A stretch of 64,000 nucleotides of DNA from a virus. The stretch is taken from IMG/VR virus record IMGVR_UViG_3300032770_000005, positions 88,858-152,857 of that record; one strand, written 5' to 3'. The notes below the pieces were generated by a model. It did not search any database, was not told where the DNA came from, and saw nothing but the letters and a program-made list of their open reading frames with translations. Positions 1-64,000 of the stretch are shown piece by piece (within the stretch, counting starts at the first letter, position 1; every line of letters starts with the position of its first letter). Position numbers and translations under genes: made by a program.

Positions 1-2
1 GC

Positions 3-176
3 GCTCTCGGCCCCGCCGCGCCGCCCTCGTCTCACGCCGAGGTGGTGGCGAGGATCGTGGCGAACCTGCGGGAACGAGCAGAGGAATGGAGCCGTGCCCA
101 GAGCGAGAGCGGGTACATCGCGCTTGTTGCTGCGGCAGACGCCATCGAGCGCGAGGAGAGCGGGCGGAAGCCGTGA
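3..176 (+). CDS. Hypothetical protein, C-terminal part (5' end outside window)
   Basis: The frame is open from the left edge to a TGA at 174-176, so only about 57 C-terminal residues are visible. They are mostly helical and charged (HAEVVARIVANLRERAEEW, then AAADAIEREESGRKP). No family is recognised. Its stop lies 38 bases before the next start, and it reads in the same direction as the following rightward operon, so it is probably an upstream member of it. Confidence 0.55.
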   Translation, partial: ALGPAAPPSSHAEVVARIVANLRERAEEWSRAQSESGYIALVAAADAIEREESGRKP

Positions 177-214
177 GCCCGTACCGAGAACCAGCGCCGA
201 AGGAGAAGGCCAAG

Positions 215-436
215 ATGTGGAGCAAGGTCAGTGTGTTCTGGCGCATCACCGGCGCCGCGTGGATGGCGTGGCTCTCGTTCGGCGTCGCGTTCGACTCGCT
301 CCCGACGCTGGACGAGGTGGTGCGCTGGATCGCCATCGGCATGGCCGTGACTTGGTCGTGCGTCGTATTCGCGCTGGTGGCACGCTGGATCGCCGCGGAG
401 GCGGACAAGCATGGGCGGCACGGAGACGGCACATGA
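215..436 (+). CDS. Small two-helix membrane protein
   Basis: 73 residues. The ATG at 215 follows a GAAGGAG-type ribosome site. An in-frame GTG at 173 would overlap the previous stop and is the alternative start. Two hydrophobic segments are visible at about residues 8-24 and 34-56, with a short basic and acidic C-terminus. The stop overlaps the next start (ATGA), which implies translational coupling to the MazG-like gene. No family assignment; a holin-like size and shape is possible but nothing proves it. Confidence 0.6.
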   Translation: MWSKVSVFWRITGAAWMAWLSFGVAFDSLPTLDEVVRWIAIGMAVTWSCVVFALVARWIAAEADKHGRHGDGT

Positions 437-963
437 CTGATCTCAGGGAGATCGCCCAACGTTCGGGGCGCACCGCCATCGACCGCGGCTTCGAGCCGCC
501 TTCGTGGACGAACTACCCCGTGAAGATGATGGGCGTGGTGACCGAGATCGAAGAGGCCATCGCGGCGCTGGAGGCCGAGAGCCTCACGGATGCAGGCGAA
601 GAACTCGCCGACATCGTGCTGCGCGCCACCGACATGCTCGAAACGGTCTGGGGTGCCGACTGGAGCGCGTCGCGCATCGAAGATCGTGAGCCCATGACCA
701 GGCTGCTCATGTGCGAGCCGCGCATGGCCTTCGCGCCGCACATGAAGATGGTGTGGAAGAGCATCCAGTACTGGCGGCAGACGCTCGATCCGCGAGATCC
801 GGCTCGCGGCGTGGACACGCGCATCGCGCTGGAGCTGATCGTACTGGAGACGTTCCGTCTCGCAGACCGGCTCGGCGTCGACCTCATGCTCGTGATGTCC
901 GCGAAGCTCGACTACAATGCGCAGCGGCCGAAGCTGCACGGCAAGGTCCAGGCGTCGTTCTAG
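433..963 (+). CDS. MazG-like nucleotide pyrophosphohydrolase
   Basis: 176 residues. Residues about 34-60 carry the all-alpha NTP pyrophosphohydrolase signature: EIEEAI, then EELADIVLRATDM, giving the E-x2-E and E-x2-D metal-binding pattern of MazG/dUTPase-like enzymes. The C-terminus LDYNAQRPKLHGK matches the conserved K-x-x-Y-N-x-x-R-x-x-x-x-H-G-K end of many phage MazG proteins. Family members hydrolyse (d)NTPs to the monophosphate and pyrophosphate, cleaning the nucleotide pool or lowering alarmone signals. The start overlaps the previous stop. Together with ThyX and the exonuclease further right it indicates a nucleotide-metabolism module. Confidence 0.75.
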   Translation: MTDLREIAQRSGRTAIDRGFEPPSWTNYPVKMMGVVTEIEEAIAALEAESLTDAGEELADIVLRATDMLETVWGADWSASRIEDREPMTRLLMCEPRMAFAPHMKMVWKSIQYWRQTLDPRDPARGVDTRIALELIVLETFRLADRLGVDLMLVMSAKLDYNAQRPKLHGKVQASF

Positions 964-980
964 CATCCAGAGAGGCGATC

Positions 981-2066
981 GTGACCAAGCTCTCCAAGAA
1001 GCCCACGTATCTAGGATGTAAACAGGGTCCCACACTCAGTCACGTTCGTACGGAGCCATGGGTATGCCGGCGGTGTGGAAAACAGGCATGCGCGCGCTGT
1101 GTCAAGCACTTTTGGAAGAGTTTAGGCGGTCACACCGAGCCAGAAGCCTCCGGGGGTTGGAGATTCGTGGGCCAACGAGTGGCCACATGCGCAACGTGTT
1201 CGCATGAGCTTGCGCAGACCAAGAAGACGATACGTAGCAACGTGCTCCTCGCCAAGCCGCCGAGAGTCGTCCATCGCCTCATCGACACGCGCGGCTTCCG
1301 ACGTCTGTTCGGCCGAGCACCACGCGACTCCGACTACGAGGGCGTGCACACGACGGGCAGTCGGCTGATCGCCGGCGCGTACGCGATGAGCAGCTGGCAC
1401 GACCCCCGCAGCTATCCCCGCGGCTACCCAGTCATCGTCACGCTCGACGTGAGCGGGCTCAAGCCGCTGCCCGACGTCGACGCCCTGCTCTTCGGCGCCC
1501 AGGCCGTCGCCGACCTCTTGCCGCAGTACCGCGAACGCGCCGCCGCCGGTGAGACCTTCTACGCGATGCTGAACGACGACGACTTCTCCGAGGCCGAGGT
1601 CCAGGTCGGCGACGATCCCGCCGCCTTCATCTTCGAGGACGTCGGTACGCATGTGCTGAACGCTATCGATGGGGAGCGAGACCCAGAAGCGGTGTTCCGG
1701 GAGTTCCTCAAGACCGGCGCGCTGCCCGACAGCGTGCTCACGCGTCTGGTCGATCAGCAGCGCTATCTCGACGACTTCGACCTCGACCGCGTCGTACGCG
1801 TCGAAGCGCTGCGTCCGTGGTGGCACGAGGTGCTGCACGCTGATGACGAGATGATTCCGGCGATCGAACGGAGCGGCTACACGGTCTTCACGATCGATGA
1901 CTGGCCGTTCACCGCTGTCGGCCCGACCAAGACGGTGTGGCAGGCGCCGGACGCCGAGGCGCGCGAGGACGTCGAGTACCACGGAACGACGAGCATCGTG
2001 ATCTCGCTGGCGTTCCCTGGGCTCATCCCCGAGAAGTCGCCGTTTCCGATCGAGCAAGACGAATGA
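981..2066 (+). CDS. Zinc-ribbon protein with ADP-ribosyltransferase-like motifs
   Basis: 361 residues from a GTG preceded by AGAGG. Near residues 28-70 are paired cysteines (CRRCGKQACARC, then CATC), a likely zinc site. Residues about 115-160 contain HTTGSRLIAGAYA followed by PVIVTLDVSGL. This resembles the second half of ART/KptA-like folds, where a Thr or Ser strand precedes a helix ending in A-x-x-Y-A. The extreme C-terminus carries YHGTTSIVISLAFPGLIP, which resembles the first ART motif (H-G-T, then GL-x-P). The two motifs are therefore in reversed order: either a circular permutation or a coincidence. The ART reading is inference; the cysteines are seen directly. Confidence 0.55.
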   Translation: MTKLSKKPTYLGCKQGPTLSHVRTEPWVCRRCGKQACARCVKHFWKSLGGHTEPEASGGWRFVGQRVATCATCSHELAQTKKTIRSNVLLAKPPRVVHRLIDTRGFRRLFGRAPRDSDYEGVHTTGSRLIAGAYAMSSWHDPRSYPRGYPVIVTLDVSGLKPLPDVDALLFGAQAVADLLPQYRERAAAGETFYAMLNDDDFSEAEVQVGDDPAAFIFEDVGTHVLNAIDGERDPEAVFREFLKTGALPDSVLTRLVDQQRYLDDFDLDRVVRVEALRPWWHEVLHADDEMIPAIERSGYTVFTIDDWPFTAVGPTKTVWQAPDAEAREDVEYHGTTSIVISLAFPGLIPEKSPFPIEQDE

Positions 2067-2623
2067 CCGGGCGACGAGGCGACCCGTCGTACACGCCGCC
2101 GACCGACGAGGAGCGACGCCTCGGCTACTACCTCGACTGCGTCAGCTGCGGCCGCCCGTGGGCGCTGCGCAGCTGCGTGCCGCACTTGCATCGCTGCCGC
2201 TCCTGCGCTCGCTCGTGGTGGCGCGACTACCGCCAGGCGGCGCGCCAAGGGCTGCCGCGGCCGAGCCTGCTAGGGCAGATCGCGCCGCATCCCTTCGCCT
2301 CGAAGGCGCTGAACCGCACGGTCGATCTGAACGCTCCGGGGCTCCTCGACCTGGTCGAGCAGGACCCGAAGTTCGCGAAGGAGCTGGACGCGTACATCGC
2401 CAGCCTGCGGCACGCCGACAGCAGCAAGCCGCCGCTGCGCGGCGCGGCCCTGAGCCTATCGGGACGGCCGCGTCGCCGCGCCGTGCGCGTGCCGCTCGAT
2501 GAAGACCCTACGCCCGAGCCGCCCATCTCCCGAGCGGCAGCCAAGGAGGTCGAGCGCCTGGTCGACGAGGTGCTCGTCGGCGACGTGATCGATGCCGGAG
2601 CGGTGCCGCGTCGGCGCGCGTGA
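2063..2623 (+). CDS. Hypothetical zinc-binding protein
   Basis: 186 residues; the ATG overlaps the previous stop (ATGA). Residues about 26-50 hold four cysteines and a histidine (CVSCGRPW, then CVPHLHRCRSC), a treble-clef or zinc-ribbon pattern. The rest is charged and helical, with a basic patch GRPRRRAVRV near residue 133 and an acidic C-terminal helix. No enzyme motif is visible. It is the last gene before the first cluster of pseudoknot repeats. Confidence 0.6.
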   Translation: MTGRRGDPSYTPPTDEERRLGYYLDCVSCGRPWALRSCVPHLHRCRSCARSWWRDYRQAARQGLPRPSLLGQIAPHPFASKALNRTVDLNAPGLLDLVEQDPKFAKELDAYIASLRHADSSKPPLRGAALSLSGRPRRRAVRVPLDEDPTPEPPISRAAAKEVERLVDEVLVGDVIDAGAVPRRRA

Positions 2624-2624
2624 G

Positions 2625-2848
2625 AGGCCTGCGCGGGGGCATGGTGCTCGCGACGCGCTCGCGACGAACCACGAGAGCCGGCGACGCGCCCATCCCGAAG
2701 CCAGCGCGGGGGCTTCGTGCCTGCGACTCGTGACGGAAGTTTCTCGTGGCTGACCTGTTGCATTCTGTCGAAAGGCCAGCGCGGAGGCTCTCATGTCCGC
2801 GACATGCAGTTCCACGACTGAGCCAGCGCGAGGGCTTGTGCTCGCGAC
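2625..2848 (+). repeat. Pseudoknot repeat cluster I (4 copies)
   Basis: This otherwise gene-free stretch (2624-2921) holds four copies at 2625-2654, 2698-2727, 2773-2803 and 2820-2848, all in the + sense, downstream of the + operon. In copy 2 the first stem arms are GAAGCC and GGCTTC and the second stem arms are CGCGGG and CCTGCG. In copy 3 the second stem is CGCGGA with TCCGCG. In copy 4 it is CGCGAG with CTCGCG. The base changes are compensatory. Copies 3 and 4 with the 17-nt linker between them recur inverted at about 17383-17463. Confidence 0.85.
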
Positions 2849-2921
2849 GGTGTCACGTTCACTGGCGCTTCTGCGACGCGATGCCCGCTAGCCGACGTCC
2901 GGCGCCCATGCGACGATCGCG

Positions 2922-3335
2922 GTGATGTTGTCCAACGGCAGCAGCTCCTCCTACGGGTCCAACGCGTACAACACCGCGTCCAACGCGCCGTACACGACTG
3001 GCACATGGTCCCGGTTCTACGACAACGGCGGCACGACCTGGTCTCGACAGCCGCCTCGCGTGGCCGACCGCAGGCTGAGCAAGGTCGGCGAGCGCATCCA
3101 CCAGCGCCTCACGGAGATGGCCCGCCAGCTCGACCTGACCATCGACGAAACCGCCGTGCTCATGGAGGCCGAGGTCGCACGTCAGCATCGCGCGCTCCAG
3201 CTCCGCACGCTCGGCGTCGAGTGCCAGAGCACGCAGGCCCGGGCGACCGCTCGCCGACACCAGCGCCCAGCCGCGCCCACGGCCCAGGCACAGGCCGCGC
3301 TCTCCGTCAGGCGGTTCGCGCAGAGGGTGCGCTGA
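2922..3335 (+). CDS. Hypothetical protein with Ser/Asn/Tyr-rich N-terminus
   Basis: 137 residues; GTG at 2922 or ATG at 2925, bounded by an upstream in-frame stop at 2889. The ribosome site is weak. Residues 1-45 are low-complexity (Ser, Asn, Tyr, Thr). Residues about 48-95 form one amphipathic helical region (RLSKVGERIHQRLTEMARQL, then TIDETAVLMEAEVARQH), followed by an Ala/Gln/Arg-rich tail. The stop overlaps the next ATG. No family recognised. Confidence 0.5.
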   Translation: MMLSNGSSSSYGSNAYNTASNAPYTTGTWSRFYDNGGTTWSRQPPRVADRRLSKVGERIHQRLTEMARQLDLTIDETAVLMEAEVARQHRALQLRTLGVECQSTQARATARRHQRPAAPTAQAQAALSVRRFAQRVR

Positions 3336-4276
3336 TGCGCAAGAACCCGCGGCCGCCCCTCGCTCCCGACTTCGACGAGCTGGTGCGCATCTGGTTGCAG
3401 CGCCGCGACGACTTCAAGCTGTGCGCCGAGCTGTCGAACGTCGCGCCGCCACACTTGAGGATCTGGCCCGAGAAGCGCGGCTACGGATGCTTCGCAGAGG
3501 TCAGCCCGACACACAAGCGCGTCGTCATGTACCGGCGCGGCTTCCTCGACCGGCCCACCGACATCGCGGCGATGGCCTTGGTCGCCGAGACGGGGCTGCT
3601 GGACGACTACGAGATCTTCGAGACCGACGAGGTGACCAACGAGCTGGTGCCCGTAGGGCTCACGATGCGCTCGCTGCTCTCTGCGATCCACGAGGTGCAG
3701 GAAGAGAGCATCGTCCGACACGATCCTCGAAGCGATCTGCCCGACGAGCCGCGCACGTTCAAGTACCTCGCGCGGTACAGCCCGCAGGAGATGGAGTGGT
3801 ACCACGCGACGCTCGCCTCCCGCGTGCCTTCAATCTTGAAGCACGGCCTGTTGCCGTCCTCGCTCCAGGAAGGGCGGGTCGAAGGCTGGTCGCCTAGCTG
3901 GAACTTCGGCCTCCAGCCGGCCGTGTACCTCACGGCCTACGAGGACCGAGCCGCGAGGATTGCCGAGACGCTGGCGCTGCGCAACGCGGAGCCCGCGACC
4001 CTGCTGGTCGTCGACGGTGCGGGCCTGATCGACACCAAGCTCCTCACCTACGACGAAGATGCTCTACGCAACGAGTTCTCGTCGTACCCGTACTACGAGC
4101 ACTACGACCAAGCCTTCCCGCAGTGGGTCACGAGCGCCGAGCATCGCGGCACCGAGTCCATCGCCTACCTCGGCCGCATCGGGCCTTCCGCAATCCACCC
4201 GCTCGCCACCGTGCGCCTGGTCGAGCACGATGGCGAGGTCGATCTGGAGTGGGACGATGAGCAAGACCGAGACTGA
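3335..4276 (+). CDS. ADP-ribosyltransferase-fold (KptA/PARP-like) protein
   Basis: 313 residues; TGATG overlap with the previous gene. The central part (about residues 150-205) reads YHATLASRVPSILKHGLLP, then AVYLTAYEDRAARIAETLAL. This is the usual signature of ART-fold proteins such as RNA 2'-phosphotransferase or phage ARTs: H-x-T, then I-L-x-x-G-L-x-P, then a Y-L-T strand followed by a helix with A-x-x-x-A. A conserved catalytic Glu was not pinned down. The N-terminal 140 residues are unassigned. A second protein with the same motif is encoded at 20273-21616. The target (protein, RNA or DNA) is unknown. Confidence 0.55.
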   Translation: MRKNPRPPLAPDFDELVRIWLQRRDDFKLCAELSNVAPPHLRIWPEKRGYGCFAEVSPTHKRVVMYRRGFLDRPTDIAAMALVAETGLLDDYEIFETDEVTNELVPVGLTMRSLLSAIHEVQEESIVRHDPRSDLPDEPRTFKYLARYSPQEMEWYHATLASRVPSILKHGLLPSSLQEGRVEGWSPSWNFGLQPAVYLTAYEDRAARIAETLALRNAEPATLLVVDGAGLIDTKLLTYDEDALRNEFSSYPYYEHYDQAFPQWVTSAEHRGTESIAYLGRIGPSAIHPLATVRLVEHDGEVDLEWDDEQDRD

Positions 4277-5597
4277 GGACGCGCAGCTGCAACTCGTGGG
4301 CGATGCCCTCCTCCGGTTCGCGGCGGAGTTCCCTGGTCGCGTCTTCACGAACGCGTACACATGGGTCTGGGGCGCCGGCAGATACGTCTCCATCCATGGC
4401 GCGCTCGTGGGCAGCGCACGCAAGGTCGCCGCCTACTTCGGTCACATGGCGACCATGAACGAGGAGCACGAGTTCGGCATGAGCGGCCAGGTGCTCGATC
4501 ACATCGCTCGCCGCGTGTTCGGCGCCGACGCCGACATCTTCCGGTACGAGCGCCGTGTGCACCTAGCAGAGTTCCTCCAGCGCCTGGCGAACCTGATGCC
4601 GGAGGAGGCGACGCTGACCTTCATCCCCGACGGCGGCTACCCGTGGCCCGTCGATCGGTACTGGAACGCACGGCTTGAGCGGTTCGTGCGGCCCAAGGAG
4701 CCCGCGGGGCTGATCCACGTGCCGTCGCGCGAAAACCCGACCAAGACCGAGCTGGGGCTCGATCCGTGCACGGTGTTCGAGGCAGATCGCGATACGCCGG
4801 TCTCTCCGTACGACCCGGTGATGGGCAGCCTTGGCGGCGATCCTCTCATGGCCGCGCACTCGATGGACCTCCACGAAGGGCCCACCATGGCCAACGCACC
4901 GAAGATTCGGCAATGCGGTGGTCTGCTGTTCCCGTCGCTCTCGGTCGGTCCGGTCCCGGCCTCGAACTTCGGCCACGCATGCCTCGTGGCTCGCCTCAGC
5001 CTGGTGCTCGACGGCCTCAAGCCCTACCGCAAGCGCGGGACTGAAGAGCAGGTCTGGATCTACCCGACCGACGTGTGGACTGGCACCGTGACGCAGTTCA
5101 TGACCTCGATGGCCAGCGACCTGTTCGACGAGCTGCACGGTCACGCCGACTACGTCTACGGGCATGGCCTGACGGTGCTGGGGATCCCGGCGGTCGAGTA
5201 CGGCGGTCCTTCCGGCGGTGCGGAGGCGTTCGACTCGACGAGCCAGCTCAAGCGGACCCTCAAGAAGCGCATGGTGCGATGGATGCGGGTCTGCAACGAG
5301 CGCGAGTTCGAGGAACTGGCGCACGAACTCGGCGGCACGGGGGCGTACTACGCCTACTGCGAGGCGAAGGGGCGAACGGTCGTCTCGCTGAGCGAGTTCC
5401 CGTACCTGATCGTACCGGACTGGATGCGCGACAAGGCGGAGCACTGGGCGCAAGCGGCGGGGTTCGAGGGGCAGATCGTAGCGCCGCAGTGGCCGTACAC
5501 GCTCGACAGGGGCGGCGGAAGCTGGGACATGTGGCAGTGGGCTCTGAAGGTGAGCGAGACCGTCGCCGGTCTACGCCCGGTCGTGGAGGTGCGCTGA
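4257..5597 (+). CDS. Hypothetical 446-residue protein
   Basis: Starts inside the previous gene (20-base overlap) and ends in a TGATG overlap with the PcfJ-like gene, so all three are co-translated. There are no membrane segments. It contains many aromatic stretches (TNAYTWVWGAGRYVSIHGAL, IYPTDVWTGTVTQFMTSMA, YVYGHGLTVLGIPAVEYGG) that suggest a folded mixed alpha/beta protein rather than a spacer ORF. No family recognised; its position suggests work alongside its ART-like and PcfJ-like neighbours. Confidence 0.6.
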   Translation: MSKTETEDAQLQLVGDALLRFAAEFPGRVFTNAYTWVWGAGRYVSIHGALVGSARKVAAYFGHMATMNEEHEFGMSGQVLDHIARRVFGADADIFRYERRVHLAEFLQRLANLMPEEATLTFIPDGGYPWPVDRYWNARLERFVRPKEPAGLIHVPSRENPTKTELGLDPCTVFEADRDTPVSPYDPVMGSLGGDPLMAAHSMDLHEGPTMANAPKIRQCGGLLFPSLSVGPVPASNFGHACLVARLSLVLDGLKPYRKRGTEEQVWIYPTDVWTGTVTQFMTSMASDLFDELHGHADYVYGHGLTVLGIPAVEYGGPSGGAEAFDSTSQLKRTLKKRMVRWMRVCNEREFEELAHELGGTGAYYAYCEAKGRTVVSLSEFPYLIVPDWMRDKAEHWAQAAGFEGQIVAPQWPYTLDRGGGSWDMWQWALKVSETVAGLRPVVEVR

Positions 5598-7033
5598 TGT
5601 TGCTGCAAGACGCTACGTCGGAACGGGAGGTCGAGGAAGTGCTGGCCGGCGCGCGTGGCGACGAGGAAGCCGCCGAGCTGCGGACCGACATCGAGACCGA
5701 GCTGGACTACGCCATGCGGCGGTTCGACGAGCACTTCTACAAGTACGTCGAGCCATCTGAGCCGACGGAGCTGCGGGACTTCGTGCAAGACAACGATGGA
5801 TTCATCGACGAGCTAATCAGCGACAGCGCGCAGACCACGTACGACCTATCGATCGTCCCGCGTGAGGACGTGGTCACCGCGGTGCGCTGGGAGGTGACGT
5901 CGCGACGGTCCTCATACAAGCATAGGTTTGGGATCTTCGAGTTGGGCGAGCCGCGAGACGTCGACGCATCGGGCTTCAGCTACGACATGCCCACCGAAGC
6001 GAACGTCGTCTTTCCCGACAGGCTCCTGCCGACCAACTACGAGTTCGTGCCACGCGAGATGGCGACGGAGTTCTGGAAGGGCATTGCGCATGACCACGAC
6101 ATCGAGTGGTACGGCGACACGGACCGGTTGGGTGACAACCAGGGCTCGATGCCGGGCGAGCCGCTCCGTATCGGCGTCGCGGAAGATCGCTTCGAGGAGT
6201 GGTGCCGCGACCTGATCGCCGAGCACGCGAACAAGATCGCAGAGCAGCATCCGGACCAGCTCATCGAGATGTTCTGGACTCGGCTCCGTCAATCCGATGT
6301 CCGGATGGCAGCCGAGTTCAAGGCGATGCAGCCGCGGCGGGAGGACGTGCTCGACCTGGCCGTGCAGTGGATCAGCGGCAACCACGACGATGTCGCCGAG
6401 GAGATCGCGCAGTACCTCGACTCGGCCAAGGAGCGCGGGGAGGCAGAGAAAGCGGAGTACGAGCCCGTCGACTCGCTCCTGACCGGCGAGCCCATCGTGC
6501 TCAACGACGACGTGCTGCGGCAGCTGGGCGTCACGAGCGGCGTGTTCTGGGAGGAGCGCCCGTGGCACCTCGTGAGGCTCGAAGCGCGTGACCTAGGTCG
6601 CGAGGGCCGGCAGATGCGGCACTGCGTCGGCGACAAGGGCATGGGCTACATCCGTGCGCTCAACAACGGCGAGATCGAAGTCTGGTCTCTGCGCTCCCGC
6701 GACGACAAGCCGCGGTTCACGCTCCAGGTCGACGCGTCGTTCTTCGCGAAGGGCGCGACGCCAGAGACGCGCGGCAAGGCGATCCAACAGGTCAAGGGCA
6801 AGGCGAACCGGGTGCCGGGCTATGCCGACGCGTACGGCCGCTCGGGGAACGTGAAGTTCCCGGAGGAGATCGTCATCTGGAGCTGGATCTTCGAGCAGCT
6901 CATGGTCGATCCGCTCGTCGTCGAAGACTTCAAGGGCTACAAGGCGCTTCCCTCGCGTGCTACGCCGCTCGCGTCGAACATGACTGGCCAGCAGTGCGTG
7001 GGCTTCGATCTGCCGTACCGACCGCTGCGATGA
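5597..7033 (+). CDS. PcfJ-like domain protein
   Basis: 478 residues; start preceded by GGAGG and overlapping the previous stop. Residues about 335-385 contain GRQMRHCVGDKGMGYI, then IEVWSLRSRDDKPRFTLQVD. This matches the PcfJ core: an H-C-V-G motif followed by a strand with S-L-R and a T-L-x-V strand. PcfJ-like proteins occur on plasmids, phages and integrative elements; their biochemical role is not established. The first 300 residues are acidic and unassigned. It is the last gene of the left rightward operon. Confidence 0.65.
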   Translation: MLLQDATSEREVEEVLAGARGDEEAAELRTDIETELDYAMRRFDEHFYKYVEPSEPTELRDFVQDNDGFIDELISDSAQTTYDLSIVPREDVVTAVRWEVTSRRSSYKHRFGIFELGEPRDVDASGFSYDMPTEANVVFPDRLLPTNYEFVPREMATEFWKGIAHDHDIEWYGDTDRLGDNQGSMPGEPLRIGVAEDRFEEWCRDLIAEHANKIAEQHPDQLIEMFWTRLRQSDVRMAAEFKAMQPRREDVLDLAVQWISGNHDDVAEEIAQYLDSAKERGEAEKAEYEPVDSLLTGEPIVLNDDVLRQLGVTSGVFWEERPWHLVRLEARDLGREGRQMRHCVGDKGMGYIRALNNGEIEVWSLRSRDDKPRFTLQVDASFFAKGATPETRGKAIQQVKGKANRVPGYADAYGRSGNVKFPEEIVIWSWIFEQLMVDPLVVEDFKGYKALPSRATPLASNMTGQQCVGFDLPYRPLR

Positions 7034-7072
7034 CGGCCGTTGGCATGTGAGCAGTGCAGGTGCTATCGCAGC

Positions 7073-7375
7073 ATGCGCCAGCGCGAGGGCCTGGTGCTCG
7101 CGACCAGGCCTGAAGAGCCCTGCGGTCACGAAGCCTGCGCAGGGGTCTCATGCCTGCGACGAGGAGTGCCATGCCATCCATCATCTGCGGGACCTGCTTC
7201 TGGTTGCAGGGCCAGCGCGGGGGTCTCATACCTGCAACGAGAGCATCGAACGATGGAACGCTCGGAGGCGTGAACGTCCGAGGCCGGCGCGAGGGCCTGG
7301 TGCCTGCGACCTGTTCTTCCGCTGGTGGAGAACCGCATCGTCGCGAGCACCAAGCCCCCGCGCCGGCCTTTCGAC
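7073..7375 (+). repeat. Pseudoknot repeat cluster II between convergent operons
   Basis: The gene-free stretch 7034-7396 holds four + sense copies (7073-7104, 7130-7160, about 7201-7238, 7280-7310) and one - sense copy (7340-7375). The first four lie downstream of the + operon; the last lies downstream of the - operon. Repeat orientation therefore switches with transcription direction. Second-stem arms vary in step: CGCGAG with CTCGCG, CGCAGG with CCTGCG. In the copy at 7201 a longer outer pairing GTTGCAGG with CCTGCAAC is also possible. Confidence 0.85.
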
Positions 7376-7396
7376 CGAAGTACCCGAGAGCACGGC

Positions 7397-8170
7397 TCAG
7401 CGCGTCATGACCTCTGCGGTCTTGGCCAACGCGCCGTCGATGTCGTCGAGCAGCTTCGCGAGGTGCTCTCGTTTCGACCGCAGGGCGCGTAGCTCCGCAT
7501 CAACCCGACCATCCGCCGCCAACAGCGCCAGGGCACGGCGCACGCTGTACGGTTCGTACATGAGCGTCGCGGGCTCGACGTCGAGCGCCAGCGCCAGCGC
7601 ATCGAACGCATCGGCCTTCCTGAGCCGCTCTTGGACCTCAGCCATCTTCACGCGTACTCGCGCTTCGATCTCCGCTTCTCGCCGACGCGCCTCCTCCTCA
7701 TCGATCTCCGCCTGCGGCCGCGGCTGGTGCGCTTGCTCCAGGGCGCGGCGCAAGAGGTTGATGACGATCTCCCGCGGCAGCGGCTCGGCCTTTCGTTTCG
7801 CCGCCTGCACCGTGACCTTCAGGCCGCGAGGGCCGAGCACCATGAGCCCCCAGCCATCGGGCAGCTCGTCGCGGCGCACGACCTCGTCGCTGCCGGCTAC
7901 GATCCACCAGCGCTCGCAGTAGATGGCCATCGCCTCGGCTTTAGCGGGGTCCGCCAGCTCGCGCAGCCAGTCGCTCCGGCTCGCCTTGATCTCGAACCCC
8001 TGCATCCCGTGCCCACGGCTCTTCCAGATGCCGAGCGCGACCGCGTCGCAGCTGCGCGTCGCGTAGAAGCTGGTCCGGTCACGCACCTCTTCCAGGAAGG
8101 CCCAGCTCGGCCACGAGTACTTCTTCCGTAGCGCGTCGACGATCGGCGAGTTGCTGATGTAGTACTTCAT
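7397..8170 (-). CDS. MmcB-like PD-(D/E)XK nuclease-fold protein
   Basis: 257 residues. The N-terminal half carries a restriction-nuclease-like core: RSCDAVALGIWKSRGHGMQG gives the Asp, and the next residues FEIKASRSDWLREL give the E-x-K. AIYCERWWIVAG follows. This resembles the MmcB/DUF6319-type family of putative DNA-repair nucleases. The C-terminal third is a long helical, charged region (EEEARRREAEIEARVRVKMA). It is the last gene of the leftward operon and its 3' end faces repeat cluster II. The fold assignment is reasonable; activity and substrate are unknown. Confidence 0.6.
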   Translation of the reverse strand: MKYYISNSPIVDALRKKYSWPSWAFLEEVRDRTSFYATRSCDAVALGIWKSRGHGMQGFEIKASRSDWLRELADPAKAEAMAIYCERWWIVAGSDEVVRRDELPDGWGLMVLGPRGLKVTVQAAKRKAEPLPREIVINLLRRALEQAHQPRPQAEIDEEEARRREAEIEARVRVKMAEVQERLRKADAFDALALALDVEPATLMYEPYSVRRALALLAADGRVDAELRALRSKREHLAKLLDDIDGALAKTAEVMTR

Positions 8171-8182
8171 GAGCCAGTCCGG

Positions 8183-8443
8183 CTAGTGCCCAACGGCAAG
8201 CAACCAGCCCCATCCGGCCACGTAGAGTCTCGTGCCCGAGTAGAGCACGACCTCGTACCACTCGTAGTCGAGGTGGCCTTGAGGATGTGGGCCACAATCC
8301 GCACGCTCGATGCGACCGAGCTGTCCCGCGTACGGACCGCAAGCAACACGCACCACATCGCCTGTCCGAAACGATGCCCCGGTATCCGCCGGTCCGAGCA
8401 GCTCTCCTGGATCGTACAGATCGAACATCGTCGTAGTGATCAT
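8183..8443 (-). CDS. Small SH3/KOW-like protein
   Basis: 86 residues. The middle reads GDVVRVACGPYAGQLGRIER, the common pattern of KOW/SH3-like barrels that bind RNA, DNA or protein, followed by YEVVLYSGTRLYVAGWGW. The neighbour at 8448-8780 has a similar barrel-like start. The ribosome site is weak. No specific function can be given. Confidence 0.6.
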   Translation of the reverse strand: MITTTMFDLYDPGELLGPADTGASFRTGDVVRVACGPYAGQLGRIERADCGPHPQGHLDYEWYEVVLYSGTRLYVAGWGWLLAVGH

Positions 8444-8447
8444 GCCG

Positions 8448-8780
8448 TCACCGCTCGCAGACTTGACGATCTAGAGCCGCACCTACAGCCGCTCGAAGCG
8501 CACGACATGCCTCTTCCAAGGCGCTGGTGTTGGCGTCGCGGTCGTCATCGCCGGTCGTAAACCAAGCCATGGCGGCTCGAACGACCGCGCGCTCCGCATC
8601 GGCCACGCTCAGCAACGGAATGTGCTCGACCCAGCTGACGTGATGAACACGGTAGAGCCTTCCCAGGGCAAGACCTCGCCACTCGATCTCGACCTCGTCT
8701 CCCCGCACGGCCACGACCGTGCCCGTGTAGGACTTCTGCCCCACGTCGCGAACGTCGTCACCGACCTTGAACTGTGTCAT
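8448..8780 (-). CDS. Small SH3-like protein with helical C-terminus
   Basis: 110 residues; ATG preceded by AAGGGG. The N-terminal 40 residues (FKVGDDVRDVGQKSYTGTVV, then VRGDEVEIEWRG) look like an SH3-type barrel of the kind seen in small phage proteins. The remainder is helical (DAERAVVRAAMAWF, then ALEEACRALRAAVG). Similar in type to the gene immediately downstream. No family name assigned. Confidence 0.55.
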   Translation of the reverse strand: MTQFKVGDDVRDVGQKSYTGTVVAVRGDEVEIEWRGLALGRLYRVHHVSWVEHIPLLSVADAERAVVRAAMAWFTTGDDDRDANTSALEEACRALRAAVGAALDRQVCER

Positions 8781-8793
8781 CTGCCGGCCCCTT

Positions 8794-9060
8794 CTACTTG
8801 GTGCCGCGCTGGATGGCGACGAGCGCAGCCGCCTTGATGCTCTTGAGCTGCTCGCGCTGCATGAGGCGCACGAGCGCGGCGTAGGTCGCGGCATCGACCT
8901 GCACGCCGATGGTCTTCACGGTACCGACGGCGGGCACCTGGCCCTTCGGCGTCGATGGCTGACGAGCGGGAGCGTGGGTCTCTTCCATGGGCGACTCCTT
9001 GAGCGCGGCACGCTCGGCTTGCAGTTGGGCGAGGTGACGTTGGATCTGTTCGAGCAGCAT
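8794..9060 (-). CDS. Small putative ribbon-helix-helix protein
   Basis: 88 residues. The N-terminus is a short coiled coil (LEQIQRHLAQLQAERAALKE), then a Pro-rich linker, then IGVQVDAATYAALVRLMQ and LKSIKAAALVAIQRG. The last part has the strand-helix-helix spacing of CopG-like DNA-binding domains. This is a motif-level reading only. It sits directly before the gene at 8448 in the leftward operon. Confidence 0.4.
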   Translation of the reverse strand: MLLEQIQRHLAQLQAERAALKESPMEETHAPARQPSTPKGQVPAVGTVKTIGVQVDAATYAALVRLMQREQLKSIKAAALVAIQRGTK

Positions 9061-9062
9061 GG

Positions 9063-9353
9063 TCAGACAGGCGTCCGGCGAGTCACAGCAGCTTCACCAG
9101 CCTCTGCCGGAAGCTCCGTGGCGAGTGTCACCACCTGCCAGTCTTCCGCCAGATAGTCTTCGGGCTTGAAGGCGCTGCGACACGTCACAGAGACCCATGC
9201 CCACTTGGTCCATGGGCTCCGCCCCTGCGAGCGAAAGAAGAACCCGCGCTCGTCGTAGCCGAACGCGTCGAGGCGCTTGAACGTGTTGTCCATCCCCGAA
9301 CGGTTCACCAGCTTGCCCGCGAGCATCTCTCGGACTGCTTCGACAAAGGTCAT
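9063..9353 (-). CDS. DUF2829 / Tad2-like small protein
   Basis: 96 residues. The start MTFVEAVREMLAGKLVNRSG and the later YLAEDWQVV match the framework of the DUF2829 family: F-x-E-A-x-x-x-M-x-x-G-K-x-x-x-R near the start and L-x-A-x-D-W-x-V-V near the end. Some members (Tad2) sequester the cyclic-nucleotide signal of Thoeris defence; others have unknown roles. The central part diverges from the usual core, so the match is partial. The start overlaps the exonuclease stop (ATGA). Confidence 0.45.
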   Translation of the reverse strand: MTFVEAVREMLAGKLVNRSGMDNTFKRLDAFGYDERGFFFRSQGRSPWTKWAWVSVTCRSAFKPEDYLAEDWQVVTLATELPAEAGEAAVTRRTPV

Positions 9354-10192
9354 GGACCTGCCCCCATGCGCACGATGCCTGGCGCAGGCGCTCGGAAATC
9401 GCCGATGGGCACCTCGCAGTGCAGAGGCAGCGCGAGCTGGCGCGACAAGTGCGCGCTCTCCCGCCCCGCATCGAGACGCTGCCACAGCTTTTGACCGAAG
9501 ACCTCGCTCACCGCGGTCTCACCGCGCAGATAGATGTCGTCGAACGAATCGAAGTGCTGGAGCAGCTTGACCGCGGTGTGGTGGCCGATGCCTGGCACGC
9601 CCGGAATGCCGTCGCTGCTGTCGCCGACCAGCGCAAGGTAGTCGACGACGTGATGAGCCGATACGCCCAGGCGCTCACGGCAGACCCGGTTGTTGACCAG
9701 GCGCTTCATGGCCGGGTCATAGACGCCGCGCACGCCGTGCACGCCGATCCACTGCCAGAGGTCCTGGTCGATGCTCACGATGAGCTTCGGCACGTCGCGC
9801 AGGTCGTGGTGGCACACGTAGGCGCCGATGATGTCGTCCGCCTCGTACCCGTCGATGCGCACGACGGACACGTCGAGGTCCGCCAGCGTCTCGTAGAACC
9901 GCGGCGCCTGACGCGCGAAGACCGGCAGGTGAGCCTTGCGCCCCGCCTTGTAGCCGTCCCAGACCTCGCACCGCTTCAGCGGCGCGAACGAGTCGCCGAC
10001 GACCACCATGCGCGTGGTGCGGAGGTCATCCATCGTCCGCGCCAGCATCACCCGAGCGTGCTCGATGAAGCGCGTGTTGTCAGGATCGACCGTCGGCGCT
10101 CGCGCGCCGTAGCAGGCGTACATCGCACGATGCAAGAACGAAGCGACGTCGACCAGATGCAGTTCGTCGGGCACGTGTAGCTCGTCGGACAC
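9350..10192 (-). CDS. 5'-3' exonuclease (FEN/PIN-like)
   Basis: 280 residues from a GTG with GGAG five bases upstream. Motifs in order: LVDVASFLHRAMYA (first metal Asp), VVVGDSFAPLKR, EVWDGYKAGRKAHLP (helical arch), RIDGYEADDIIGAYV (acidic cluster), VSIDQDLWQW (second acidic site), then YLALVGDSSDGIPGVPGIGHH, the H3TH DNA-binding motif. This is the complete set expected of T4 RNase H/T5-type flap exonucleases, which remove RNA primers and 5' flaps during replication. Length is typical. No polymerase domain is attached and no DNA polymerase gene lies in the window. Confidence 0.9.
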   Translation of the reverse strand: MSDELHVPDELHLVDVASFLHRAMYACYGARAPTVDPDNTRFIEHARVMLARTMDDLRTTRMVVVGDSFAPLKRCEVWDGYKAGRKAHLPVFARQAPRFYETLADLDVSVVRIDGYEADDIIGAYVCHHDLRDVPKLIVSIDQDLWQWIGVHGVRGVYDPAMKRLVNNRVCRERLGVSAHHVVDYLALVGDSSDGIPGVPGIGHHTAVKLLQHFDSFDDIYLRGETAVSEVFGQKLWQRLDAGRESAHLSRQLALPLHCEVPIGDFRAPAPGIVRMGAGP

Positions 10193-10200
10193 GGAGTCTC

Positions 10201-11070
10201 CTACTGCCCGACCGGAGCCGGCGGAAAGAGCGCCGGCCAGCGTGCACGTGCGACCTCCTGCCACTTCCGTGCGAGGCGCTGGAACTCCCCATCCGCCGCC
10301 GGCGAGCACCGCTCCGCGAACAGCTTGTTGAGCGCGATGGGATTGGTCGTCCACAGGAACGACGTGCACGCCTGCATCGGCAGAAGGCCCGCCGCGGCCT
10401 CGTAGATGCGCTTGCGCTCGATGCCCACGGGAGATCGACCATGGGCCTCGAAGAACGCCGTCGTCCTGCCCGTGATGAAGCGGCGGTACGCGTCGTAGAA
10501 GGCCTGACAGTGCTTCTCGTACGGGTCGAGCAGGTCGTGCTCGACGTAGTAGGGCGGCACCGCGAAGTGGCCCGGATGGAACGTGTAGCGGGTGCTCTCC
10601 TGACTCGGCGAGCCCTCCTCGGTGCGGTCCGCGCCCACGTAGTGGCGGATCAGCTCGTGACTGACCCGCCGGCTCACGCCCGCGATGAAGAAGGTCATCT
10701 TCGCGTGGTAGGCCGTGCTCGCATGAGGCAGGGACCCCGCCTCGGCGGGAAAGAGCATGTGCCGCACGTACTCGACGTTCGACTTGCGGCCAGCCCGCAG
10801 ACCGTAGCTGTGGTAACAGCTGCGGCCCGCCAGCTCGACGAGCAGTTCGTTGTCGGTCAGCGCCCGGGCGGCTTCCTTCCCTCCGTGCGGGAACAGCGCC
10901 ATCGCGCGGTCTTCCGCGTCGGCGGGCAGGTCCGTAGGCACGCACTCGGGCCGGTAGTCGCGAACCCAGTCGAGCAGCTGGTTCATGCCCTCGGTGTCGA
11001 GGGCCATGGACGCCACGACGAGCACCGTCGGCTCGGTGATGAGCCGTACGGCGCCCTCCTTCTCCGCCAC
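10201..11070 (-). CDS. thyX: Flavin-dependent thymidylate synthase
   Basis: 289 residues, GTG start, lying between the DNA-binding gene and the exonuclease. FFIAGVSRRVSHELIRHY and SQESTRY match the ThyX core, where R-H-R-x7-S-x-R-Y contacts FAD and dUMP. Here the third residue of the R-H-R triplet is Tyr, and the segment before SQES is about five residues longer than usual. The C-terminal ALNKLFAERCS with EFQRLARKW matches the usual helical end. The enzyme would make dTMP from dUMP with methylene-tetrahydrofolate and reduced flavin, feeding viral DNA synthesis. Confidence 0.85.
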   Translation of the reverse strand: MAEKEGAVRLITEPTVLVVASMALDTEGMNQLLDWVRDYRPECVPTDLPADAEDRAMALFPHGGKEAARALTDNELLVELAGRSCYHSYGLRAGRKSNVEYVRHMLFPAEAGSLPHASTAYHAKMTFFIAGVSRRVSHELIRHYVGADRTEEGSPSQESTRYTFHPGHFAVPPYYVEHDLLDPYEKHCQAFYDAYRRFITGRTTAFFEAHGRSPVGIERKRIYEAAAGLLPMQACTSFLWTTNPIALNKLFAERCSPAADGEFQRLARKWQEVARARWPALFPPAPVGQ

Positions 11071-11074
11071 GGGC

Positions 11075-11473
11075 TCAGCCCTTCGGATAGTACTTGGTGG
11101 CCCGCTTGACGCCCTTCTTGCCGATCGTCTTGCTGCGGAGCAGCTTCGCGATCGGCAACGTCAGGTCCTTCGTCGGCATCGCGAGGCCCGTGCCGATGGC
11201 CTCGATGCTGGAGCCCGGATGCGCCTTCACGAACGCCGCGACCTTGCTGACCGTCGCCGCGATGACCTTCGGGTCCCGCTTCTGCCCGAACGACGACGAC
11301 TGAGCGCGGGCCTGGACGTGGGCCTTGCCGTTCGTGCCGTTCGCGTGCTTCGGTGCGCTCGCGCTCACGCCGCCGAGGCCCTGGGCCACTGCGTTGAGCA
11401 CCTGATCGCGGATGAGCGCCTCCAGTTCGTTCACGAACTCGTCGAGCTTCTGCTTGATGTTCATCGACTCCAT
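11075..11473 (-). CDS. Winged-helix-like DNA-binding protein
   Basis: 132 residues; ATG preceded by AAGGAG. Residues 1-35 are a helical oligomerisation-type segment (IKQKLDEFVNELEALIRDQV). A Gly/Ala/Asn-rich linker follows. Residues about 75-130 read IAATVSKVAAFVKAHPGSSI, then GLAMPTKDLTLPIAKLLRSK and a basic wing-like end. That layout (helix, turn, helix, basic wing) is common in small regulatory or nucleoid proteins of GC-rich bacteria and their phages. The target is unknown. Confidence 0.6.
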   Translation of the reverse strand: MESMNIKQKLDEFVNELEALIRDQVLNAVAQGLGGVSASAPKHANGTNGKAHVQARAQSSSFGQKRDPKVIAATVSKVAAFVKAHPGSSIEAIGTGLAMPTKDLTLPIAKLLRSKTIGKKGVKRATKYYPKG

Positions 11474-11587
11474 GATGTGTCTCTCCTTGACGCGCCCCGG
11501 CGCGGAAGGTGTGACTGTATGGCTGCTTGACTCAGAACGCAAGGCTCAAGAGGCGAAAAACACGCCAACAGGTCGACGACGATGTCA

Positions 11588-11730
11588 CGGTCTTTCAAGG
11601 CGCCGCGCAGCCTCTCCCGCCATCGGGCACTCGTCGCAGGCACCAAGCCCACGCGCTGGCCTTGGCGAACAACACGACCCCTGATCTTCGGTCACCTCGG
11701 CGCGGTCTTCCAAGGCGCCGCACGGCCTCT
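11588..11730 (-). repeat. Short duplicated segment flanking one pseudoknot repeat
   Basis: Two near-identical 27-base segments (about 11588-11614 and 11704-11730) share CAAGGCGCCGC and GCCTCT. They bracket one - sense copy of the pseudoknot repeat at 11633-11670, whose second stem has a mismatch. Reversed, the flanking segments also contain AGGC with GCCT and CGCGG-type arms, so they may be divergent relatives of the same repeat. The 260-base gap holds no convincing gene. Confidence 0.5.
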
Positions 11731-11734
11731 TCTC

Positions 11735-12253
11735 CTATGCGCGGTAGCGGCGTGTGCCGCCTTGGAGCAGCTGCTGCAACGCAGGATCGTCCGAACGGGC
11801 GATGATCTTGCGCTCACGCGCATCCCGGTTGCGCTTCATGCGACCGCAGATACCGGCCCGGAGATCGCCCACCGCCTCACGCGCACGGACCGTCGCCTCT
11901 GACGTGATCACGACCTCGTCGGCCGGCGGTCGGTTCGCCATCTTCGTGAAGTCGTCGACATCGACCAGCGTGAGGATGCACGGCGAGAACGCATACGAGA
12001 CCACCCAGGTGCGCGCATGGTTCCTCAGTGGCAACGCATTCGCGTCGCCGTAGACGGAGCCCTGGCCCTCGTGCGGCCCAAGCGCCTCGGCGAGCCAGGC
12101 CATCTCGGCGACGACCTGCTCTTCGCCACACGCCCGAAGGCTCACGAGCACGATGGTGCCGTGCTCGAAGAGCCACCACCGTACATTGGCCGCGCGACTC
12201 GGTGCGGCGCTGAAGACCTCCTGCGCGATCGAGATCGCCTTGCTGCTGTCCAT
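11735..12253 (-). CDS. Hypothetical 172-residue protein
   Basis: ATG preceded by GAGGAGA. A compact N-terminal part contains VRWWLFEHGTIVLVSLRACG and TWVVSYAFSPCILTLVDVDD, alternating hydrophobic strands with helices, so probably a folded alpha/beta domain. The C-terminus is basic (GRMKRNRDARERKIIARSDD). No family recognised. Encoded in the leftward nucleotide and DNA-processing operon. Confidence 0.5.
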   Translation of the reverse strand: MDSSKAISIAQEVFSAAPSRAANVRWWLFEHGTIVLVSLRACGEEQVVAEMAWLAEALGPHEGQGSVYGDANALPLRNHARTWVVSYAFSPCILTLVDVDDFTKMANRPPADEVVITSEATVRAREAVGDLRAGICGRMKRNRDARERKIIARSDDPALQQLLQGGTRRYRA

Positions 12254-12280
12254 GTGTTGTCTCTCCTCGAACTCGGAAGA

Positions 12281-12814
12281 CTAGCGATCGATCAACCAGT
12301 ACCGTTCGCGTAGGCGCGGCGGCGTCTGACCTCGGGGCAGCTCGCGCGCTTCGTCCCATGTCCAGCCGCGAGCCACGCGCGCATGGATGCCCTGCCGCGT
12401 CAGCGTCGTCTTCACGACGGCTTGCTGCGGCGCGAGGGCGCGGCTAGCGCGGTCGTTCTTGACGCAGGTCACGCAGCCCTGAAGACCCGTGCGGCGCCGT
12501 CGTCGCAGGTAGCGCATCGACGCGGTGATCTCGGCACCGCACTTCATGCAGCGCGCGACCACGATGCGGCTACGCTGAGCGAAGTCGTCGGTGTCGCGTA
12601 AGATCTGCCAGCCGTTGTGCTGCTCGCCTGCGTAGCGCCGCCGAGCCCTCGGGCCTGATGCCGCGCAGCTGGCGCATCGCTTCGTCATGTGCGAGCGCAG
12701 GTTGCCGCGCACGACGAGCGTCTCACGGCCGCAGCTGCACCGGCAGAGCGCTCGGGCGCCCGAGGCGTACGGCTGTAACACCGTCCACTGGCCGTACCGC
12801 TCGCCCGCGAGCAC
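12281..12814 (-). CDS. Double zinc-knuckle phage DNA-binding-type protein
   Basis: 177 residues from a GTG directly after the previous stop. It holds two copies of a pattern common in phage HNH- or AP2-associated proteins: GERYGQWTVLQPY with CRCSCG and CASC, then GEQHNGWQILRDT with CMKCG and CVTC. Each copy is a G-x-x-x-G-x-W-x-V-L strand followed by two C-x-x-C pairs, a likely zinc site for nucleic-acid recognition. The basic C-terminus ends RLRERYWLIDR. No nuclease motif follows, so it may be a binding-only relative. Confidence 0.6.
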   Translation of the reverse strand: MLAGERYGQWTVLQPYASGARALCRCSCGRETLVVRGNLRSHMTKRCASCAASGPRARRRYAGEQHNGWQILRDTDDFAQRSRIVVARCMKCGAEITASMRYLRRRRRTGLQGCVTCVKNDRASRALAPQQAVVKTTLTRQGIHARVARGWTWDEARELPRGQTPPRLRERYWLIDR

Positions 12815-12815
12815 G

Positions 12816-13106
12816 TCAGACCGCGCCGTCGACGCCGTAGCCGTACGGCGTCTTGATCCAACCGTCGTCGCCGTCGAGAACGGCGTACACGACGACCCGC
12901 CGCTCGCTGTCGCGCTCCCAGGCCTGCGCGTGACCATCTTGGCGCCGCACGACGACACGGGGCACGCGCAGCTTGTTCAGTGCGTACTGGGCCGCGGCTT
13001 CCTCGGTCGCAGCGGTCACGAGCAGCACGCTACCGCGCGAGCCCCACGGCGTGGCCTGCCAGGTCGCATGACCCACGCGACTGACCTTCACTCCTCGACG
13101 AGCCAT
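12816..13106 (-). CDS. Hypothetical 96-residue protein
   Basis: ATG preceded by AGAGGGAGA. It reads VSRVGHATWQATPWGSRGSV, then VVYAVLDGDDGWIKTPYGYG: a small beta-rich protein with a helix in the middle (EEAAAQYALNKLRV). No family recognised. Its stop abuts the GTG of the double zinc-knuckle gene. Confidence 0.5.
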   Translation of the reverse strand: MARRGVKVSRVGHATWQATPWGSRGSVLLVTAATEEAAAQYALNKLRVPRVVVRRQDGHAQAWERDSERRVVVYAVLDGDDGWIKTPYGYGVDGAV

Positions 13107-13124
13107 ACGCGTCTCCCTCTTTCC

Positions 13125-13712
13125 TCACCACTTCGAGAACGACTCGAAGGGCTGATCGCGGTGCACGTACAGCGGATGCCGAGGGGCGCCACTGTGCACG
13201 CGCCCAAGGCAGAGCACGGGCACGCTGCCGGCTACCAAGCGACGGTGCACGTCGCGCTCGTGCTCGTGGCCGAAGCTCGGCCCGCTCGCGCCCCACGCGC
13301 AGACGATCGCGTGCACAGACGGGTCGTGCAGCACGAGGGTGAACTGCGCGTCGTTCTTGGGGCCGACGACGCGTGAGATCCAGTCGATTCGATCGAGCTG
13401 GCTCCGCTCGACGGTGTGGTGCGGCTCGGGCGGCGGCGAGCGCAGGGCGGTCGGCGATGGCGAGCGCAGGGCGTAGAGGTTCAGGACGATCAGCCCGCCG
13501 CAGCCCTCGCGCTTGGAGAAGCCGATGCAGCGACGGATCGTAGGATCGTCGGTCTCCGCGTCCGCCGTGCTCGGGTTCAGCATCACCCACACGAGCACCT
13601 TCGCGGCAGGCGCCCACATACGCCAGAGGCGATAGCGGTACTCGCCGTCGATGATGGCGCCGGAGAGCGGCGGCGGCACGGTGGGCGCTGGCTCGGTGAC
13701 ATCGAGGCCCAT
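13125..13712 (-). CDS. DUF1643 family protein
   Basis: 195 residues. The sequence follows the DUF1643 pattern closely: YRLWRMWAPAAKVLVWVMLN, PSTADAETDDPTIRRCIGFS, GGLIVLNLYALRSPSP, VCAWGASGP and finally PRHPLYVHRDQPF. The family is widespread in bacteria and phages and its function is unknown. Length is typical. The start lies two bases from the upstream stop, so translation is coupled. Confidence 0.8.
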   Translation of the reverse strand: MGLDVTEPAPTVPPPLSGAIIDGEYRYRLWRMWAPAAKVLVWVMLNPSTADAETDDPTIRRCIGFSKREGCGGLIVLNLYALRSPSPTALRSPPPEPHHTVERSQLDRIDWISRVVGPKNDAQFTLVLHDPSVHAIVCAWGASGPSFGHEHERDVHRRLVAGSVPVLCLGRVHSGAPRHPLYVHRDQPFESFSKW

Positions 13713-13714
13713 CG

Positions 13715-14176
13715 CTATGCCGCCGCTTCCTGCGTGCCGACCACGCCGTCGACCATCACCAGCGCGCTCGGAGGCGCGAGACGGTCTGCCTGCCGCGCCA
13801 TGAGACGGCGCCAGGCCCAGAGCGGCCACTGCCACGGCACGCGGGGCAAGGGTTCGGACTGAAGTCGCAGCGAGACGTGCAGGTCGGTGCCCGTCGGCAC
13901 CATCATGAACGAGTCGAAGCGCATGAAGCCCATGGTCCGCTCGCCGGACGGGAATACGGCATCGCCCGGAGCCGTGGCGAGCACGATCTCCTCGCCGATC
14001 ATCACCGTGACCTCGATGCGGTCGAACACGCGGTAGCCCTCGCACGACATCCGGACCGCGATCAGCGCCATCGCCTTGTCGGTCAACAGCGAGAACGAAT
14101 GCTCGCGCTCTTCGTCGAAGCTGACGGGGCCGAAGTGCAGCGACGCCATCCTGCCGAACGTGCGCTGAGCGCTCAC
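13715..14176 (-). CDS. Hypothetical 153-residue protein
   Basis: GTG start overlapping the upstream stop (GTGA); an internal ATG at about 14149 is an alternative. Beta-rich (LHFGPVSFDEEREHSFSLLT, FDRIEVTVMIGEEIVLAT) with a C-terminal aromatic and basic stretch WPLWAWRRLMARQ. No family recognised. It is co-translated with the DUF1643 gene. Confidence 0.5.
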   Translation of the reverse strand: MSAQRTFGRMASLHFGPVSFDEEREHSFSLLTDKAMALIAVRMSCEGYRVFDRIEVTVMIGEEIVLATAPGDAVFPSGERTMGFMRFDSFMMVPTGTDLHVSLRLQSEPLPRVPWQWPLWAWRRLMARQADRLAPPSALVMVDGVVGTQEAAA

Positions 14177-14727
14177 GGCGTGACCCGCAGCGCTGCTGCC
14201 TGCCGAGCCAGCTTCTCGGCCTCCGCGACCATGTACTCGATGGTCCGGTACTCCTCCGGTCGGCGGCTCGCGCGAAGCCTACCGTAGCCAGGCCGCGTGA
14301 GGTCGAACGGAGATAGATCGAAGGCGTGACATGCATCGAAGCCATGCCACCACACATGCTCCGGCTCGCCCGGTCGCGCGACGTGGCAGATGTGGCCCGC
14401 GCACTCCGCGGAGTACGTGATGCCGCCGTGGACCTTCGGGTGGCCGCCCTCGACCCATTCGGCGTCCACCAGGCTGACGCCGTGCCACGGATGACCGGGC
14501 TCCACGCCGACGTAGCCGCACAGGTGCCAGCTCTCGGCGTGCCTCACGATCAAGCACGGGAAGCCGTGGGCGCGCCACTCGACGCGGTCCGGCTCGTGCG
14601 TCCACGGGCCCGCCGGCATCACGGCCCGCACGGCTGCGGGATCGCGCGATGCCACGGCGCCCTCCGGCAGACGCGGGGACAGGTTCTCGTGGCCAAGGTT
14701 CTGATCGACGGGTAGGCTCTGGGTCAT
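14173..14727 (-). CDS. Conserved phage-type hypothetical protein (CGYVGV / HGGITY family)
   Basis: 184 residues if the ATG at 14727 is used; no clear ribosome site, so the start is uncertain. The core FPCLIVRHAESWHLCGYVGV, HPWHGVSL, HPKVHGGITYSAECAG and WWHGFDACHAFDLSPF matches a family seen on many phages and plasmids (C-G-Y-V, then H-G-G-[IL]-T-Y, then G-F-D-x-x-H-x-x-D). Its histidines, cysteines and aspartates suggest a metal site. Function unknown. Its start overlaps the small gene on the opposite strand at 14726. Confidence 0.65.
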   Translation of the reverse strand: MTQSLPVDQNLGHENLSPRLPEGAVASRDPAAVRAVMPAGPWTHEPDRVEWRAHGFPCLIVRHAESWHLCGYVGVEPGHPWHGVSLVDAEWVEGGHPKVHGGITYSAECAGHICHVARPGEPEHVWWHGFDACHAFDLSPFDLTRPGYGRLRASRRPEEYRTIEYMVAEAEKLARQAAALRVTP

Positions 14728-14842
14728 GACGACTGTCAACGTGGGCTGGAAGTACGCAACGTTCGCGCTCGGTGGTCTCGTGGTGGCGCAGTACTTCTGG
14801 TGGGCGAAGCGATGCCCGCAGGTCCTGCCGTGGAACCAGTAG
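14726..14842 (+). CDS. 38-residue single-helix membrane protein
   Basis: A short frame (MTTVNVGWKYATFALGGLVV, then AQYFWWAKRC) with one hydrophobic helix at about residues 9-26 and a short basic tail. No Shine-Dalgarno site precedes it. A TAGGCT hexamer ends seven bases before the ATG, the same arrangement as at 15766, so a leaderless message is plausible. It lies in the 5' leader of the leftward operon on the other strand. Confidence 0.45.
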   Translation: MTTVNVGWKYATFALGGLVVAQYFWWAKRCPQVLPWNQ

Positions 14843-14855
14843 GCTCTCGCGTGTG

Positions 14856-14885
14856 TTGATACAACGTGTCCGACACTCACGTCAA
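14856..14885 (-). promoter_or_regulatory. Leftward promoter with GTGTCGGACAC palindrome
   Basis: On the - strand TTGACG (14880-14885) and TATCAA (14856-14861) are 18 bases apart. The spacer contains the palindrome GTGTCGGACAC (14866-14876). The same palindrome occurs in the spacer of a second leftward promoter at 19823-19851 and nowhere else that I saw. Transcription would enter the 14.7-7.4 kb operon. The shared dyad suggests one regulator for both units. Confidence 0.55.
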
Positions 14886-14908
14886 GGGCCACGTCACGCG
14901 TTTTTGCG

Positions 14909-15165
14909 CGAGCCAGCGCGAGGGCTTGGTGCTCGCGACAACGATCAGGTCGCACAAAAGCCCTCGCCGGGGCTTCGTGCCGGCGACGTCGAGGAGGTTG
15001 GCGCGTTGATCGCGAAGGGCCGCTCAGTGCGAGGCCAGCGCGGGGGCCGTTGTGCCTGCGACGATTCCCTCGGCGCGCTCTCGGCGTCAAGCCAACGCAG
15101 GGGCCTGGTGCCTGCGACGCGCGGCGTCTCCGCGAGGGCCTGTGCGAGGGCTTTGTGCTCGCGAC
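14909..15165 (+). repeat. Pseudoknot repeat cluster III (5 copies)
   Basis: The gene-free stretch 14843-15224 holds the leftward promoter and five + sense repeat copies at 14909-14939, 14956-14987, 15031-15062, 15088-15118 and 15134-15165. The copy at 14956 is informative: its second stem is CGCCGG with CCGGCG, a third base-pair solution at the variable positions. The copy at 15134 uses TGCGAG with CTCGCG, a G-U pair. The copies precede the + gene at 15225. Confidence 0.85.
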
Positions 15166-15224
15166 CGAGGATGCTCGCGATCGAAAACAAGCCTCTTAGC
15201 CGGCCAACGAAGGGAGCCTGAACC

Positions 15225-15509
15225 ATGCTGATCGTCCACTATGGAGCCCCCAGCCCGGACACCGAATACCCGCGCATCCCGCCCATTCTGACCGACCCGC
15301 GGCCAAACACCGTGACGCCGGGACCAGCGACGCCGGAGCCCGTGGCGCCGAAGCCGGACCAGATGCTCGCGGCGCTGACGAAGCGGCGCGTGCGGGTCGC
15401 GGTGAGGATCGACGAGGCCGGCCGCGTGCACGTGCGGGTCGACGGTCCATTCGGTCTGGCCGCCGACGTCTCGGGCGAGAAGTCGATCACGATCGAGACC
15501 GAGGTCTGA
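15225..15509 (+). CDS. Hypothetical 94-residue protein
   Basis: ATG preceded by GGGAG. The N-terminal half is Pro-rich (YPRIPPILTDPRPNTVTPGP). The C-terminal half is a small beta segment (RVRVAVRIDEAGRVHVRVDG, then ADVSGEKSITIETEV). No family recognised. Flanked on both sides by pseudoknot repeats in the same orientation. Confidence 0.5.
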   Translation: MLIVHYGAPSPDTEYPRIPPILTDPRPNTVTPGPATPEPVAPKPDQMLAALTKRRVRVAVRIDEAGRVHVRVDGPFGLAADVSGEKSITIETEV

Positions 15510-15512
15510 GCC

Positions 15513-15695
15513 GTGGCCCGCGCAGGGGCCTCGTGCCTGCGACCATACCGAGCACCGGCACTCGTGCAGCCGCAGGGTCGGTTGCGAAGCCTGCGCAGGG
15601 GCCAGGTGCCTGCGACAAGTTGTACGACACGTACTTCCCGCGCGAAGTCGGGACGTGTTGTTGCGAAGCCGGCGCGAGGGCTTCGTGCTCGCGAC
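15513..15695 (+). repeat. Pseudoknot repeat cluster IV (3 copies)
   Basis: Three + sense copies at 15513-15543, 15585-15616 and 15665-15695, starting four bases after the stop of the gene at 15225. The copy at 15665 is the best single example: both stems pair perfectly, GAAGCC with GGCTTC and CGCGAG with CTCGCG. The first loop is GG and the last loop is GTG. Confidence 0.85.
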
Positions 15696-15753
15696 CGCGG
15701 CTGCCGGGGTAGGCGCATGGCGTCGGCCAGCTGCCAGCCGTGACTGGCTCTGT

Positions 15754-15765
15754 TAGGCTGCGCTC
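15754..15765 (+). promoter_or_regulatory. Candidate leaderless promoter (-10 element TAGGCT)
   Basis: TAGGCT at 15754-15759 ends six bases before the ATG at 15766 and no Shine-Dalgarno site is present. The same spacing occurs at 14713 (TAGGCT), 21623 (TAGCCT, - strand), 21665 (TACCGT, with TTGCAA 17 bases upstream) and before 24516 (TAGTGT, - strand). The message would start at or next to the ATG. Confidence 0.4.
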
Positions 15766-16506
15766 ATGACGTACGCGTGTGGAGCGGTGCTCGATCCGGT
15801 CTGCGACCCCTGGACCGGCGAGATGTACCCGAACCCCTGCGAGGCCGAGGCCGCCGGTGTCTTCGACTGGCAGCGCTCGTGCGACGGCGGCTTCGACGTC
15901 GACGTCTGGGGCCCCGGAACTATCGACTGGGGCTGGTCAGGCGCACCGGGGCTCGTCCGACGGCAGCGGCGGCGGCGGCGGCACGGCGGAGGACGCCCTG
16001 GCCGCCCAGGCGGCAAGCAGGCGACGCTGACGCCCGGTACGCTGACGCCCGGTACGCCGATCGGCGGACCGAAGACCGGCTCAGGCCGCGGCTTGCAGCT
16101 CTCGGCCGGGCCTGCGTCTGCTCCGCGGTCTGCTGGCCCACTGGCGCCGCTGTTCGAGGGCTCCGACCTCACGCCGAGCGCAGCGCTCGCGCCCGCGCCG
16201 ATGCGGCTCTCTGCGACGCGTGGTGCCGCGCCCATGGCGCCCGGTTCCAAGCCGATGAGCTTCAGCGGTCTACGCCGCAGCGCCGGCACTCTGCGCGGAC
16301 CGCTGTCGGCGGGGGCGCGGTACGCCAGCGCCAGTCGCAGCCTCCGGCCGGCCTCGCTCGTCAGTCGTGGCGGGCGCGTCGCCGCCCGCGGCATGCGCGG
16401 GCTCGGCCAGAACACGACCACGACGCTCGCGCTCGGTGGTGCCGGCATCGGAACGTTCGCGGCGCTGTGGCTCGCCGCCATCTACCTCTTCGGCCGGAAC
16501 CGGTGA
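15766..16506 (+). CDS. Kazal-domain membrane protein with LGQ motif
   Basis: 246 residues. Residues 4-40 read CGAVLDPVC, then GEMYPNPCEAEAAGVFDWQ and SC, the Kazal serine-protease-inhibitor spacing (C, P-V-C, G-x-x-Y-x-N-x-C, A-x-x-A-G-V, C). A long Arg/Gly/Ala/Ser-rich linker follows. Near the C-terminus, RGMRGLGQNTTTT precedes a hydrophobic helix (LALGGAGIGTFAALWLAAIY) and the end FGRNR. The LGQ motif, helix and basic end match the virion membrane proteins of the 38-53 kb block, although this gene lies elsewhere and is rightward. A protease inhibitor anchored in the particle is plausible; that is inference. Confidence 0.6.
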   Translation: MTYACGAVLDPVCDPWTGEMYPNPCEAEAAGVFDWQRSCDGGFDVDVWGPGTIDWGWSGAPGLVRRQRRRRRHGGGRPGRPGGKQATLTPGTLTPGTPIGGPKTGSGRGLQLSAGPASAPRSAGPLAPLFEGSDLTPSAALAPAPMRLSATRGAAPMAPGSKPMSFSGLRRSAGTLRGPLSAGARYASASRSLRPASLVSRGGRVAARGMRGLGQNTTTTLALGGAGIGTFAALWLAAIYLFGRNR

Positions 16507-16528
16507 GCCAGGCCAGGAGGCGCTCGTC

Positions 16529-16933
16529 ATGACCATCAACAGGCTCGCGGTCCGACCGGCGGCAGCGTCCCTCACGAAAGAGCTGCTGGAGCAGCTCGAC
16601 GACGGCCTGCTGATCGCGTGGCGCATCTCGAACAGCCGGCTCGACTGGTCGATCATGAACCGGCCTCCGTCGATCCAGGACCACGCGCTCGCGACGGCGC
16701 TCGTGTTCGCGATGCCGAACTACAAGCTCGTCATCGACAAGAAGATCATGCGGCCCGAGAAGATCCTGCGCAGCGATGGCCGCGAGGTCACGTACAACGA
16801 GTACATCGACGTCGACTTCACGGATGGACGGATCCGCTCGTCGCGCAAGCGGGACATGACTCAGAAAGTGCTGGCTGCCATCGTCCACCAGCTCATGCAG
16901 AGCACAGCGCCGATGCCTGGCGTTCGCGGCTGA
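16529..16933 (+). CDS. Hypothetical 134-residue protein
   Basis: ATG preceded by AGGAGG at good spacing. Helical start (LTKELLEQLDDGLLIAWRIS), then YKLVIDKKIMRPEKILRSDG and YNEYIDVDFTDGRIRSSRKR, an alpha/beta fold of unknown family. It is the last rightward gene before the array and converges on it. Confidence 0.55.
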   Translation: MTINRLAVRPAAASLTKELLEQLDDGLLIAWRISNSRLDWSIMNRPPSIQDHALATALVFAMPNYKLVIDKKIMRPEKILRSDGREVTYNEYIDVDFTDGRIRSSRKRDMTQKVLAAIVHQLMQSTAPMPGVRG

Positions 16934-16966
16934 TTCGGCCGAGCTGCGTGCCGGCATCGACGTGAA

Positions 16967-18352
16967 GTCGCGGGCATTCGGCCCCCACGCTGGCCTGACG
17001 GCGACGGCGATGACCCACTGCTGCGCCATGTCGCAGGCACGATGCCCCCACGCTGGCCCTGCAACGCGCACAACGCGCAGTACAAGCCGATGGCGCTCGG
17101 CGTGGCTCGGCGTGTCGCGAGCACCAAGCCCCCGCGCTGGCCTCGCCTGCATGACGATCTGCACCGAGTGCTTCTGCGTCCATCCGTCGCGGGCACTCGG
17201 CCCCCGCGCTGGCCTCGTAACAAGGGCTCTAGCTGACCGGTCAGCAGGACGACGCGCAGTCGCAGGCACGATGCCCCCGCGCTGGCTCTTCGAGACGCCG
17301 TCTCGGCCTTCCGGTCGCAGGCACCAGGCCCCTGCGCAGGCCTCGCAACAACTACACGCGAACCGAGCGCCTTCGCATATGCGTCGCGAGCACAAGCCCT
17401 CGCGCTGGCTCAGTCGTGGAACTGCATGTCGCGGACACCAGAGCCTCCGCGCAGGCTCGATCGTGGTCGCTCGGCTTGAGCGCGAGCCGGGCCTTCTCGC
17501 TCACTTCGCGAGCACCAAGCCCCCGCGCTGGCTTCGCGACTACGTGGATGCGGCCGCTTCCCCTTGGTCCAGCGCCAGGTGCAGGCACGAGGCCCCTGCG
17601 CAGGCCTCGCGACGTCCTCGTCATGAACACCAATCTCGCGGACACGCAGTCGCAGGCACACGGCCCCCGCGCTGGCCTCGCGACGCATATGATCGGCGCT
17701 GGTACGCGTGCGGCGACCTCCAGTCGCAGGCACTCGGCCCCCGCGCTGGCCTCGCGACGCTCCGGCGCGCCGCGTGAGCATCACGACGTCGCGCTTCATG
17801 TCGCGAGCACTCGGCCCCCGCGCTGGCCTCGCGACCGGCAGACCCGGGCGATGGTAGTGCTGCACGATGACGTCGCAGGCACACGGCCCCCGCGCTGGCC
17901 CCGCGACCAATGAACGGTGCCTTGTGGGCGGCCACGGGTCCCAGAGTCGCAGGCACACGGCCCCCGCGCTGGCCTCGCGACCCGCACAGCAGCGCGTTGA
18001 ACGCGCCGCCCGCGAGAAAGTCGCAGGCACACGGCCCCCGCGCTGGCCTCGCGACGGCACTGCTCCGGCGCATGGGCTTCTGCGAGGAGCGCGGTCGCAG
18101 GCACACGGCCCCCGCGCTGGCCTCGCGACCGCGTCGCTGGCCACCCGACACGCATGTATGTGCCTCCCGGTCGCAGGCACACGGCCCCCGCGCTGGCCTC
18201 GCGACGCACGTCGTGCACGGTCGGCGTTGTCGTAGTTCTCCTGTCGCAGGCACCAGGCCCCCGCGCCGGCCTCGCGACTAGAGGATCTGCGTGCGAGGAA
18301 CGTTGTCGAAGAAGGAGTCGCAGGCACACGGCCCCCGCGCTGGCCTCGCGAC
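16967..18352 (-). repeat. Array of about 20 pseudoknot repeats
   Basis: Twenty units of about 36 bases begin at 16967, 17030, 17114, 17186, 17259, 17314, 17383, 17428, 17505, 17579, 17649, 17723, 17800, 17872, 17946, 18020, 18094, 18170, 18243 and 18317. The last ten have a regular 72-77 base period with unique linkers of 36-41 bases. Read on the - strand each unit has first-stem arms of GGCC type and second-stem arms such as CGCGGG with CCTGCG. The pairing works on the - strand through G-U pairs but gives A-C mismatches on the + strand. The left ten units are irregular and variable. The array lies downstream of a leftward gene, whose C-terminus reads into the last unit. It resembles a CRISPR array in spacing, but repeat variation, solitary copies elsewhere and the absence of cas genes argue otherwise. 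Confidence 0.85.
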
Positions 18353-18770
18353 GGACTGCTCGCATCGGCCGTCATTCCGCATCACTGGGCGCCGCTTCGC
18401 GAGCGGTCCCCGCTGAGCAAGCCGCACAGCCTTCCTTGCCTTCGCTCGCGCCCATGTCTCGTCGTCTTGCCCAGCGGAATCGTTGACCTCTCGCGGCTCG
18501 CGAGCGACTCCGCCCTCTGCGATAGCACCGGCGTCGCTCGCACATCGATCGAGAAGCTCCAGAAATGGCGTCGGTAGCGGCATCGGCTTCACTTCGAGGA
18601 TCTGCGGCCGCGAGTGCGGCGACTCCATCCACGCCTTCGAGATATCCTCGACGGTGTGCACCGTGTAGGGCACGCCCAGCTTGTCGAGCACCCCGAAGCG
18701 GGAAGTCCGCCGACACTCGCATCGGGACGAGCAGCCCGTCGAGCCTCACCTTGCTGTCCTTCTCGGTCAC
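18278..18770 (-). pseudogene. Frameshifted gene (or programmed +1 frameshift)
   Basis: A GTG at 18770 has a strong GGAGG site and reads VTEKDSKVRLDGLLVPMRVS, then ADF, then loses sense. A good continuation starts one base out of register near 18691-18700: GVLDKLGVPYTVHTVEDISK, then AWMESPHSRPQILEVKPMPL. The junction has a GGGG run and a short TTCCCGCTTC near-duplication. Causes could be a real indel, a sequencing error or a programmed +1 shift. The second frame runs through the last unit of the repeat array to a stop at 18278, so the C-terminus is probably eroded too. Function unknown. Confidence 0.55.
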
Positions 18771-18807
18771 TCAATCCTCCTGGCCACAGGATCGTGCCGC
18801 ACTGCGG

Positions 18808-19389
18808 CTAGCGCCTGTAGAGCCCGCGCAGGACCAGACGGTCTGCGTCGTCGATCCTCGGCGGGAAGCCCTGCGGCTCGGCCAGCGTGCAGCACGCGCC
18901 GCCGCACATGATCGAGCCGGACCAGCAGTCATGAGCCAAGCCGAGGCAGTGACCCAGCTCGTGCTGGAGCACCAGCGCCCGCATCGTCGTGTCGCCCTCG
19001 TTGCGCGTCTCGACCTCACACCGCCGACTGCCAGGCGTGTACGTCGCGTCGCCACCAGGATCGCGCCAGCCAGCCTCGACCGGTGCACCGACCACTACGC
19101 GCACCTGACACGTCGGCACGTTGCTCACGACCAGCACCGTGAGCCCGAGCCGCTCGTTGATGGTCCCGACCACGTCGACCACGGCATCGAACGCCGCCCG
19201 GTTGTCGTCAGGCGCGCCGCCGTACATCGACACGCACACGGCGATCGGCACGTCGGCCGCCGTGAAGCCAGGCCGCGCATCCATCAGCTCGGGCTCGCTG
19301 TGGTGCATGACGCCGTACACGACGAGCGACAGGACCAGGACCACAAGCCCTGCGATCGCAGCGATCATCGCGATGGAGCCAGGCTTCAC
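18808..19389 (-). CDS. Membrane-anchored metzincin-like zinc protease
   Basis: 193 residues, GTG start overlapping the previous stop (GTGA). Residues 6-27 form a signal anchor (IAMIAAIAGLVVLVLSLVVY). The catalytic core is LQHELGHCLGLAHD, the metzincin zinc motif H-E-x-x-H-x-x-G-x-x-H. It is followed by GSIMCGG, which fits the Met-turn. Two cysteine pairs near the end could form disulfides, consistent with an extracytoplasmic domain. Possible roles are envelope or extracellular protein degradation during exit or entry, or particle maturation. Substrate unknown. Confidence 0.7.
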   Translation of the reverse strand: MKPGSIAMIAAIAGLVVLVLSLVVYGVMHHSEPELMDARPGFTAADVPIAVCVSMYGGAPDDNRAAFDAVVDVVGTINERLGLTVLVVSNVPTCQVRVVVGAPVEAGWRDPGGDATYTPGSRRCEVETRNEGDTTMRALVLQHELGHCLGLAHDCWSGSIMCGGACCTLAEPQGFPPRIDDADRLVLRGLYRR

Positions 19390-19574
19390 GCCGCAGCCTT
19401 CCGCTGCCGATCGCCCACGCCACGGATGGTGCGCCGGTCGGTCTCGGACATGCCGGCCCAGAGCGCGTCCAGCTCCACCTGGTAGCGCTCGACCTCCTCC
19501 TCACCACGCAGCCGAGCACTGCGAAGCCGCTCTCGAACCGCTCGGTACCGCTCCACGAACATCGACTCGGACAT
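19386..19574 (-). CDS. Small charged helical protein
   Basis: 62 residues; ATG preceded by GAGG. A single charged helix region (FVERYRAVRERLRSARLRGE, then EEVERYQVELDALWAGMSE) with a basic end. Start and stop overlap the protease gene, so the two are co-translated. No family recognised. Confidence 0.55.
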   Translation of the reverse strand: MSESMFVERYRAVRERLRSARLRGEEEVERYQVELDALWAGMSETDRRTIRGVGDRQRKAAA

Positions 19575-19589
19575 GACCACCTCACTGCG

Positions 19590-19632
19590 TCCCAAAAGGA
19601 ACGAGGGCGCCCCGTTGAGAAGGCGCCCTCGT
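19590..19632 (-). terminator. Rho-independent terminator-like hairpin (leftward)
   Basis: An 11-bp stem, ACGAGGGCGCC with GGCGCCCTCGT (19601-19611 and 19622-19632), loop of 10. On the - strand it is followed by TCCTTTT. It lies after the 45-residue gene at 19654-19791 and before the start of 19574. Confidence 0.7.
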
Positions 19633-19653
19633 CAGGTTCTCCGAAGAAGAAGC

Positions 19654-19791
19654 CTACGCCGGAACGCCGCCCACTTGCCGGTTCTTGCTCTTGCTTTCGC
19701 TGGCCAACCACAGGCCGCCGGGCCGAACGGAAATCGTCGTCGGAACTCCGAGCGACGCGGCGGACCTGAAGCTGGTTCTGCACATGGGCAC
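19654..19791 (-). CDS. 45-residue hypothetical protein
   Basis: GTG at 19791 with GGAG five bases upstream. The sequence is VPMCRTSFRSAASLGVPTTI, then SVRPGGLWLASESKSKNRQV and GGVPA. It has its own promoter (19823-19851) and terminator (19590-19632), so it is a complete one-gene transcription unit controlled by the same palindrome as the 14.87-kb promoter. An early or regulatory small protein is possible; no family recognised. Confidence 0.55.
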   Translation of the reverse strand: MPMCRTSFRSAASLGVPTTISVRPGGLWLASESKSKNRQVGGVPA

Positions 19792-19822
19792 ATCAACTCC
19801 TGCGGGAAGATCTGACACGACC

Positions 19823-19851
19823 GTTGTCGCACGTGTCCGACACCATGTCAA
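19823..19851 (-). promoter_or_regulatory. Leftward promoter with GTGTCGGACAC palindrome
   Basis: On the - strand TTGACA (19846-19851), a 17-base spacer and GACAAC (19823-19828). The spacer holds GTGTCGGACAC (19833-19843), identical to that in the 14.87-kb promoter; flanking bases are also similar. A repressor bound there would cover both promoter elements. Confidence 0.6.
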
Positions 19852-20246
19852 TGAATCAGCTCGTCGACCGCATCACCGTCGAGCCACAGACGGCGCGGCT
19901 CCAGATACACGTAGGTGGGGATCGGCTTCCTGCGAGCCAGCGAGATCGAATGCATCGTGCCGGCAGACACGCCATCCCAGAGCGCCACCAACTCGTCGGA
20001 TTCGTTCACGATGGCCTGGTTGCGGATGAATCCTGCCGAGCGGCCATGGAGGTGCCACTCGGCAGGAAAGACGATGGGCGCTGTGGAGCAGAGCCTGCGT
20101 GCGGCGCGCTCGGCCAGCGTGTCGGCGCCTTGCGCTCCGCCGCTGACGATGACGACCGACGGGTCGCGCTCCACCAGGCGCTTGACCACGCGCTCGACGA
20201 GCTGCCGATCGAAGAACGTCCTCGACCCGACGATCGCGACCTTCAC
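19848..20246 (-). CDS. SLOG-superfamily (YspA/DUF2493-like) protein
   Basis: 132 residues from a GTG. VKVAIVGSRTFFD, VVIVSGGAQGADTLAERAAR, FPAEWHLHGRSAGFIRNQAI and DELVALWDGVSAGTMHSI follow the DUF2493/YspA pattern: a Rossmann-like fold related to DprA and TIR-linked SLOG domains that binds nucleotides or nucleotide-derived ligands. The ligand here is unknown. Length is typical for a stand-alone domain. SLOG proteins are common in phage conflict and signalling systems. Confidence 0.75.
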   Translation of the reverse strand: MKVAIVGSRTFFDRQLVERVVKRLVERDPSVVIVSGGAQGADTLAERAARRLCSTAPIVFPAEWHLHGRSAGFIRNQAIVNESDELVALWDGVSAGTMHSISLARRKPIPTYVYLEPRRLWLDGDAVDELIH

Positions 20247-20272
20247 TGCTCAGGCCAGGAGCGCGTCGGACT

Positions 20273-21616
20273 TCATCGGCTGCCCGCCAGGTTGGGATGC
20301 CGCGTCTTGAAGTACGGGTAGTAGATGGGCGTCTCCACTTCGAGCCCACGCTTGTTGAACCACTCCACGCTCGTGGAGCTGAGCACGTCGTCGAGATGGC
20401 TCTCCAGCTTGAGCGCGGTGATCATGCTCCGATCGTAGACGCGGACCTCGGCCATCGAGCCGACGTACATGACCGTGTCCTCGCGCTCCGGCTGCTCCCA
20501 GTCGCTCGGCGGCCGGACCTGCCAACCGTGCCGCAGGCGCCCTTCGCAGGCGTTCGCCCAGTCGGAGAGCCACACGCGCGAGCGAGCGCTGACGTCGAAC
20601 CCGAGCGCCTGCGCGGCAGCAGGCTCGGCGCACAGCCAGTCGGCATCGAGCTGCGCTTCGACCACGCCGATCTGCTCGATGTCGATGTCCGCCAGCAGCC
20701 GCGGGCTCGTGTGCATGAAGAGCGGGTTGTACAGCTCGTGCTCCCAGTCGGCGAAGCTCAGCATGTACTTGTAGAACTCGAACCGCTGGTTCGCGGCGTA
20801 GTAGCCGAGGTCGCGCGCACTCAGCTCGCCCATCTCCGCGACGAGCTGTGGTGAGCCCCATGCCTGCGCCGCGTACGGCTTGCTGGCCCCGTGATGATAG
20901 AGGAGCCGCGGATCGACGAGCTGGTCGAGGTGCGCGACCAGCACATCGAGCCGCACCCGATTCAGCCACGCGTGCTCGCCGGCGGTCACGGGCACGAGGC
21001 CCTGGTCGATGCGCACGACGTCATCGGGCGAGAGCCGCATGCTGTCGAGCTGCGACCGGGTCCCCTTCGGTGCGAGGCGGTGGCCTTCGATGATCATCTG
21101 CCCGAGCTGAAGCTCGCCGCGGGCTGCCAAGGCCAGCGCCCGCAGGCCGATGACGATCGCCTCCGCGATGCGCCTGTCGAGCGTGAAGCTCACCGACTCC
21201 GAGGGGCCGCCTCCCGTCGCGTGGATGTCGTCGCCGAGCATGCTGCGCGGCTTGAGGCCCTCGCTGAGCACTCGGTCGAGCGCGAGCGTCGCGTGGTACA
21301 CACGGCGCCCCCGAGGCCAACGGAAGCCGCGTGGCTTCTCGCTGCTGTTCGGCATGAGCGGAGGCGGCAGATCTTCGACCGCCGCCACTGCCTGCTCGAT
21401 CATGTCGGGCGTCAGGTGCAGCGCGCCGTAGGCCGCAGCCGACCGCAGTCGGCTCTCCAGGATGATCCGTACGACGGTGGACACCGGCGCGACGGGATCG
21501 AAGGCGAACGCGCTCGCGACGTTGTTGGCGACCTCGGAGGCCAGATCAAGACCCACGATCGGCGTGAGGCGTGCAGCCACACGCGAAGCGAAGTCGTGCA
21601 GGCTCGCGCGGCTCAT
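20273..21616 (-). CDS. Large ADP-ribosyltransferase-like protein
   Basis: 447 residues. Residues about 105-125 read VYHATLALDRVLSEGLKPRS, the same H-A-T-L, L-x-x-G-L-x-P pattern as the protein at 3335-4276. ESVSFTLDRRIAEAIVIGLR follows, corresponding to the Y-L-T strand and helix. The C-terminal 200 residues contain repeated Tyr/Trp-rich segments (YYAANQRFEFYKYMLSFADW, PIYYPYFKTRHPNLAGSR) and are unassigned. No ribosome site; a TAGCCT hexamer ends six bases before the ATG, suggesting a leaderless message. The ART reading is by motif only. Confidence 0.5.
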   Translation of the reverse strand: MSRASLHDFASRVAARLTPIVGLDLASEVANNVASAFAFDPVAPVSTVVRIILESRLRSAAAYGALHLTPDMIEQAVAAVEDLPPPLMPNSSEKPRGFRWPRGRRVYHATLALDRVLSEGLKPRSMLGDDIHATGGGPSESVSFTLDRRIAEAIVIGLRALALAARGELQLGQMIIEGHRLAPKGTRSQLDSMRLSPDDVVRIDQGLVPVTAGEHAWLNRVRLDVLVAHLDQLVDPRLLYHHGASKPYAAQAWGSPQLVAEMGELSARDLGYYAANQRFEFYKYMLSFADWEHELYNPLFMHTSPRLLADIDIEQIGVVEAQLDADWLCAEPAAAQALGFDVSARSRVWLSDWANACEGRLRHGWQVRPPSDWEQPEREDTVMYVGSMAEVRVYDRSMITALKLESHLDDVLSSTSVEWFNKRGLEVETPIYYPYFKTRHPNLAGSR

Positions 21617-21641
21617 GCAGCGAGGCTAGCACGGAAGTGTG

Positions 21642-21676
21642 TTGCAAGAACCAGCGTTGCCGGCTACCGTGGGCCC
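21642..21676 (+). promoter_or_regulatory. Promoter of leaderless gene 21677
   Basis: TTGCAA (21642-21647), 17-base spacer, TACCGT (21665-21670), then six bases to the ATG at 21677. The divergent - strand gene at 21616 has TAGCCT six bases before its own ATG. Only 60 bases separate the two starts, so the promoters are back to back. Confidence 0.5.
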
Positions 21677-21844
21677 ATGCAGCAGAAGCCGATCGAGCAG
21701 CAGCTCGCCGAGGCCCGACGGGAGATCACACGCCTCACCGAGCAGAATGACCTGCTCGTGCACATGATCAAGCGCGCCGCCAGAGAGATGAAGGCCGGCG
21801 GCAAGGACCTGCTCACCGACCTCGAACGCACACTGAAGGAGTGA
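21677..21844 (+). CDS. 55-residue coiled-coil protein
   Basis: Almost entirely one amphipathic helix: QQLAEARREITRLTEQNDLL with Leu/Ile at heptad positions, then KRAAREMKAGGKDLLTDLER. Probably a dimer-forming accessory or scaffold peptide. Preceded by a promoter but no ribosome site. Confidence 0.55.
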   Translation: MQQKPIEQQLAEARREITRLTEQNDLLVHMIKRAAREMKAGGKDLLTDLERTLKE

Positions 21845-21849
21845 CCACC

Positions 21850-22371
21850 ATGAAGCCGTGGACCCGCTGGCTGCTCTACCCGGCGCTCTTGCCGACAGAC
21901 ATCGTGGGCTGGCTGCTCGTGTGCGTGCTGCGCCTGCTGTTCGGCAAGGCGCTCGGCTGGGAGGACGGCGTGCTCATCGTCGACCTCGACCCCAACTCGT
22001 GGTTCGCCACGACGCTCTTCAAGAACTGGGGCGGCGCGACCATCGGCCATGCGATCATCGTGCACAGCGTCAGTGCCGAGGCACGCAAGCGCATCTTGAC
22101 CCACGAGCGCGTGCACGTGACGCAGCACGAGACGAACGCGCTCGCGGGACTGGTGCTCGCGCTTCCGACGTGCGTCATGCTGGACTTCCCGAGGCTCGCG
22201 GGCCTGGTGCTGCCGCTTGCCGGATTCGTGTGGACGATGACCCCGTGGCTGGTCTACGTCGCCGGCTACATCACCGGCGCCTGCTACGGGCTCAACGCGT
22301 ATCTCGGCAACCCCGCCGAAGAGGCCGCTCGCGACCACACGCAGGTCGTGGACAGCACATCCGATTCGTGA
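21850..22371 (+). CDS. Multi-pass membrane protein with HExxH motif
   Basis: 173 residues. Hydrophobic segments lie near residues 7-33, 95-112 and 115-145. Between them KRILTHERVHVTQHE carries H-E-x-x-H plus a further His-Glu, and upstream is FKNWGGATIGHAIIVHS. This combination is seen in a group of small membrane zinc-peptidase-like proteins in bacteria and phages. Whether it is an active protease or a metal-binding remnant cannot be told. It is the second zinc-protease-like membrane protein in the window. Confidence 0.55.
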   Translation: MKPWTRWLLYPALLPTDIVGWLLVCVLRLLFGKALGWEDGVLIVDLDPNSWFATTLFKNWGGATIGHAIIVHSVSAEARKRILTHERVHVTQHETNALAGLVLALPTCVMLDFPRLAGLVLPLAGFVWTMTPWLVYVAGYITGACYGLNAYLGNPAEEAARDHTQVVDSTSDS

Positions 22372-22381
22372 GGTGAGCAGC

Positions 22382-22600
22382 ATGCCCGAGGACGACGCCA
22401 GCAAGAACATGGCAGACAGTTCATTCCGGACTGCCGACGAAGCCGAACTGTGGAAAAGCGTCTACTTGGCGTACCTGAGATCGACAATCACGGTATCTCA
22501 CAACGACAAGGCTATGACCTTGACAGAACTTGCCGACAGCGCCGTCCTGCTCTACCGCAAGCGCCGCAAGCACCTCGACGCGAGCGGCCCGTACCGATGA
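22382..22600 (+). CDS. Hypothetical 72-residue protein
   Basis: ATG preceded by GAGG. Helical: FRTADEAELWKSVYLAYLRS, then ELADSAVLLYRKRRKHLD. Stop overlaps the next ATG (ATGA). No family recognised. Confidence 0.5.
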   Translation: MPEDDASKNMADSSFRTADEAELWKSVYLAYLRSTITVSHNDKAMTLTELADSAVLLYRKRRKHLDASGPYR

Positions 22601-23010
22601 GGCGCTGGGGACCAGCGAAGGGCACGCCGTTCGGGCTGCCTGACAACTTCGTGGTCGGTGACCGGGTTTCGATCCGCCCGCATGGACGGCTCGGCGTCAT
22701 CGCCGCGCTGCCGGTGCGGCTCGACGAGGGCTACCTCGTGCGCATGGACGACGGAACCGACCTGCGCGCGAACTGGTTCATCGTCGACCGCGTGGAGCCG
22801 CTCATGGTCATCCAGAAGCGGCTAGCAGCCTTCCCAGCGAAAGCCGAGCAGCTCCATGCAGCAGGTCGCGAGGTCGCGCGCGACCGGGTCGGCGACCGAC
22901 TCGCGTGCGAGCAGCCGCAGGAACAGGTGCAGCACCTGGAGGTCGCTGAAGACGACGGAGACGCCGTCGGGCTCGACGCGGACATCGAGGCGATCTTCGT
23001 ACTGGAGTGA
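22597..23010 (+). CDS. SH3-like small protein with antisense-overlapping tail
   Basis: 137 residues. Residues 1-70 (FVVGDRVSIRPHGRLGVIAA, then GYLVRMDDGTDLRANWFIVD) look like a genuine SH3-type domain. From about residue 75 the frame runs antisense through the - strand gene 22822-23193 for 189 bases, and the encoded tail looks compositional rather than folded. The protein may have lost its original stop. The first half is confident; the tail is not. Confidence 0.5.
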   Translation: MRRWGPAKGTPFGLPDNFVVGDRVSIRPHGRLGVIAALPVRLDEGYLVRMDDGTDLRANWFIVDRVEPLMVIQKRLAAFPAKAEQLHAAGREVARDRVGDRLACEQPQEQVQHLEVAEDDGDAVGLDADIEAIFVLE

Positions 23011-23193
23011 GATCGCAGCCGCGATGCGCGAGGCCACGCGCACGGCTCGTGAGTCGTCGAGCGCGAAGCCGAACACGTAGGGCGGTGCGTGCAGCGCGGT
23101 CTGGCCCCGATCGTTCCTGTAGCGCCAGACGTGGCGCTTGAACTCGTCGAAGGTCGGGACAGATCCAAACGGTAGCTCTGCCGGGACCGTCAT
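22822..23193 (-). CDS. Hypothetical 123-residue protein
   Basis: Contains FDEFKRHVWRYRNDRGQTAL, then DVRVEPDGVSVVFSDLQVLH and LFLRLLARESVADPV: a folded alpha/beta protein. Start overlaps the upstream stop (ATGA). Its 3' half is overlapped by the + strand gene at 22597. It is the last gene of the 35-kb leftward block. No family recognised. Confidence 0.5.
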   Translation of the reverse strand: MTVPAELPFGSVPTFDEFKRHVWRYRNDRGQTALHAPPYVFGFALDDSRAVRVASRIAAAISLQYEDRLDVRVEPDGVSVVFSDLQVLHLFLRLLARESVADPVARDLATCCMELLGFRWEGC

Positions 23194-23741
23194 CTGTACC
23201 CGTAGACCCCGAGCAGCTTGGCGAGTTCGAGCATCTCGTGGTCGGTGAAGCCTTCGGGAACGAAGTGACGCGATTCACCGTAGTCTTCGCGGGTCTCGAA
23301 GAACCAGCTCGGTACGCCATGGCTCGTGTCCGCTTCCAGCGGTCCGGGCCGCTCATCGCCGATGAACCGCGCCGCCGCCTCGGCCCACGATTCTACGACA
23401 TCGTCGTCGCGCTCACGGTCGTCGTTCCTGATGAGGATGCTTGGCAGCAGCCAGCCACGCTCGGCATCGCCTTCGGCCGCGCTCTCCTCCGTCACGATCT
23501 CATAGGTCATGTTGATCAATCGACAGCAGTCGCCACCGACCCGTGTGATCGTGTGACCGCCTACGGGGTCGTAGAACGACTCGCCTGGTGCGATCTGTGG
23601 CATCAACTGCATAGCGGCTGCACCAGATCCGGGGTCGAGATAGTCGACGATCGTCCACGGAAGATCTACGGGACCAGCCGGCGTTGGCACGGTAGCAACG
23701 AACGGTTCGCCGTCGACGAGGATGTAGTACGGATAGGGCAT
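23190..23741 (-). CDS. Hypothetical 183-residue acidic protein
   Basis: Begins PYPYYILVDGEPFVATVPTP, with a central DPVGGHTITRVGGDCCRLIN and an acidic second half. It overlaps both neighbours by start/stop sharing. No membrane helix and no Arg-rich tail, so it differs from most genes of this block. No family recognised. Confidence 0.5.
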   Translation of the reverse strand: MPYPYYILVDGEPFVATVPTPAGPVDLPWTIVDYLDPGSGAAAMQLMPQIAPGESFYDPVGGHTITRVGGDCCRLINMTYEIVTEESAAEGDAERGWLLPSILIRNDDRERDDDVVESWAEAAARFIGDERPGPLEADTSHGVPSWFFETREDYGESRHFVPEGFTDHEMLELAKLLGVYGYR

Positions 23742-24325
23742 CAGGTAGCGGCTTTCCTGACGCGCATCATGACGTTGTAGGCGCGGTCGATCTTCTCGAA
23801 CTCCGCCCGAGCGCGCTCGCGCTCGCCATCGGGAGCGCCAGGGGGCACGCGGTCGGGATGCCACTGCAACGCCAGCGCTCGGTAGGCGCGCTTCACCGTA
23901 TCGGCGTCGGCGTCGCGAGCGACGCCCAAGATCTCCCACGGCATCGGGCCCGGCGGCGGCTTCGGTCGAGCGCCGGCGGCGGCTTGACCAGCGACGTTCT
24001 TCGCGGCCTGCGCGGTCTGACTCCGCAGCGCCTCCAGCTTCTGCGCGAGGTTGTCGTACATGATCTTGAAGCAGCGGCGACAGGTGCCCCAGTGGTGACC
24101 TGCCTGAGGCGGATGAGGCGAGACGAACTCGACGTCGCTGATCGCGAACGACTGCCAGCACACGGCGCACTTGATCTGCGTCGCGTGCGGCAGGCGCGGC
24201 GTTGCATCGCGCTGTCGCTCGAAGAAGCCGTCGAGCATCTTGGTCGCGCGGTCGAAGACGGCGTCGACGCCCACGTCCACAGCGCGGTCGACCAGCTGCT
24301 CTGCTCGCATGCCCCGCTTCGGCAT
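23741..24325 (-). CDS. Zinc-finger and J-domain (DnaJ-like) protein
   Basis: 194 residues. Residues about 50-85 hold C-x-x-C pairs (KCAVCWQSF, CRRCFK). After an Ala/Pro linker, residues about 130-190 form a J-domain: PWEILGVARDADADTVKRAY, RALALQWHPDRVPPGAPDGE, then FEKIDRAYNVM. The His-Pro-Asp tripeptide needed to stimulate Hsp70 ATPase is intact. The product probably recruits host DnaK, for example during assembly of the many membrane and coiled-coil virion proteins encoded beside it. There is no Gly/Phe region. Confidence 0.8.
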   Translation of the reverse strand: MPKRGMRAEQLVDRAVDVGVDAVFDRATKMLDGFFERQRDATPRLPHATQIKCAVCWQSFAISDVEFVSPHPPQAGHHWGTCRRCFKIMYDNLAQKLEALRSQTAQAAKNVAGQAAAGARPKPPPGPMPWEILGVARDADADTVKRAYRALALQWHPDRVPPGAPDGERERARAEFEKIDRAYNVMMRVRKAAT

Positions 24326-24516
24326 CAGAGCACCACGAGCGCGCCGAGCCCGTCACCGCTGTCGCCCATCGGGAAGTTCGTGACGGGCCGTGGCGCGTGG
24401 TTGGGCATCGTCACGTAGATCGTGGGCGGCGGCGGCCGCGGCCCGACGACGTAGGGCGGCGGCGGCGCAGCGGCGCGGATGAAGAGCGGACGAGCAGGCG
24501 TGCGGTGGTAGCTCAT
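24325..24516 (-). CDS. 63-residue MSY-type Pro-rich protein
   Basis: Starts MSYHRTPARPLF, like many virion-type proteins further right, then a Pro-rich stretch (AAAPPPPYVVGPRPPPPTIY) and PMGDSGDGLGALVVL. No Shine-Dalgarno site; TAGTGT ends six bases before the ATG. It is too short for a membrane helix. Probably a minor particle component or a shortened family member. Confidence 0.45.
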   Translation of the reverse strand: MSYHRTPARPLFIRAAAPPPPYVVGPRPPPPTIYVTMPNHAPRPVTNFPMGDSGDGLGALVVL

Positions 24517-24535
24517 GAGCAAACACTACCAGGCG

Positions 24536-25405
24536 TCAGCGCGGCCGGCGACTGGTTCGCCGGCTGGTCCGACGGTTCGGTGCGGTGTGCCGACCCTTCC
24601 ACAACCGACGCGGTGGCGGCGCCGCCGGCCAGTGATCGTCGAGCGGCTCCAGCAGCCGCAAGAGCGCTTGCGCCCGCACCGGCGCGTACTGCGCAGCGCC
24701 TTGCACGTTCTGCGGCACGGGGAAGACGAGCAACGTCTCCATCGAGTCGTAGTGCGAGTACGGCGCGTTGTACCACCTGATGCGAATGCCAGAGCGCTGG
24801 TCGAGCGACTCGATGACGCCCTTGAAGCCTACCGGCACCTTCTGGTCGGCCGACCTGAACGTGCTCATCGGCTTCAGCGCCTTGACCACGGTGCCGGGAG
24901 CGTACGTCCGGAGAATCCACAACCACTCGTCCGACTCGTCGGTCGTCGGCGGCGGCGGAGCAGGGTTACCTACGATGGGGTTGGCCTCGATGTCCGGATG
25001 GATGGCGAAGTCGGGCACGCGTCCCACCATGTTGAGCAGCTGCGCGACCTCGTCCTGTGCATCTTGCCGCTCACTCAGCGACCAGCGGCCGCCCAGGTCC
25101 CACGCGACACGGGCCAGGCGCTCGTAGAAGAGCATGAGCGCGGCTCTGCTGAACACGACCGCGGTGCCCATGCGCCCTTCCAGCCGCCCCTCCACCTGCC
25201 CGGTCCTGAGCAGCTCGCGCGCGAGCGGCGTCAGCGTGCTCCACTCGACGACCATGCGCTGCGGAAATGCCGGCGTCCGATCGCCGGCCATCTGCACGCG
25301 CAAGCCCGGCTGCGTCTGATCGAGCATCTGCTGAAGCGCTCGCCGCGACGCGAGCGATGCCGCCAGCGCCGGCGAGTACGCGCTCGGTCTGCGACGGCTA
25401 CTCAT
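24536..25405 (-). CDS. Virion-type protein with one TYAPGT domain and basic tail
   Basis: 289 residues. Helical N-terminal part (ALAASLASRRALQQMLDQTQ; LTPLARELLRTGQVEGRLEG), then a domain starting RTYAPGTVVKALKPMSTF and ending LEPLDDHWPA, and a tail rich in RRTSRR. The same domain occurs twice in the protein at 36239-37441, with shared markers T-[YF]-A-P-G-T-x-V-K and L-x-D-[NH]-W. Function unknown; location and basic tail fit a particle protein. Confidence 0.5.
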   Translation of the reverse strand: MSSRRRPSAYSPALAASLASRRALQQMLDQTQPGLRVQMAGDRTPAFPQRMVVEWSTLTPLARELLRTGQVEGRLEGRMGTAVVFSRAALMLFYERLARVAWDLGGRWSLSERQDAQDEVAQLLNMVGRVPDFAIHPDIEANPIVGNPAPPPPTTDESDEWLWILRTYAPGTVVKALKPMSTFRSADQKVPVGFKGVIESLDQRSGIRIRWYNAPYSHYDSMETLLVFPVPQNVQGAAQYAPVRAQALLRLLEPLDDHWPAAPPPRRLWKGRHTAPNRRTSRRTSRRPR

Positions 25406-25408
25406 GGC

Positions 25409-25990
25409 TCAGTAGTCGTCCTCGTAGTCTTCGGGACGATCGCGCTCGGCGTACTCCCTGTACGCCTCTTCTTCGTTCCAGTGCTCGTACGGACGCATCA
25501 TGCGCCCCCCGAGGTCATGCAGCAGCTCCTCGATGACCTCGCGGCGCAGACGCAGTTCCTCGTCCCGCTCTCGGAGTTCGCCCTGGTGCTTCTTCCCCAG
25601 ATCTTGCTGGATCTTGAGGACGGCCTGTCGTTCGCCACCAAGCGCCTCGATCTGCTCCGGCGACATGGCATCGACCTGCTCGCGGGCTTCGTCTTCAAGA
25701 CGTTCCCAGAGCATCTCCATATCCGCCTCGCGATCTTCGCGCGAGCGGAACGAGCGTTGCTCTCGTTCTTCTTCGACCTGGTTCCACTCGCCGGCGAGCT
25801 TGCGGATCATCTCTTCGCGGATCTGCTGCTTGCGCGGGTCTTCGCCCTCGCGCGGCTCGACCTCGAACCCGCGCTCGTTGTAGTTGCGTCGCAGCGGCCG
25901 GACCGCGACTGGGCGCCGTGACGTCCGCCGCGGACGCGGTGAGTTCCGACGGGGCGACGGTGAATGACGGGGACGAGACGATCGACGCAT
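25409..25990 (-). CDS. Coiled-coil protein with Arg-rich leader
   Basis: 193 residues; AAGGAG precedes the ATG. Residues 1-35 are a basic leader (MRRSSRPRHSPSPRRNSPRP, then RRTSRRP). Residues about 50-165 are a long charged helix rich in Glu, Arg and Gln (EEREQRSFRSREDREADMEM), then an acidic end. The leader is nearly identical to that of the next gene upstream. A DNA- or shell-binding leader on a coiled-coil rod is the likely design. Confidence 0.55.
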   Translation of the reverse strand: MRRSSRPRHSPSPRRNSPRPRRTSRRPVAVRPLRRNYNERGFEVEPREGEDPRKQQIREEMIRKLAGEWNQVEEEREQRSFRSREDREADMEMLWERLEDEAREQVDAMSPEQIEALGGERQAVLKIQQDLGKKHQGELRERDEELRLRREVIEELLHDLGGRMMRPYEHWNEEEAYREYAERDRPEDYEDDY

Positions 25991-25999
25991 GGTGCACTC
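25911..25999 (-). repeat. Duplicated leader segment, copy 1
   Basis: This segment encodes the ribosome site and first 25-29 residues of the gene at 25409. It is nearly identical to 26638-26732, including GGCGCCGTGACGTCC at one end and GCATGGTGCACTCCT at the other. The two genes therefore share translation signal and basic leader but have unrelated bodies. Confidence 0.7.
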
Positions 26000-26010
26000 C
26001 TTCTACGAGG

Positions 26011-26721
26011 TCAGCTCTTCACCTTCGCACACTCGTACTCCATGGCCGCAAGCATGCGGTCGACCGTCTCCTCATTCGTTTTCGCCTGATCGAGCCCGAT
26101 CAGGTCGTACACGCGCGACGGCGCACGGAAGAACTCTTCCAGCGCGTGCTCTGCGGCGCCCACCGACGCGCTGGTCGAGGCTGCCGCAACGCGGGCGGCC
26201 CAGTCCAACAAGAACAGCAACAGCACGTCCGCGTGCTGAAGGTGCTTCGCGATGACCGCATCAGGACGAGCGGGGAACTCCAGTCCCATCGCTGCTTCGC
26301 CGAACTCTCTGCTGCTGACTACGCGCCCGGCTGCCCCGCGCTCAAGCAACTTCAGGACACGCTTGATCGCGCGTACCTCAGCCGTATGTTTTCGCGACGC
26401 TCCGCCAGTCCGTCGCAGTCCCATCGACACGAGCGCCAGCGCGACCCCCACTACGATCGCACGACACTGGTAGTCCAGCCGACCACGGATGCGCCGGGGC
26501 ACAAGCGGCAACCCGCGGCGCAACGATGCTACGCGCTGGCGGATCTCCGCCGGATGATAGCGGTAGCCCCTGTGTTGCTGGATCTCGTCCAGCAGATAGT
26601 CCAGAGCACGCAGTTCAACCGCAGCGGTGCTCGTCGGGCGCCGTGACGTCCGCCGCGGTCGCGGTGAGTTCCGGCGCAGGGAGCGAGAGTGGTGGCGAGT
26701 GGGACGCGACGATCGGCGCAT
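26011..26721 (-). CDS. Protein with Arg-rich leader, one membrane helix
   Basis: 236 residues. Same leader as the neighbour (MRRSSRP, then RRNSPRPRRTSRRP). The body has LRALDYLLDEIQQHRGYRYH, a hydrophobic segment AIVVGVALALVSMG near residue 90, then helices (ADVLLLFLLDWAARVAAAST; AAEHALEEFFRAPSRVYDLI). No family recognised. The shared leader suggests the same sorting or nucleic-acid attachment as the downstream coiled-coil protein. Confidence 0.5.
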   Translation of the reverse strand: MRRSSRPTRHHSRSLRRNSPRPRRTSRRPTSTAAVELRALDYLLDEIQQHRGYRYHPAEIRQRVASLRRGLPLVPRRIRGRLDYQCRAIVVGVALALVSMGLRRTGGASRKHTAEVRAIKRVLKLLERGAAGRVVSSREFGEAAMGLEFPARPDAVIAKHLQHADVLLLFLLDWAARVAAASTSASVGAAEHALEEFFRAPSRVYDLIGLDQAKTNEETVDRMLAAMEYECAKVKS

Positions 26722-26732
26722 GGTGCACTCCT
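26638..26732 (-). repeat. Duplicated leader segment, copy 2
   Basis: Partner of 25911-25999; see that entry. The copies differ by a few substitutions and a short length difference in the middle of the leader, so the duplication is not recent but is kept in frame in both genes. Confidence 0.7.
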
Positions 26733-26733
26733 G

Positions 26734-26913
26734 TCAGCTGCCAGGCTCAGCGGGACCGCCCAAGATCTTGTTGATGCCGATCGGCCCGCCGCTGAGCGGC
26801 CAGATGGCCCACCTGAGCTGGTTCACGGCGACCGCTGCGACGAAGCCGCATGCGAAGATGACCGCGGCAGTGCTGCCGCGACGGTTGCGTCGCATGCGGC
26901 GCGGCAGGCTCAT
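26734..26913 (-). CDS. 59-residue single-helix membrane protein
   Basis: Reads MSLPRRMRRNRRGSTAAVIF, then ACGFVAAVAVNQLRWAIWPL, with one hydrophobic helix at residues about 15-30 after a basic N-terminus. Start overlaps the upstream stop (ATGA). Here the basic part precedes the helix, the reverse of the 38-53 kb proteins. A small virion membrane component is likely. Confidence 0.5.
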   Translation of the reverse strand: MSLPRRMRRNRRGSTAAVIFACGFVAAVAVNQLRWAIWPLSGGPIGINKILGGPAEPGS

Positions 26914-27401
26914 GATTGCGCCTTGCGCGCTTCCTGACCGCGCTTGTGGCCGTCGAGGTAGGGGCTACCGCCCCACTCGTTTCGGCGCTTGCGCTTGCCA
27001 GTAAACCCGTCGGTGAAGCCGGCGCGGAAGTCATCGAAGTCCGCAAGCGACTCGGCTGTTGGCTGCTCAGCGAGAGCATATTCGTGGAGCTGGGACGTTG
27101 TGTACGGATCGCCCAAGATGAGGTACAGACGCTTGTCGTCACCACGCACAATAGTCCCTGGTCCGCGATACTCGCCAGTGGCCGGAGTCCCGTCCAGGTT
27201 GCTGACGGGGATTTTTACATGGTATGTGCCGTACTCGTATGGCGCATGCGCCGCAGGACCGCTGACCGGACGCGCGTCAACGGTCTGCCACATGAAACCG
27301 TCAGCGACGAACACGCGACTCGGCGGATTGCGCCGCATGCGACGCCGGGGTGTCCGCTTCTTGCGTGAACTGCGCTTCGGCTTGCGTGATGTTCGCTTCA
27401 C
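26910..27401 (-). CDS. Basic-leader protein, 163 residues
   Basis: GTG with GGAGG four bases upstream. Residues 1-30 are very basic (VKRTSRKPKRSSRKKRTPRR, then RMRRNPPSR). Then a beta-rich region (VFVADGFMWQTVDARPVSGP; YHVKIPVSNLDGTPATGEYR) and a C-terminal KRKRRNEWGGSPYLDGHKRG. It overlaps both neighbours. Probably a nucleic-acid-associated particle protein; no family recognised. Confidence 0.5.
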   Translation of the reverse strand: MKRTSRKPKRSSRKKRTPRRRMRRNPPSRVFVADGFMWQTVDARPVSGPAAHAPYEYGTYHVKIPVSNLDGTPATGEYRGPGTIVRGDDKRLYLILGDPYTTSQLHEYALAEQPTAESLADFDDFRAGFTDGFTGKRKRRNEWGGSPYLDGHKRGQEARKAQS

Positions 27402-28336
27402 GCCGCCTCCAGACCCGCGCGACGCAGTGCTTCCTCGACGCGGTACACGACACGACCGTGCGACCCGTAGCGCCTCAGCACCACCGGCCACTCGCCGTCC
27501 CAGTCGATGATGGTCGGCTCGCCGCCACGCTTGCCCGTCTCCTGGCCGTCGGCCATCGCCGCACAGAGGTCGGGCTTGCGTTCGAGGCGCGCTCCATGCG
27601 CGAGATAGATGCCGCTCGGCAGCGACGCCAGCGCTCGCCTCGCGCCCGCCGGTAGACGCTGCGGCAGTTCCTGCTCGCGCGCGACCCTGCCAGCCGCGAG
27701 CACCCTGCCAGCCGCCGCGGGCGACGTCTCGCTCTGCACGTACTGCCGCTCGTCCTCGTCCTCAATCTCCGGCTCGGGCTCCGGTTCGGGAGCCGGCGCC
27801 GGCAAGACCGCCGGCGGCACGTGCACGCCGCCGACCCAGGGAGCCGCCGCCGACATCGGCGCGAGCGGCGGCGGGAGGGAGATCGACGGCACCGCCGGCG
27901 CCGCACGCGTAGCCGCGCGACGCTTGAGCATCGCGTCCGTCTTTCCGATCCACTCATCGAGCCTGCGCTCGGCGATCTGCTGCTCGCGTTCGAGCTGCCG
28001 CAGGTCGTGCGCGCCCCAGGCCGCGACGTCGTCCGTGATCGAGGCGAGGTGTGCGCTCGCATCGAGCATCGCCTCGGCGCAGAGCGTCTCCGCGATCAAC
28101 CGCCGCAGCTCGTCGCCCGCGTAGTGCACGCGGAGATCGACGTCCGCGAGCGCGGCCGACCGCACGATCTCCTCGGGCATCGGCACGTCCGCGAGCGTGA
28201 CCACGAAGAACACGCCGTTCGGGAAGCCGTGGATGCTGCTGTGGAACCGGCACCGGTTGCCGACGTACCGCAGCGTCATGGCGCCCATCGCGCGGTCGAA
28301 AGATCTGCGGATGTCGGTCCGATACAGCTGCCGCAC
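27398..28336 (-). CDS. Virion-type protein sharing a C-terminal domain with 37444
   Basis: 312 residues from a GTG with GGAGG five bases upstream; a longer ATG start at 28420 lacks a ribosome site. An N-terminal alpha/beta part (FFVVTLADVPMPEEIVRSAA), a helical segment, a Pro/Glu-rich linker, then the C-terminal domain LPSGIYLAHGARLERKPDLC with PVVLRRYGSHGRVVYRVEEA. That domain is recognisable in the protein at 37444-38334 (MPPGLYRYGSG, PVVVRMVDQSSHSVYRVEEY). The 176-base gap after it (28337-28512) holds only a weak GGACC/GGTCC hairpin. Confidence 0.5.
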   Translation of the reverse strand: MRQLYRTDIRRSFDRAMGAMTLRYVGNRCRFHSSIHGFPNGVFFVVTLADVPMPEEIVRSAALADVDLRVHYAGDELRRLIAETLCAEAMLDASAHLASITDDVAAWGAHDLRQLEREQQIAERRLDEWIGKTDAMLKRRAATRAAPAVPSISLPPPLAPMSAAAPWVGGVHVPPAVLPAPAPEPEPEPEIEDEDERQYVQSETSPAAAGRVLAAGRVAREQELPQRLPAGARRALASLPSGIYLAHGARLERKPDLCAAMADGQETGKRGGEPTIIDWDGEWPVVLRRYGSHGRVVYRVEEALRRAGLEAA

Positions 28337-28512
28337 GAGGACCTCCTGAACGTGAGCCCGAAGCGAGGCGGGGCGTCCTGCTCTCAGGTTAGTTGGGGCA
28401 CGCCTGGACCGGGGAAACACCCTTTGTGGGGTCCGCGATCAAGACGCACCGCCCCGCTTCCGGCTCACGTTCTACCAAGATTTCGTCCCTTCGCCCACAT
28501 CGGGCCCGACCC

Positions 28513-29214
28513 TCACCGCTGCGGCCTGCTCACGATCTTGTCCAAGATCTCCTTCAGGTCCCCTTGGCCCATGTGGTAGCCGGAGATGCGCACGGAGAAC
28601 ATGCGGATCTCGAACTGCGGCGGCCGCAAGATCCAAGCGGTCGCGTTCACCTGCTGGCCGCTCACGGCGTACGTCGCGAACGCCTCGCCGAGCGGCTCCA
28701 AGGGACCCGCGAACGGGAAGATGGTGCCCTGCATCGGCAGCGGCGCGATCGACGTGCCGCGCGAGCCCTTGGTCGGGTCGTACTGGATGACCTGCCCGCG
28801 CATCGAGACGTTCGTGTTGTAGTCGAGCGGGCTGCGGTTCCCGATGCTGATCTGAAAGCCGACGTACGTGGCGACGCGCGCCTGCGGCACGAGCGTCATG
28901 TCGTCGACGCCGATGCCGCTCGCCTCGTACGCCTCGAACTCGAAGCTCTTCAGCACGAAGGCCATGTTGTTCGGCACTTCGAGGTTGACCAGCGGCACCG
29001 GCACCGGGTACGGCGGCAGGTTGCCGACGAACAGCGGCCGCGGGTAGTTCGCGAAGTACACGCGGTCGAGGAACGTCGTCGATCTGGACGGCAGGAACTG
29101 CCAGAAGCCGTTCAAGATCTGCGTGTTGACCACGCGCGTCGCGCTCTCGACGTCGGGCAGCATGGACGGCGACTGCGAGAGCGTTGCCGCGCCTCGTCGG
29201 ATCGAGCCGCTCAT
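28513..29214 (-). CDS. Beta-rich capsid-candidate protein A
   Basis: 233 residues; GGAGG before the ATG. A short Ser-rich start is followed by continuous beta-type sequence: TQILNGFWQFLPSRSTTFLD, PVPVPLVNLEVPNNMAFVLK, RVATYVGFQISIGNRSPLDY, NATAWILRPPQFEIRMFSVR and an ending helix. It has no membrane helix and no Arg tail, unlike most of the block, and stands beside two similar proteins. A jelly-roll capsid, vertex or spike protein would fit. This is inference from composition and position; no family was recognised. Confidence 0.45.
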   Translation of the reverse strand: MSGSIRRGAATLSQSPSMLPDVESATRVVNTQILNGFWQFLPSRSTTFLDRVYFANYPRPLFVGNLPPYPVPVPLVNLEVPNNMAFVLKSFEFEAYEASGIGVDDMTLVPQARVATYVGFQISIGNRSPLDYNTNVSMRGQVIQYDPTKGSRGTSIAPLPMQGTIFPFAGPLEPLGEAFATYAVSGQQVNATAWILRPPQFEIRMFSVRISGYHMGQGDLKEILDKIVSRPQR

Positions 29215-29254
29215 GGTGACCTCCGCTGTGCGGGCGTGCCCATCCCGCTGTGTC

Positions 29255-30193
29255 TCAGACCGCCGGCGACTGCGCCTGGAGGATCTTGTATCCGAGCATC
29301 GTGAAGTAGAGGACGCCGCCGACCGCGAGCACCTGCCGGCCGATGTTGCCCGACACCGTGGGGTCGGGCGGCGGCTGCGCATCGCCCTCGGCGAAGCCGT
29401 TCGGGAGCGCGGCGTAGTTGTTCTCGACGAAGCCGAGGTCGCGCGTCAGCGTCACGTTCAGCGTGATCACCGAGTTCTGCGTGAAGAAGTCGGACGCCGG
29501 CAGGTACGCCGGCCGGTCGAACTCCGTGAACAGGTAGCGCGACGAGGAGGGGATCTCGTTCTGGCGCGTACGGTTGCTGCCGCTGTCCATGATCTCGAAC
29601 AGGAAGTCGATGGTGCCCGGCCGGAACGTCTGCACGGCCTGCGCATCGGCGACCGTGTCGGGGCCGAGGCCCACGCCGATGTACGCGCCCGAGAACGGGT
29701 CGGCAGTGCTCGCGATCGGCCGCCACCGCCCGGTGAAGGGCGAGATGACCTCGGTGCCAATCGGCGGGTCTCCAGGTCGACCGTCCGGCGGATCGATCGT
29801 GCCGTACGGGCCGATCGAGTACGTCTTCATCAGGAACGCCGCCATGAGCGACGTCGCGACGAAAGGACCGTCGGTGCTGATGGTCTGCGTCGCCGGCAGC
29901 CGCGACCCCGCGAGCGACACGCTCGGGTTCGAGGGGCCGGGGATCGGGACGTTGAAGTTCAGGAAGTAGGGCACCCGCTTGCCCGGGATGTCCTCGATGT
30001 AGCGGATGCGCTCCGCCGCCTTCTTCACCGCGTCCCGCAGCTGTCCGATGACGAGCTGGTTGTCGCTGTTCTGCTGCGCGAGCTGCTTGTACGCCTTCAG
30101 GAGCGACTTCATCTGAGTCGCCATGCGCTGCTCGCGGTCCATCAGGCCGCGGAGATAGGCAGCAACCTGGGGATCATCGGTGATCGAGGGCAT
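29255..30193 (-). CDS. Beta-rich particle protein B with N-terminal coiled coil
   Basis: 312 residues. Residues 10-65 form a coiled coil (RMATQMKSLLKAYKQLAQQN). Residues about 70-265 are beta-rich (VPYFLNFNVPIPGPSNPSVS; TIDFLFEIMDSGSNRTRQNE; SRYLFTEFDRPAYLPASDFF; NSVITLNVTLTRDLGFVENN). The C-terminus has one hydrophobic helix (IGRQVLAVGGVLYFTMLGYK). It could link the shell to a membrane: beta domain outside, helix in the lipid. Position between candidates A and C supports a shell role. Confidence 0.45.
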   Translation of the reverse strand: MPSITDDPQVAAYLRGLMDREQRMATQMKSLLKAYKQLAQQNSDNQLVIGQLRDAVKKAAERIRYIEDIPGKRVPYFLNFNVPIPGPSNPSVSLAGSRLPATQTISTDGPFVATSLMAAFLMKTYSIGPYGTIDPPDGRPGDPPIGTEVISPFTGRWRPIASTADPFSGAYIGVGLGPDTVADAQAVQTFRPGTIDFLFEIMDSGSNRTRQNEIPSSSRYLFTEFDRPAYLPASDFFTQNSVITLNVTLTRDLGFVENNYAALPNGFAEGDAQPPPDPTVSGNIGRQVLAVGGVLYFTMLGYKILQAQSPAV

Positions 30194-30317
30194 CTGGGAT
30201 CCGCCTTCCTCTTCCGCGTCTTTCAGCGGCGTTGGTTGGTGACCAGGCGCCTCCTCAGCGCGAGGTCATGTGTCTCGTGAGAGACTGGCCGGGGATGGCC
30301 GCCGCAGGGACTGATGT

Positions 30318-30365
30318 CCTGCGACCTCCGCTTACGACGCGAGCGGCGCAAGCAGAGGTCGCAGG
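30318..30365 (-). terminator. Long inverted repeat between capsid-candidate genes
   Basis: A 16-base arm (30318-30333, containing CCTGCGACCTC) pairs with 30350-30365 (GAGGTCGCAGG) with one mismatch; the loop is 16 bases. It sits in the 196-base gap after the gene at 30390, so it may end that abundant message or protect its 3' end. No U-run follows. A second, weaker hairpin at about 30301-30325 contains CGCAGG and CCTGCG, the arms of the pseudoknot repeat. Confidence 0.5.
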
Positions 30366-30389
30366 GCGCCGAAGCGCCCCGCGATGCGT

Positions 30390-31163
30390 TCAGAGGACGT
30401 CGCGGCTGTGGACGCCATCGATCAGGTACTTGACGTCCTTCTCGATGTTGTCGATGCCGTTGACCGTCAGGTCGCCGGTGACCGGCTGGGTCACGCCGGG
30501 GCTGATCGCCGCCGCGGGACCCACCGTGCCGTCGATCTGGCCGGCGAGCTGGTCGATCATGTTCGCACCGGTCGACGGGCCGATCGGGCTCGCCGTGACG
30601 ATGCACTGGAAGCCCTGACGCGGCGGGATGAGGATCGGCCGCGCGAGCCGCATGAGGGCCGACGAGGTCGGCACGCCGTTGTTGAACCGCGGCAGCCGCG
30701 AGTCCGAGCTGAAGCCGTCGAGACCACCGGCGAACGGCGTGTACGCCGTGAACGTGGTGAGCTGCGGCTTGTCACCGGCCTGGAACTGCCAGAACAGCTG
30801 GTTCTCGGCCTGCATGTACAGCTTGTAGACGCGCTGCACACGATCCGGGAACACGCCTGCCACCGAGCCCACCGACGTCTGCACCTGGTTGACCAGGAAC
30901 TGCGCCTCCGGGTTGAACCGGAAGTACGTCCAGACGCGCACCGCGAGGGTGATGAACGTCTGGTCCGACGGCAGGAAGCCGCCGGTGGTGAGGTTGGTGA
31001 TGGCGATGTCGCCACCGCCCTTGAGGAACAGCTGGGTGCGCGGCTGGGGCACGCTGAACGTGTTCAGCGGGTTGAGCCGCAGGTCGGTGGACCCGTCGAC
31101 GCGGATGAGCGAGTCGTAGAACGGCTGATGGACGCGCTCGCGCGTCCCCACGATCTTGGGCAT
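30390..31163 (-). CDS. Beta-rich major-capsid-candidate protein C
   Basis: 257 residues; AAGGAG before the ATG, a 180-base leader upstream and a strong hairpin downstream, features of a highly expressed single gene. Sequence is soluble and beta-rich: RTQLFLKGGGDIAITNLTTG, SDQTFITLAVRVWTYFRFNP, ENQLFWQFQAGDKPQLTTFT, LARPILIPPRQGFQCIVTAS, ending with a helix NGIDNIEKDVKYLIDGVHSR. No basic tail, no membrane helix, no HK97-like delta domain or scaffold region recognised. A jelly-roll major capsid protein is my best hypothesis; a structure prediction would decide. Confidence 0.45.
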   Translation of the reverse strand: MPKIVGTRERVHQPFYDSLIRVDGSTDLRLNPLNTFSVPQPRTQLFLKGGGDIAITNLTTGGFLPSDQTFITLAVRVWTYFRFNPEAQFLVNQVQTSVGSVAGVFPDRVQRVYKLYMQAENQLFWQFQAGDKPQLTTFTAYTPFAGGLDGFSSDSRLPRFNNGVPTSSALMRLARPILIPPRQGFQCIVTASPIGPSTGANMIDQLAGQIDGTVGPAAAISPGVTQPVTGDLTVNGIDNIEKDVKYLIDGVHSRDVL

Positions 31164-31280
31164 GTCGTTCTCCTTCGAGACACCGTCCCGCGCCATAATT
31201 GGCTTGCGACGATGTTCGCTGTTCCACCACGACAGCACTTCCCACTGTGCACAAGCCCTCACCATTGAGGACCTATCTGC

Positions 31281-31331
31281 GACCCGGAACCTCCCAGTGG
31301 TAGGAGGCTTTCACCCGTCGGCTACCGGGTC
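31281..31331 (-). promoter_or_regulatory. Structured 5' leader of capsid-candidate C
   Basis: Nested inverted repeats: outer GACCCGG (31281-31287) with CCGGGTC (31325-31331), inner CCTCC (31290-31294) with GGAGG (31303-31307). On the message the inner stem contains a GGAGG, but it lies about 125 bases before the start codon, so it is not the ribosome site. It may terminate the upstream gene (stop at 31349) or stabilise the capsid message. Confidence 0.45.
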
Positions 31332-31348
31332 ACAGCTAGCTGGTCAGT

Positions 31349-32077
31349 TCAGCCGGAAGCTCCGCTGAACAACATCCGAGAGAACATGCCGCCGGCCCAT
31401 CCTCGGCCGTCCGGCGTCGCCATCTGCTCGCGGACCCTGCGGACCGCTCTCTTCTTCACCACGGGGAACGCGAGGTCGATGGGGCTCACGGTCGAGATCG
31501 GCTCGTCCGAGTGCCGCACGTCGTTGATGACCGACTCGTCGTACCCGTCGAGGCCGAACATGCCGCGGTACGGCGCGCCGGCGTGGCTGATGTCGATCAT
31601 GTAGTTCGCGCCCATCCCCGAGACGGGCCCGGGCCCCATCGGCACCATGGCCACGGGCGCGACCGGCGCGGGTGCGGGGGTCGGCGTCGGCAGCACGGTG
31701 TCCTGGATGAGCTGGAGCGGCAGCCACGGCTTCAGACCGCTCACGCCAGCGCCGGCCGCGATGGACATCTGCGTCTCGGGCGAGAGACCGAGCGGCTGCC
31801 CCACCGCGTACGCCGCGATGGCGCTCGCGAGCGAGGCGCCGGTCGCGACGATGCGAGGATCCATGGTCGGCAGGTACGAGCCGCCGACCATGGAGCCCAG
31901 CCACTGCGCGAGGATCATGCCGCCCGTCGCCCCGAGAGCCGGCACCACGACCTTGTCGACCAGGTCGGCGCTCCCGAGGTTGCGAGCGAGGCGCCGAACC
32001 GAGCTGAAGCCGCGCACGCGGCGGTTGTGCACCACCGCGTACGCGTTTCTGCTGACTCGGCGCCTTCGCTTGCTCAT
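31349..32077 (-). CDS. Basic-leader membrane protein, paralogue of the 32087 gene
   Basis: 242 residues. Basic start (MSKRRRRVSRNAYAVVHNRR), then hydrophobic segments (VVVPALGATGGMILAQWLGS; IVATGASLASAIAAYAVG), a Pro-rich stretch (TPTPAPAPVAPVAMVPMGPG), SGMGANYMIDISHAGAP, and the end GRGWAGGMFSRMLFSG. The C-terminal part of the gene at 32087 has the same order: basic VSANKYIVVRNRHHRRM, hydrophobic segments, and the end GRGFAGGIFGRTLFSG. The two are paralogues. Confidence 0.6.
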   Translation of the reverse strand: MSKRRRRVSRNAYAVVHNRRVRGFSSVRRLARNLGSADLVDKVVVPALGATGGMILAQWLGSMVGGSYLPTMDPRIVATGASLASAIAAYAVGQPLGLSPETQMSIAAGAGVSGLKPWLPLQLIQDTVLPTPTPAPAPVAPVAMVPMGPGPVSGMGANYMIDISHAGAPYRGMFGLDGYDESVINDVRHSDEPISTVSPIDLAFPVVKKRAVRRVREQMATPDGRGWAGGMFSRMLFSGASG

Positions 32078-32086
32078 GACTGCTCC

Positions 32087-34546
32087 TCAGGCCTGCATCC
32101 CGGAGAACAGGGTGCGACCGAAGATGCCGCCCGCGAACCCGCGCCCCTCGTCGGTGGCGTAGTTCCGCTTCTGGACCTTCGTGTCGCGGTGCATCACGCC
32201 CGTGACGTCGGTGGCGATGTCCGCCGGCGTCTCGGTCGAGACGAACGGCGGCTGCGGGAGCGCCGGCGGCATGCCCGGCGGTCCGACCGGCGCCGGCGTC
32301 ACCGCGCCCGTCACGACGGGCTGGATGGGCGGCGCCGCCGCAGCGGCCGCAGCCGTCGCGTCGTCACCGAAGCCCGCCGCAGCGTAGTACGTGCCCAGAC
32401 CCGCCGCGGCCTCGTAGGGCCCACCGGCCGTCGCCTCCATGACGTCCATCAGGCCGTCGATCGAGGAGTGGTCGGCGGGATCGATGCCCTCCTGGTAGCC
32501 CGCGGCCGCGTAGAACGTGCCCATGCCGCTGAGCGGCTGCTGCACGTACTCGCCGACGCCGCTGAGCGGCTGCTGCACGTACTCGCCCATGCTCGGGTCC
32601 TGGACGTACGCGCCGACGCCGCTGAGCGGCTGCTGCACGTACTCGCCCATCCCCGCCGTGGCGTAGTAGGTCCCGAGGTACGGCGCCGCCTGCGTGCCGC
32701 GGAGGAGCCGCGCCATGAAGGCCGCACCCTCGCCGGCGACGATCGCCGTGAGGTTCTGCCGGAGCATCGGGAACCGCGCCGCCGCGACGATGGTCGCCAG
32801 CGCGACCGCCAGGTTCGTGACCGACTTCGTCACGATGGCCTGATCGGGCGTCTGACCCGCATCGAGCACGTTGCGCACCTGGTCGATGTTGGCGACCGCG
32901 TTCGCCGCACCGTTCGACGCCATGAGGCCACCGATCGCCCAGACCGACGGCATGGCGACGTCGTTCATGAGATCGATCTGCGTCCCCATGATGCTGAGGT
33001 TCCGGCGCAGGTGGCGACGACGACGGTGGTTCGACCGCATGCTGTGGCGCTTGCTGTGGCGCTTGCTGTTGCGGCGCATCCGCCGATGATGTCGGTTGCG
33101 CACGACGATGTACTTGTTGGCGCTCACCCGCCGGCTCGACCGACGCGACCGACGACGCTTGTTCCGACGCATGCCCATGGAGGTCCTCCTGTTCCTTCTG
33201 TTCGACGCGAGCGACTTGCGGCGACGCGAGCGCGCGTAGCCCTCGCGAAGCGCTCGCTCGTGAGCGCGCTTCGCTGCACCTCCGAACGTGAAGCGGCGCG
33301 TGTAGCTCCGCTCCGAGACGAACCCCGGCACGTACGTCGCGTAGCCGCGACGACGCGAGCGAGGTCCGAACTGGACCAGCTGGATGCGCTGGCCCGCTGC
33401 ACGACCGCCACGCTGGGACGTGCGGCCGAGCAGGTTCGCTGCCATGCGGATCCCCGCCGCGCCGTGCGCGTGCCGGGTCGTCGCGTGGATGTACGGCGGG
33501 TTGAAGAGCCGGCCCGTGTAGAACGGCGAGGCCGAGTAGCCCTTCACGCGCTTGTACCCGCGCACCTTCGTCGTGTAGTGGAACTTGCCCTGCTTCTTGC
33601 TGATCCGACCACGACGCTGCATGCCACGCGACACCGCTCGCGCGTGCGACTCCGCGCTCGCCGCGGCCGCCGCCGCCTTCGAGGCCTCGCGCTTCGCAGC
33701 GCTGGCTGCCTTCGAGGCAGCTCTCTTCGAGGTGGCCTTCGCCTTCTTGGCCTTCGAGACGGCCTTCTTGGCGTCCTTCTTCGCCTTCGAGGCCGCCTTG
33801 CGCGCCGACTTCGCCGCGGCCTTGGCCGCCTTCGGCGTCGAGGCGTGCTTCGCCTTCGATGCCGCCTTCTTCGCCCTGGACGCCGCCTTCTTCGACGCCC
33901 GAGCCGCGCTCTGCGCGCCCTTCGCCGTGACGCGACCACCCTTCACGGTGGGAGTGCTGTGGCGGCGGTGGTGCGAGCCGTGGCTCCGGCTGAGCCCGCG
34001 CGAGATGCGCCGGCGCTGGCGCGGCGTCAGCGACCCCATCGCCATCGCGATCGGCGTCCCCGACACGCGACGGCTACGCCGCTTGCGGCTGTGGCTGCTG
34101 CCCGTGTCGACGGCGCGCGAAGCGGCCTTGATCGCTGCGCGATCTTCCTCGGACATGTTCCGACGCATCGCGCGCTTGAGCGATTGCACGTTGTAGCCCA
34201 TCGGTCGTCTCCCTCGTGCGTTTCTGCTGAGCACCTGTTTGCGGCTGAGCGGATGGGACAGCAGCGTCCCGTACTCGTCGACGGGGTAGAGCCGACCATG
34301 GCCCAACTCCGAGGCGTGCTTCTCGGCCCACCGCTTCGCACCGCGCACCGTTCGGTACGCGGGGCTCAGATGGTGATGGCTGCGCCCACGACCGCTGATC
34401 CACTGGAACGGGTTCCGACTCGGCGCACGACCGGGATTGATCACGGTCATGTGCGTGACGCCGCCGCCCACGTTCGGCTCCATGCCGGGGCTGCGCTCGT
34501 ACTTCCGAGCGACGTTCCGTGTCGTCTTGCGGTAGATCAGGGCCAC
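32087..34546 (-). CDS. Histone-like / membrane fusion protein with internal starts
   Basis: One uninterrupted 819-codon frame with three parts. Part 1 (GTG 34546, residues 1-115): small basic domain (YRTVRGAKRWAEKHASELGH). Part 2 (from ATG 34201): a very basic H1-like region of repeated AASKAK units (KKAASRAKKAASKAKHASTP), then RRGYATYVPGFVSERSYTRR. Part 3 (from ATG 33178): basic VSANKYIVVRNRHHRR, hydrophobic helices, short tandem repeats and the end GRGFAGGIFGRTLFSG. Both internal ATGs have strong ribosome sites at six-base spacing, so nested products of about 704 and 363 residues are likely. The Ala/Lys region should condense DNA. Confidence 0.65.
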   Translation of the reverse strand: MALIYRKTTRNVARKYERSPGMEPNVGGGVTHMTVINPGRAPSRNPFQWISGRGRSHHHLSPAYRTVRGAKRWAEKHASELGHGRLYPVDEYGTLLSHPLSRKQVLSRNARGRRPMGYNVQSLKRAMRRNMSEEDRAAIKAASRAVDTGSSHSRKRRSRRVSGTPIAMAMGSLTPRQRRRISRGLSRSHGSHHRRHSTPTVKGGRVTAKGAQSAARASKKAASRAKKAASKAKHASTPKAAKAAAKSARKAASKAKKDAKKAVSKAKKAKATSKRAASKAASAAKREASKAAAAAASAESHARAVSRGMQRRGRISKKQGKFHYTTKVRGYKRVKGYSASPFYTGRLFNPPYIHATTRHAHGAAGIRMAANLLGRTSQRGGRAAGQRIQLVQFGPRSRRRGYATYVPGFVSERSYTRRFTFGGAAKRAHERALREGYARSRRRKSLASNRRNRRTSMGMRRNKRRRSRRSSRRVSANKYIVVRNRHHRRMRRNSKRHSKRHSMRSNHRRRRHLRRNLSIMGTQIDLMNDVAMPSVWAIGGLMASNGAANAVANIDQVRNVLDAGQTPDQAIVTKSVTNLAVALATIVAAARFPMLRQNLTAIVAGEGAAFMARLLRGTQAAPYLGTYYATAGMGEYVQQPLSGVGAYVQDPSMGEYVQQPLSGVGEYVQQPLSGMGTFYAAAGYQEGIDPADHSSIDGLMDVMEATAGGPYEAAAGLGTYYAAAGFGDDATAAAAAAAPPIQPVVTGAVTPAPVGPPGMPPALPQPPFVSTETPADIATDVTGVMHRDTKVQKRNYATDEGRGFAGGIFGRTLFSGMQA
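32524..32650 (-). repeat. Tandem GEYVQQPLSG repeat inside gene 32087
   Basis: Three nearly identical 33-39 base units encode GMGEYVQQPLSG, GVGEYVQQPLSG and MGEYVQQPLSG, with the degenerate unit GVGAYVQDPSM between them. Each unit starts with a G-[M/V]-G. Likely slippage or recombination of a Tyr/Gln/Pro-rich surface segment. Confidence 0.75.
33176..33190 (-). promoter_or_regulatory. Internal ribosome site inside the 819-codon frame (site 2)
   Basis: AGGAGG at 33185-33190, a six-base spacer, then ATG at 33178 in the same frame as the long gene. The Arg-Arg codons here are AGG AGG, rare in this GC-rich sequence where CGC and CGT dominate, so selection for ribosome binding is likely. Confidence 0.65.
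34199..34215 (-). promoter_or_regulatory. Internal ribosome site inside the 819-codon frame (site 1)
   Basis: GAGGGAGA at 34208-34215, a six-base spacer, then ATG at 34201 (MGYNVQSLKRAM), in frame with the upstream part. No stop codon separates the parts, so products starting here and at 34546 share the same C-terminus. Confidence 0.6.
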
Positions 34547-34556
34547 TTGGACGCAA

Positions 34557-34587
34557 CTCGCCTGCTCGACCCCTGAGAGCAGGCGAG
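34557..34587 (-). terminator. 11-bp hairpin upstream of the 34546 start
   Basis: CTCGCCTGCTC (34557-34567) pairs perfectly with GAGCAGGCGAG (34577-34587), loop of nine. It lies between the stop of the gene at 34658 and the GTG at 34546. No T-run follows. It may be a terminator, an RNA processing site or a translational control element for the basic protein. Confidence 0.5.
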
Positions 34588-34657
34588 GCGCAAGGCCCCA
34601 GGTCTTCGGAGAGAACGCTACACGCGAGAGATCATCGGCGCAAGAAGAATCGCACGC

Positions 34658-34846
34658 TCACGCGGGCGCCGGTTTCTTCTCGGTCGTCGCATCCTGCGCA
34701 AGTTCGCGCAGCTCCTTGGGAATCGCGAACCCGCGGCTCGACTGCCGCGCCTTGCGTACTTCTCGCTGGAACTCGCCGACCGCCTGCTTCATCTGCTGCA
34801 CGGCTGTCGGTTCGTCGTCTCGCTTGCGGTCTTCCTCGTCGCTCAT
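34658..34846 (-). CDS. 62-residue charged helical protein
   Basis: ATG preceded by GGGAGG. MSDEEDRKRDDEPTAVQQMK, then AVGEFQREVRKARQSSRGFA and a Lys/Pro/Ala end. Start overlaps the upstream stop (ATGA). No membrane helix. Possibly a small core or scaffold protein. Confidence 0.5.
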   Translation of the reverse strand: MSDEEDRKRDDEPTAVQQMKQAVGEFQREVRKARQSSRGFAIPKELRELAQDATTEKKPAPA

Positions 34847-35202
34847 CTTGGCCTCCCCGGCGGAGATCGATCTCCGCGTGAGATCATCTCGAACCGCGCG
34901 TCCATCGCGCTGACCTTCGACTCCAAGCTGATCACCTTCTCGCGCAGGTCGACGAGGATCTCCATGATCTGCTCGTCCACCTGCCGCGTGGCGCCCGTCT
35001 CCCTGAGCGCCTGCGAGAACTCCTTCGTCGACTCCACGACCGTCGCCGTCACGGCTCGCGCGTCGTCCACGCGCGACTGCTGCACCTGGTTGAGGCGCTC
35101 GTATAGGCCGCGCGTGAAGACCGCGAGCGGCACGAGGATGAGCAGAAAGACGGCGCCGAATGCGCCCCACTGCTGCGTGATCTGCTCGGTGCCCGGCGGC
35201 AT
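34843..35202 (-). CDS. Membrane-anchored coiled-coil protein
   Basis: 119 residues. A hydrophobic helix at residues about 13-32 (AFGAVFLLILVPLAVF) is followed by a continuous coiled coil (LYERLNQVQQSRVDDARAVT; LREKVISLESKVSAMDARFE). Topology resembles small phage membrane rods or spanin-like proteins, but no lipobox is present. Role unknown. Confidence 0.55.
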   Translation of the reverse strand: MPPGTEQITQQWGAFGAVFLLILVPLAVFTRGLYERLNQVQQSRVDDARAVTATVVESTKEFSQALRETGATRQVDEQIMEILVDLREKVISLESKVSAMDARFEMISRGDRSPPGRPR

Positions 35203-35203
35203 G

Positions 35204-35905
35204 TCAGCCGTCGATCCCGTCCTTGAGCACGCGGAGCCGCCCACCCTGGATGAAGCCCAAGAAGCCGACGTCACCGTTGCGCAGCTTGTGCGGCGCGTAG
35301 ATGGCGAGCATGTGTCCGTCCGGCGCGGTGAGGAGCCACGCGTTGCGTGGGTTCACCGTGTGCCGCAGATCGTCGCTCGGATCGTCATCATCGTCGCGCC
35401 GCACGAACCAACCGAGGCACTTGCCGAGGCGCGCCCACGCCTTCGGGTACTTCAGCTTGGTCGTGCCGAAGCGCGCTCGATCTTCCGGCTCCAGGTCGGC
35501 GTTGGAGTAGAAGCGCGTGCCGGCCCCGGGCTCGTACTCCAGCTCCTCGCTCTTGCCGTGCAGGTGCTTGTAGTCGACGTCCTGCCCGTCCTCGTACCAC
35601 TTGTCGCAGCGGTACATGACGCTCACGCAATCGCCGACCGGCACGACGAGCTTCGGAGGCTCGTGGTCGATCTCGACGATGTCGATGGGCTGCTTCTGAT
35701 GGAACAGCCGGTAGCGTGCGAGCGCGGCGTCGAGGTCGCGCCCCTCGGAACCGGCGATGCGCATCGGATCTTCGATGGAGCGCCCGTAGCGCTGCCCCAT
35801 CGCACCCTCGGAGCCTCGCGGCGCCATCTCGCTCGACGGCGCGTTCGGGCGTAGGCGCCGGCTTGCTCTGCGGCTGCTGCTGCCACGACTGCTGCGCCTG
35901 GTCAT
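35204..35905 (-). CDS. Hypothetical 233-residue protein with basic start
   Basis: GGAG precedes the ATG. A short Arg/Ser-rich leader (MTRRSSRGSSSRRASRRLRP) leads into a soluble alpha/beta domain with many aromatic and acidic residues: CVSVMYRCDKWYEDGQDVDY, KAWARLGKCLGWFVRRDDDD, NAWLLTAPDGHMLAIYAPHK. No family recognised. Leader type matches the nucleic-acid-associated particle proteins around it. Confidence 0.5.
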   Translation of the reverse strand: MTRRSSRGSSSRRASRRLRPNAPSSEMAPRGSEGAMGQRYGRSIEDPMRIAGSEGRDLDAALARYRLFHQKQPIDIVEIDHEPPKLVVPVGDCVSVMYRCDKWYEDGQDVDYKHLHGKSEELEYEPGAGTRFYSNADLEPEDRARFGTTKLKYPKAWARLGKCLGWFVRRDDDDDPSDDLRHTVNPRNAWLLTAPDGHMLAIYAPHKLRNGDVGFLGFIQGGRLRVLKDGIDG

Positions 35906-36225
35906 CGCTGACTCCAGAGCCAGTATAGACCGACGCCGATCGCCGCGCCGATCAGATACTTCTGCATGTCGGCAGCGGCCGGCAGGTCGAGGCCGAGGCC
36001 TGAGCCCGCCACGCGTCGACGAACCTCGCCGCGGCACATCGTGTCGTAGCCGACGAATCTGGCGCTCGGCGGGAGCGGGTTGCACTGCGTGTCTGGGTCC
36101 GCGCCGAGGAAGTTGACGTCCGTCGGCCGTGGCGGCACCGGGTCGTCGCCGACGCTCACGGGCCGCGAGTCGCGGTACACCGCCCACGCGTTGTGATCCC
36201 AGTCCCAGACGGAGTACAAGGCCAT
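35902..36225 (-). CDS. 107-residue protein with C-terminal membrane helix
   Basis: Starts MALYSVWDWDHNAWAVYRDS; the C-terminus MQKYLIGAAIGVGLYWLWSQ is a hydrophobic helix. The middle contains one cysteine pair (TQCNPL; TMCRGE). No Shine-Dalgarno site; the 11 bases before the ATG contain GGTGG. Possibly coupled to the upstream gene, which ends 13 bases earlier. Confidence 0.5.
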   Translation of the reverse strand: MALYSVWDWDHNAWAVYRDSRPVSVGDDPVPPRPTDVNFLGADPDTQCNPLPPSARFVGYDTMCRGEVRRRVAGSGLGLDLPAAADMQKYLIGAAIGVGLYWLWSQR

Positions 36226-36238
36226 CGGTACCACCAGC

Positions 36239-37441
36239 CTACACGTCGAGCCCATGCCGCCGCAGCAGCGATCGGAGGTTGCGGGTTGCGCGGACGTCCG
36301 ATGGCGTCGAGCCCGTCACGATGGGCGGCACGCGCACGTCGGGCGACATGAACCGCACGTGGTTGCCCGGCGTCTTCTCGACGCGCCACCCCTGCGCCTC
36401 AGCCGCCGCAATCAGCGTCCGCAGCTCGGGACTCTGCGTGAGGCGACGACTGCCCGAGGTGTTGGGCCGTGGTCGGGCCCATCGCGGACGCGGCGATGCC
36501 CAGTTGTCGTCGAGCGCCACGAGCCTCTTGTCGAGGCTCATGATGTGCTCGCGCACGATGTGCTGCCGCGACGCGATCGGACCGTGCAGGATGTACTCCA
36601 GCGCCTGCCGTTCCCGACCGTAGGGCATGTACGCCGTCGGGTCTTGCAGACGAATCGCGAGATAGGCAGGCCGTCCCATGTTGTCCGGGTGCCAGGCCAC
36701 CACCACACCGCGAGCTTCCGGCGGCACAGCAGCGGTCGCCGCGGCACCGTGGCTTCCCAGCGGCACGGACACGTTCGCCCAAGCGATCCACTTCACGTGC
36801 GTGCCGGGCGCGAACGTCCTCGTGGCCCACGTCTCGTAGCTCGCGCCCGCCTGGTGCCACGACTGCGGCACGGGAGCCGGTGGAATCGGGTTCGGTGTGT
36901 ACCGTCCCTTCCACTGACGCCCACGGTACACAGGCTGCTGCGATGCCCAGTTGTCTTGGAGCGGGATGAGCCACTGAAGCATCGATGGCGCGATCGGCCG
37001 CTGAACCGTATTGGTTCCGTAGCTGTCGAGGATCTTCCAGAGGTCATCGATCTCAGCTATCTGCCAACGCGCACTGACTCCAGCTGGACGCGCGGCGTAG
37101 TACGAGTACCCACGTGCATCCTGCACCGTCACCACGATCTGAATCGGATGCCGAAGACGATCGTCGTGGATGACCCCGACCACCTCGCCGCGTGTTCCGT
37201 CCGGAACCGTGACCTCGCGGCGCGCCAGGCTCTCATTGGTCTCGTATGGGTCCAGTGGAGCAGCCCACCACGCCATGCTCTCCTGCTCGAACTTCACCGG
37301 CGTGCCTGGCGCGTAGGTCCTCCGCGCCCAGCTCTCTAGGAGCTGGCTGGTCGGATCTTGCGGCGGCGGCGGGATCACGTTCGCATGAACGCGACGCGAA
37401 GTGCGCGCTCGGCCCCGCTTCGGTCGGCTCGTGCGAGCCAT
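36239..37441 (-). CDS. Two TYAPGT domains fused to a HicA-like domain
   Basis: 400 residues. Basic leader (MARTSRPKRGRARTSRRVHA), then domain 1 (RRTYAPGTPVKFEQES, ending LIPLQDNWASQ), domain 2 (TRTFAPGTHVKWIAWANVSV, ending LVALDDNWASP), then residues about 335-400: LRTLIAAAEAQGWRVEKTPG, NHVRFMSPDVRVPPIVTGST, LRSLLRRHGLDV. That end has the dsRBD-like HicA layout with the catalytic-type G-x-H followed by a strand and a final helix. HicA domains are normally stand-alone RNases paired with HicB. No hicB is next to it. A particle protein carrying an RNA-binding or RNA-cutting domain is the inference. Confidence 0.6.
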   Translation of the reverse strand: MARTSRPKRGRARTSRRVHANVIPPPPQDPTSQLLESWARRTYAPGTPVKFEQESMAWWAAPLDPYETNESLARREVTVPDGTRGEVVGVIHDDRLRHPIQIVVTVQDARGYSYYAARPAGVSARWQIAEIDDLWKILDSYGTNTVQRPIAPSMLQWLIPLQDNWASQQPVYRGRQWKGRYTPNPIPPAPVPQSWHQAGASYETWATRTFAPGTHVKWIAWANVSVPLGSHGAAATAAVPPEARGVVVAWHPDNMGRPAYLAIRLQDPTAYMPYGRERQALEYILHGPIASRQHIVREHIMSLDKRLVALDDNWASPRPRWARPRPNTSGSRRLTQSPELRTLIAAAEAQGWRVEKTPGNHVRFMSPDVRVPPIVTGSTPSDVRATRNLRSLLRRHGLDV

Positions 37442-37443
37442 GG

Positions 37444-38334
37444 CTATCGCGACGCCGCTCGCCGACGCTCCACCATCGCGGGCACCCGTTCGAGCTTCCG
37501 GGCGTACTCCTCGACGCGGTACACGCTGTGCGACGACTGGTCGACCATCCGCACGACCACGGGGTAGCCGCCTCGATTGTCGATGAGCCAGTGCATCTCG
37601 CCACCGTAGCGTGCGGCGATGCGCGTGTTCGCGAGAGCGCCGGCGAGGTCGGTCGAGATCCGCTGGAGCACGTTCTCACGCTTCTTGCCCGAGCCGTAGC
37701 GGTAGAGCCCCGGCGGCATCGAGCGCAAGCGCGACCACACGCTCGCGGGCATGAAGTGCTTCTGCTCGGACGGCCGCAGATCTCGCACGATCGCGATGCC
37801 CTCCTCGATCGCCAGCTCCGTCTTCGCGCCGATGTGCACGTTCGGCTCGACGCTCTCCTGCCACGCATCGAGCCCAGCGCGCCTGAGGGCCGCGGCGAGA
37901 GAGCGGATCTCCGTACGCTGCGCGGGCGTGGCGAAGTCCTGGAGCGCCTGCACGTGCGCGAACGCATCCTGGGCGCGCCACGTGTCGCCGCCGTTGAGCG
38001 CGTTCCAGGCCGTGGTCAGCTCGTGCTCGACCTCGTGCTCCAGCACGTCGAGCTGCTCGCCGCCGCGGTTCGACATGAGGCGCTTCCGGTCGCGCGGCTC
38101 CAGCGACAGGTACGCGTGCCCGCGGCGATCGACGACGTAAGCGCTTCGGAGGCTCGGATCACCGAGCCAGCTCGCCATCGCCGTGTCGCGCATGCGCGCA
38201 AGGGGACCCGTGCCGAGGTCGACCTTGCCGCCGCGCTCGTCCACGCCCACCGCGTGGTACAGCGGCGGCGGCGAGTTCGCGCGAATGCGCTTGCTCGTGC
38301 GTCTTCGCTGACGCGATGTCCGCTTGGCGGCCAT
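37444..38334 (-). CDS. Virion-type protein with basic leader, 296 residues
   Basis: Basic leader (MAAKRTSRQRRRTSKRIRAN), N-terminal domain (AYVVDRRGHAYLSLEPRDRK), a helical segment containing HEVEHELTTAWNAL, then the C-terminal domain shared with 27398: MPPGLYRYGSG, GGEMHWLIDNRGGYPVVVRM, VYRVEEYARKLERV. The H-E-V-E-H is not a standard zinc-protease context here. Two copies of this C-terminal domain in separate particle-type genes suggest a binding module. Confidence 0.55.
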   Translation of the reverse strand: MAAKRTSRQRRRTSKRIRANSPPPLYHAVGVDERGGKVDLGTGPLARMRDTAMASWLGDPSLRSAYVVDRRGHAYLSLEPRDRKRLMSNRGGEQLDVLEHEVEHELTTAWNALNGGDTWRAQDAFAHVQALQDFATPAQRTEIRSLAAALRRAGLDAWQESVEPNVHIGAKTELAIEEGIAIVRDLRPSEQKHFMPASVWSRLRSMPPGLYRYGSGKKRENVLQRISTDLAGALANTRIAARYGGEMHWLIDNRGGYPVVVRMVDQSSHSVYRVEEYARKLERVPAMVERRRAASR

Positions 38335-38336
38335 CG

Positions 38337-39602
38337 TCAGGCCGCCCTCGACGTCCTGCGATGCTTCCGACGAGAGACGGCTCGGCGCCGGCGCGCCGCC
38401 TCCGCCTTCGGCCACGAGACGAGGCCGCGGTACTGGCGCCACACGCCGGGATAGCGACGCTGGATGGCGTTGGAGATCTTCAGATAGTCCCCCGCCGACC
38501 GGACGCGGCCCATGTGCAGCGCCTGCATCGCCTCATAGGCGCGCTCGGGTGTGTCGAGCGGCCATGCACGCCGCTCCGGGAAGACGAAGTCACGCGCGGG
38601 GATCCTCTCCCGCTCGCGAGCGCTGAGCCGGTTCCGGCTGACGCGCCGATGGTGACGGCGGCGGTTGGCGGCGTACCGACTCGCGTACCGCGTGCCATGC
38701 GGGTAGCGGCGGCGACGAGTCGCGATGCCCTTCCGCTTCGCTGCCGACGTCCGCGGCCAGCTGAGCATGTGCTTGTACTGCTTCCACACGCCAGGGTACC
38801 GACGCTGGATGGCGTTGGAGATCTTGAGGTAGTCGCTCGCGCTCCGCACGCGTCCGAGGTGCATCGCACGCATCGCATCGTACGCGCGCTTGGGCGTGTC
38901 GAGCGGCCAAGCACGACGCTCGGGGAAGACGAACTTGCTCGCGGGGATCTTCGCGCGCTCCCGAGCGCTGAGCCGGTTCCGGCTGATGCGCCGACCGCGA
39001 CGGTTCTGGGCGATGCCCTCGCCCCGTCGGTACCGCGCGATCGCCGCCGCCTGCGATCGCGCGCGTACGACGCGAAGACCACTCGCGCTCGGATGGATGA
39101 AATCCTTCGTGGCTGATGCCGAAATCACGCTGCGGTGCGCGTAGGGCGAGCCGGCCCCCGGCCAGTACCGGAACACGTAGTACACGCGCTCGTGTCCGCT
39201 GTGCCGCCGCGAGTTGCGCCGCATGTGGCGTCGCCGGTTCTTGGCAACCGCAGTCGCCGGCTTCTTGTGCGCAGAGGTCAGCACGAACGCGACGCCGCCG
39301 AGCATCACGAGCCCCGTGCCGATGATCACCGGCCAGTACCAGGACGGCGCGGCCGACGCGGCAGGAGGCACCGTGGTCGTCGGAGTCGTCGTGATGCCGG
39401 TGGTGGTGAGCGAGGTCGAGGTCGCGCCGCCGCCCTGCGTGGCGCTGATGATGCTGGGCACGAGGCTCGCCGCGGCCGTCACGGCCTGGAGCACGTCTTG
39501 CGCGGTCTGATCGCCACCGCTCGACGATGGCTTCGTGGTGGTGCTCGTCTGACCGAGACCGCCCACTCCTCTCCACCGCCTGTCGACCATCCTGTAGCTC
39601 AT
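38337..39602 (-). CDS. LGQ-type membrane protein with two tandem DUF6582-like domains
   Basis: 421 residues; AGAAGG before the ATG. Layout: MSYRMVDRRWRGVGGLGQTS, Ser/Thr-rich linker, hydrophobic helix (WYWPVIIGTGLVMLGGVAFV), basic AKNRRRHMRRNSRR, then two 100-residue repeats each containing LSARERxxIPAxxFVFPERR, AWPLDTPxRAY and SNAIQRRYPGVW. The repeated unit resembles DUF6582-like domains (R-x-x-[IL]-P-x-x-x-F-x-F-P-x-x-R) found in phage virion proteins. The repeats follow the helix, on the same side as the basic stretch, so they may bind DNA or shell inside the particle. Confidence 0.65.
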   Translation of the reverse strand: MSYRMVDRRWRGVGGLGQTSTTTKPSSSGGDQTAQDVLQAVTAAASLVPSIISATQGGGATSTSLTTTGITTTPTTTVPPAASAAPSWYWPVIIGTGLVMLGGVAFVLTSAHKKPATAVAKNRRRHMRRNSRRHSGHERVYYVFRYWPGAGSPYAHRSVISASATKDFIHPSASGLRVVRARSQAAAIARYRRGEGIAQNRRGRRISRNRLSARERAKIPASKFVFPERRAWPLDTPKRAYDAMRAMHLGRVRSASDYLKISNAIQRRYPGVWKQYKHMLSWPRTSAAKRKGIATRRRRYPHGTRYASRYAANRRRHHRRVSRNRLSARERERIPARDFVFPERRAWPLDTPERAYEAMQALHMGRVRSAGDYLKISNAIQRRYPGVWRQYRGLVSWPKAEAARRRRAVSRRKHRRTSRAA

Positions 39603-39650
39603 GTCCGCCTTCTTCCTAGCGTCGGCGGCGTGCCCGTCGACGATCGTAGC

Positions 39651-40379
39651 TCATCTCCGATAGGACCGCGCTCTCGTCCGGCGGCGGCGCAGTCGGTTCT
39701 GCCGCAGCCGGTTCTGCCGCAGTCGCGATCTGCGCCACGCGAGCGCGGCTCCGACCACGCCGAGCAACGCGACGCCGGCCACGCCCATCGCGAACATGCC
39801 CGTCGGGCTCTCGACTTCCTGTAGCAGCGATCCGCCGCCCGAGGTCGTCGCGACCGCCTTCCCGTTGCCCGACGAGTCGTCAGACGATGGCGCCGATGGC
39901 GCCGTGCTGGCGTCGGAAGACGACACGGGCAGACTGCCCGTCGGGTACGCGTACAGGTTCTCGCGTCCTGCCGGCATGTTGATCCGGTAGCGCGGCATGA
40001 TGATCTGCACGTTCGGTCCGAGCGCGTGCCCACCGTTGAAGAGCGCATCGCGCACGGTGGTCGCGTAGTCGATCGCCGGATGCTCGGACGTCGGCCTGAA
40101 CGTCACGTGCACGTAGCCGCCGGCAACCCAGCCGGCGTCCTGCACCTGCGCACCGGCCTGCTGGAGCGAGGCCGTGATGTTCGGGATCACCTCGCGGGCG
40201 GCCTGATCTGCGGTCACGCCCTGCACGGTGAGCTGCGCATCGAGCCAGGGGATCTCCGCGTACCCGAAGCCGAGCACGTAGGAGCCGACCGTGAACGTCG
40301 ACATGTCCGGTGTGTTCGCCGGCGGAATCGGGTCTGGGTCGGACCCCTGGAGATCGTGTGCTGCGGCCAGGTAGCTCAT
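39651..40379 (-). CDS. Membrane protein with Arg/Asn-rich repeat tail
   Basis: 242 residues; TAGGAG before the ATG. A soluble N-terminal domain (GSYVLGFGYAEIPWLDAQLT; VAGGYVHVTFRPTSEHPAID), Ser-rich linker, hydrophobic helix (GMFAMGVAGVALLGVVGAAL), then RRSRLRQNRLRQNRLRRRRT. It lacks a clean LGQ motif but shares MSY start, helix and basic tail with its neighbours. The folded N-terminal domain may be the surface-exposed part. Confidence 0.6.
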   Translation of the reverse strand: MSYLAAAHDLQGSDPDPIPPANTPDMSTFTVGSYVLGFGYAEIPWLDAQLTVQGVTADQAAREVIPNITASLQQAGAQVQDAGWVAGGYVHVTFRPTSEHPAIDYATTVRDALFNGGHALGPNVQIIMPRYRINMPAGRENLYAYPTGSLPVSSSDASTAPSAPSSDDSSGNGKAVATTSGGGSLLQEVESPTGMFAMGVAGVALLGVVGAALAWRRSRLRQNRLRQNRLRRRRTRARSYRR

Positions 40380-40975
40380 GCGCGTCTCCTACGACGGCGA
40401 TGACGGCGGTTGCTCGCGAGCGCGCCTGCGACCGCCGCCCTCCGCAGCTCGCTCGCCGTGCCTCGCACAGACATGAAGATCCACCCGATCAGGCCGAGGC
40501 CCGCCACGCCGAGCCCGGCCCAGGCCCAGATTGGAAGCCCCGCGACCTGAGGCGACGGCGTCGCCTGCTGCTGCACCGTCGCGATGGCGCCGGGCGTCGG
40601 AGCCTCGCCCGTGAGCGTCGTGTACCGCGTCAAGAGCGCGTTGAAGCGACCGGCCATCTGCTGCGCAGTGGTCACGGGCGTGGAGCTGGAGATCGCAGGC
40701 CAGCTGTCGTGGTACTGCGACCACGCGGACAGGAAGTCGCTCTTGAAGTTCTCGAAGTCGGTGTGGAGCTGACTGCCGTCGGCGCTGCTCGTGTCGACGT
40801 TGTGGCTGATGTCGGTCTCCAGGGCGGAGACCCGGTCCAAGATCACGTTCCAGAACGAGCTGATGTCGCCGCTCGACCAGATGGTGTAGTTCGGAATCGT
40901 GATGGCCTGACCGAGGCCGCCGACGAACGTCGGCGCCACACCGTGGTGCTCGATGGTCGGCAGCAGGTACGGCAT
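40376..40975 (-). CDS. LGQ-type membrane protein, 199 residues
   Basis: Start MPYLLPTIEHHGVAPTFVGG is followed by LGQAITIPNYTIW. The middle is a helical bundle-like segment (VILDRVSALETDISHNVDTS; FENFKSDFLSAWSQYHDSWP). Then a hydrophobic helix (LPIWAWAGLGVAGLGLIGWI) and tail ASNRRHRRRRRRA. Overlaps both neighbours at start and stop. Confidence 0.6.
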   Translation of the reverse strand: MPYLLPTIEHHGVAPTFVGGLGQAITIPNYTIWSSGDISSFWNVILDRVSALETDISHNVDTSSADGSQLHTDFENFKSDFLSAWSQYHDSWPAISSSTPVTTAQQMAGRFNALLTRYTTLTGEAPTPGAIATVQQQATPSPQVAGLPIWAWAGLGVAGLGLIGWIFMSVRGTASELRRAAVAGALASNRRHRRRRRRA

Positions 40976-41577
40976 CAGCGACGACGCGAGTTGCGGCGCA
41001 CCCGGCGACGGCGGTTCTTGGCGACCGCGGCCGCGGGTGCAGCGGCGGCCGCGGTCGAGCGCGGCTTCGACGGTGCGGGCGGCATCATCAAGAAGACGAT
41101 GCCTCCGATGAGCAGCACGCCTGCGCCAGCGAGCGCCGCGTACTCCCAGGTCGTGAGCTGGAGGCCCGTCGTCGTCGTCGGTGGCGGCGTCAGGATGCTC
41201 GGTCCGACCGACGCGGACGACGAGCTGCCGCTCGACGAACTGCTGCTCGACGTGGTCGGTGGTGCCGGCGCGCTGCCCAAGATCGCAGTCAGCGCGGCCT
41301 GCGTCTGTGGCCCGTAGAGACCGTCGACCGAGATGCCCTGGCCGTACGCCGCCTGGAACGTGCGCACCGCCGCGTTCGCGGTGTGAGCGTCGAACCCGGA
41401 TGCGTTGATCGCCGCGAGCGCCGCCTGCGCGGCCTGCACCACGGTCGTCGGGCTCGCGCTGGACGTGACCCCTGACGGAACGGCAGTTTTGTCCGGCGTG
41501 CTGTCCGCCGCTGCTCCGAACCCGAGGTGATGCACCGTCCGAAGACCACCACCATGCCTGACCGTTGTCGCGTACAT
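40975..41577 (-). CDS. Membrane protein with peptidoglycan-binding domain
   Basis: 200 residues; TAGGGAG before the ATG. Residues about 45-100 (VVQAAQAALAAINASGFDAH; AVRTFQAAYGQGISVDGLYG, PQTQAALTAIL) match the PG_binding_1 fold: V-x-x-F-Q-x-x-x-G-x-x-x-D-G-x-x-G-x-x-T. A Ser-rich linker, a hydrophobic helix (YAALAGAGVLLIGGIVFLMM) and the tail AKNRRRRVRRNSRRR follow. The N-terminal motif is degenerate (HHLGFG). The domain could dock the particle membrane to the host wall during entry or exit. Confidence 0.7.
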   Translation of the reverse strand: MYATTVRHGGGLRTVHHLGFGAAADSTPDKTAVPSGVTSSASPTTVVQAAQAALAAINASGFDAHTANAAVRTFQAAYGQGISVDGLYGPQTQAALTAILGSAPAPPTTSSSSSSSGSSSSASVGPSILTPPPTTTTGLQLTTWEYAALAGAGVLLIGGIVFLMMPPAPSKPRSTAAAAAPAAAVAKNRRRRVRRNSRRR

Positions 41578-41597
41578 GCCGTGCTCCCTACTTCGTG

Positions 41598-42314
41598 TCA
41601 GACGGTCTGCCCATCATCGCGCAGCGCGTCGACGTACTCCTCCCAGGCCTTGCCCTTGCGGCCACCGCCCGGGTAGAACCCCACGATGTCCGACTCGTGC
41701 TCGACGGCGGACAGCCCCTCCCGCTTCGCGAAGCGGTCGAGGTCGGCGAGCTTCAGGCGCCCGCCCTTGCACTGCATCGTCACGAGCGGCGAGACGTGCT
41801 TGAGCTTGTGCTTCTTCGCGTCGTCTGCATCGCCGTAGATGACGATGCTGCCCGTGCGGCGCGGGTCCTTCGGATCGAACACGACCGCGTCCGCGTGCCC
41901 GTTCTTCTGGAGGTAGCCGCGCAGCTTCGACGCGAAGCCGCTGCGGCTCGTCTCGAACCGACCGCCACCGTCGCTGCTGCCGTTGGGCGAGACGTACCCG
42001 GTGCCGCTGCCATCCCCGTCGTTCTTCGAGACCTTCGAGGACTTGGAGTACAGGTACCAGGCGCCGCCGCCGAGCAGCGCGATCGCGCCCCAGCCCCAGA
42101 GCGGCAGAGGTCCGATCGGCATCGTCAGCAGCGACGAAGGCGCCGGTGTCGGAACGGCAGGGGGCTGGGTCGCCGGTACCTGCGCCAGCGGATGAGTCGC
42201 GTACGACAGCGGGTAGAGCTGCGCCTGCTGCGCCTCCGCTTCCTGCTGCGCGTGCGCCTCGCGCATGCGCATGTTGTCCAGTGCGTCCTGGTCCATCTGA
42301 TCGAGTTCGTCCAT
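41598..42314 (-). CDS. Membrane protein with C-terminal alpha/beta domain
   Basis: 238 residues. Acidic and Gln-rich start (MDELDQMDQDALDNMRMREA), then HPLAQVPATQPPAV (an LGQ-like site with Ala for Gly), hydrophobic helix (LPLWGWGAIALLGGGAWYLY), then a soluble domain (GFASKLRGYLQKNGHADAVV; GSIVIYGDADDAKKHKLKHV; ADLDRFAKREGLSAVEHESD). This is the reverse of the other proteins: the globular part follows the helix. Function unknown. Confidence 0.55.
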   Translation of the reverse strand: MDELDQMDQDALDNMRMREAHAQQEAEAQQAQLYPLSYATHPLAQVPATQPPAVPTPAPSSLLTMPIGPLPLWGWGAIALLGGGAWYLYSKSSKVSKNDGDGSGTGYVSPNGSSDGGGRFETSRSGFASKLRGYLQKNGHADAVVFDPKDPRRTGSIVIYGDADDAKKHKLKHVSPLVTMQCKGGRLKLADLDRFAKREGLSAVEHESDIVGFYPGGGRKGKAWEEYVDALRDDGQTV

Positions 42315-42378
42315 GCGTGCCCCGTGCTCCTTTTCCGGTCGTTCTACCGTGCCGGCCGCAGCCGCCGGCCAGCACGAA

Positions 42379-42789
42379 TCACCTTCGCCGCCTGTTCCGG
42401 CGCGGGCGGCGGTTCGCCGCTACCCTACCACGGCCGCCCATCATGAGCGCGGCGACACCAAGCAGCGACACCAACGCCACGCCGCCGATGATGTACGGCG
42501 TGTAGTTGGTCGTGGTGCTGGACGTCGTCGTGGTGAGGGTCGAGGGCATGACCGTCGGCAGCGTCGATGCCTTCTGCGCGGCCGTCTGCGTCGCCGTCTT
42601 CGGCGCCGTGCTCGTCACAGCGGTCGTCGGAGCGATCGGGGCAGGCGCGGTGGTCGCGGTGGTCGTCGTGGGCGCGGTCGTGTCCGTCGAGTCGTCTTCG
42701 AGGTCCTCGAACGCGTCCTGACCCATGCCGCCGCGTCTGCTGCCCGACATGCCGCCGAACAGGTTCGCCGAGAAGATACCCTTGCTCAT
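42379..42789 (-). CDS. MGQ-type membrane protein, Thr-rich
   Basis: 136 residues. MSKGIFSANLFGGMSGSRRG is followed by GMGQDAFEDLEDD, a long Thr/Ala/Pro-rich stretch (TTAPTTTTATTAPAPIAPTT), a hydrophobic helix (YTPYIIGGVALVSLLGVAAL) and VAANRRPRRNRRRR. The IFSANLFGG start resembles the C-terminal GIFGRTLFSG of the 32087 protein, a possible shared contact motif. Confidence 0.6.
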   Translation of the reverse strand: MSKGIFSANLFGGMSGSRRGGMGQDAFEDLEDDSTDTTAPTTTTATTAPAPIAPTTAVTSTAPKTATQTAAQKASTLPTVMPSTLTTTTSSTTTNYTPYIIGGVALVSLLGVAALMMGGRGRVAANRRPRRNRRRR

Positions 42790-43055
42790 GATCGCCTTCG
42801 CTTTCTGTTGGGCGAGACCGCCTTCTTCCGTTTCCTCATCACGAACCACACGCTGCCCGCGACGAGCGCGATGCTTGCGATCCCCCCGACCCACACCACC
42901 GGCTGTGACCACACCGAAGCCGCGGTGGTAGTCGTTGCCGGCGCCGGAGCCAAGCTCGGGACCGTGGACGGTAGCAGCGATTGGATCTCTGGCAGTGCCG
43001 CCGAGACCAGCGGCAGCGATGTGGTGGTCAGCTGACCGAGACCCCGTCGCATCAT
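42786..43055 (-). CDS. LGQ-type membrane protein, 89 residues
   Basis: A minimal family member: MMRRGLGQLTTTSLPLVSAA, Pro/Thr linker, hydrophobic helix (VVWVGGIASIALVAGSVWFV), tail MRKRKKAVSPNRKRRRS. GAAGGAG precedes the start. It overlaps both neighbours. Shows the core architecture without extra domains. Confidence 0.65.
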   Translation of the reverse strand: MMRRGLGQLTTTSLPLVSAALPEIQSLLPSTVPSLAPAPATTTTAASVWSQPVVWVGGIASIALVAGSVWFVMRKRKKAVSPNRKRRRS

Positions 43056-44269
43056 CGGCGCCGTCTCCTTCCTCGGTTCGCGCTCACCGGCCGCTCGTGG
43101 CCGAACACCAGCCAGGCGCCGAGGCCGAGCGCGATGGCGGCGCCTCCGATCCACAGCCACGTGTTGTCCGAGGCCGGCGCAGGCGTCACGACAGGAGCAG
43201 GAGCAGGAGCCACCGCCGTGGTGGGCGGGGTCTGCATGGTCTGGTCGGTGACGTAGCTGCCGGGCTGCGTGGTGAGCGAGGTGGTGTCGGTGGACGCGCC
43301 CTGCGTGACGTCGGTCCCCGTCACGACCGTCCCGTCGGGCATCACCGTCGTCTGGGTTGGTGGCGGCGGCGGAGGCGGCGGCGGAGGCGGAGGCGGCGGT
43401 GGAGGGGGCGGAGGAGGCGGCACCGGCGCTGTGATCCGCAACGCGCTGTTCAACGTCACCTGTCCCGAAGGTGGCGGTGGCGGAGGCGGCGCCGGGCTGT
43501 AGCGGCCCGAGCTGATGTCCGCGAGCACGTTCACGATCGACTGCGTCTGGCCCACCAGCCAGTTGCCCGACGCGTCCTGGACGCCCTGGGCCATCAGGCT
43601 GCCGATGTACGGCTGGATCGACGTGGGGACGAGGCTGAGCGCTCCCTGGACCGCCGAGGCATCGTTCCGCCCGTTCGCGTTGACGCGCAGCCTGTTGAGC
43701 GCCCCGCTGGCTGCCAGGAGCGGCGCCCGGTTCGGGTCACTGGTGTTGAACGTCGACGCGATGGCCGTCAGCGACGCCGCGAGCGCCTTGCTGTAACCGA
43801 CCGGGATGCCGTACGGGCTCGGCGCGGGGATCGGCACCGGCGGCGGTGGGCTGTACCGGCCCGCCGTGATGTCTGCGAGCACCTGCGGGATGGACTGGAT
43901 CGGACCGCGGAGCCAGTTGCCCGACGCGTCCCGAACGCCGCCCGTCATGATGCCGGCGATCGAGGCCTGCACATCCGGCGGCACGTTGTTCAGCGCAGTT
44001 GCCACGGCAGAGGCGTCGTACCGGCCGTTGCCGTTCGGCTGGAGCGCTCCGAGCGCCGCGCTCGCGGCCAAGATCGCATCCCGCCCCGGCTCACCGGGGC
44101 GCATGGTAGACGCGATGGCGCTCAGCGTGGCCTGGAGCGCAGCCGCATAGCCAGTCGGGATCCCGAACTGGCTTCGTGACGGCACCGGCACGGCGGGCAG
44201 AGCCGTCGTGCTCTGCCCGAGCCCGGACAGATGACGACGACGACCGGATGCTCTCTGGTGGTAGCTCAT
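43052..44269 (-). CDS. LGQ-type membrane protein with two repeats and polyproline
   Basis: 405 residues. MSYHQRASGRRRHLSGLGQS, then two 105-residue repeats with common markers (YGIPxGYxxAL, LxAIAST, NGRxDASAV, DASGNWL, QSIxxVLADI, GRYSP), then a run of about 20 prolines, a Thr-rich stretch, hydrophobic helix (TWLWIGGAAIALGLGAWLVF) and tail VSANRGRRRRR. The rigid polyproline rod between the repeats and the membrane would project the domains away from the surface, as expected for a receptor-binding or spacer protein. Confidence 0.65.
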   Translation of the reverse strand: MSYHQRASGRRRHLSGLGQSTTALPAVPVPSRSQFGIPTGYAAALQATLSAIASTMRPGEPGRDAILAASAALGALQPNGNGRYDASAVATALNNVPPDVQASIAGIMTGGVRDASGNWLRGPIQSIPQVLADITAGRYSPPPPVPIPAPSPYGIPVGYSKALAASLTAIASTFNTSDPNRAPLLAASGALNRLRVNANGRNDASAVQGALSLVPTSIQPYIGSLMAQGVQDASGNWLVGQTQSIVNVLADISSGRYSPAPPPPPPPSGQVTLNSALRITAPVPPPPPPPPPPPPPPPPPPPPPTQTTVMPDGTVVTGTDVTQGASTDTTSLTTQPGSYVTDQTMQTPPTTAVAPAPAPVVTPAPASDNTWLWIGGAAIALGLGAWLVFGHERPVSANRGRRRRR

Positions 44270-44281
44270 GACGAACCTTCC

Positions 44282-44821
44282 TCAGCGATGGCGACGAACC
44301 CCACGCCGACTGTTGCGACGCACGCGCCGGTAGCGTCGGTTCGCGGCGACCGAGCTGCTGCGACCCGAGAACATCAGCCACGCTGCACCGGCGCCGACGC
44401 CCCACCAGAGCCACGGCAGCCCGAGCGGGCCCGGCGACATCAGCAGCGATGGCGCCGACGTGACGACGGGCACCGGCACCACGACCGGAGCCGGAGCCAT
44501 CACCGGAGCCAGCGACGTGTCGGGCACGTAGGGCGTGCTGAGGGGCGAGACCACAGGCGCGATCGCGCTCGCGTCACCGCCCGAGCTGTCGATGGGCTTG
44601 ACCGTGCCGTCCGGCGCGATCGTGACGGCCGCCGCATCGGGCACCGCCTTCACCACCGACACCGTCGAGTCGTCCGGCATGACCGCGGGCATGTTCTGCC
44701 CGCTCCCATCGTCGACCATGACGACGGGCGCCGACGACGCGTCGACCGACGCATCGGTCGGAGCATCGCCTGCACCGAGACCGAATCGACGACGACGCAC
44801 TGGGCTTCTTCGGTAGCTCAT
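44282..44821 (-). CDS. MSY-type membrane protein, acidic/Pro linker
   Basis: 179 residues; GAGAGGAGAGG before the ATG. MSYRRSPVRRRRFGLGAGDA (Ala in place of Gln in the motif), a Val/Pro/Ala/Asp-rich linker with VTIAPDGTVKPIDSSGG, hydrophobic helix (LGLPWLWWGVGAGAAWLMF) and tail VAANRRYRRVRRNSRRG. Same architecture as the neighbours. Confidence 0.6.
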   Translation of the reverse strand: MSYRRSPVRRRRFGLGAGDAPTDASVDASSAPVVMVDDGSGQNMPAVMPDDSTVSVVKAVPDAAAVTIAPDGTVKPIDSSGGDASAIAPVVSPLSTPYVPDTSLAPVMAPAPVVVPVPVVTSAPSLLMSPGPLGLPWLWWGVGAGAAWLMFSGRSSSVAANRRYRRVRRNSRRGVRRHR

Positions 44822-44833
44822 GGACCTCTCCTC

Positions 44834-45988
44834 TCAGCTCTTGAGAACGTTCCGTAGTGCAGAAAGCACTGTCGGAGCCAACTGCGCCGAGACCTGCGTC
44901 GCCGCTGGCAACGTGATCGCGAGCTTCGGTGCTGTGCCGGCGTCGGACGGCATGCCGAAGATCGGAGGCCGGATGTCGGCCCCCTTGAACGTCGCCTGCA
45001 CGTTGCCGATGGCCTGCGCCATGCCTCGCGACGACCAGCCGTTGAGCACGGCCCAGATCAGCTCCGGCGGCAGCCGCGCCTCGTAGCCGTCGCACGCGTC
45101 CGGCCCCGTGTTCGGGCCGAAGTTGTAGCCGCTCGGCCACGTACCGTAGACGAACAGCTGCGAGCCCATCGCCGTGTCCGCAGCCACACCGTCGTCGAAG
45201 AACGCCTTGAGGGCGCCGATGACGGCACCGTCCTCGTTCGTGTTGATGTCGTCCTGCGCCGAGAGATAGCCGGCCTGCACCAGCTCCTGCACGAGCACCG
45301 TGTTCCAGAAGAAGTCCTGGTTGTTCAGGTACGTGTAGCCGCCGCTGTTGACCCACAGCGGCGTCTGCGGATTGGCCAGACGCTCGTACAGACCCTGCGC
45401 GATGTGCAGGTCCTTCGAGCTGTTGGTGTTGGGCCCGAAGTTGAACGAGCCGCAGGTCCACAGCGACGGGTCACGCCCCATGCGCACCCAGTAGCACTTG
45501 AGCGCGGTGATGAACGGCGCGTCTTCTCGGATCTCGTAGTTGCGACCCGCCGGCCACGAGATGTAAGGGCGCCGCGCCGAGAAGTTGCCGGTGTCCGGGT
45601 CCGTCGTGGCCAGCGGCGACTGCGCGTACACCTCCACCAACCGGTGTTGCAGGAGGTTCAGGACGCCGTCGTCACTGATGGTGCCCCAGTTGACGCTGTT
45701 GTTCTGAAACAGCGCACCGCCGGTCGCCACGCTGAAGTCGGGCAGCGCCGTCACGGTCGCCGGCTGTGGATAGCCGATGAACCCGCTCGCTGGCTGATTC
45801 GCATAGAGCGTGTTGGTACGCGCTGCCGGCGTCAGCTGCTGCATCTGCGCAGCGAGTGAGGCTTGGATCTGCGCCACACGCGACGTCGACAGCGACTGCT
45901 GCCACAGGTTCGTGTCGGGCTGAACGTTCTGACCGAGGCCATAGCTCCGGCCGCGACGCACGAGACGCTTCCGCACGGAGTAGCTCAC
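44834..45988 (-). CDS. LGQ-type soluble virion protein, 384 residues
   Basis: GTG preceded by GGAGG. VSYSVRKRLVRRGRSYGLGQ at the N-terminus, then a long soluble domain rich in Asn, Gly, Trp and Tyr (LYANQPASGFIGYPQPATVT; RPYISWPAGRNYEIREDAPF; CGSFNFGPNTNSSKDLHIAQ; FVYGTWPSGYNFGPNTGPDA). No membrane helix and no basic tail. If the N-terminal motif is a processing or docking site, this would be the soluble product, for example a spike or peripheral shell protein. Confidence 0.55.
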   Translation of the reverse strand: MSYSVRKRLVRRGRSYGLGQNVQPDTNLWQQSLSTSRVAQIQASLAAQMQQLTPAARTNTLYANQPASGFIGYPQPATVTALPDFSVATGGALFQNNSVNWGTISDDGVLNLLQHRLVEVYAQSPLATTDPDTGNFSARRPYISWPAGRNYEIREDAPFITALKCYWVRMGRDPSLWTCGSFNFGPNTNSSKDLHIAQGLYERLANPQTPLWVNSGGYTYLNNQDFFWNTVLVQELVQAGYLSAQDDINTNEDGAVIGALKAFFDDGVAADTAMGSQLFVYGTWPSGYNFGPNTGPDACDGYEARLPPELIWAVLNGWSSRGMAQAIGNVQATFKGADIRPPIFGMPSDAGTAPKLAITLPAATQVSAQLAPTVLSALRNVLKS

Positions 45989-47589
45989 GCGTACCTCCGT
46001 TCACGGAACGACGTGCGTCGACGACTGCGCCGGCTACGGTTCTTCGCCACCGCCTGTCCGCTCGCCGCCGACGTCGCAGCGGGGAGCTTCGTGCGCTCTG
46101 CCTCTTTGCGATGGCGGCGACGGACCTTCAGGATGATGAGGCCGCCGAGCACGAGCGTGCCGCCACCGACGAGCCACGTCCACGCAGGCGCCGGGCCCCA
46201 GTTCTTCAGGTACCACGCGAGGCACGACTGCTGGATGGCCGTGTTGAGCTGCGTGCTCGCCGTGTCGATCGCCGTCAGCGTCTGGTTGAGCAGATCGCGG
46301 TTCGTGCTGAGCACCGATGCGTTCTGCCCGGCCTGCGACAACAGCTGCGGGATCTGCTGCAACTGCCGTGCAACGCTTGCCTGAGCATTCGCAAAGAACT
46401 CACACGTAAAGTAGTTCTTGCCCACCGCCATCTTGGTCAGCGGGCTCGTCGACACCGCGTTGTTCGCGGCGGCGAGCATCTGCGCTCGCACCTGAGCCGA
46501 GATAGGGCCACCGCCTGGCTGGCTCTCTTGTGCAACCAACTGCTGAATCGCAGTGACGTTTCCGAGGCCCGCGCTGATCTGCGCTCTGGCCGCTTGCAGC
46601 TGAGCGATTGCCTGCTGAGCGGCCGCCACGGCTGGTCCGCAGGTATCGGGCGTCGCCGAAGTTACCTGGGTCACGAGCGCGGGAACCTGCGGCAGCAGTG
46701 CAGCAGGCAGCGGCGCTGCTGCGACTGCGGCGGCAACGCTAGACGTCAGTTGCGTCACAGCATCGGTGATGCCTGCATTGCCAGTGACCGCCCCGAGCTG
46801 GGTAGTGGTGGCACCAAGCAAAAAGACCTCGGTCAGGGCGAGCAAGACCTGGAGCATGGCGACCGCCGAAGCGATCGCCGCGTTCTGAAGGTCCGAGTCC
46901 GCCTTGCCGCTCGCGATCTTCGGGATGACGCCGACGCCGATGGTCTTGCCTCCGGGATTCAGCGCGTCGTAGACGCCGCCGACGCCGTTGCGCGGGTCGA
47001 CCCCTGTCCCCGCCTTCACCACGGCGTTCACGTAGTTGACGAAGTTCGCGGCGCTGACGGTGGCCTGCCAGCCTCCGAACGCGAACCACAGCGTCCCCCT
47101 CGTCTGCACGCCCGCACCGGGGTCCGGCATCCAGCCCGATGCGACGAACATCGGCGCCGAGGGAATCCACTTGTTCGTCGGGGAGATCGCCAGCAGCGTC
47201 GCCTGCACGAGCACGTCGCCCGCACCGCCGCCGCCGTACACGCCGCTCAGGAGAGACTGAATCTGGTCGTCGGTGAGCTTGATGTACGGGAATGCGAGCA
47301 CGCCGATCTGCCCCGCCGCCACGCCCGCGGGCGTCGCATCAGGCGTTGGCGGGAGCCGCTTGCACCACGACGGCACGAAGTCGAGGCTGGTGACCTGCGC
47401 CGGCTGCACTGCCACCTGGTTGGGCAGACTCGACAGCTGCTGCGCGGTCCCCTGCGAGATGGTCGGAGGCACGGCCTGGCCTCCGGCCGGCACCACGCCT
47501 TGCTGAGCGGCCGCCTGCTGGGCAGACGTCTGCGCGTCAGACACCGTCTGACCCAGATGTCCACGTGCTGGCAGCCGCCGGTAGCTCAT
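45985..47589 (-). CDS. LGQ-type large membrane protein, 534 residues
   Basis: MSYRRLPARGHLGQTVSDAQ, a Gln/Ala-rich stretch, then a folded domain (VTSLDFVPSWCKRLPPTPDA; SGVYGGGGAGDVLVQATLLA; GTLWFAFGGWQATVSAANFV), a long Ala/Gln helical region, and near the C-terminus a hydrophobic helix (WTWLVGGGTLVLGGLIILKV) and basic RRRHRKEAERTKLPA with KNRSRRSRRRTSFRERR. It is the largest of the LGQ proteins. Four cysteines in the middle may pair. Start and stop overlap both neighbours. Confidence 0.6.
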   Translation of the reverse strand: MSYRRLPARGHLGQTVSDAQTSAQQAAAQQGVVPAGGQAVPPTISQGTAQQLSSLPNQVAVQPAQVTSLDFVPSWCKRLPPTPDATPAGVAAGQIGVLAFPYIKLTDDQIQSLLSGVYGGGGAGDVLVQATLLAISPTNKWIPSAPMFVASGWMPDPGAGVQTRGTLWFAFGGWQATVSAANFVNYVNAVVKAGTGVDPRNGVGGVYDALNPGGKTIGVGVIPKIASGKADSDLQNAAIASAVAMLQVLLALTEVFLLGATTTQLGAVTGNAGITDAVTQLTSSVAAAVAAAPLPAALLPQVPALVTQVTSATPDTCGPAVAAAQQAIAQLQAARAQISAGLGNVTAIQQLVAQESQPGGGPISAQVRAQMLAAANNAVSTSPLTKMAVGKNYFTCEFFANAQASVARQLQQIPQLLSQAGQNASVLSTNRDLLNQTLTAIDTASTQLNTAIQQSCLAWYLKNWGPAPAWTWLVGGGTLVLGGLIILKVRRRHRKEAERTKLPAATSAASGQAVAKNRSRRSRRRTSFRERRYA

Positions 47590-47945
47590 CGCCGCCGCCG
47601 GTTCCTCCGCACGCGCTTTCCTCGCCCCCTGTTCCTCCCCATCCGGTTCTCACGGAGCGTCGGACGACGCAGCGAGTACCAGACGAGGAACATGAGGCTC
47701 GATGCGGAGATCGCGAGCCCGAGGATGGTGTACTGCTCCATCCGCGCGGCGTAGTCGTCGACGGTCGTGGTGCTCGTGCTGGTCTGGCCGAGCGGATGCT
47801 GACGCAGCATCGGCGTATGCGTCTGCCACACGACCGGGCTCACGGGGCCGCGGTAGCGCTGCGGTTGGCTGAGGTCGGCGAAGACCCACGGGTTCGTGAC
47901 GCCCCACGGAGCGTAGCCGAGCCTTCTGTCGACCTTGTAGCTCAC
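47586..47945 (-). CDS. LGQ-type membrane protein, 119 residues
   Basis: GTG start. Tyr/Trp/Pro-rich beginning (RLGYAPWGVTNPWVFADLSQ), then LRQHPLGQTSTSTTTVDDYA, a hydrophobic helix (ILGLAISASSLMFLVWYSLR) and tail RENRMGRNRGRGKRVRRNRR. Here the motif lies at about residue 53 instead of near the start, so a longer N-terminal piece would be released if it is a cleavage site. Confidence 0.6.
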   Translation of the reverse strand: MSYKVDRRLGYAPWGVTNPWVFADLSQPQRYRGPVSPVVWQTHTPMLRQHPLGQTSTSTTTVDDYAARMEQYTILGLAISASSLMFLVWYSLRRPTLRENRMGRNRGRGKRVRRNRRRR

Positions 47946-47958
47946 CCTGGTCTCTCCT

Positions 47959-48633
47959 TCAGGACGCGAGCGACTTGAGGAAGTTCAGCAGCGCTTCGCC
48001 GCCGTTCGCGTTCGCGGCGTTGATCGCTCCCTGCGCAGCCGTCACGAGCTGGTCGCGACTGGCGTACGGCATGTTGAGCCAGGCCGCCGCACCGCTCTGG
48101 GCGAGGCCGCGGATCCTCGTCATGAGGTCCGCCTCCTGCTGCGGCGTGCCGGGGCTGCTGTACATGCCGCCCGCAGCACGGACCGCAACCGCGGTGGGCA
48201 CAGCGACCGCGGCACCGCCACCAGGTCCCTGCGTCTGCGCCGACGACGCACCCGCGGGCGCGAGCGCGGCCGACGCCGCACCGCCAGGAGCGACCGCGAC
48301 CGCGGGCTGCACCATCGGCGCGACCCGTGGCTGCGGCAGCGTCAACGCGTACGCCACCAGCCGCACCCGCGAGATCTGATTCGCCGGCGCGCTGTACGGG
48401 AACGTGTTGAAGCGTCGCGTCTGGAGCTGCTGCTGCATGCCGCGCAGCGCGGGCACGAGCGACAGCAGCGCCTGCACGACCCGACCGGAGCCCGCGTTGT
48501 GCATCTGCGCGAGCAGCGCTGCCTCCTGCGCGGGCGTACCACGCATGACGACCGTCGTGCTCACCGGATAGCTCACCGCGGGCGCAGCGATCTGCGCCAC
48601 CGTCTGGCCCATTCCGTACCTGCGTCTCATCAT
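47959..48633 (-). CDS. MGQ-type Ala-rich protein without a basic tail
   Basis: 224 residues. MMRRRYGMGQTVAQIAAPAV, then helical segments (TPAQEAALLAQMHNAGSGRV; TPQQEADLMTRIRGLAQSGA) and an Ala/Gly/Pro-rich centre. The two helical segments look like weak internal repeats (T-P-x-Q-E-A-x-L). No strong membrane helix and no Arg tail; possibly a soluble or peripheral particle protein. Confidence 0.5.
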   Translation of the reverse strand: MMRRRYGMGQTVAQIAAPAVSYPVSTTVVMRGTPAQEAALLAQMHNAGSGRVVQALLSLVPALRGMQQQLQTRRFNTFPYSAPANQISRVRLVAYALTLPQPRVAPMVQPAVAVAPGGAASAALAPAGASSAQTQGPGGGAAVAVPTAVAVRAAGGMYSSPGTPQQEADLMTRIRGLAQSGAAAWLNMPYASRDQLVTAAQGAINAANANGGEALLNFLKSLAS

Positions 48634-48642
48634 CGCGTCCTC

Positions 48643-48936
48643 CTACTCTTCGTCGTCCTTGTCTCGATCTCGGGCCCGTCGGTTCCGGGTCGTCCGCGCT
48701 TCACGCTGCTGGCGCGGTAGCCACCAGGCGAAGTAGAGCCACGCGGCGCCCACGACCGCGGCGCCCGCACCGAAGCACACGAGCGGCTGCCGATAGAACG
48801 GCACCGTCTCCTCGGTGGTCGTCTGCCCCATGGGGTAGGACGGCACGCCATAGAGGGGATACGGCGCCATGCCTGCCGAGGCGTGCGCCTCGCTCATCTC
48901 GGCAGCCTGCTCTTGGTACGGGTCGCTGAACGGCAT
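48643..48936 (-). CDS. MGQ-type membrane protein, 97 residues
   Basis: Acidic start (MPFSDPYQEQAAEMSEAHAS), then YGVPSYPMGQTTTEETVPFY, hydrophobic helix (VCFGAGAAVVGAAWLYFAWW) and RQQREARTTRNRRARDRDKD. The basic tail is shorter and ends acidic (DKDDEE), unlike the others. Confidence 0.6.
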   Translation of the reverse strand: MPFSDPYQEQAAEMSEAHASAGMAPYPLYGVPSYPMGQTTTEETVPFYRQPLVCFGAGAAVVGAAWLYFAWWLPRQQREARTTRNRRARDRDKDDEE

Positions 48937-48973
48937 GATGTCCTCCTGCCCTACACTTCAGGGCCGACCACGC

Positions 48974-49597
48974 TCAGCGACGGTTGCGCGAGACGCGACG
49001 GGGGTGACGGCGCGAGGGCGGACGTGGAGTGAGGAGCGTGTGCCACCCGTGGCGCGTCCGGACGTGGATGGCGGGGCGGTACGGGCCGGACGTGCGCTTC
49101 GGGTACGACTTCCACTGACCCGTTGCTGTGCGTGATCGCTTCGGCCGGCTCGCGCCGCCGTTGCGCGAGACCCGACGGCGCCCGTTGCGCGAGACGCGGC
49201 GGTGCGAACGGCGATGGCCGTTGCGCGAGACGCGGCGGTGGTTGCGCGAGACGCGGCGGTGCGAACGGCGGCTGTGGTTGCGCGAGACGCGGCGATGGTT
49301 GCGCGAGACGCGGCGATGATGACGCCGGTGGTTCGCGGTGACCGAGGTCCGGTGGCTTCTGCGCCGGCCGAGCCCGACCGCGTAGCGCTTGCTGCCGCGT
49401 CGGATGACGACGTGCTTCTCGCCACGGTTCACGAGTGAACGCGCCTTGCCTCGCGCCACGCTGAGCGTGCGTGCGTGCGCGACCACGCGGTGCGCCCGGC
49501 CGCTCATGATCTCGTAGAGCTTCCGGCCGCTCATCATCTCGTAGAACTGCTTCCGGATCTTGCGAGCGGACCGATGCTTTTTCCGACGACGGGTCAT
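48974..49597 (-). CDS. Arg-rich heptad-repeat DNA-binding-type protein
   Basis: 207 residues; TAGGAG before the ATG. About a third of residues are Arg, Lys or His. The centre contains repeated HRRVSRN heptads and variants (NHRRVSRNHSRRSHRRVSRN), encoded by tandem DNA units at about 49150-49320. No membrane helix. A protamine-like DNA-condensing core protein is the natural reading. The same RRVSRN tract occurs singly in the proteins at 31349 and 38337. Confidence 0.65.
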   Translation of the reverse strand: MTRRRKKHRSARKIRKQFYEMMSGRKLYEIMSGRAHRVVAHARTLSVARGKARSLVNRGEKHVVIRRGSKRYAVGLGRRRSHRTSVTANHRRHHRRVSRNHRRVSRNHSRRSHRRVSRNHRRVSRNGHRRSHRRVSRNGRRRVSRNGGASRPKRSRTATGQWKSYPKRTSGPYRPAIHVRTRHGWHTLLTPRPPSRRHPRRVSRNRR

Positions 49598-51015
49598 CGC
49601 ACTCCTACTTTCCGCGCCAACCGGCGCATTCGTCGACGCGCATTCCGCTGCATGCTGCGTCCCTCGTTCGTACCGTTCATGAGCACATAGCCAGCTCCCA
49701 GCACCGCAGCGGCGATGAGGAGATTCATTCCGATCGACGACCCGCTCGTGGGCGCCGGGGTCGCGGTCGTCTGATCGGGCACGACCTGCCCCATGCCCAT
49801 CGCAGCGGGGCTCTTGGTCAACTTGGTGACGTCGCTCTGCATCGCGCTCGCGTCGGTCGCGATCGGCGCGAGGTGCTGCGCCGCAGCGTTCCGGAGAGTC
49901 TGCGCGCCGATCTTCACCTTCGCGCCCATCTTGTCGATGCGCGGAAGGCCACGTGCGCCACGACGACGGTCCATGAGGTCGTTCATCGTCGCGTGCATCA
50001 CGCAGTGCGCGAGCGTGTCTTCGAGCGCCGTGTCCGGGCGCCAGCCCATCTGAACGAGACGCTCCGAGACCTGACGGCACTTCGCCGTCATGCCCGGACC
50101 GAGCGCCTCGGTCGCGGCGCTGATGAAGGCGCTCCGAGCCGGGACCGAGCCGATGGCCTTCGCCTCGTCGACCACGACCTTCGCTGCCTTGCGGCCGAAC
50201 GCCTCGATGTGCGAGTGCGGCCCGACGGCATCGGCGTGCATCGAGGGCATGGCGCCGGTCGCCACGAAGGGCGAGATCTCCGGCTTCAGCTTGGCGACCC
50301 GCCGCATGAGCGAGACGCCGCTCGCGTTCGGCTGCACGACGCGCCACTCGTTCGCCGTCGAGTCCCACATCTCCGACTGCGCCGTGTCCATCTCGCCCTC
50401 GTGCGCGATGTACGCCGGCAGCGCGAAGCCGTGCTGGAAGATCCCATCACGCGCTCGCCACGTGACGCCCTCCTCCATGTCGAAGATTCCGTCGCCGATG
50501 ACGTTCTGCGGGTCGTCGTCGTACTCGAATGAACTGCGGTCGTAGAGCGTCGCAGGATCGATGTCCGCGTTCGACGGCTCCTGGTTGAACTGCTGCTGTC
50601 GAGCGGGACGCACGGGCACACGCTGGTCGGCCACGCGACGCGCGATCTCCTTCGACGGCGACTCGCTGCCGCCCGAGAGGCCGGTGTTCATCGAGTACGG
50701 GCGATACCCGCCGCCGCTCCCCGGGCCCCACGGATGGCTGCCGTACTGCGTGACGAGCATGTCCGGCGACTCGGCATCGTTCGGGTTGAACAGCGCCTGA
50801 TCGAGCCCGTCGACGTCGAACGCCGGAGCCGGACCGTCCTGCGGACGCGAGGGCGTGTCCTCCTGGAGATCGTCGTCCAGGATGGAACTGTTCGGAACGC
50901 CGGGGATGTTCGTGTAGTCCTCCGCATCGAGATTCGCGTCGCCGCGCATCGTCGGGGGGATCAGCGCGCCCGCGTCGCCGTCCAGGTCCAGTAGGAAGTC
51001 GAGTTCGTCGTCCAT
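49594..51015 (-). CDS. Large MGQ-type protein with C-terminal membrane helix
   Basis: 473 residues. Acidic, Pro/Asn-rich first 200 residues (MDDELDFLLDLDGDAGALIP), an alpha/beta middle (GFALPAYIAHEGEMDTAQSE; SAFISAATEALGPGMTAKCR; ALEDTLAHCVMHATMNDLMD), then AAMGMGQVVPDQTTATPAPT, hydrophobic helix (GMNLLIAAAVLGAGYVLMNG) and basic end RNARRRMRRLARKVGVR. The MGQ motif here sits just before the helix, separating a 415-residue ectodomain from the anchor. Confidence 0.6.
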   Translation of the reverse strand: MDDELDFLLDLDGDAGALIPPTMRGDANLDAEDYTNIPGVPNSSILDDDLQEDTPSRPQDGPAPAFDVDGLDQALFNPNDAESPDMLVTQYGSHPWGPGSGGGYRPYSMNTGLSGGSESPSKEIARRVADQRVPVRPARQQQFNQEPSNADIDPATLYDRSSFEYDDDPQNVIGDGIFDMEEGVTWRARDGIFQHGFALPAYIAHEGEMDTAQSEMWDSTANEWRVVQPNASGVSLMRRVAKLKPEISPFVATGAMPSMHADAVGPHSHIEAFGRKAAKVVVDEAKAIGSVPARSAFISAATEALGPGMTAKCRQVSERLVQMGWRPDTALEDTLAHCVMHATMNDLMDRRRGARGLPRIDKMGAKVKIGAQTLRNAAAQHLAPIATDASAMQSDVTKLTKSPAAMGMGQVVPDQTTATPAPTSGSSIGMNLLIAAAVLGAGYVLMNGTNEGRSMQRNARRRMRRLARKVGVR

Positions 51016-51036
51016 TCTCGTGCTCCGCGCCCGAGG

Positions 51037-51768
51037 TTAGTCCAGAAGCCAGTTGAACGCGAGAAGGCCGAGGATCACCGCTCCCCCGATCTCCGCTGCC
51101 CTGATGTACGTCTGCTCGCGCTGCTGCTGCGCTTGCGCCGCCGCCGCTGCCTGCTCGTTGATCGCCGCCGCCTGCGCCGCCTGCGCTTGTGCGGTCTGCT
51201 GTTGCAGCGCTTGCTGCCCCGCGTTGCAGTTGAGCGCACCCGACGCGACCGAACTGCCGATGCTCAAGGCCGCGCCGATGATCGTGCCGTACACCGGGAT
51301 GATCGACACGACTCCGCCGGCGACCGAGCCGGCCGACGCGGCGACGCATGCGGCCTGCTGCGTGTTCGGGTCGATGTCGCCGAGCGGCGTGTCGACGAGC
51401 TGATCCCAGCCACGCTGCGCCCCCTGCGTGTGCCGAATGAGCGTCAGGTCGCGCTCCATCATGTCGTTGGCGAACACGACCCGCATCGCGTCGTACGCGG
51501 CCTGATCTGGCGTCTTGCCCTTCTTGAGCAGCGCCTGCATCTGCGCAGCGACCGCGGGGGTGTAGCTCGCATCGAGCTGATTCAGCGCCGACTCCATGAC
51601 ATTCAGTCGCGAGGCCGCCGGCGCCTGCGCCATCTTGAGCATGATCTTCGAGGCCAGTAGAGAGGCCCGCGCCACGTAAGGGTCCTTGTAGGCCGAGGCA
51701 CCCACCGACACGGTGGAAACCGCACCTAGCGAGTGACGCTGACTACGGTGGTAGCTCACCTCCATCAT
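51037..51768 (-). CDS. Ala/Gln-rich membrane protein, paralogue of 51765 gene
   Basis: 243 residues. MMEVSYHRSQRHSLGAVSTV, helical domain (ARASLLASKIMLKMAQAPAA; QAAYDAMRVVFANDMMERDL), a Gly/Ser/Ile segment with a conserved NCNAGQ, a long Ala/Gln coiled region and a C-terminal hydrophobic helix (IGGAVILGLLAFNWLL). The gene upstream has the same order (ASHVMLKMASVPQAQRL; FDAIRIAVANALV; GCNAGQ; Ala/Gln; final helix). They arose by duplication. Confidence 0.6.
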   Translation of the reverse strand: MMEVSYHRSQRHSLGAVSTVSVGASAYKDPYVARASLLASKIMLKMAQAPAASRLNVMESALNQLDASYTPAVAAQMQALLKKGKTPDQAAYDAMRVVFANDMMERDLTLIRHTQGAQRGWDQLVDTPLGDIDPNTQQAACVAASAGSVAGGVVSIIPVYGTIIGAALSIGSSVASGALNCNAGQQALQQQTAQAQAAQAAAINEQAAAAAQAQQQREQTYIRAAEIGGAVILGLLAFNWLLD

Positions 51769-52526
51769 GCCTTCTTGACAATCACGTAGATGACGCCGAG
51801 AACGCCGATAAGACCTGCTCCGATCAGCGTGTACTGCATGACCTGCGCGCTCTGCTGCTGCTGGAGCGCGAGCGTCTGCACGGCGCCGTTCTGCGCGATC
51901 TGCGCTTGCGCGGTGGCCGTCTGCGCTTGGATGAGCAGCTGTCCGGCGTTGCAGCCAGCGATCGAGGCGCCCTGTCCCACGCTACCGCCGATGGCTCCGG
52001 AGCTGTTCACCGTGCCTGTCGACTGAAGAAACCCGCCGACCACGCCGGCTACCGGCAGAACGGTCGAGCACATGACCGCGTTGGCGTCGTTCACGCTCTG
52101 GCTCGTCTGCCCGAGAATCTCGGACACAGTCTGACCCATGCCCGACGTCCCTGGCGACGCCTGCGCCTTCAGCGCCAAGAGCCGTGGGACGAGCGCGTTC
52201 GCGACGGCGATGCGAATCGCGTCGAACATCGCCTGGTCCTTCTGGTTCGCCGCGTACTTCGGAAGGCTGGCGAGGTAGGCCGCCTTCGTCTGATCTCCGA
52301 GACCGGCCTGGGCCCGGTTCAGCGCCGTGACCATCGTCGCGAGGCGCTGGGCCTGCGGCACCGAGGCCATCTTCAGCATCACGTGCGAGGCGATGACCGA
52401 CGCCGAGGACATGATCGGATCGGTAAGCGCTGCCTGACCGACCTGTACCGGCGCTTGGTCACCGGTGTCGATGGCCTGCCCGAGCCCCATGAGCCCAGGC
52501 CCCATGCCGCGTCTCCGACGTCGCAT
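51765..52526 (-). CDS. LGQ-type membrane protein, 253 residues
   Basis: ATG at 52526 has AAGGAG six bases upstream and overlaps the upstream stop (TGATG). Start MRRRRRGMGPGLMGLGQAID has the motif close behind five Arg. A second copy, SGMGQTVSEILGQTSQS, lies near residue 140. Helical domain, GCNAGQ, Ala/Gln coil and final hydrophobic helix (YTLIGAGLIGVLGVIYVIV) as in the paralogue. If the motif is a cleavage site this protein could be cut twice. Confidence 0.6.
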   Translation of the reverse strand: MRRRRRGMGPGLMGLGQAIDTGDQAPVQVGQAALTDPIMSSASVIASHVMLKMASVPQAQRLATMVTALNRAQAGLGDQTKAAYLASLPKYAANQKDQAMFDAIRIAVANALVPRLLALKAQASPGTSGMGQTVSEILGQTSQSVNDANAVMCSTVLPVAGVVGGFLQSTGTVNSSGAIGGSVGQGASIAGCNAGQLLIQAQTATAQAQIAQNGAVQTLALQQQQSAQVMQYTLIGAGLIGVLGVIYVIVKKA

Positions 52527-52870
52527 CACCATCTCCTTCGTCGGCGGTTCCGCGCGACGCGCTGCGCCGGCTGACCGAAGCCCTGAGCAAACGCGATCGG
52601 CAGCGCGAACGGCCACGCTGCTCCGCCCAGCACGCCCCAGACGAGCGCCCAGCCAACGGACTGCGTGCGCCGGTACCCGTGGTAGGTCAGAGCCGCCGAG
52701 GCGATGAGCCCGCCGACGTAGAGCAGCCCGCGCAGCGGGTTCGGTCCGCTCGACCCTCCGTTCGACGACGTGTCGGTCGTGACGGCGGACGTGGTGGCTG
52801 GCGCGATGGGCGCCGGCGCCGGTGTCGTCTGACCCAGCGGCGCACGCGCGTAGTAGGGGATGGCCGTCAT
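52526..52870 (-). CDS. LGQ-type two-helix membrane protein
   Basis: 114 residues. MTAIPYYARAPLGQTTPAPA, Thr/Ser linker, hydrophobic segments (GLLYVGGLIASAALTYHGY; GWALVWGVLGGAAWPFALPI), tail ARNRRRRRW. Start overlaps the transglutaminase-like gene's stop, so the putative processing enzyme and this candidate substrate are translated together. Confidence 0.6.
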   Translation of the reverse strand: MTAIPYYARAPLGQTTPAPAPIAPATTSAVTTDTSSNGGSSGPNPLRGLLYVGGLIASAALTYHGYRRTQSVGWALVWGVLGGAAWPFALPIAFAQGFGQPAQRVARNRRRRRW

Positions 52871-53430
52871 TGGACGTCGAAGATCGAGTACTGCTTGACG
52901 CGGTTCAGCATGGACGCCGTTCGACGTCCTGCGACCGGGTCGAGCACCCACCAGATCTTCGTGCGCGGATCTTGTGCGCGCACGAAGACGTGCGTGTGTC
53001 GCTTGCTCTGGAACGGGCGGCGCGGCTCGAAGCCGACGGTCACGAACTGGACCGGCGCGCCCACGACGAGGCAGTCGGTGCCGATGCCCAGGCTCTGCTC
53101 GTCGCAGTCGATCGTGAGACGCCCGGCATCGGCGTCGTCGATCATCTTCTCCGGATCCTTCATCATCTCCACGTGGAGCGGGTCGCGGGCGTAGCGCCCG
53201 GCGTTCGTCCACCAGCGGAGGATCGCGAACATCTCGCTCGTGTAGTCCTTCGGACGGACGTTCGCGATGATCTGCTCGGCGTGTCGCCTCACCCGGATGC
53301 TGCGCTCGCCACGCGGGCCGAGCGCGAGCTGCACCATGCGCTGAACCGTGTGGTCAGTGCCACGGTACGGCTCGATGGTCCCGACCGCATGGTTGTACGC
53401 CGGGTCGTAGCTGTGGGCGCGTAGGTGCAT
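52867..53430 (-). CDS. Transglutaminase-like cysteine hydrolase
   Basis: 187 residues; an upstream GTG at 53478 is possible. RLTIDCDEQSLGIGTDCLVV, GAPVQFVTVGFEPRRPF, HTHVFVRAQDP and WWVLDPVAG give the transglutaminase-like core with Cys in D-C-D, His in H-T-H-V and Asp in L-D-P. The fold covers transglutaminases, peptidases and deamidases. In this position, among proteins sharing a Gln-containing motif, it could cut at or cross-link through that motif. Family assignment is good; the role is inference. The 140-base gap upstream (53431-53570) holds nothing clear. Confidence 0.75.
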   Translation of the reverse strand: MHLRAHSYDPAYNHAVGTIEPYRGTDHTVQRMVQLALGPRGERSIRVRRHAEQIIANVRPKDYTSEMFAILRWWTNAGRYARDPLHVEMMKDPEKMIDDADAGRLTIDCDEQSLGIGTDCLVVGAPVQFVTVGFEPRRPFQSKRHTHVFVRAQDPRTKIWWVLDPVAGRRTASMLNRVKQYSIFDVQ

Positions 53431-53570
53431 GACGAGGAGCAGATCCTCGTCCAAGCGTGCCCGACGGCAGTCTCGCACGCCGGCGCACCGGGGCGCAACC
53501 CGGTCTTGGTCACGGTAGTGGTCGGTCTCGGCGCAGCGACGATCTTAGCGCGGTCAGTGCCGCGAACAGG

Positions 53571-54008
53571 TCATCGACCTCGCTTCTTCGACGCTTCGAC
53601 GCGCGCCGGCTTCGCGCTCGCGGCAGCGCTCTTCTCCGAGCGCGGAACACGGCCGGCCCGCGTGGTCGTCGGGGCCTTCTTCGTCTTCGCCGCTCGCACG
53701 GCGGCAACCCGCTTCGCGCGCTCCTTGGCCTCACGCATCTCGTGCGCCGCGTAGATCTTCATCATGAAGGTCGGATGCTGCACCAGCTTGGCGCAGTGCT
53801 GCATCAGCGCCTCTCTCGTCTCCAGCGGCGCAAGCCGTCGCAGCGCGGCGCGCAACGGCTCGCCGATGCGCATCATCTCGACGGTGTCGAAGTTGTCCGG
53901 GTCGTCGATCGACATCAGCCAGCGCCAGAGGTCGAGCATCGACTGCACGATGGCCACTGCCTCGTCCTTCTTGACCCGGATCGGCAACCCCTTCAGCGCT
54001 GTCTTCAT
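53571..54008 (-). CDS. Helical protein with Lys/Ala-rich tail
   Basis: 145 residues. Helical body (DEAVAIVQSMLDLWRWLMSI; REALMQHCAKLVQHPTFMMK) and a basic Ala/Lys/Arg tail (KTKKAPTTTRAGRVPRSEKS). Start overlaps the upstream stop. Probably nucleic-acid-binding; no family recognised. Confidence 0.5.
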   Translation of the reverse strand: MKTALKGLPIRVKKDEAVAIVQSMLDLWRWLMSIDDPDNFDTVEMMRIGEPLRAALRRLAPLETREALMQHCAKLVQHPTFMMKIYAAHEMREAKERAKRVAAVRAAKTKKAPTTTRAGRVPRSEKSAAASAKPARVEASKKRGR

Positions 54009-54322
54009 GTCTTCCTCGTAGTGATCTTGATGCCGTCTCTCACGTACACCTTTGCACGAGGCCGCGCGCCACTCGGCGCATTCGGCCGTGCCGTCGGCTC
54101 GATCTTCACGTCGAGCACCTTCTTGCCTTGATACCGCGTCACGAGCGCGAAGGTGTCTCCGGGCTTGATGCCGAGAGCCGCGAGCGGGGCCAAGGGCATC
54201 GTGTACATCGTGCCGTCGATGAAGCGAATCGACGCCCTCGGGCCGTGAACCAGCGCCAACTGCGCGACGCGACGCTCGACTGTCGTGCGTGGCAGCTCAC
54301 GGTAGTTCCCGATGCCCTTCAC
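54005..54322 (-). CDS. Small beta-rich protein, 105 residues
   Basis: GTG start. LVHGPRASIRFIDGTMYTMP, then GIKPGDTFALVTRYQGKKVL and DVKIEPTARP: a small SH3- or AbrB-like beta domain with a basic end (KVYVRDGIKITTRKT). GIKPGDTFALV is reminiscent of phage and antitoxin beta-barrel starts, too short for a firm call. Confidence 0.45.
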   Translation of the reverse strand: MKGIGNYRELPRTTVERRVAQLALVHGPRASIRFIDGTMYTMPLAPLAALGIKPGDTFALVTRYQGKKVLDVKIEPTARPNAPSGARPRAKVYVRDGIKITTRKT

Positions 54323-54335
54323 GCGTCGAAGGGTA

Positions 54336-56564
54336 TCAGACGGCCTGCCGGAGCGCTCTCAGCGCCTTGTGCACGAACTCGTGCCCGAACGGTGTCGTGC
54401 CCGCACTGTTGGGCTGCGCCTGCTTGATCCACGCCAGCACCTGCTCGGGCTCCATCGAGGCGATCGCCTTCACGACCACGGGCGGGTACTTGCCGCTCAA
54501 GATCTTCTCGACGAACTCCTCGGGCTCGTCACCTTCGTCGATGGACTTGTGGACCATGATCGCGACCTGGTTCGCGATCGCCCGCTGCGTCTTCTCGTTC
54601 ACCTGCTGCCCGTCGACCACCGGCGCGAGCGGTGCGGCGGCCGGCGGCGGCTGCGGAGGGGCGGCAGCCGGTCGCGACACCGGCCGCGGTTGCTGTTGCT
54701 GCTGCTGAGCCGGCGGCTGCTGCGGCTGCGGCGGAGTCGGCTCCCACGGCGCGGCGGGCTTCGGCAGGCCGTCCGCCATGTTCGGCACCGGCAGACCGCC
54801 GCTGTCACGGCGGCGAGACGACGGACCGAAGATGCCTCTCGGCGCGGGCCCTCGTCGGCCACTGGGCGCCTGCTGCTGAGGCATGAGCCCGAGCTGTCCG
54901 TTCGGAGCCTGGACGACGACCATCGGGCCCCGCGGCGTCTGCATGACGTCGCCGACCTTCGGCTGCTGCGGCGGCGGCGGACGCTGCGTGATGACCTGCG
55001 GCTGCTGACCTCCGCCGCTGCTCCCCAGGCCTCCGCCCTGTCCACCGCCGCCGCGCATCGCGTCGATGACGTCCGGCAGGTTCGTCATCGCCGTCTTGAG
55101 CATGTCGCCCCAGTCGATCTGCCCGTTCTCGCTGATGCCGATGCCGCCCCCCGTCGGCGGCGGCAGTGCCGGCGGCTCGACGAGCCCGAGGCCCTTGAGC
55201 GCGTCGGTCGCCTCCTTGATGCGGCCGAGCTGCGAGACCAGGTCTCCCTTGTCCTGCTGCTTGCCCTCCAGCTCGTTCACCTTTGCCTGGAGCCGGTCCA
55301 TCTCCGACTGCATCCAGCCGATCCTGCTGTCGGCCATGTTCTGGTTGGTCGCGATCCTCGACTCGTAGAGCGTCTTCAGGCGCTCCTCCTGCTGAGCCAT
55401 GCGCTCCTGCCACGCCTTGTCGCGCGCATCGGCCTCACGCCGCAGGGCCTCCGCATCACGACGGCGCTCCTCACGCTCGGTCTTGAGCTGCTCCTCGTGC
55501 CGCTGCTCGCGCATGCGAGAGGCCTCCCGCTCGGCGCCCAGCTCACGCATGTGCGCGTCGCGCACCGCCGCGATCTCGCCGGCGTGCGTCGAGCGCAGCG
55601 AGTCGACGAGCGCCAGGTGCTGCTTGCTGATGGTCTCCAACTCCTGCCGGTGACGTTCGAGGATCGCCGTCGTGATGCTCTCGTTGGCCTTGGTCGCGGC
55701 GGCCACGACCTCCTGGCTCGGCCCGAACAGCTTCTGCATGTCGCGCATCTCGTCTGCGATCCGTGGGCGCTGCTGGTCCATCTGCGAGATCCTCTCTTCG
55801 AGCTTCTGCTGCGCATCGCGCGCATCGCTGATCTGACGAAGCAAGAACTCTCGCTCGGTCTTCGCGCGCTCGCGCTCGGCATCGAGCATCTCCTTGCCGA
55901 GCTGCTGGGCCTGCGTGAACAGCGGCAGCGATGCCTCTCGTGCACGCTCGACCTCCACCTTGGCCTCCTTCTCGGCGCGGATGCGGTCCTCGCGATCTTT
56001 CGCCGAGACCTCGGCCATCGTCTTCAGGGCGGTAGACGCGAGCCCGGGCTGTTCTTGCTGCATGATCATCGGCATGCCGGGTGCCGCTGCTGGCGTAGCA
56101 TCAGCGCGACCGGCGTTCGGGTTGGGAGGTCCTGCGATCTCGAACGAGAACTGCGCGTACGGGCGAGTCGCGTTCGGGGACCTCTTTGGATCTGGACCCA
56201 TGATGATGACCCGGTACGTGCCGCCGCCGTACTCGGAGCGGATCGTCTCCTGATCGAACACCTGATCGAGCCGGGCGAGAAAGCCGGCGGCCGGAACGTT
56301 GCCTGCGAAGAACTTCGGCCAGAGCCGATGCAGGATGGCGTGGTACGTCGGCTTCACGCCGACCTCGTACTTCGCGAGAAGCGAGTCGAGCGTGCGGATG
56401 CCGTTGCCGTCGGGGTCCGGCTCGACGTCTTCGAGGCTGGGAACCGCGTCGGCCACTGCGTCGGCGGCGGCGTCCTCGCGCCGCTTCCCACGGCGGCGGC
56501 GCGACGGCGCCGGAGGGCCCATCTCCGGATCGTCGATCTCGATCTGCTCGACGTCCTCGCTCAC
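54336..56564 (-). CDS. Large coiled-coil particle or packaging-associated protein
   Basis: 742 residues; GTG with GGAG, overlapping the upstream stop. Residues 1-30 acidic then basic (PPAPSRRRRGKRRED). Residues about 50-150 form a small domain with RLDQVFDQETIRSEYGGGTY, RVIIMGPDP. Residues about 190-440 are one long coiled coil (EKEAKVEVERAREASLPLFT; REASRMREQRHEEQLKTERE). Then a Gly/Pro/Gln-rich region, and a helical C-terminal domain (ANQVAIMVHKSIDEGDEPEE). The length of the rod (about 250 residues, near 37 nm if continuous) suggests a scaffold, tether or measuring function. No ATPase motif is present. Confidence 0.55.
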   Translation of the reverse strand: MSEDVEQIEIDDPEMGPPAPSRRRRGKRREDAAADAVADAVPSLEDVEPDPDGNGIRTLDSLLAKYEVGVKPTYHAILHRLWPKFFAGNVPAAGFLARLDQVFDQETIRSEYGGGTYRVIIMGPDPKRSPNATRPYAQFSFEIAGPPNPNAGRADATPAAAPGMPMIMQQEQPGLASTALKTMAEVSAKDREDRIRAEKEAKVEVERAREASLPLFTQAQQLGKEMLDAERERAKTEREFLLRQISDARDAQQKLEERISQMDQQRPRIADEMRDMQKLFGPSQEVVAAATKANESITTAILERHRQELETISKQHLALVDSLRSTHAGEIAAVRDAHMRELGAEREASRMREQRHEEQLKTEREERRRDAEALRREADARDKAWQERMAQQEERLKTLYESRIATNQNMADSRIGWMQSEMDRLQAKVNELEGKQQDKGDLVSQLGRIKEATDALKGLGLVEPPALPPPTGGGIGISENGQIDWGDMLKTAMTNLPDVIDAMRGGGGQGGGLGSSGGGQQPQVITQRPPPPQQPKVGDVMQTPRGPMVVVQAPNGQLGLMPQQQAPSGRRGPAPRGIFGPSSRRRDSGGLPVPNMADGLPKPAAPWEPTPPQPQQPPAQQQQQQPRPVSRPAAAPPQPPPAAAPLAPVVDGQQVNEKTQRAIANQVAIMVHKSIDEGDEPEEFVEKILSGKYPPVVVKAIASMEPEQVLAWIKQAQPNSAGTTPFGHEFVHKALRALRQAV

Positions 56565-57166
56565 GTGGTCGCTCCGTCGGGCGCGGGAGTCGGATCGTCG
56601 GCGATGACCGCGCTGACCTCCTCTTCCTCCGCCTCCTCTTCCTCTTCCTCGCCCTCGTCCGGCTCTTGTTCGGAGCCCAGCATCTCGTCGGGCACGCTCT
56701 GGTTGCCCATGACGGCCATCACGAGCTTGTCGTACGCCGCGGCCACGCGGTTGAACGTGCGCTCCATCTCCTTGTCCTCCGGGAGCTTCTTCTGAAGCAT
56801 CGAGCCCAGCGCGAAGAACGCCTGGCCGAACTCGTTCAGCTCCGTGGTCCCGATGCCGGGGAACGGGTCGCCGTCGTTCACCTGCGCGCCGAGCGATCTG
56901 AGGTGCTCGGCCGTCCACCGACGCATGCGCATGAGCTGGTTCGCGTTCGAGACGCCGAGGTACCGAGTGTCGACCGCGGTGACGCCCAGCATCTCGATCG
57001 CTTGGATCAAGCGCGACATCAGCGTCATTGCGACGAACTTCCGCAGTTCGTCGGCGTTCGAGAACGCCTTGTTCTTGCGGAGGTTGTTCTGCTCCTCCTT
57101 CATCGACTGGATGAGTTCGACGAGCTGGGGCGGTAGCTCGATCTCCATCTCGGTCTGTTGGCTCAT
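56561..57166 (-). CDS. Helical protein with polyacidic tail
   Basis: 201 residues; AGGAG six bases before the ATG. Helical body (PPQLVELIQSMKEEQNNLRK; FVAMTLMSRLIQAIEMLGVT; GQAFFALGSMLQKKLPEDKE) and a C-terminal stretch of mostly Glu (GEEEEEEAEEEEVSAV). It is co-translated with the large coiled-coil protein. An acidic tail of this kind could act as a chaperone for the many basic core proteins. Confidence 0.55.
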   Translation of the reverse strand: MSQQTEMEIELPPQLVELIQSMKEEQNNLRKNKAFSNADELRKFVAMTLMSRLIQAIEMLGVTAVDTRYLGVSNANQLMRMRRWTAEHLRSLGAQVNDGDPFPGIGTTELNEFGQAFFALGSMLQKKLPEDKEMERTFNRVAAAYDKLVMAVMGNQSVPDEMLGSEQEPDEGEEEEEEAEEEEVSAVIADDPTPAPDGATT

Positions 57167-57178
57167 CACGCTCTCCTG

Positions 57179-57655
57179 TTAGAGGACGAACTCGTCACGC
57201 TTCTGGTTCTGCTCCGCGGTCGCAGCGCGCTGACGCCGCTCGAACGCCAAGATCCTCTCCAGCGAGACGATGTCGACCGGCTCTCGCGCCGTACAGGCGA
57301 AGATCGCCGCCTCGCCGATCTCCATCATCTCCATCGCGGGGGACAAGCGTCGGCAGAAGCGGCGGATCTGCCGAGGCTGCTCCTCGACGCCCTTCGTGTA
57401 GCCCTCGGCCTCGGTGAGGATCGCAGTGTAGTGCGAGCACTGGGGCCGCGTGTCGGTCGCGATGCACACCAGGTTGTCCTCGTCGAGCCCCAGTGCCGCG
57501 GGCGGCGGCGATCCGCCTCCGATCATCACGCCGCCATCAGGCGCACGGACGACCGGCACGCCCCCGAGTTCGACGTAGTCAGACGAGCGCACCGCGAGCG
57601 GCTTCTGCCCCCGCGTACCTCCGCCCCCAACTTCGGCGCCAGCGTCGTCCGACAT
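57179..57655 (-). CDS. Hypothetical 158-residue protein with four cysteines
   Basis: First gene of the 35-kb leftward block. Gly-rich start, then YVELGGVPVVRAPDGGVMIG, and four spaced cysteines (NLVCIATDTRPQCSHYTAIL; RRFCRRLSP; AIFACTAREPVDIVSLERIL). The cysteine and histidine spacing fits a metal or disulfide site. No family recognised. Confidence 0.5.
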   Translation of the reverse strand: MSDDAGAEVGGGGTRGQKPLAVRSSDYVELGGVPVVRAPDGGVMIGGGSPPPAALGLDEDNLVCIATDTRPQCSHYTAILTEAEGYTKGVEEQPRQIRRFCRRLSPAMEMMEIGEAAIFACTAREPVDIVSLERILAFERRQRAATAEQNQKRDEFVL

Positions 57656-57689
57656 CGAGGCGACCCTACGCGCTGCGCATGCCACGCGG

Positions 57690-57766
57690 CAAGCGCCGGG
57701 GAGCTTATCACTGCTGCTTTTGCAGCAAAAAGCTGGCGCCGCATAACAGCAGAACGAGGTCCAGAC
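57690..57766. promoter_or_regulatory. Candidate divergent promoter region
   Basis: The A/T-richest short stretch of the neighbourhood (around TTTTGCAGCAAAAAG at 57718) lies between the leftward structural block and the rightward genes. A + strand pair TTGCAG and CATAAC with a 16-base spacer, and a - strand pair CTTTTT and GATA-type with about 17, can be drawn. Positions are suggestive only. Confidence 0.35.
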
Positions 57767-58080
57767 ATGAACTTAGTGGGCCTCCAGTCCGGCTCCGGCC
57801 CGGTCGTCCCGGATGTTCACTCGGCAGCCGACGAGAGATCGCGCCCCATCTCGCCATGCCACCGCCGCGACGCAGCCGGCCGCTGGGGGCTGCGCGGCAG
57901 CCGCGCGGTAGACGCCGGCCGCGACGCGGAGGCGTGCGGCTCGCTCGGGCCGGCCGGCCGAGACGAGCGGAGGCGCGGAGACTCGGCGAGCGGCGAACCG
58001 GCCGGGCCGTCGCCACGGTCCCGGCGCCTCCCGGGAGAGAGGAGAGAGCTGCCGCGGTGTGAGAATGCTCACGCTTAGCC

Positions 58081-58109
58081 TTGCATTCGCCGCGCGGCGG
58101 TTGTATGCT
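58081..58109 (+). promoter_or_regulatory. Rightward sigma70-type promoter
   Basis: TTGCAT (58081-58086), exactly 17 bases, TATGCT (58104-58109). It stands out in a very GC-rich surround and points into the rightward gene cluster from 58452. Transcription would start near 58116. Confidence 0.65.
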
Positions 58110-58111
58110 GT

Positions 58112-58451
58112 GTCCGGTCAACCTAAGGACCTCTCCCGAGGTGCCCTGGGGTGACTGCGGCTCACCGTGACCCTTCGGGGCTGGTCGGCCGGTGTCGTGG
58201 AGCGGATCCCGTGACCAGCCGTCGGCACGCTAGCATGCCGCCAGCTGTAGGAACACCCTCCCCGTCACCGACCGGCTGCCCCTGGCAATAGCCGGGGTCT
58301 CCTGCCTGCGTCCGCGGGCATGGGCAGGGACGGTGAGAGGCTAAGAGGCACGGGCGTCCACGCCTGCGTGCTCGGACTTGGTCCCCCGAGGAACCATGGC
58401 CGAGCACGGAGTCGTGGAACCGCGGATGCGAGGCGTCCGGGAGGTGTGCCC
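58112..58451 (+). ncRNA. Long structured leader or small RNA
   Basis: About 335 bases between the promoter and the first ATG contain no convincing gene but several inverted repeats: GGTGA with TCACC near 58155-58170, CTGGTC with GACCAG (about 58172-58219), CCTGCC with GGCAGG (about 58302-58330), and CGAGCAC-type arms near 58375-58410. It could be an independent structured RNA or a leader controlling the operon. Family not recognised. Confidence 0.4.
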
Positions 58452-58892
58452 ATGAAGATCGAGATCGAGGAGACGCCGGAGACGATCGCGGCGGACGAGC
58501 GTCTGGCCGAGACGCGTCGGGCGTGGGCTGCTCTGAGCGCCGACGAGCGCCGCAACCGCATCGCGGAAGCGGCGGCACTCGGACGCCTCGACGCGATCAA
58601 GGCGTACCGCGCTACGAGCGGCGCCGAGCTGGGCGAGGCGGTGCGCACGATCGACGCCGCGATCGCGGCGGCGGCGGCGGCGGCGCCCCTCACGCTCGGA
58701 CAGCGCTTGCGGCTGCCAGCCGGGCACAAGGTGGGCATGGGACGCCTACGTCACGCGGTCGAGGCGACGATCTCCCGCGTCGACACCGACGATCACGGTC
58801 GCCCGTTCTACGCCGTGCGCTACATGTCGACGAAGGAGACGGAGCGCTCGACGTGGCTCACGCATGTGGAGGCGATCGCCTATGCGCGCTGA
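58452..58892 (+). CDS. Hypothetical 146-residue protein
   Basis: ATG preceded by GGGAGG. Helical first half (ETIAADERLAETRRAWAALS; ELGEAVRTIDAAIAAAAAAA), then a small beta segment (GMGRLRHAVEATISRVDTDD; GRPFYAVRYMSTKETERSTW). First gene after the strong promoter, so likely early-expressed. No family recognised. Confidence 0.55.
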   Translation: MKIEIEETPETIAADERLAETRRAWAALSADERRNRIAEAAALGRLDAIKAYRATSGAELGEAVRTIDAAIAAAAAAAPLTLGQRLRLPAGHKVGMGRLRHAVEATISRVDTDDHGRPFYAVRYMSTKETERSTWLTHVEAIAYAR

Positions 58893-59109
58893 GGGCGGCG
58901 GCAGGGTGGCTCGCCCCGCCCGGCGCATGCTCTATGTCGCCTCGCACACGCGTGCAGGCGTCCACGCTGTCGAGCGGTGTGCGACTCACGCGCAAGCGGA
59001 AGAGGTGTACGCGCGCCTCGACCCTCAGAGCTACGCCAAGCGCGCGATGCTGTACGCGACATCGACGCGTGAGGCGCTGCGCATCGTGGCGCGCGCGTGG
59101 GGGCCCTGA
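58882..59109 (+). CDS. Hypothetical 75-residue protein
   Basis: Overlaps the previous gene; GGAGG before the ATG. MLYVASHTRAGVHAVERCAT and SYAKRAMLYATSTREALRIV form a repeated strand-helix pattern. Ends in a TGATG-type junction with the next gene. No family recognised. Confidence 0.5.
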   Translation: MRAEGGGRVARPARRMLYVASHTRAGVHAVERCATHAQAEEVYARLDPQSYAKRAMLYATSTREALRIVARAWGP

Positions 59110-59321
59110 TGAGCAAGAGCAGCAAGAGCCTGCATCACGCCGTCGGCAAGACCGTCGCGTGCATCGACGTCGAGCGGGTGCACCTCACGACGTACGACGC
59201 GCGGCGCACTCCCTCGATCACGGCGATCGTGTTCACCGACGGCTCGCGCATCGCGTTCGGTGCGATGGAAGTCGAGCACGGCGACCCGGTTCCCACCGCG
59301 ACGTACTATCCGGAGCGATGA
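59109..59321 (+). CDS. Hypothetical 70-residue protein
   Basis: Compact beta-type sequence: GKTVACIDVERVHLTTYDAR, SITAIVFTDGSRIAFGAMEV. Start/stop overlaps with both neighbours. Small domains of this type are frequent in phage early regions. No family recognised. Confidence 0.5.
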   Translation: MSKSSKSLHHAVGKTVACIDVERVHLTTYDARRTPSITAIVFTDGSRIAFGAMEVEHGDPVPTATYYPER

Positions 59322-59620
59322 CCATGGACGCGAAGCCGAAGCAGGCTCGGACAAGGTGCGGCCCGATCGAGGGCATCCTGCGGCGCGAGCCGCTCCGGCT
59401 CGCCATGAGCCAGGCGCCCCAGATTGGGCGCCTCTACGTCTGCCGTAACACGGCGCCGCCAGGATGGGCGGGCGACACCGTGCGCGTGCTCGGCGTGTGC
59501 GTCGAGAAGAAGACCGCGCGCGTCGAGGAGATGGACGGGCGCTACAAGACCGAGGGCGAACCTCTGTACACCACCGTCGTGCACTGGGACGACCTGATCC
59601 TCGATCCGAGGGCGTCGTGA
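59318..59620 (+). CDS. Hypothetical 100-residue protein
   Basis: GGAG precedes the ATG. IGRLYVCRNTAPPGWAGDTV, RVLGVCVEKKTARVEEMDGR, TTVVHWDDLILDP: an SH3-like small beta domain. Overlaps both neighbours. No family recognised. Confidence 0.5.
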   Translation: MTMDAKPKQARTRCGPIEGILRREPLRLAMSQAPQIGRLYVCRNTAPPGWAGDTVRVLGVCVEKKTARVEEMDGRYKTEGEPLYTTVVHWDDLILDPRAS

Positions 59621-60033
59621 ACCGACGCAGCCCGCTTGAGAGCATCCTCCGCCGCGCCTACACGGGCGAGTCGATCGAGATGACCGAGCGGCGGCGGCGG
59701 GCGATCAGGCGCATGGTCTCGCTCGGCTGGCTCACGAGTCGAGGGGCCGGTGCCTACGGCATCACGCATGCTGGCCGGCTCGCGCACGAGCGTGGCGAGG
59801 CGCTCGCCGCGAAGCAGCGGCATGCGTGCTCGATCGAGCACGTGCGGACGGGCATCGTGGCCGGCACGGGGACGACGGCCGATGCGGCCTGGCTGAGCGC
59901 CGCGTCGCGCGGCGTCACCGGCGGCGCGGACTGGCAGATCGTGCCTTGGCGCCCCGAGCATGCTCATCGCCTGATGCAACGACCGTGCGCCGAGCATGGG
60001 CGCGTGCCCTGCTCGACGTGCCTGGACACCTAG
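59617..60033 (+). CDS. Winged-helix-like small protein
   Basis: 138 residues, GTG start overlapping the previous stop. Residues about 22-62 (MTERRRRAIRRMVSLGWLTS, GAGAYGITHAGRLAHERGEA) have the helix-turn-helix plus wing layout seen in MarR/PadR-type and phage repressor-type proteins. The C-terminal part has paired cysteines (RPCAEHGRVPCSTCLDT), a possible zinc site. A transcription regulator is plausible. Confidence 0.5.
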   Translation: MNRRSPLESILRRAYTGESIEMTERRRRAIRRMVSLGWLTSRGAGAYGITHAGRLAHERGEALAAKQRHACSIEHVRTGIVAGTGTTADAAWLSAASRGVTGGADWQIVPWRPEHAHRLMQRPCAEHGRVPCSTCLDT

Positions 60034-60119
60034 TCGTTCGTTGGTGCCCTTCGAGGCCCTGGCACGCCGGACCTCGTAGGGTGACGATGACCGCCACCAC
60101 CACCACCACGGAGATCCAC

Positions 60120-60530
60120 ATGACCGAGACCACCGAGACCACGCGCAAGACCATCACCATCACCATGAGCGAGCGGCGTCCGCTCCGGATCGTGGACGAC
60201 GAATGGCCCGTGATCGCCAGCGCCCGCGACTGGAATGGCGAGCACGAATTCCAGGCAAACCGCATCGACACGGTGCGTGTGCGCGAGCACGCCGATGGGC
60301 GACGCATCGTCACTGCGACGCATCTCGCTGGCGGCGGCGGCATGCGACGCGAGGAGCGCGAGATCCGCGCCGGATTCCTCGTCCCCGCGTCGAACGAGGA
60401 TGCGGCCGACGGCACGAAGATGCCCGACGAGGACGAGACGATTCGCGCGATCCGTCGTGCGGCGGGCGTGATCGGTCGCGACGACCTCGCCGCCGAGTGC
60501 ATCGGCGATCTTCCCGCCGAGGAGATCTGA
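60120..60530 (+). CDS. Conserved hypothetical protein (EWPVIASA family)
   Basis: 136 residues from an ATG with GGAG six bases upstream; an earlier in-frame ATG at 60087 lies in a Thr-rich stretch. MSERRPLRIVDDEWPVIASA, RDWNGEHEFQANRIDTVRVR, EHADGRRIVTATHLAGG follow a pattern met in many small phage and bacterial proteins of unknown function. A helical C-terminus (TIRAIRRAAGVIGRDDLAAE) follows. Confidence 0.55.
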   Translation: MTETTETTRKTITITMSERRPLRIVDDEWPVIASARDWNGEHEFQANRIDTVRVREHADGRRIVTATHLAGGGGMRREEREIRAGFLVPASNEDAADGTKMPDEDETIRAIRRAAGVIGRDDLAAECIGDLPAEEI

Positions 60531-60612
60531 CGTCACACGCGCGGCTCGCCCGCGCGCCGCTCTCGACTCGTCGAGGCCGGCGCGGGCGCGAGGCGCTCAG
60601 AGGAGAGGAACG

Positions 60613-60831
60613 GTGATCGAAGTGCGAGACGAGAACGGCGACCCGCATCAGTACGACCCGGACGGGTCGCTCGCAGAGATCGCCGCGGAGCTGGCCGCGT
60701 CGGGGTGGAGCGGCAAGCTGCGCGTCCTCGACAGTCACGGCTTCACCCGCGGGTGGATCGCGGTCGGTGAGTACCTCGCCGGCTCGATCCCCGACGGCCG
60801 CGATCCCGTGATCGATTGGCGGAGCGCCTGA
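60613..60831 (+). CDS. Hypothetical 72-residue protein
   Basis: GTG preceded by GAGGAGAGG. VIEVRDENGDPHQYDPDGSL, LRVLDSHGFTRGWIAVGEYL: a small alpha/beta protein. The 80-base gap before it carries a CTCGA/TCGAG hairpin (60572-60585) flanked by GC-rich arms. No family recognised. Confidence 0.5.
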   Translation: MIEVRDENGDPHQYDPDGSLAEIAAELAASGWSGKLRVLDSHGFTRGWIAVGEYLAGSIPDGRDPVIDWRSA

Positions 60832-61280
60832 TGGCTGCCGCCACAACGCCCGGCCCCGGGAAGCTGTACGGGCCATGCGTCGAGCCGTGCGCACACATCG
60901 ACTGCGCGTGTGCTCGTCGCGAAGCTGCCGCGCTGTGCATCGTGTGCGGCGAGCCGATCGGCTACGACCGGCTCTGGTACCAGACGGACGAAGGAGCGGC
61001 GCACGCGCCGTGCCTCGAAGCGCGCGAAGCGGAGCGTCGCTCGACGGTCGATCTGTGGATCGGGAAGTGCTACGACGGCGGCCTCACAGCCGAGCGCGCG
61101 CTGGAGCTGGTCGCGCGAGCGGAGCCGGGCGAGACCGTCCGCGTCGAGCGGGGCGGCGTCGAGCTGGCTGTCTCGGCCGATCTCGACATGGGGTGCCTCG
61201 TGATGCGAGCGCCCGACGGCGAGATCGTGGCGATCGGCGAGCCGGTCGACGTCGACACGCTCGATCGGTGGGTGGAATGA
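60831..61280 (+). CDS. Zinc-binding hypothetical protein
   Basis: 149 residues; TGATG overlap. Residues 15-45 carry seven cysteines (YGPCVEPCAHIDCACARREA; LCIVCGEPIG) followed by HAPCLEA, a LIM- or ribbon-like zinc centre. The C-terminal part is an alpha/beta segment (ERALELVARAEPGETVRVER; GEIVAIGEPVDVDTLDRW). Probably protein- or DNA-binding. Confidence 0.55.
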   Translation: MAAATTPGPGKLYGPCVEPCAHIDCACARREAAALCIVCGEPIGYDRLWYQTDEGAAHAPCLEAREAERRSTVDLWIGKCYDGGLTAERALELVARAEPGETVRVERGGVELAVSADLDMGCLVMRAPDGEIVAIGEPVDVDTLDRWVE

Positions 61281-61504
61281 CCGGCGACGCGGCGCGAGCG
61301 ATGGTCGCGACGGCACGCGTCGCGGCCGACACGGGCGACGTCGATAGGGCGATCCGACTGCTGTGGTCTCTCGCCGACGAAGATCGGAGAGCGAGCTTGC
61401 CGTACGACGTAGGCATGCGCTTCGACGAGACCGTCGGCGCCATCGAGCGACACGGCGGAGGCGACAGGCTGAGGGCGTACTTTCGCGAAAGGGTCGAGTC
61501 ATGA
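61277..61504 (+). CDS. Hypothetical 75-residue helical protein
   Basis: Overlaps both neighbours (ATGA type). Helical: ARAMVATARVAADTGDVDRA, IRLLWSLADEDRRASL, then MRFDETVGAIERHGGGDRLR. No family recognised. Confidence 0.5.
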   Translation: MTGDAARAMVATARVAADTGDVDRAIRLLWSLADEDRRASLPYDVGMRFDETVGAIERHGGGDRLRAYFRERVES

Positions 61505-61890
61505 CGGACATCAAGAAGGCACGCGAGACGATGGACATGATCGAGCGCATCCATGGGATCGGCTTCGCGTCCGGCGCGCAGCGGGCGCTGGACAAGTACG
61601 ACGATCTCGTACTCACTCACCGGCACGACGGCGTTCTGGTCGACGCGCTGCGCGCCGGCTTCCGCGACGGCTTCGTCAGTGGCGTGCGCTACGCACTCCA
61701 CCGGTGCGGCTCCGAGCTGCAAGCGCTGCGCCACGTGCTGTCCATCGAGCGGGCCGGCGCTCGTGACGATGACGACGAGACGCGGCGGCGCATCGCGGCC
61801 AGCATCACCGAGTGGGAGCGGGCCGAAGCCTGCGTCCATGCGCTTCTGAACGACTTCGACGACTGGGTGAAGGCCAAGGAAGGTCGCTAG
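61501..61890 (+). CDS. Hypothetical 129-residue helical protein
   Basis: Begins MTDIKKARETMDMIERIHGI, with helices throughout (GAQRALDKYDDLVLTHRHDG; VLVDALRAGFRDGFVSGVRY; WERAEACVHALLNDFDDWVK). Last gene before a strong 13-bp hairpin. No family recognised. Confidence 0.5.
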   Translation: MTDIKKARETMDMIERIHGIGFASGAQRALDKYDDLVLTHRHDGVLVDALRAGFRDGFVSGVRYALHRCGSELQALRHVLSIERAGARDDDDETRRRIAASITEWERAEACVHALLNDFDDWVKAKEGR

Positions 61891-61910
61891 AACAGCCGGC
61901 GCGCATGGCG

Positions 61911-61945
61911 CCGTCTGCCGCCGATCTCCCCTCGGCGGCAGACGG
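61911..61945 (+). terminator. 13-bp perfect hairpin after the small-gene cluster
   Basis: CCGTCTGCCGCCG (61911-61923) with CGGCGGCAGACGG (61933-61945), loop of nine, 20 bases after the stop at 61890. No T-run, so terminator function is likely but not certain. Confidence 0.6.
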
Positions 61946-61957
61946 GGCCATGAGCCT

Positions 61958-61976
61958 CCGCTGCACAGTGCAGCGG
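61958..61976 (+). promoter_or_regulatory. Near-perfect 19-base palindrome before DUF932 gene
   Basis: CCGCTGCAC and GTGCAGCGG flank a single A. It lies 19 bases before the ATG at 61995, just upstream of its GGAG site. It fits an operator for a dimeric regulator, or a short RNA stem that affects translation. Confidence 0.5.
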
Positions 61977-61994
61977 TACACCTGGAGCAAGAGC

Positions 61995-63191
61995 ATGCAG
62001 CACACCGAACAAACCAACCACGCACGGCCGGCTCCGGAGCCTCCGCTCCGGACGCTGCCGGACCAGACCGCCGAGTGGCGTCCCTGCGGCGCCAATCCGC
62101 TGAGCTGGGACGAGGCGCGGCAGGCCATCGCGGAGGCCGACGCGAAGGATGGCGCCCGCACCGACATCGGCGTCGGCGATCTCTCGTCGTGGGTCCTCGG
62201 GCCCGGTCCGGGCGGCGTCGCCAGTCTCGTCGCGGTGCCGGTGCCCGGCCGGCCGCGGAGCGCGCCCGTGCCGATGCGCCGAGCCGCGTTCGGGCAGTTG
62301 GCCGAGGCGATCGGCGCGCCGTCCGCGTACCTGCTCAAGCTGCCGGCCCGGACGGCGGTGGCGTGCATCGCGCACGGCATGCAGCAGATCCCCCAGCGCC
62401 AGGCGGCGCGCTTGCTGCGCATGGCTCGCGGCGAGGTCAGGGCGGTCGCGTCCGACAGCTACGCGCCGCTCGACAACGAGCTGGTCATGGACACCCTGGA
62501 GTCGACGCTCCGCGCGCAGGGCATCCTGCGCGACGTGCGCGTGACGGATCTGTCGCTCGGCCCGACGACCGGCATGCGGCTGACGCTGCCCAGCCGCGAC
62601 AAGGCCGTGCGCGTCGGCGACGTCGTGGCGCTCGGGCTCGACGTGCTCAACGGGGAGATCCTCAACCGGTCGCTGAGCATCACGCCGGCCACCTACCGGC
62701 TCGTCTGCCTCAACGGCATGCGGTCGGCGGACGTCCAGGGGATCCGTCGCTTCCGCCACGTCGGCGACCCGCGGCGCCTGGCCGAGGCGTTCGCCGACGC
62801 GGTGCCCGTCGCCCTCGCGGAGGCGGAAGGGCTGCGCACCCGGATGGCGCGAGCGGTGGACGTGCTGGTCGACGACATCCTCGCCGACATCGACGGGCTC
62901 GATGCGTTCGGGCTCACGCAGACGGACGCGGACGCGGCGGCGCGAGATCTGTTCAGCGAGCGCGGCGTAGCGCTGCCCGAGGATCGTTCCGAGTGGGGCG
63001 CGCTGCCCGAGGTGCACGAGGCCCGCGTGAGCGTGTGGGACGTGGCGAACGCGATCACCCACTCGGCGCAGCGGCACACGCGCGAGGTCATCGACGTCAC
63101 GACGGGCGAGCGCTCGCAGCTGCCCGGCACCGACCGCCGGCTCGCGCTGGAGAGCGCGGCGGGCGCCTACCTGATGAGGCGCACGCGCTGA
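61995..63191 (+). CDS. DUF932 family phage/plasmid-like protein
   Basis: 398 residues; GGAG seven bases before the ATG. RRAAFGQLAEAIGAPSAYLL, LLRMARGEVRAVASDSYAPL, DNELVMDTLESTLRAQG, GDVVALGLDVLNGEILNRSL and TYRLVCLNGMRSADV follow the DUF932 (TIGR03299-like) pattern. These proteins are common on phages and plasmids, often near replication or recombination genes, without an established activity. Flanked by hairpins on both sides, so it is probably its own transcription unit. Confidence 0.8.
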   Translation: MQHTEQTNHARPAPEPPLRTLPDQTAEWRPCGANPLSWDEARQAIAEADAKDGARTDIGVGDLSSWVLGPGPGGVASLVAVPVPGRPRSAPVPMRRAAFGQLAEAIGAPSAYLLKLPARTAVACIAHGMQQIPQRQAARLLRMARGEVRAVASDSYAPLDNELVMDTLESTLRAQGILRDVRVTDLSLGPTTGMRLTLPSRDKAVRVGDVVALGLDVLNGEILNRSLSITPATYRLVCLNGMRSADVQGIRRFRHVGDPRRLAEAFADAVPVALAEAEGLRTRMARAVDVLVDDILADIDGLDAFGLTQTDADAAARDLFSERGVALPEDRSEWGALPEVHEARVSVWDVANAITHSAQRHTREVIDVTTGERSQLPGTDRRLALESAAGAYLMRRTR

Positions 63192-63202
63192 TCGCAGTGC
63201 GT

Positions 63203-63260
63203 CCGACCCTCGGGTCGGGCGCACCCTCGGACGGTCGAGCGGTCGAGCGTCCGAGGGTGC
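63203..63260 (+). terminator. Tandem hairpins between DUF932 and repeat-protein genes
   Basis: A small hairpin (CCGACCC at 63203-63209 with GGGTCGG at 63212-63218) is followed by a 13-bp one (GCACCCTCGGACG at 63221-63233 with CGTCCGAGGGTGC at 63248-63260, loop of 14). They lie in the gap between two + genes and probably end the DUF932 message. Confidence 0.55.
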
Positions 63261-63286
63261 GAGGCACCGGAAGAGAGACACTGAGC

Positions 63287-64000
63287 ATGAGTTTCCAACT
63301 GCCGAAGGGCCGCGCGCTCATGCTGCGCACGTGCGACATTGACATGTGCGGGCATGGTGGCTTCGCGTGGCCCGCCGCGGGTCTCGTGGAGGCGCCGGAC
63401 TGGAATCCCGAGCCCGCATGCGGCGGGGGCCTGCACGGTCTGCTGTGGGGCGACGGAGACGCGTCGCAGCTCAAGCACGAGGACGCGACGCGTCGCTGGC
63501 TCGTGTGCGAGGTCGTGGAGAGCGAGGTCGTTCAGATCCGGCGTAAGGTCAAGGTCCCGCGCGCGTGGGTCGTGTACGTGGGTGACCGCGACGGCGCGAT
63601 CGCGATGATCCAGGCGCACGCGCCTGTGGGGACGCCAGTCGTGTTCGCGAAGGCCACGGCCGGCTGCGCGGGCACGGCCACGGCCGGCGACTGGGGCACG
63701 GCCACGGCCGGCTACGCGGGCACGGCCACGGCCGGCTGCGCGGGCACGGCCACGGCCGGCGACTGGGGCACGGCCACGGCCGGCGATCGGGGCACGGCCA
63801 CGGCCGGCTACGCGGGCACGGCCACGGCCGGCGATCGGGGCACGGCCACGGCCGGCTACGCGGGCACGGCCACGGCCGGCGATCGCGGCACGGCCACGGC
63901 CGGCTACGCGGGCACGGCCACGGCCGGCGATCGGGGCACGGCCACGGCCGGCTACGCGGGCACGGCCACGGCCGGCTACGCGGGCACGGCCACGGCCGGC
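63287..64000 (+). CDS. Octapeptide-repeat protein, 3' end outside window
   Basis: 238 visible residues, open at the right edge. Residues 1-121 form a folded domain (ALMLRTCDIDMCGHGGFAWP; TRRWLVCEVVESEVVQIRRK; AWVVYVGDRDGAIAMIQAHA). From residue 122 the sequence is a pure tandem of eight residues, GTATAG plus a variable pair (YA, DR, DW or CA). Such Ala/Thr/Gly repeats (T-A-T-A-G-x-x) are known from phage and bacterial proteins and are thought to build a repetitive beta structure. Partners are unknown. Confidence 0.7.
   Translation, partial: MSFQLPKGRALMLRTCDIDMCGHGGFAWPAAGLVEAPDWNPEPACGGGLHGLLWGDGDASQLKHEDATRRWLVCEVVESEVVQIRRKVKVPRAWVVYVGDRDGAIAMIQAHAPVGTPVVFAKATAGCAGTATAGDWGTATAGYAGTATAGCAGTATAGDWGTATAGDRGTATAGYAGTATAGDRGTATAGYAGTATAGDRGTATAGYAGTATAGDRGTATAGYAGTATAGYAGTATAG
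63650..64000 (+). repeat. 24-bp tandem repeat (coding)
   Basis: About 14 units of 24 bases, each containing GGCACGGCCACGGCCGGC plus six variable bases, continue to the window edge. Variation is almost confined to the two codons that change the residue pair, which alternate mainly between TAC GCG and GAT CGG. Confidence 0.85.

What the first reader, a model, noticed from the sequence alone, without database searches (positions are those of the whole stretch)
16967..18352. Array of 20 CRISPR-spaced repeats whose unit folds as an H-type RNA pseudoknot
Seen: about 20 units of about 36 bases, the right half at a regular 72-77 base period with unique 36-41 base linkers. Read leftward, each unit has four arms in the order first stem, second stem, first stem, second stem, with a 2-base first loop and a 3-base last loop. 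These lengths suit a classical H-type pseudoknot. Examples of matched arms: first stem GAGGCC with GGCCTC (unit 17579), second stem CGCAGG with CCTGCG (17314), CGCGGA with TCCGCG (17428), CGTGGG with CCCGCG using G-U (16967). Known: tandem pseudoknot RNAs occur as antitoxins of type III toxin-antitoxin systems (ToxI), and phages can carry ToxI mimics or solitary CRISPR-repeat RNAs as anti-CRISPRs. Inference: this is a decoy or sponge RNA, or a processed small-RNA array, of a new family.
Basis: partly seen in the sequence, partly recalled or inferred. Interest (0 to 1): 0.93.

Follow-up and report, generated by a model that had tools for sequence, protein, structure and literature searches.

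The report
Phage-borne Cas12m guide-RNA arrays
The repeats are guide-RNA units (CRISPR RNAs) of a DNA-binding CRISPR protein, Cas12m, that this virus itself encodes; the pseudoknot is the handle the protein grips, and the units are unusual in being scattered over the genome and diverged in sequence while keeping their RNA shape.

Summary
In detail: 20 units lie at 16967-18352, read leftward, each folding as an H-type pseudoknot with strong compensatory change. The explanation offered (ToxI-like antitoxin, decoy or sponge) is not. The same viral record (152,857 bp) holds at least 81 such units in 11 intergenic clusters. The cleanest array starts 20 bp after a gene for Cas12m, the effector of type V-M CRISPR (PADLOC E 6.5e-100; PDB Cas12m E 1.5e-67). 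The pseudoknot closely matches the crRNA scaffold solved for Cas12m2. A second Cas12m (45% identical) with its own repeat type lies elsewhere in the record, and two of its units fall in the window. Other viruses and an Actinomadura element carry the same scaffold beside cas12m. Several have compact 45-50-nt units (scaffold plus about 17 nt of guide) in which nearly every repeat differs but still pairs. These are diversified, dispersed V-M guide arrays that standard CRISPR finders would probably miss. Known Cas12m proteins bind DNA without cutting it, so silencing of target DNA is the likely action. No targets were found.

The parts
16967..18352 (-). crRNA-type array of 20 units (36-nt repeat, mostly 35-41-nt spacers), read leftward. 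Units start at 16967, 17030, 17114, 17186, 17259, 17314, 17383 (indel), 17428 (indel), 17505, 17578, 17649, 17723, 17800, 17872, 17946, 18020, 18094, 18170, 18243, 18317
   Evidence: pairing
2619..2727 (+). two units of the same type (2619-2654, 2692-2727)
7069..7310 (+). four units (7069, 7125, 7203, 7275), just 3' of a + strand gene
7340..7375 (-). one unit, on the opposite strand, 3' of a - strand gene
11584..11614 (-). unit of the second (B) repeat type, that of the second Cas12m
11633..11668 (-). one unit of the main type between two B-type units
11699..11729 (-). diverged unit of the B repeat type
14904..15165 (+). degenerate cluster: units at 14904, 14952, 15030-15062 (1-nt insertion), 15083, 15130
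15508..15695 (+). three units (15508, 15581, 15660), beginning at the 3' end of a + strand gene

Best explanation
[quoted passage not shown] Each unit is the Cas12m crRNA scaffold (stem plus pseudoknot) followed by a guide. The array would be transcribed leftward; Cas12m-A (621 aa, record 57349-59214, outside the window) would cut the precursor upstream of each scaffold, keep a crRNA of roughly 30 nt of scaffold plus 17-20 nt of guide, and bind matching DNA next to a PAM. By analogy with the Cas12m proteins tested so far it would block transcription or replication there without cutting. The likely aim is competing mobile elements, less likely host genes. Shown here: the array, the RNA fold, the effector gene, the scaffold match. 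Inferred: transcription, processing, binding, targets. In this virus and several relatives the units are scattered through intergenic sites, mostly 3' of same-strand genes, and have drifted in sequence under a pairing constraint, as separate guide-RNA genes would. Identity as Cas12m crRNA units: about 0.95. Silencing of foreign DNA as the function: about 0.6.
For: Cas12m gene with intact DED site in the same record; cleanest array of the same repeat 20 bp after its stop. Scaffold geometry matches solved Cas12m2 crRNA: S2 at -23..-18 with -8..-3 (Cas12m2 -22..-17 with -8..-3), G13 (79/81) and A35 (78/81) in the places of the G-23:A-2 pair, C36 (78/81) as C-1. Both stems covary across 16 viral repeat families (99.3% paired, 0.724 vs 0.173). 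Starting from the protein motif alone, 28 more viral Cas12m loci were found, about half with arrays of the same pseudoknot. Compact units have a modal spacing of 48 = scaffold + about 17 nt, the heteroduplex length of Cas12m2. Cas12m orthologues with DED, HDD and NDD sites bind but do not cut dsDNA and process their own pre-crRNA.
Against: No transcript or protein data. No protospacer found for any guide. The window array is 46 kb from cas12m-A and no sigma-70-like promoter was seen near it. The nested-only fold of the majority repeat favours the outer hairpin (that program cannot draw pseudoknots). Many units are degenerate.
Confidence: 0.87

Rival explanations
1. Host takeover: the same Cas12m crRNA machinery, but the guides silence genes of the host chromosome rather than rival elements.
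For: 13 of 232 guides, mostly from diversified arrays, contain a ribosome-site-plus-start-codon motif, against 2.8 in shuffles (0 of 1000 as high) and 1.3% of genomic 20-mers.
Against: The motif was first noticed by eye in the same data and was not reproduced in 101 spacers from other viral Cas12m arrays: 2 seen, 1.0-1.6 expected. 53 tested Actinomadura guides match nothing in the resident genome except the arrays. The host of the window's virus is unknown.
Confidence: 0.2
2. Decaying relic: a once canonical V-M array whose dispersed and diverged units no longer act; only the array beside cas12m works.
For: Degenerate units lie at one end of arrays and singly; 5' repeat bases 1-8 are lost in many.
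Against: Compensatory changes keep S2 paired in 98.4% (G000) and 95.8% (G014) of cells while sequence diverges; G13, A35 and C36 stay fixed; G014 has 28 consecutive different units with tight spacing. Neutral decay would break pairs.
Confidence: 0.06
3. RNA anti-CRISPR (Racr-like): the units mimic crRNAs of a host V-M system and tie up its Cas12m.
For: Solitary repeat units of viruses are known inhibitors. Two viral records hold 1-2 such units without a detectable Cas12m (L028, L044).
Against: The window's virus encodes two Cas12m genes of its own, each followed by its own repeat type; arrays carry unique guides at regular length.
Confidence: 0.04
4. Type III antitoxin (ToxI) array or ToxI mimic.
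For: Tandem H-type pseudoknots of about 36 nt occur in ToxI (one search lists the literature).
Against: Unique linkers of regular length, cas12m linkage in at least six independent records, exact Cas12m scaffold geometry; no ToxN found in the record (weak negative).
Confidence: 0.01

Closest known systems
Type V-M (formerly V-U1) CRISPR-Cas12m, e.g. Mycolicibacterium mucogenicum Cas12m2 and Gordonia otitidis Cas12m (PMC10442227, PMC11013384)
   Same: Effector family; pseudoknot crRNA scaffold; array next to cas12m; no cas1; single crRNA of about 50 nt expected
   Different: At least 81 units in 11 places instead of one array; most units differ in sequence; two Cas12m paralogues with two repeat types in one virus; compact 45-50-nt units in relatives
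Virus-encoded Cas12m found in landfill viruses (PMC12607003: 24 Cas12m-grouped proteins near viral CRISPR arrays)
   Same: Cas12m beside arrays in viral genomes, no adaptation genes
   Different: That survey found arrays with a repeat finder at minimum spacer 25; diversified or compact arrays are not mentioned in the sections read
Type III toxin-antitoxin RNA (ToxI)
   Same: Tandem H-type pseudoknots of about 36 nt
   Different: No toxin gene found; unique guides follow each unit; cas12m linkage
RNA anti-CRISPR single repeat units (Racr; PMC11656645)
   Same: CRISPR-repeat RNA encoded by viruses
   Different: Here with own effector genes, many units and guides
TIGR-Tas guide arrays (PMC12045711)
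   Same: Virus-borne compact guide arrays with short guides
   Different: TIGR units carry two guides and box C/D motifs bound by Nop-domain proteins; here one guide per unit and a Cas12 effector

Membership tests
Type V-M CRISPR-Cas | Cas12m effector with RuvC motifs and TNB zinc finger | tested here: met
   Cas12u1 profile E 6.5e-100 and PDB Cas12m E 1.5e-67; D313/E469/D555 and CxxC...CxxC present
Type V-M CRISPR-Cas | CRISPR array close to cas12m with unique spacers | tested here: met
   14 units at 59234-60206, 20 bp after the cas12m stop; same scaffold in the window array
Type V-M CRISPR-Cas | Repeat 3' part folds into stem plus pseudoknot with G:A pair and terminal C, guide follows | tested here: met
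   Covariation; G13, A35, C36 counts; Cas12m2 structure text. The fold itself is inferred from covariation, not probed
Type V-M CRISPR-Cas | Near-identical repeats within an array | tested here: inconclusive
   Met for the first five repeats at 59234 and for the right half of the window array; not met overall (61 distinct 36-mers in the record)
Type V-M CRISPR-Cas | No adaptation genes in the locus | tested here: met
   No Cas1 in the record; the probe rang in 9 of 14 control genomes
Type V-M CRISPR-Cas | PAM-dependent DNA binding without cleavage, self-processing of pre-crRNA, no tracrRNA | not testable with these tools
   Needs biochemistry and small-RNA sequencing
Type V-M CRISPR-Cas | Spacers match mobile elements | tested here: inconclusive
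   No match in phage collection, own record, six related records
Type III toxin-antitoxin (ToxIN) | ToxN-family endoribonuclease gene beside the repeats | tested here: inconclusive
   No PF13958 match in the record, but the probe rang in no control genome
Type III toxin-antitoxin (ToxIN) | Directly repeated antitoxin units without unique guide-length linkers | tested here: not met
   Linkers are unique and mostly 35-41 nt
RNA anti-CRISPR (Racr) | Solitary repeat mimic without its own effector | tested here: not met
   At least 81 units and two Cas12m genes in the record
TIGR-Tas | Nop-domain Tas protein and dual-spacer units | not tested
   Layout shows one guide per unit; no specific search for Nop proteins was run

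The most novel reading that the evidence does not exclude
Some viral Cas12m systems have left the CRISPR mode of growth by spacer addition between identical repeats. Their guide units behave as a dispersed, independently evolving library of small-RNA genes: each scaffold drifts by compensatory changes, the unit shrinks to scaffold plus a 17-nt guide, units ride on read-through from upstream genes, and paralogous effectors use separate scaffold types. The whole serves as a programmable silencing network of the virus.
Probability: 0.35. Interest if true: 0.8.

Novelty: new variant of a known kind. Interest (0 to 1): 0.62.

Why it matters
It shows a CRISPR effector whose guide arrays can diversify to the point where repeat-based CRISPR finders should fail, apparently in more than one Cas12m lineage. 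The structure-based signature found here (28-nt pseudoknot with near-fixed G13 and GAC end) can find such arrays directly. It gives a natural set of about 180 diverged Cas12m scaffolds for testing which bases matter, and it raises the question of what a virus silences with some 80 guides and two DNA-binding Cas12m proteins.

Tried and rejected
ToxI or decoy reading: dropped after the cas12m linkage. Outer hairpin GTCGC/GCGAC as the functional fold: no covariation. Rfam: nothing above gathering score. Self-targeting (autoregulation): best matches are like those of shuffled guides. Targets in known phages, in the Actinomadura genome, in 150 relatives (the exact 17-mers checked lie in mostly unrelated sequences without a shared PAM), and translated-spacer patterns in IMG/VR: none. 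Start-codon enrichment of guides: significant in the first set but chosen after seeing the data and not reproduced. Cas12m tree: viruses with diversified arrays do not form one clade, with weak support on many forks.

Full report
What is there. The window is bases 88858-152857 of a 152,857-bp virus record from IMG/VR. At 16967-18352 there are 20 units of about 36 nt, 18 without gaps and two with a short indel (17383, 17428; read). The leftward consensus is GTCGCGAGGCCAGCGCGGGGGCCGTGTGCCTGCGAC. The right part has near-identical repeats at 71-77 bp spacing; the left part is degenerate. A position-weight scan of the whole record finds 79 hits, and a structure-aware scan 81, two of which belong to a second repeat type. 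With the indel copies there are at least 81 units of the main type, in 11 clusters. None of the scanned units overlaps a called gene, and 74 of 81 follow a same-strand gene. By cluster the same orientation holds in 10 of 12 (counting the cluster of the second type), so clustering makes the per-unit figure look stronger than it is. Gene calls are from my own simple codon-usage caller.

The pseudoknot. Numbering the repeat 1-36, S1 is 6-11 with 20-25 (three nearly invariant inner pairs, looser outer ones) and S2 is 14-19 with 29-34. On 61 distinct copies found by sequence only, S2 pairs in 98.4% of cells, with changes on both sides at four pairs; the score exceeds all 500 shuffles. The outer hairpin has no such signal. 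In an independent virus, G014, an unbroken run of 28 units at 45-60 bp spacing has 28 different scaffolds; 96.8% of cells pair and 7 of 9 pairs change on both sides. Across 16 repeat families both stems covary: 99.3% paired, score 0.724 against 0.173. G-U outnumbers A-C by 87 to 16, which puts the RNA on the leftward strand in the window array. Caution: the structure-aware scan favours paired hits, so I rely on the sequence-only set and on contiguous arrays.

What it belongs to. Twenty bases before the cleanest array (record 59234-60206, first five repeats identical) ends a 621-aa gene (57349-59214). It matches Cas12u1, that is Cas12m, over its length at E 6.5e-100, a solved Cas12m at 1.5e-67 and Cas12m2 at 3e-27. 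TnpB models score only about 1e-9 or weaker. The RuvC residues align as D313, E469 and D555, where Cas12m2 has H, D, D. In the solved Cas12m2 complex the 5' seven bases of the repeat are disordered, the pseudoknot pairs -22..-17 with -8..-3, there is a G-23:A-2 pair and base-specific reading of C-1, and the guide pairs over 17 bp (PMC10442227). Here S2 is -23..-18 with -8..-3, position 13 is G in 79 of 81, A35 and C36 in 78 of 81 each, and G34-A35-C36 is invariant over 16 families. GoCas12m likewise uses about 30 nt of repeat with a pseudoknot (PMC11013384). The window's majority unit shares all 28 core bases with the unit at 59891 in the cas12m-linked array.

Two effectors. A profile search of the record found a second Cas12m at 8790-10550 (E 1.5e-98; 45% identical to the first). 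Its own repeat, GAGGCTGCGCGGCGCCTTGAAGACCGCGAC, occurs directly after it and twice further on. Two more copies lie in the window at 11584-11614 and 11699-11729, flanking a main-type unit at 11633. The different stem and loop (GGC/GCC, TTGAAG) suggest that the two proteins use separate scaffolds; this is inference.

Relatives. Patterns from the scaffold found further viral contigs. Of those with clear units, G002, G004, G007/G013/G014 (one lineage), G012 and G019 encode Cas12m. The 74.6-kb G001 is part of a 172-kb contig of Actinomadura sp. K4S16 that carries 66 units and an HDD-type Cas12m ending just before its main array. Starting from a Cas12m zinc-finger/RuvC motif instead, 28 more viral loci were found; all encode Cas12m by tblastn and about half show arrays of the same pseudoknot topology, mostly canonical at 70-76 bp. 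Because this second search began from the protein, it is an independent test that pseudoknot and Cas12m go together. Two layouts exist: canonical (36-nt repeat, about 35-nt spacer) and compact (modal spacing 48, a 28-31-nt scaffold and about 17 nt of guide; G014, G023, parts of G002 and G012). The compact spacing equals scaffold plus the 17-bp heteroduplex seen in Cas12m2. G000 and L132 carry both near-identical and degenerate units, as if caught between. Viruses with diversified arrays do not form one clade on a tree with many weak forks.

How it likely works. Precursor RNA would be processed by Cas12m upstream of each scaffold, and the guide would direct tight DNA binding. Tested orthologues with DED, HDD and NDD sites bind PAM-dependently and can act as roadblocks to transcription or replication but do not cut dsDNA. 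So the virus probably silences foreign DNA during infection. Guides do not match the virus itself, match nothing convincing in the phage collection and, for 53 guides of the Actinomadura element, nothing in the resident genome but the arrays themselves. Hits in relatives look like chance. Guides of 17 nt are too short to place in large collections, so the lack of targets says little.

A hint not carried. Guides of the first set contain ribosome-site-plus-start motifs over four times more often than shuffles. I noticed this by eye in part of the same data and it failed in 101 spacers of other Cas12m arrays. I treat it as unproven.

Novelty. Cas12m, its pseudoknot crRNA and Cas12m in viruses are known. 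Not found in the library: dispersed multi-locus arrays, strong scaffold diversification under pairing constraint, and compact 45-50-nt units (searches gave nothing relevant; subscription papers are not covered). Survey pipelines with a minimum spacer of 25 nt (PMC12607003) would likely miss the compact kind.

Noticed in passing
record G000:8790-10550 (L009:8790-10550) and window 11584-11729: Second Cas12m paralogue (586 aa) in the same virus with its own B-type repeat; PHROGs labels it 'transposase'. Two B-type units lie in the window around a main-type unit.
   Followed up: partly
L028:5025-5052 (-), L044:1252-1279 and 1593-1620 (+): One or two Cas12m-type scaffold units in viral records where no Cas12m was detected: candidates for solitary repeat RNAs (anti-CRISPR-like), or fragments.
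   Followed up: no
L079-L087 (G023:C28, Actinomadura sp. K4S16 contig NZ_BDDE01000028.1): 172-kb contig with 66 units and a Cas12m with HDD site and a large insertion before the RuvC part; whether it is a phage, plasmid or island was not settled.
   Followed up: partly
L132 (IMGVR_UViG_3300036791_001299) 2293-5312: 34-unit Cas12m array: identical repeats next to cas12m and a degenerate tail with one unit on the opposite strand; one guide start is duplicated (4053 and 4198).
   Followed up: no
L124 (IMGVR_UViG_3300018432_000013) 8292-10306: Cas12m units spaced irregularly, 72-428 bp, beside cas12m; hits for intervening units may be missing or the array may be dispersed.
   Followed up: no
window 5597-7033 (+), 9350-10192 (-), 13125-13712 (-): Other genes of the virus: weak PcfJ-like domain (below cut-off), 5'-3' exonuclease, DUF1643 (hits come from longer open frames covering these genes).
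   Followed up: no
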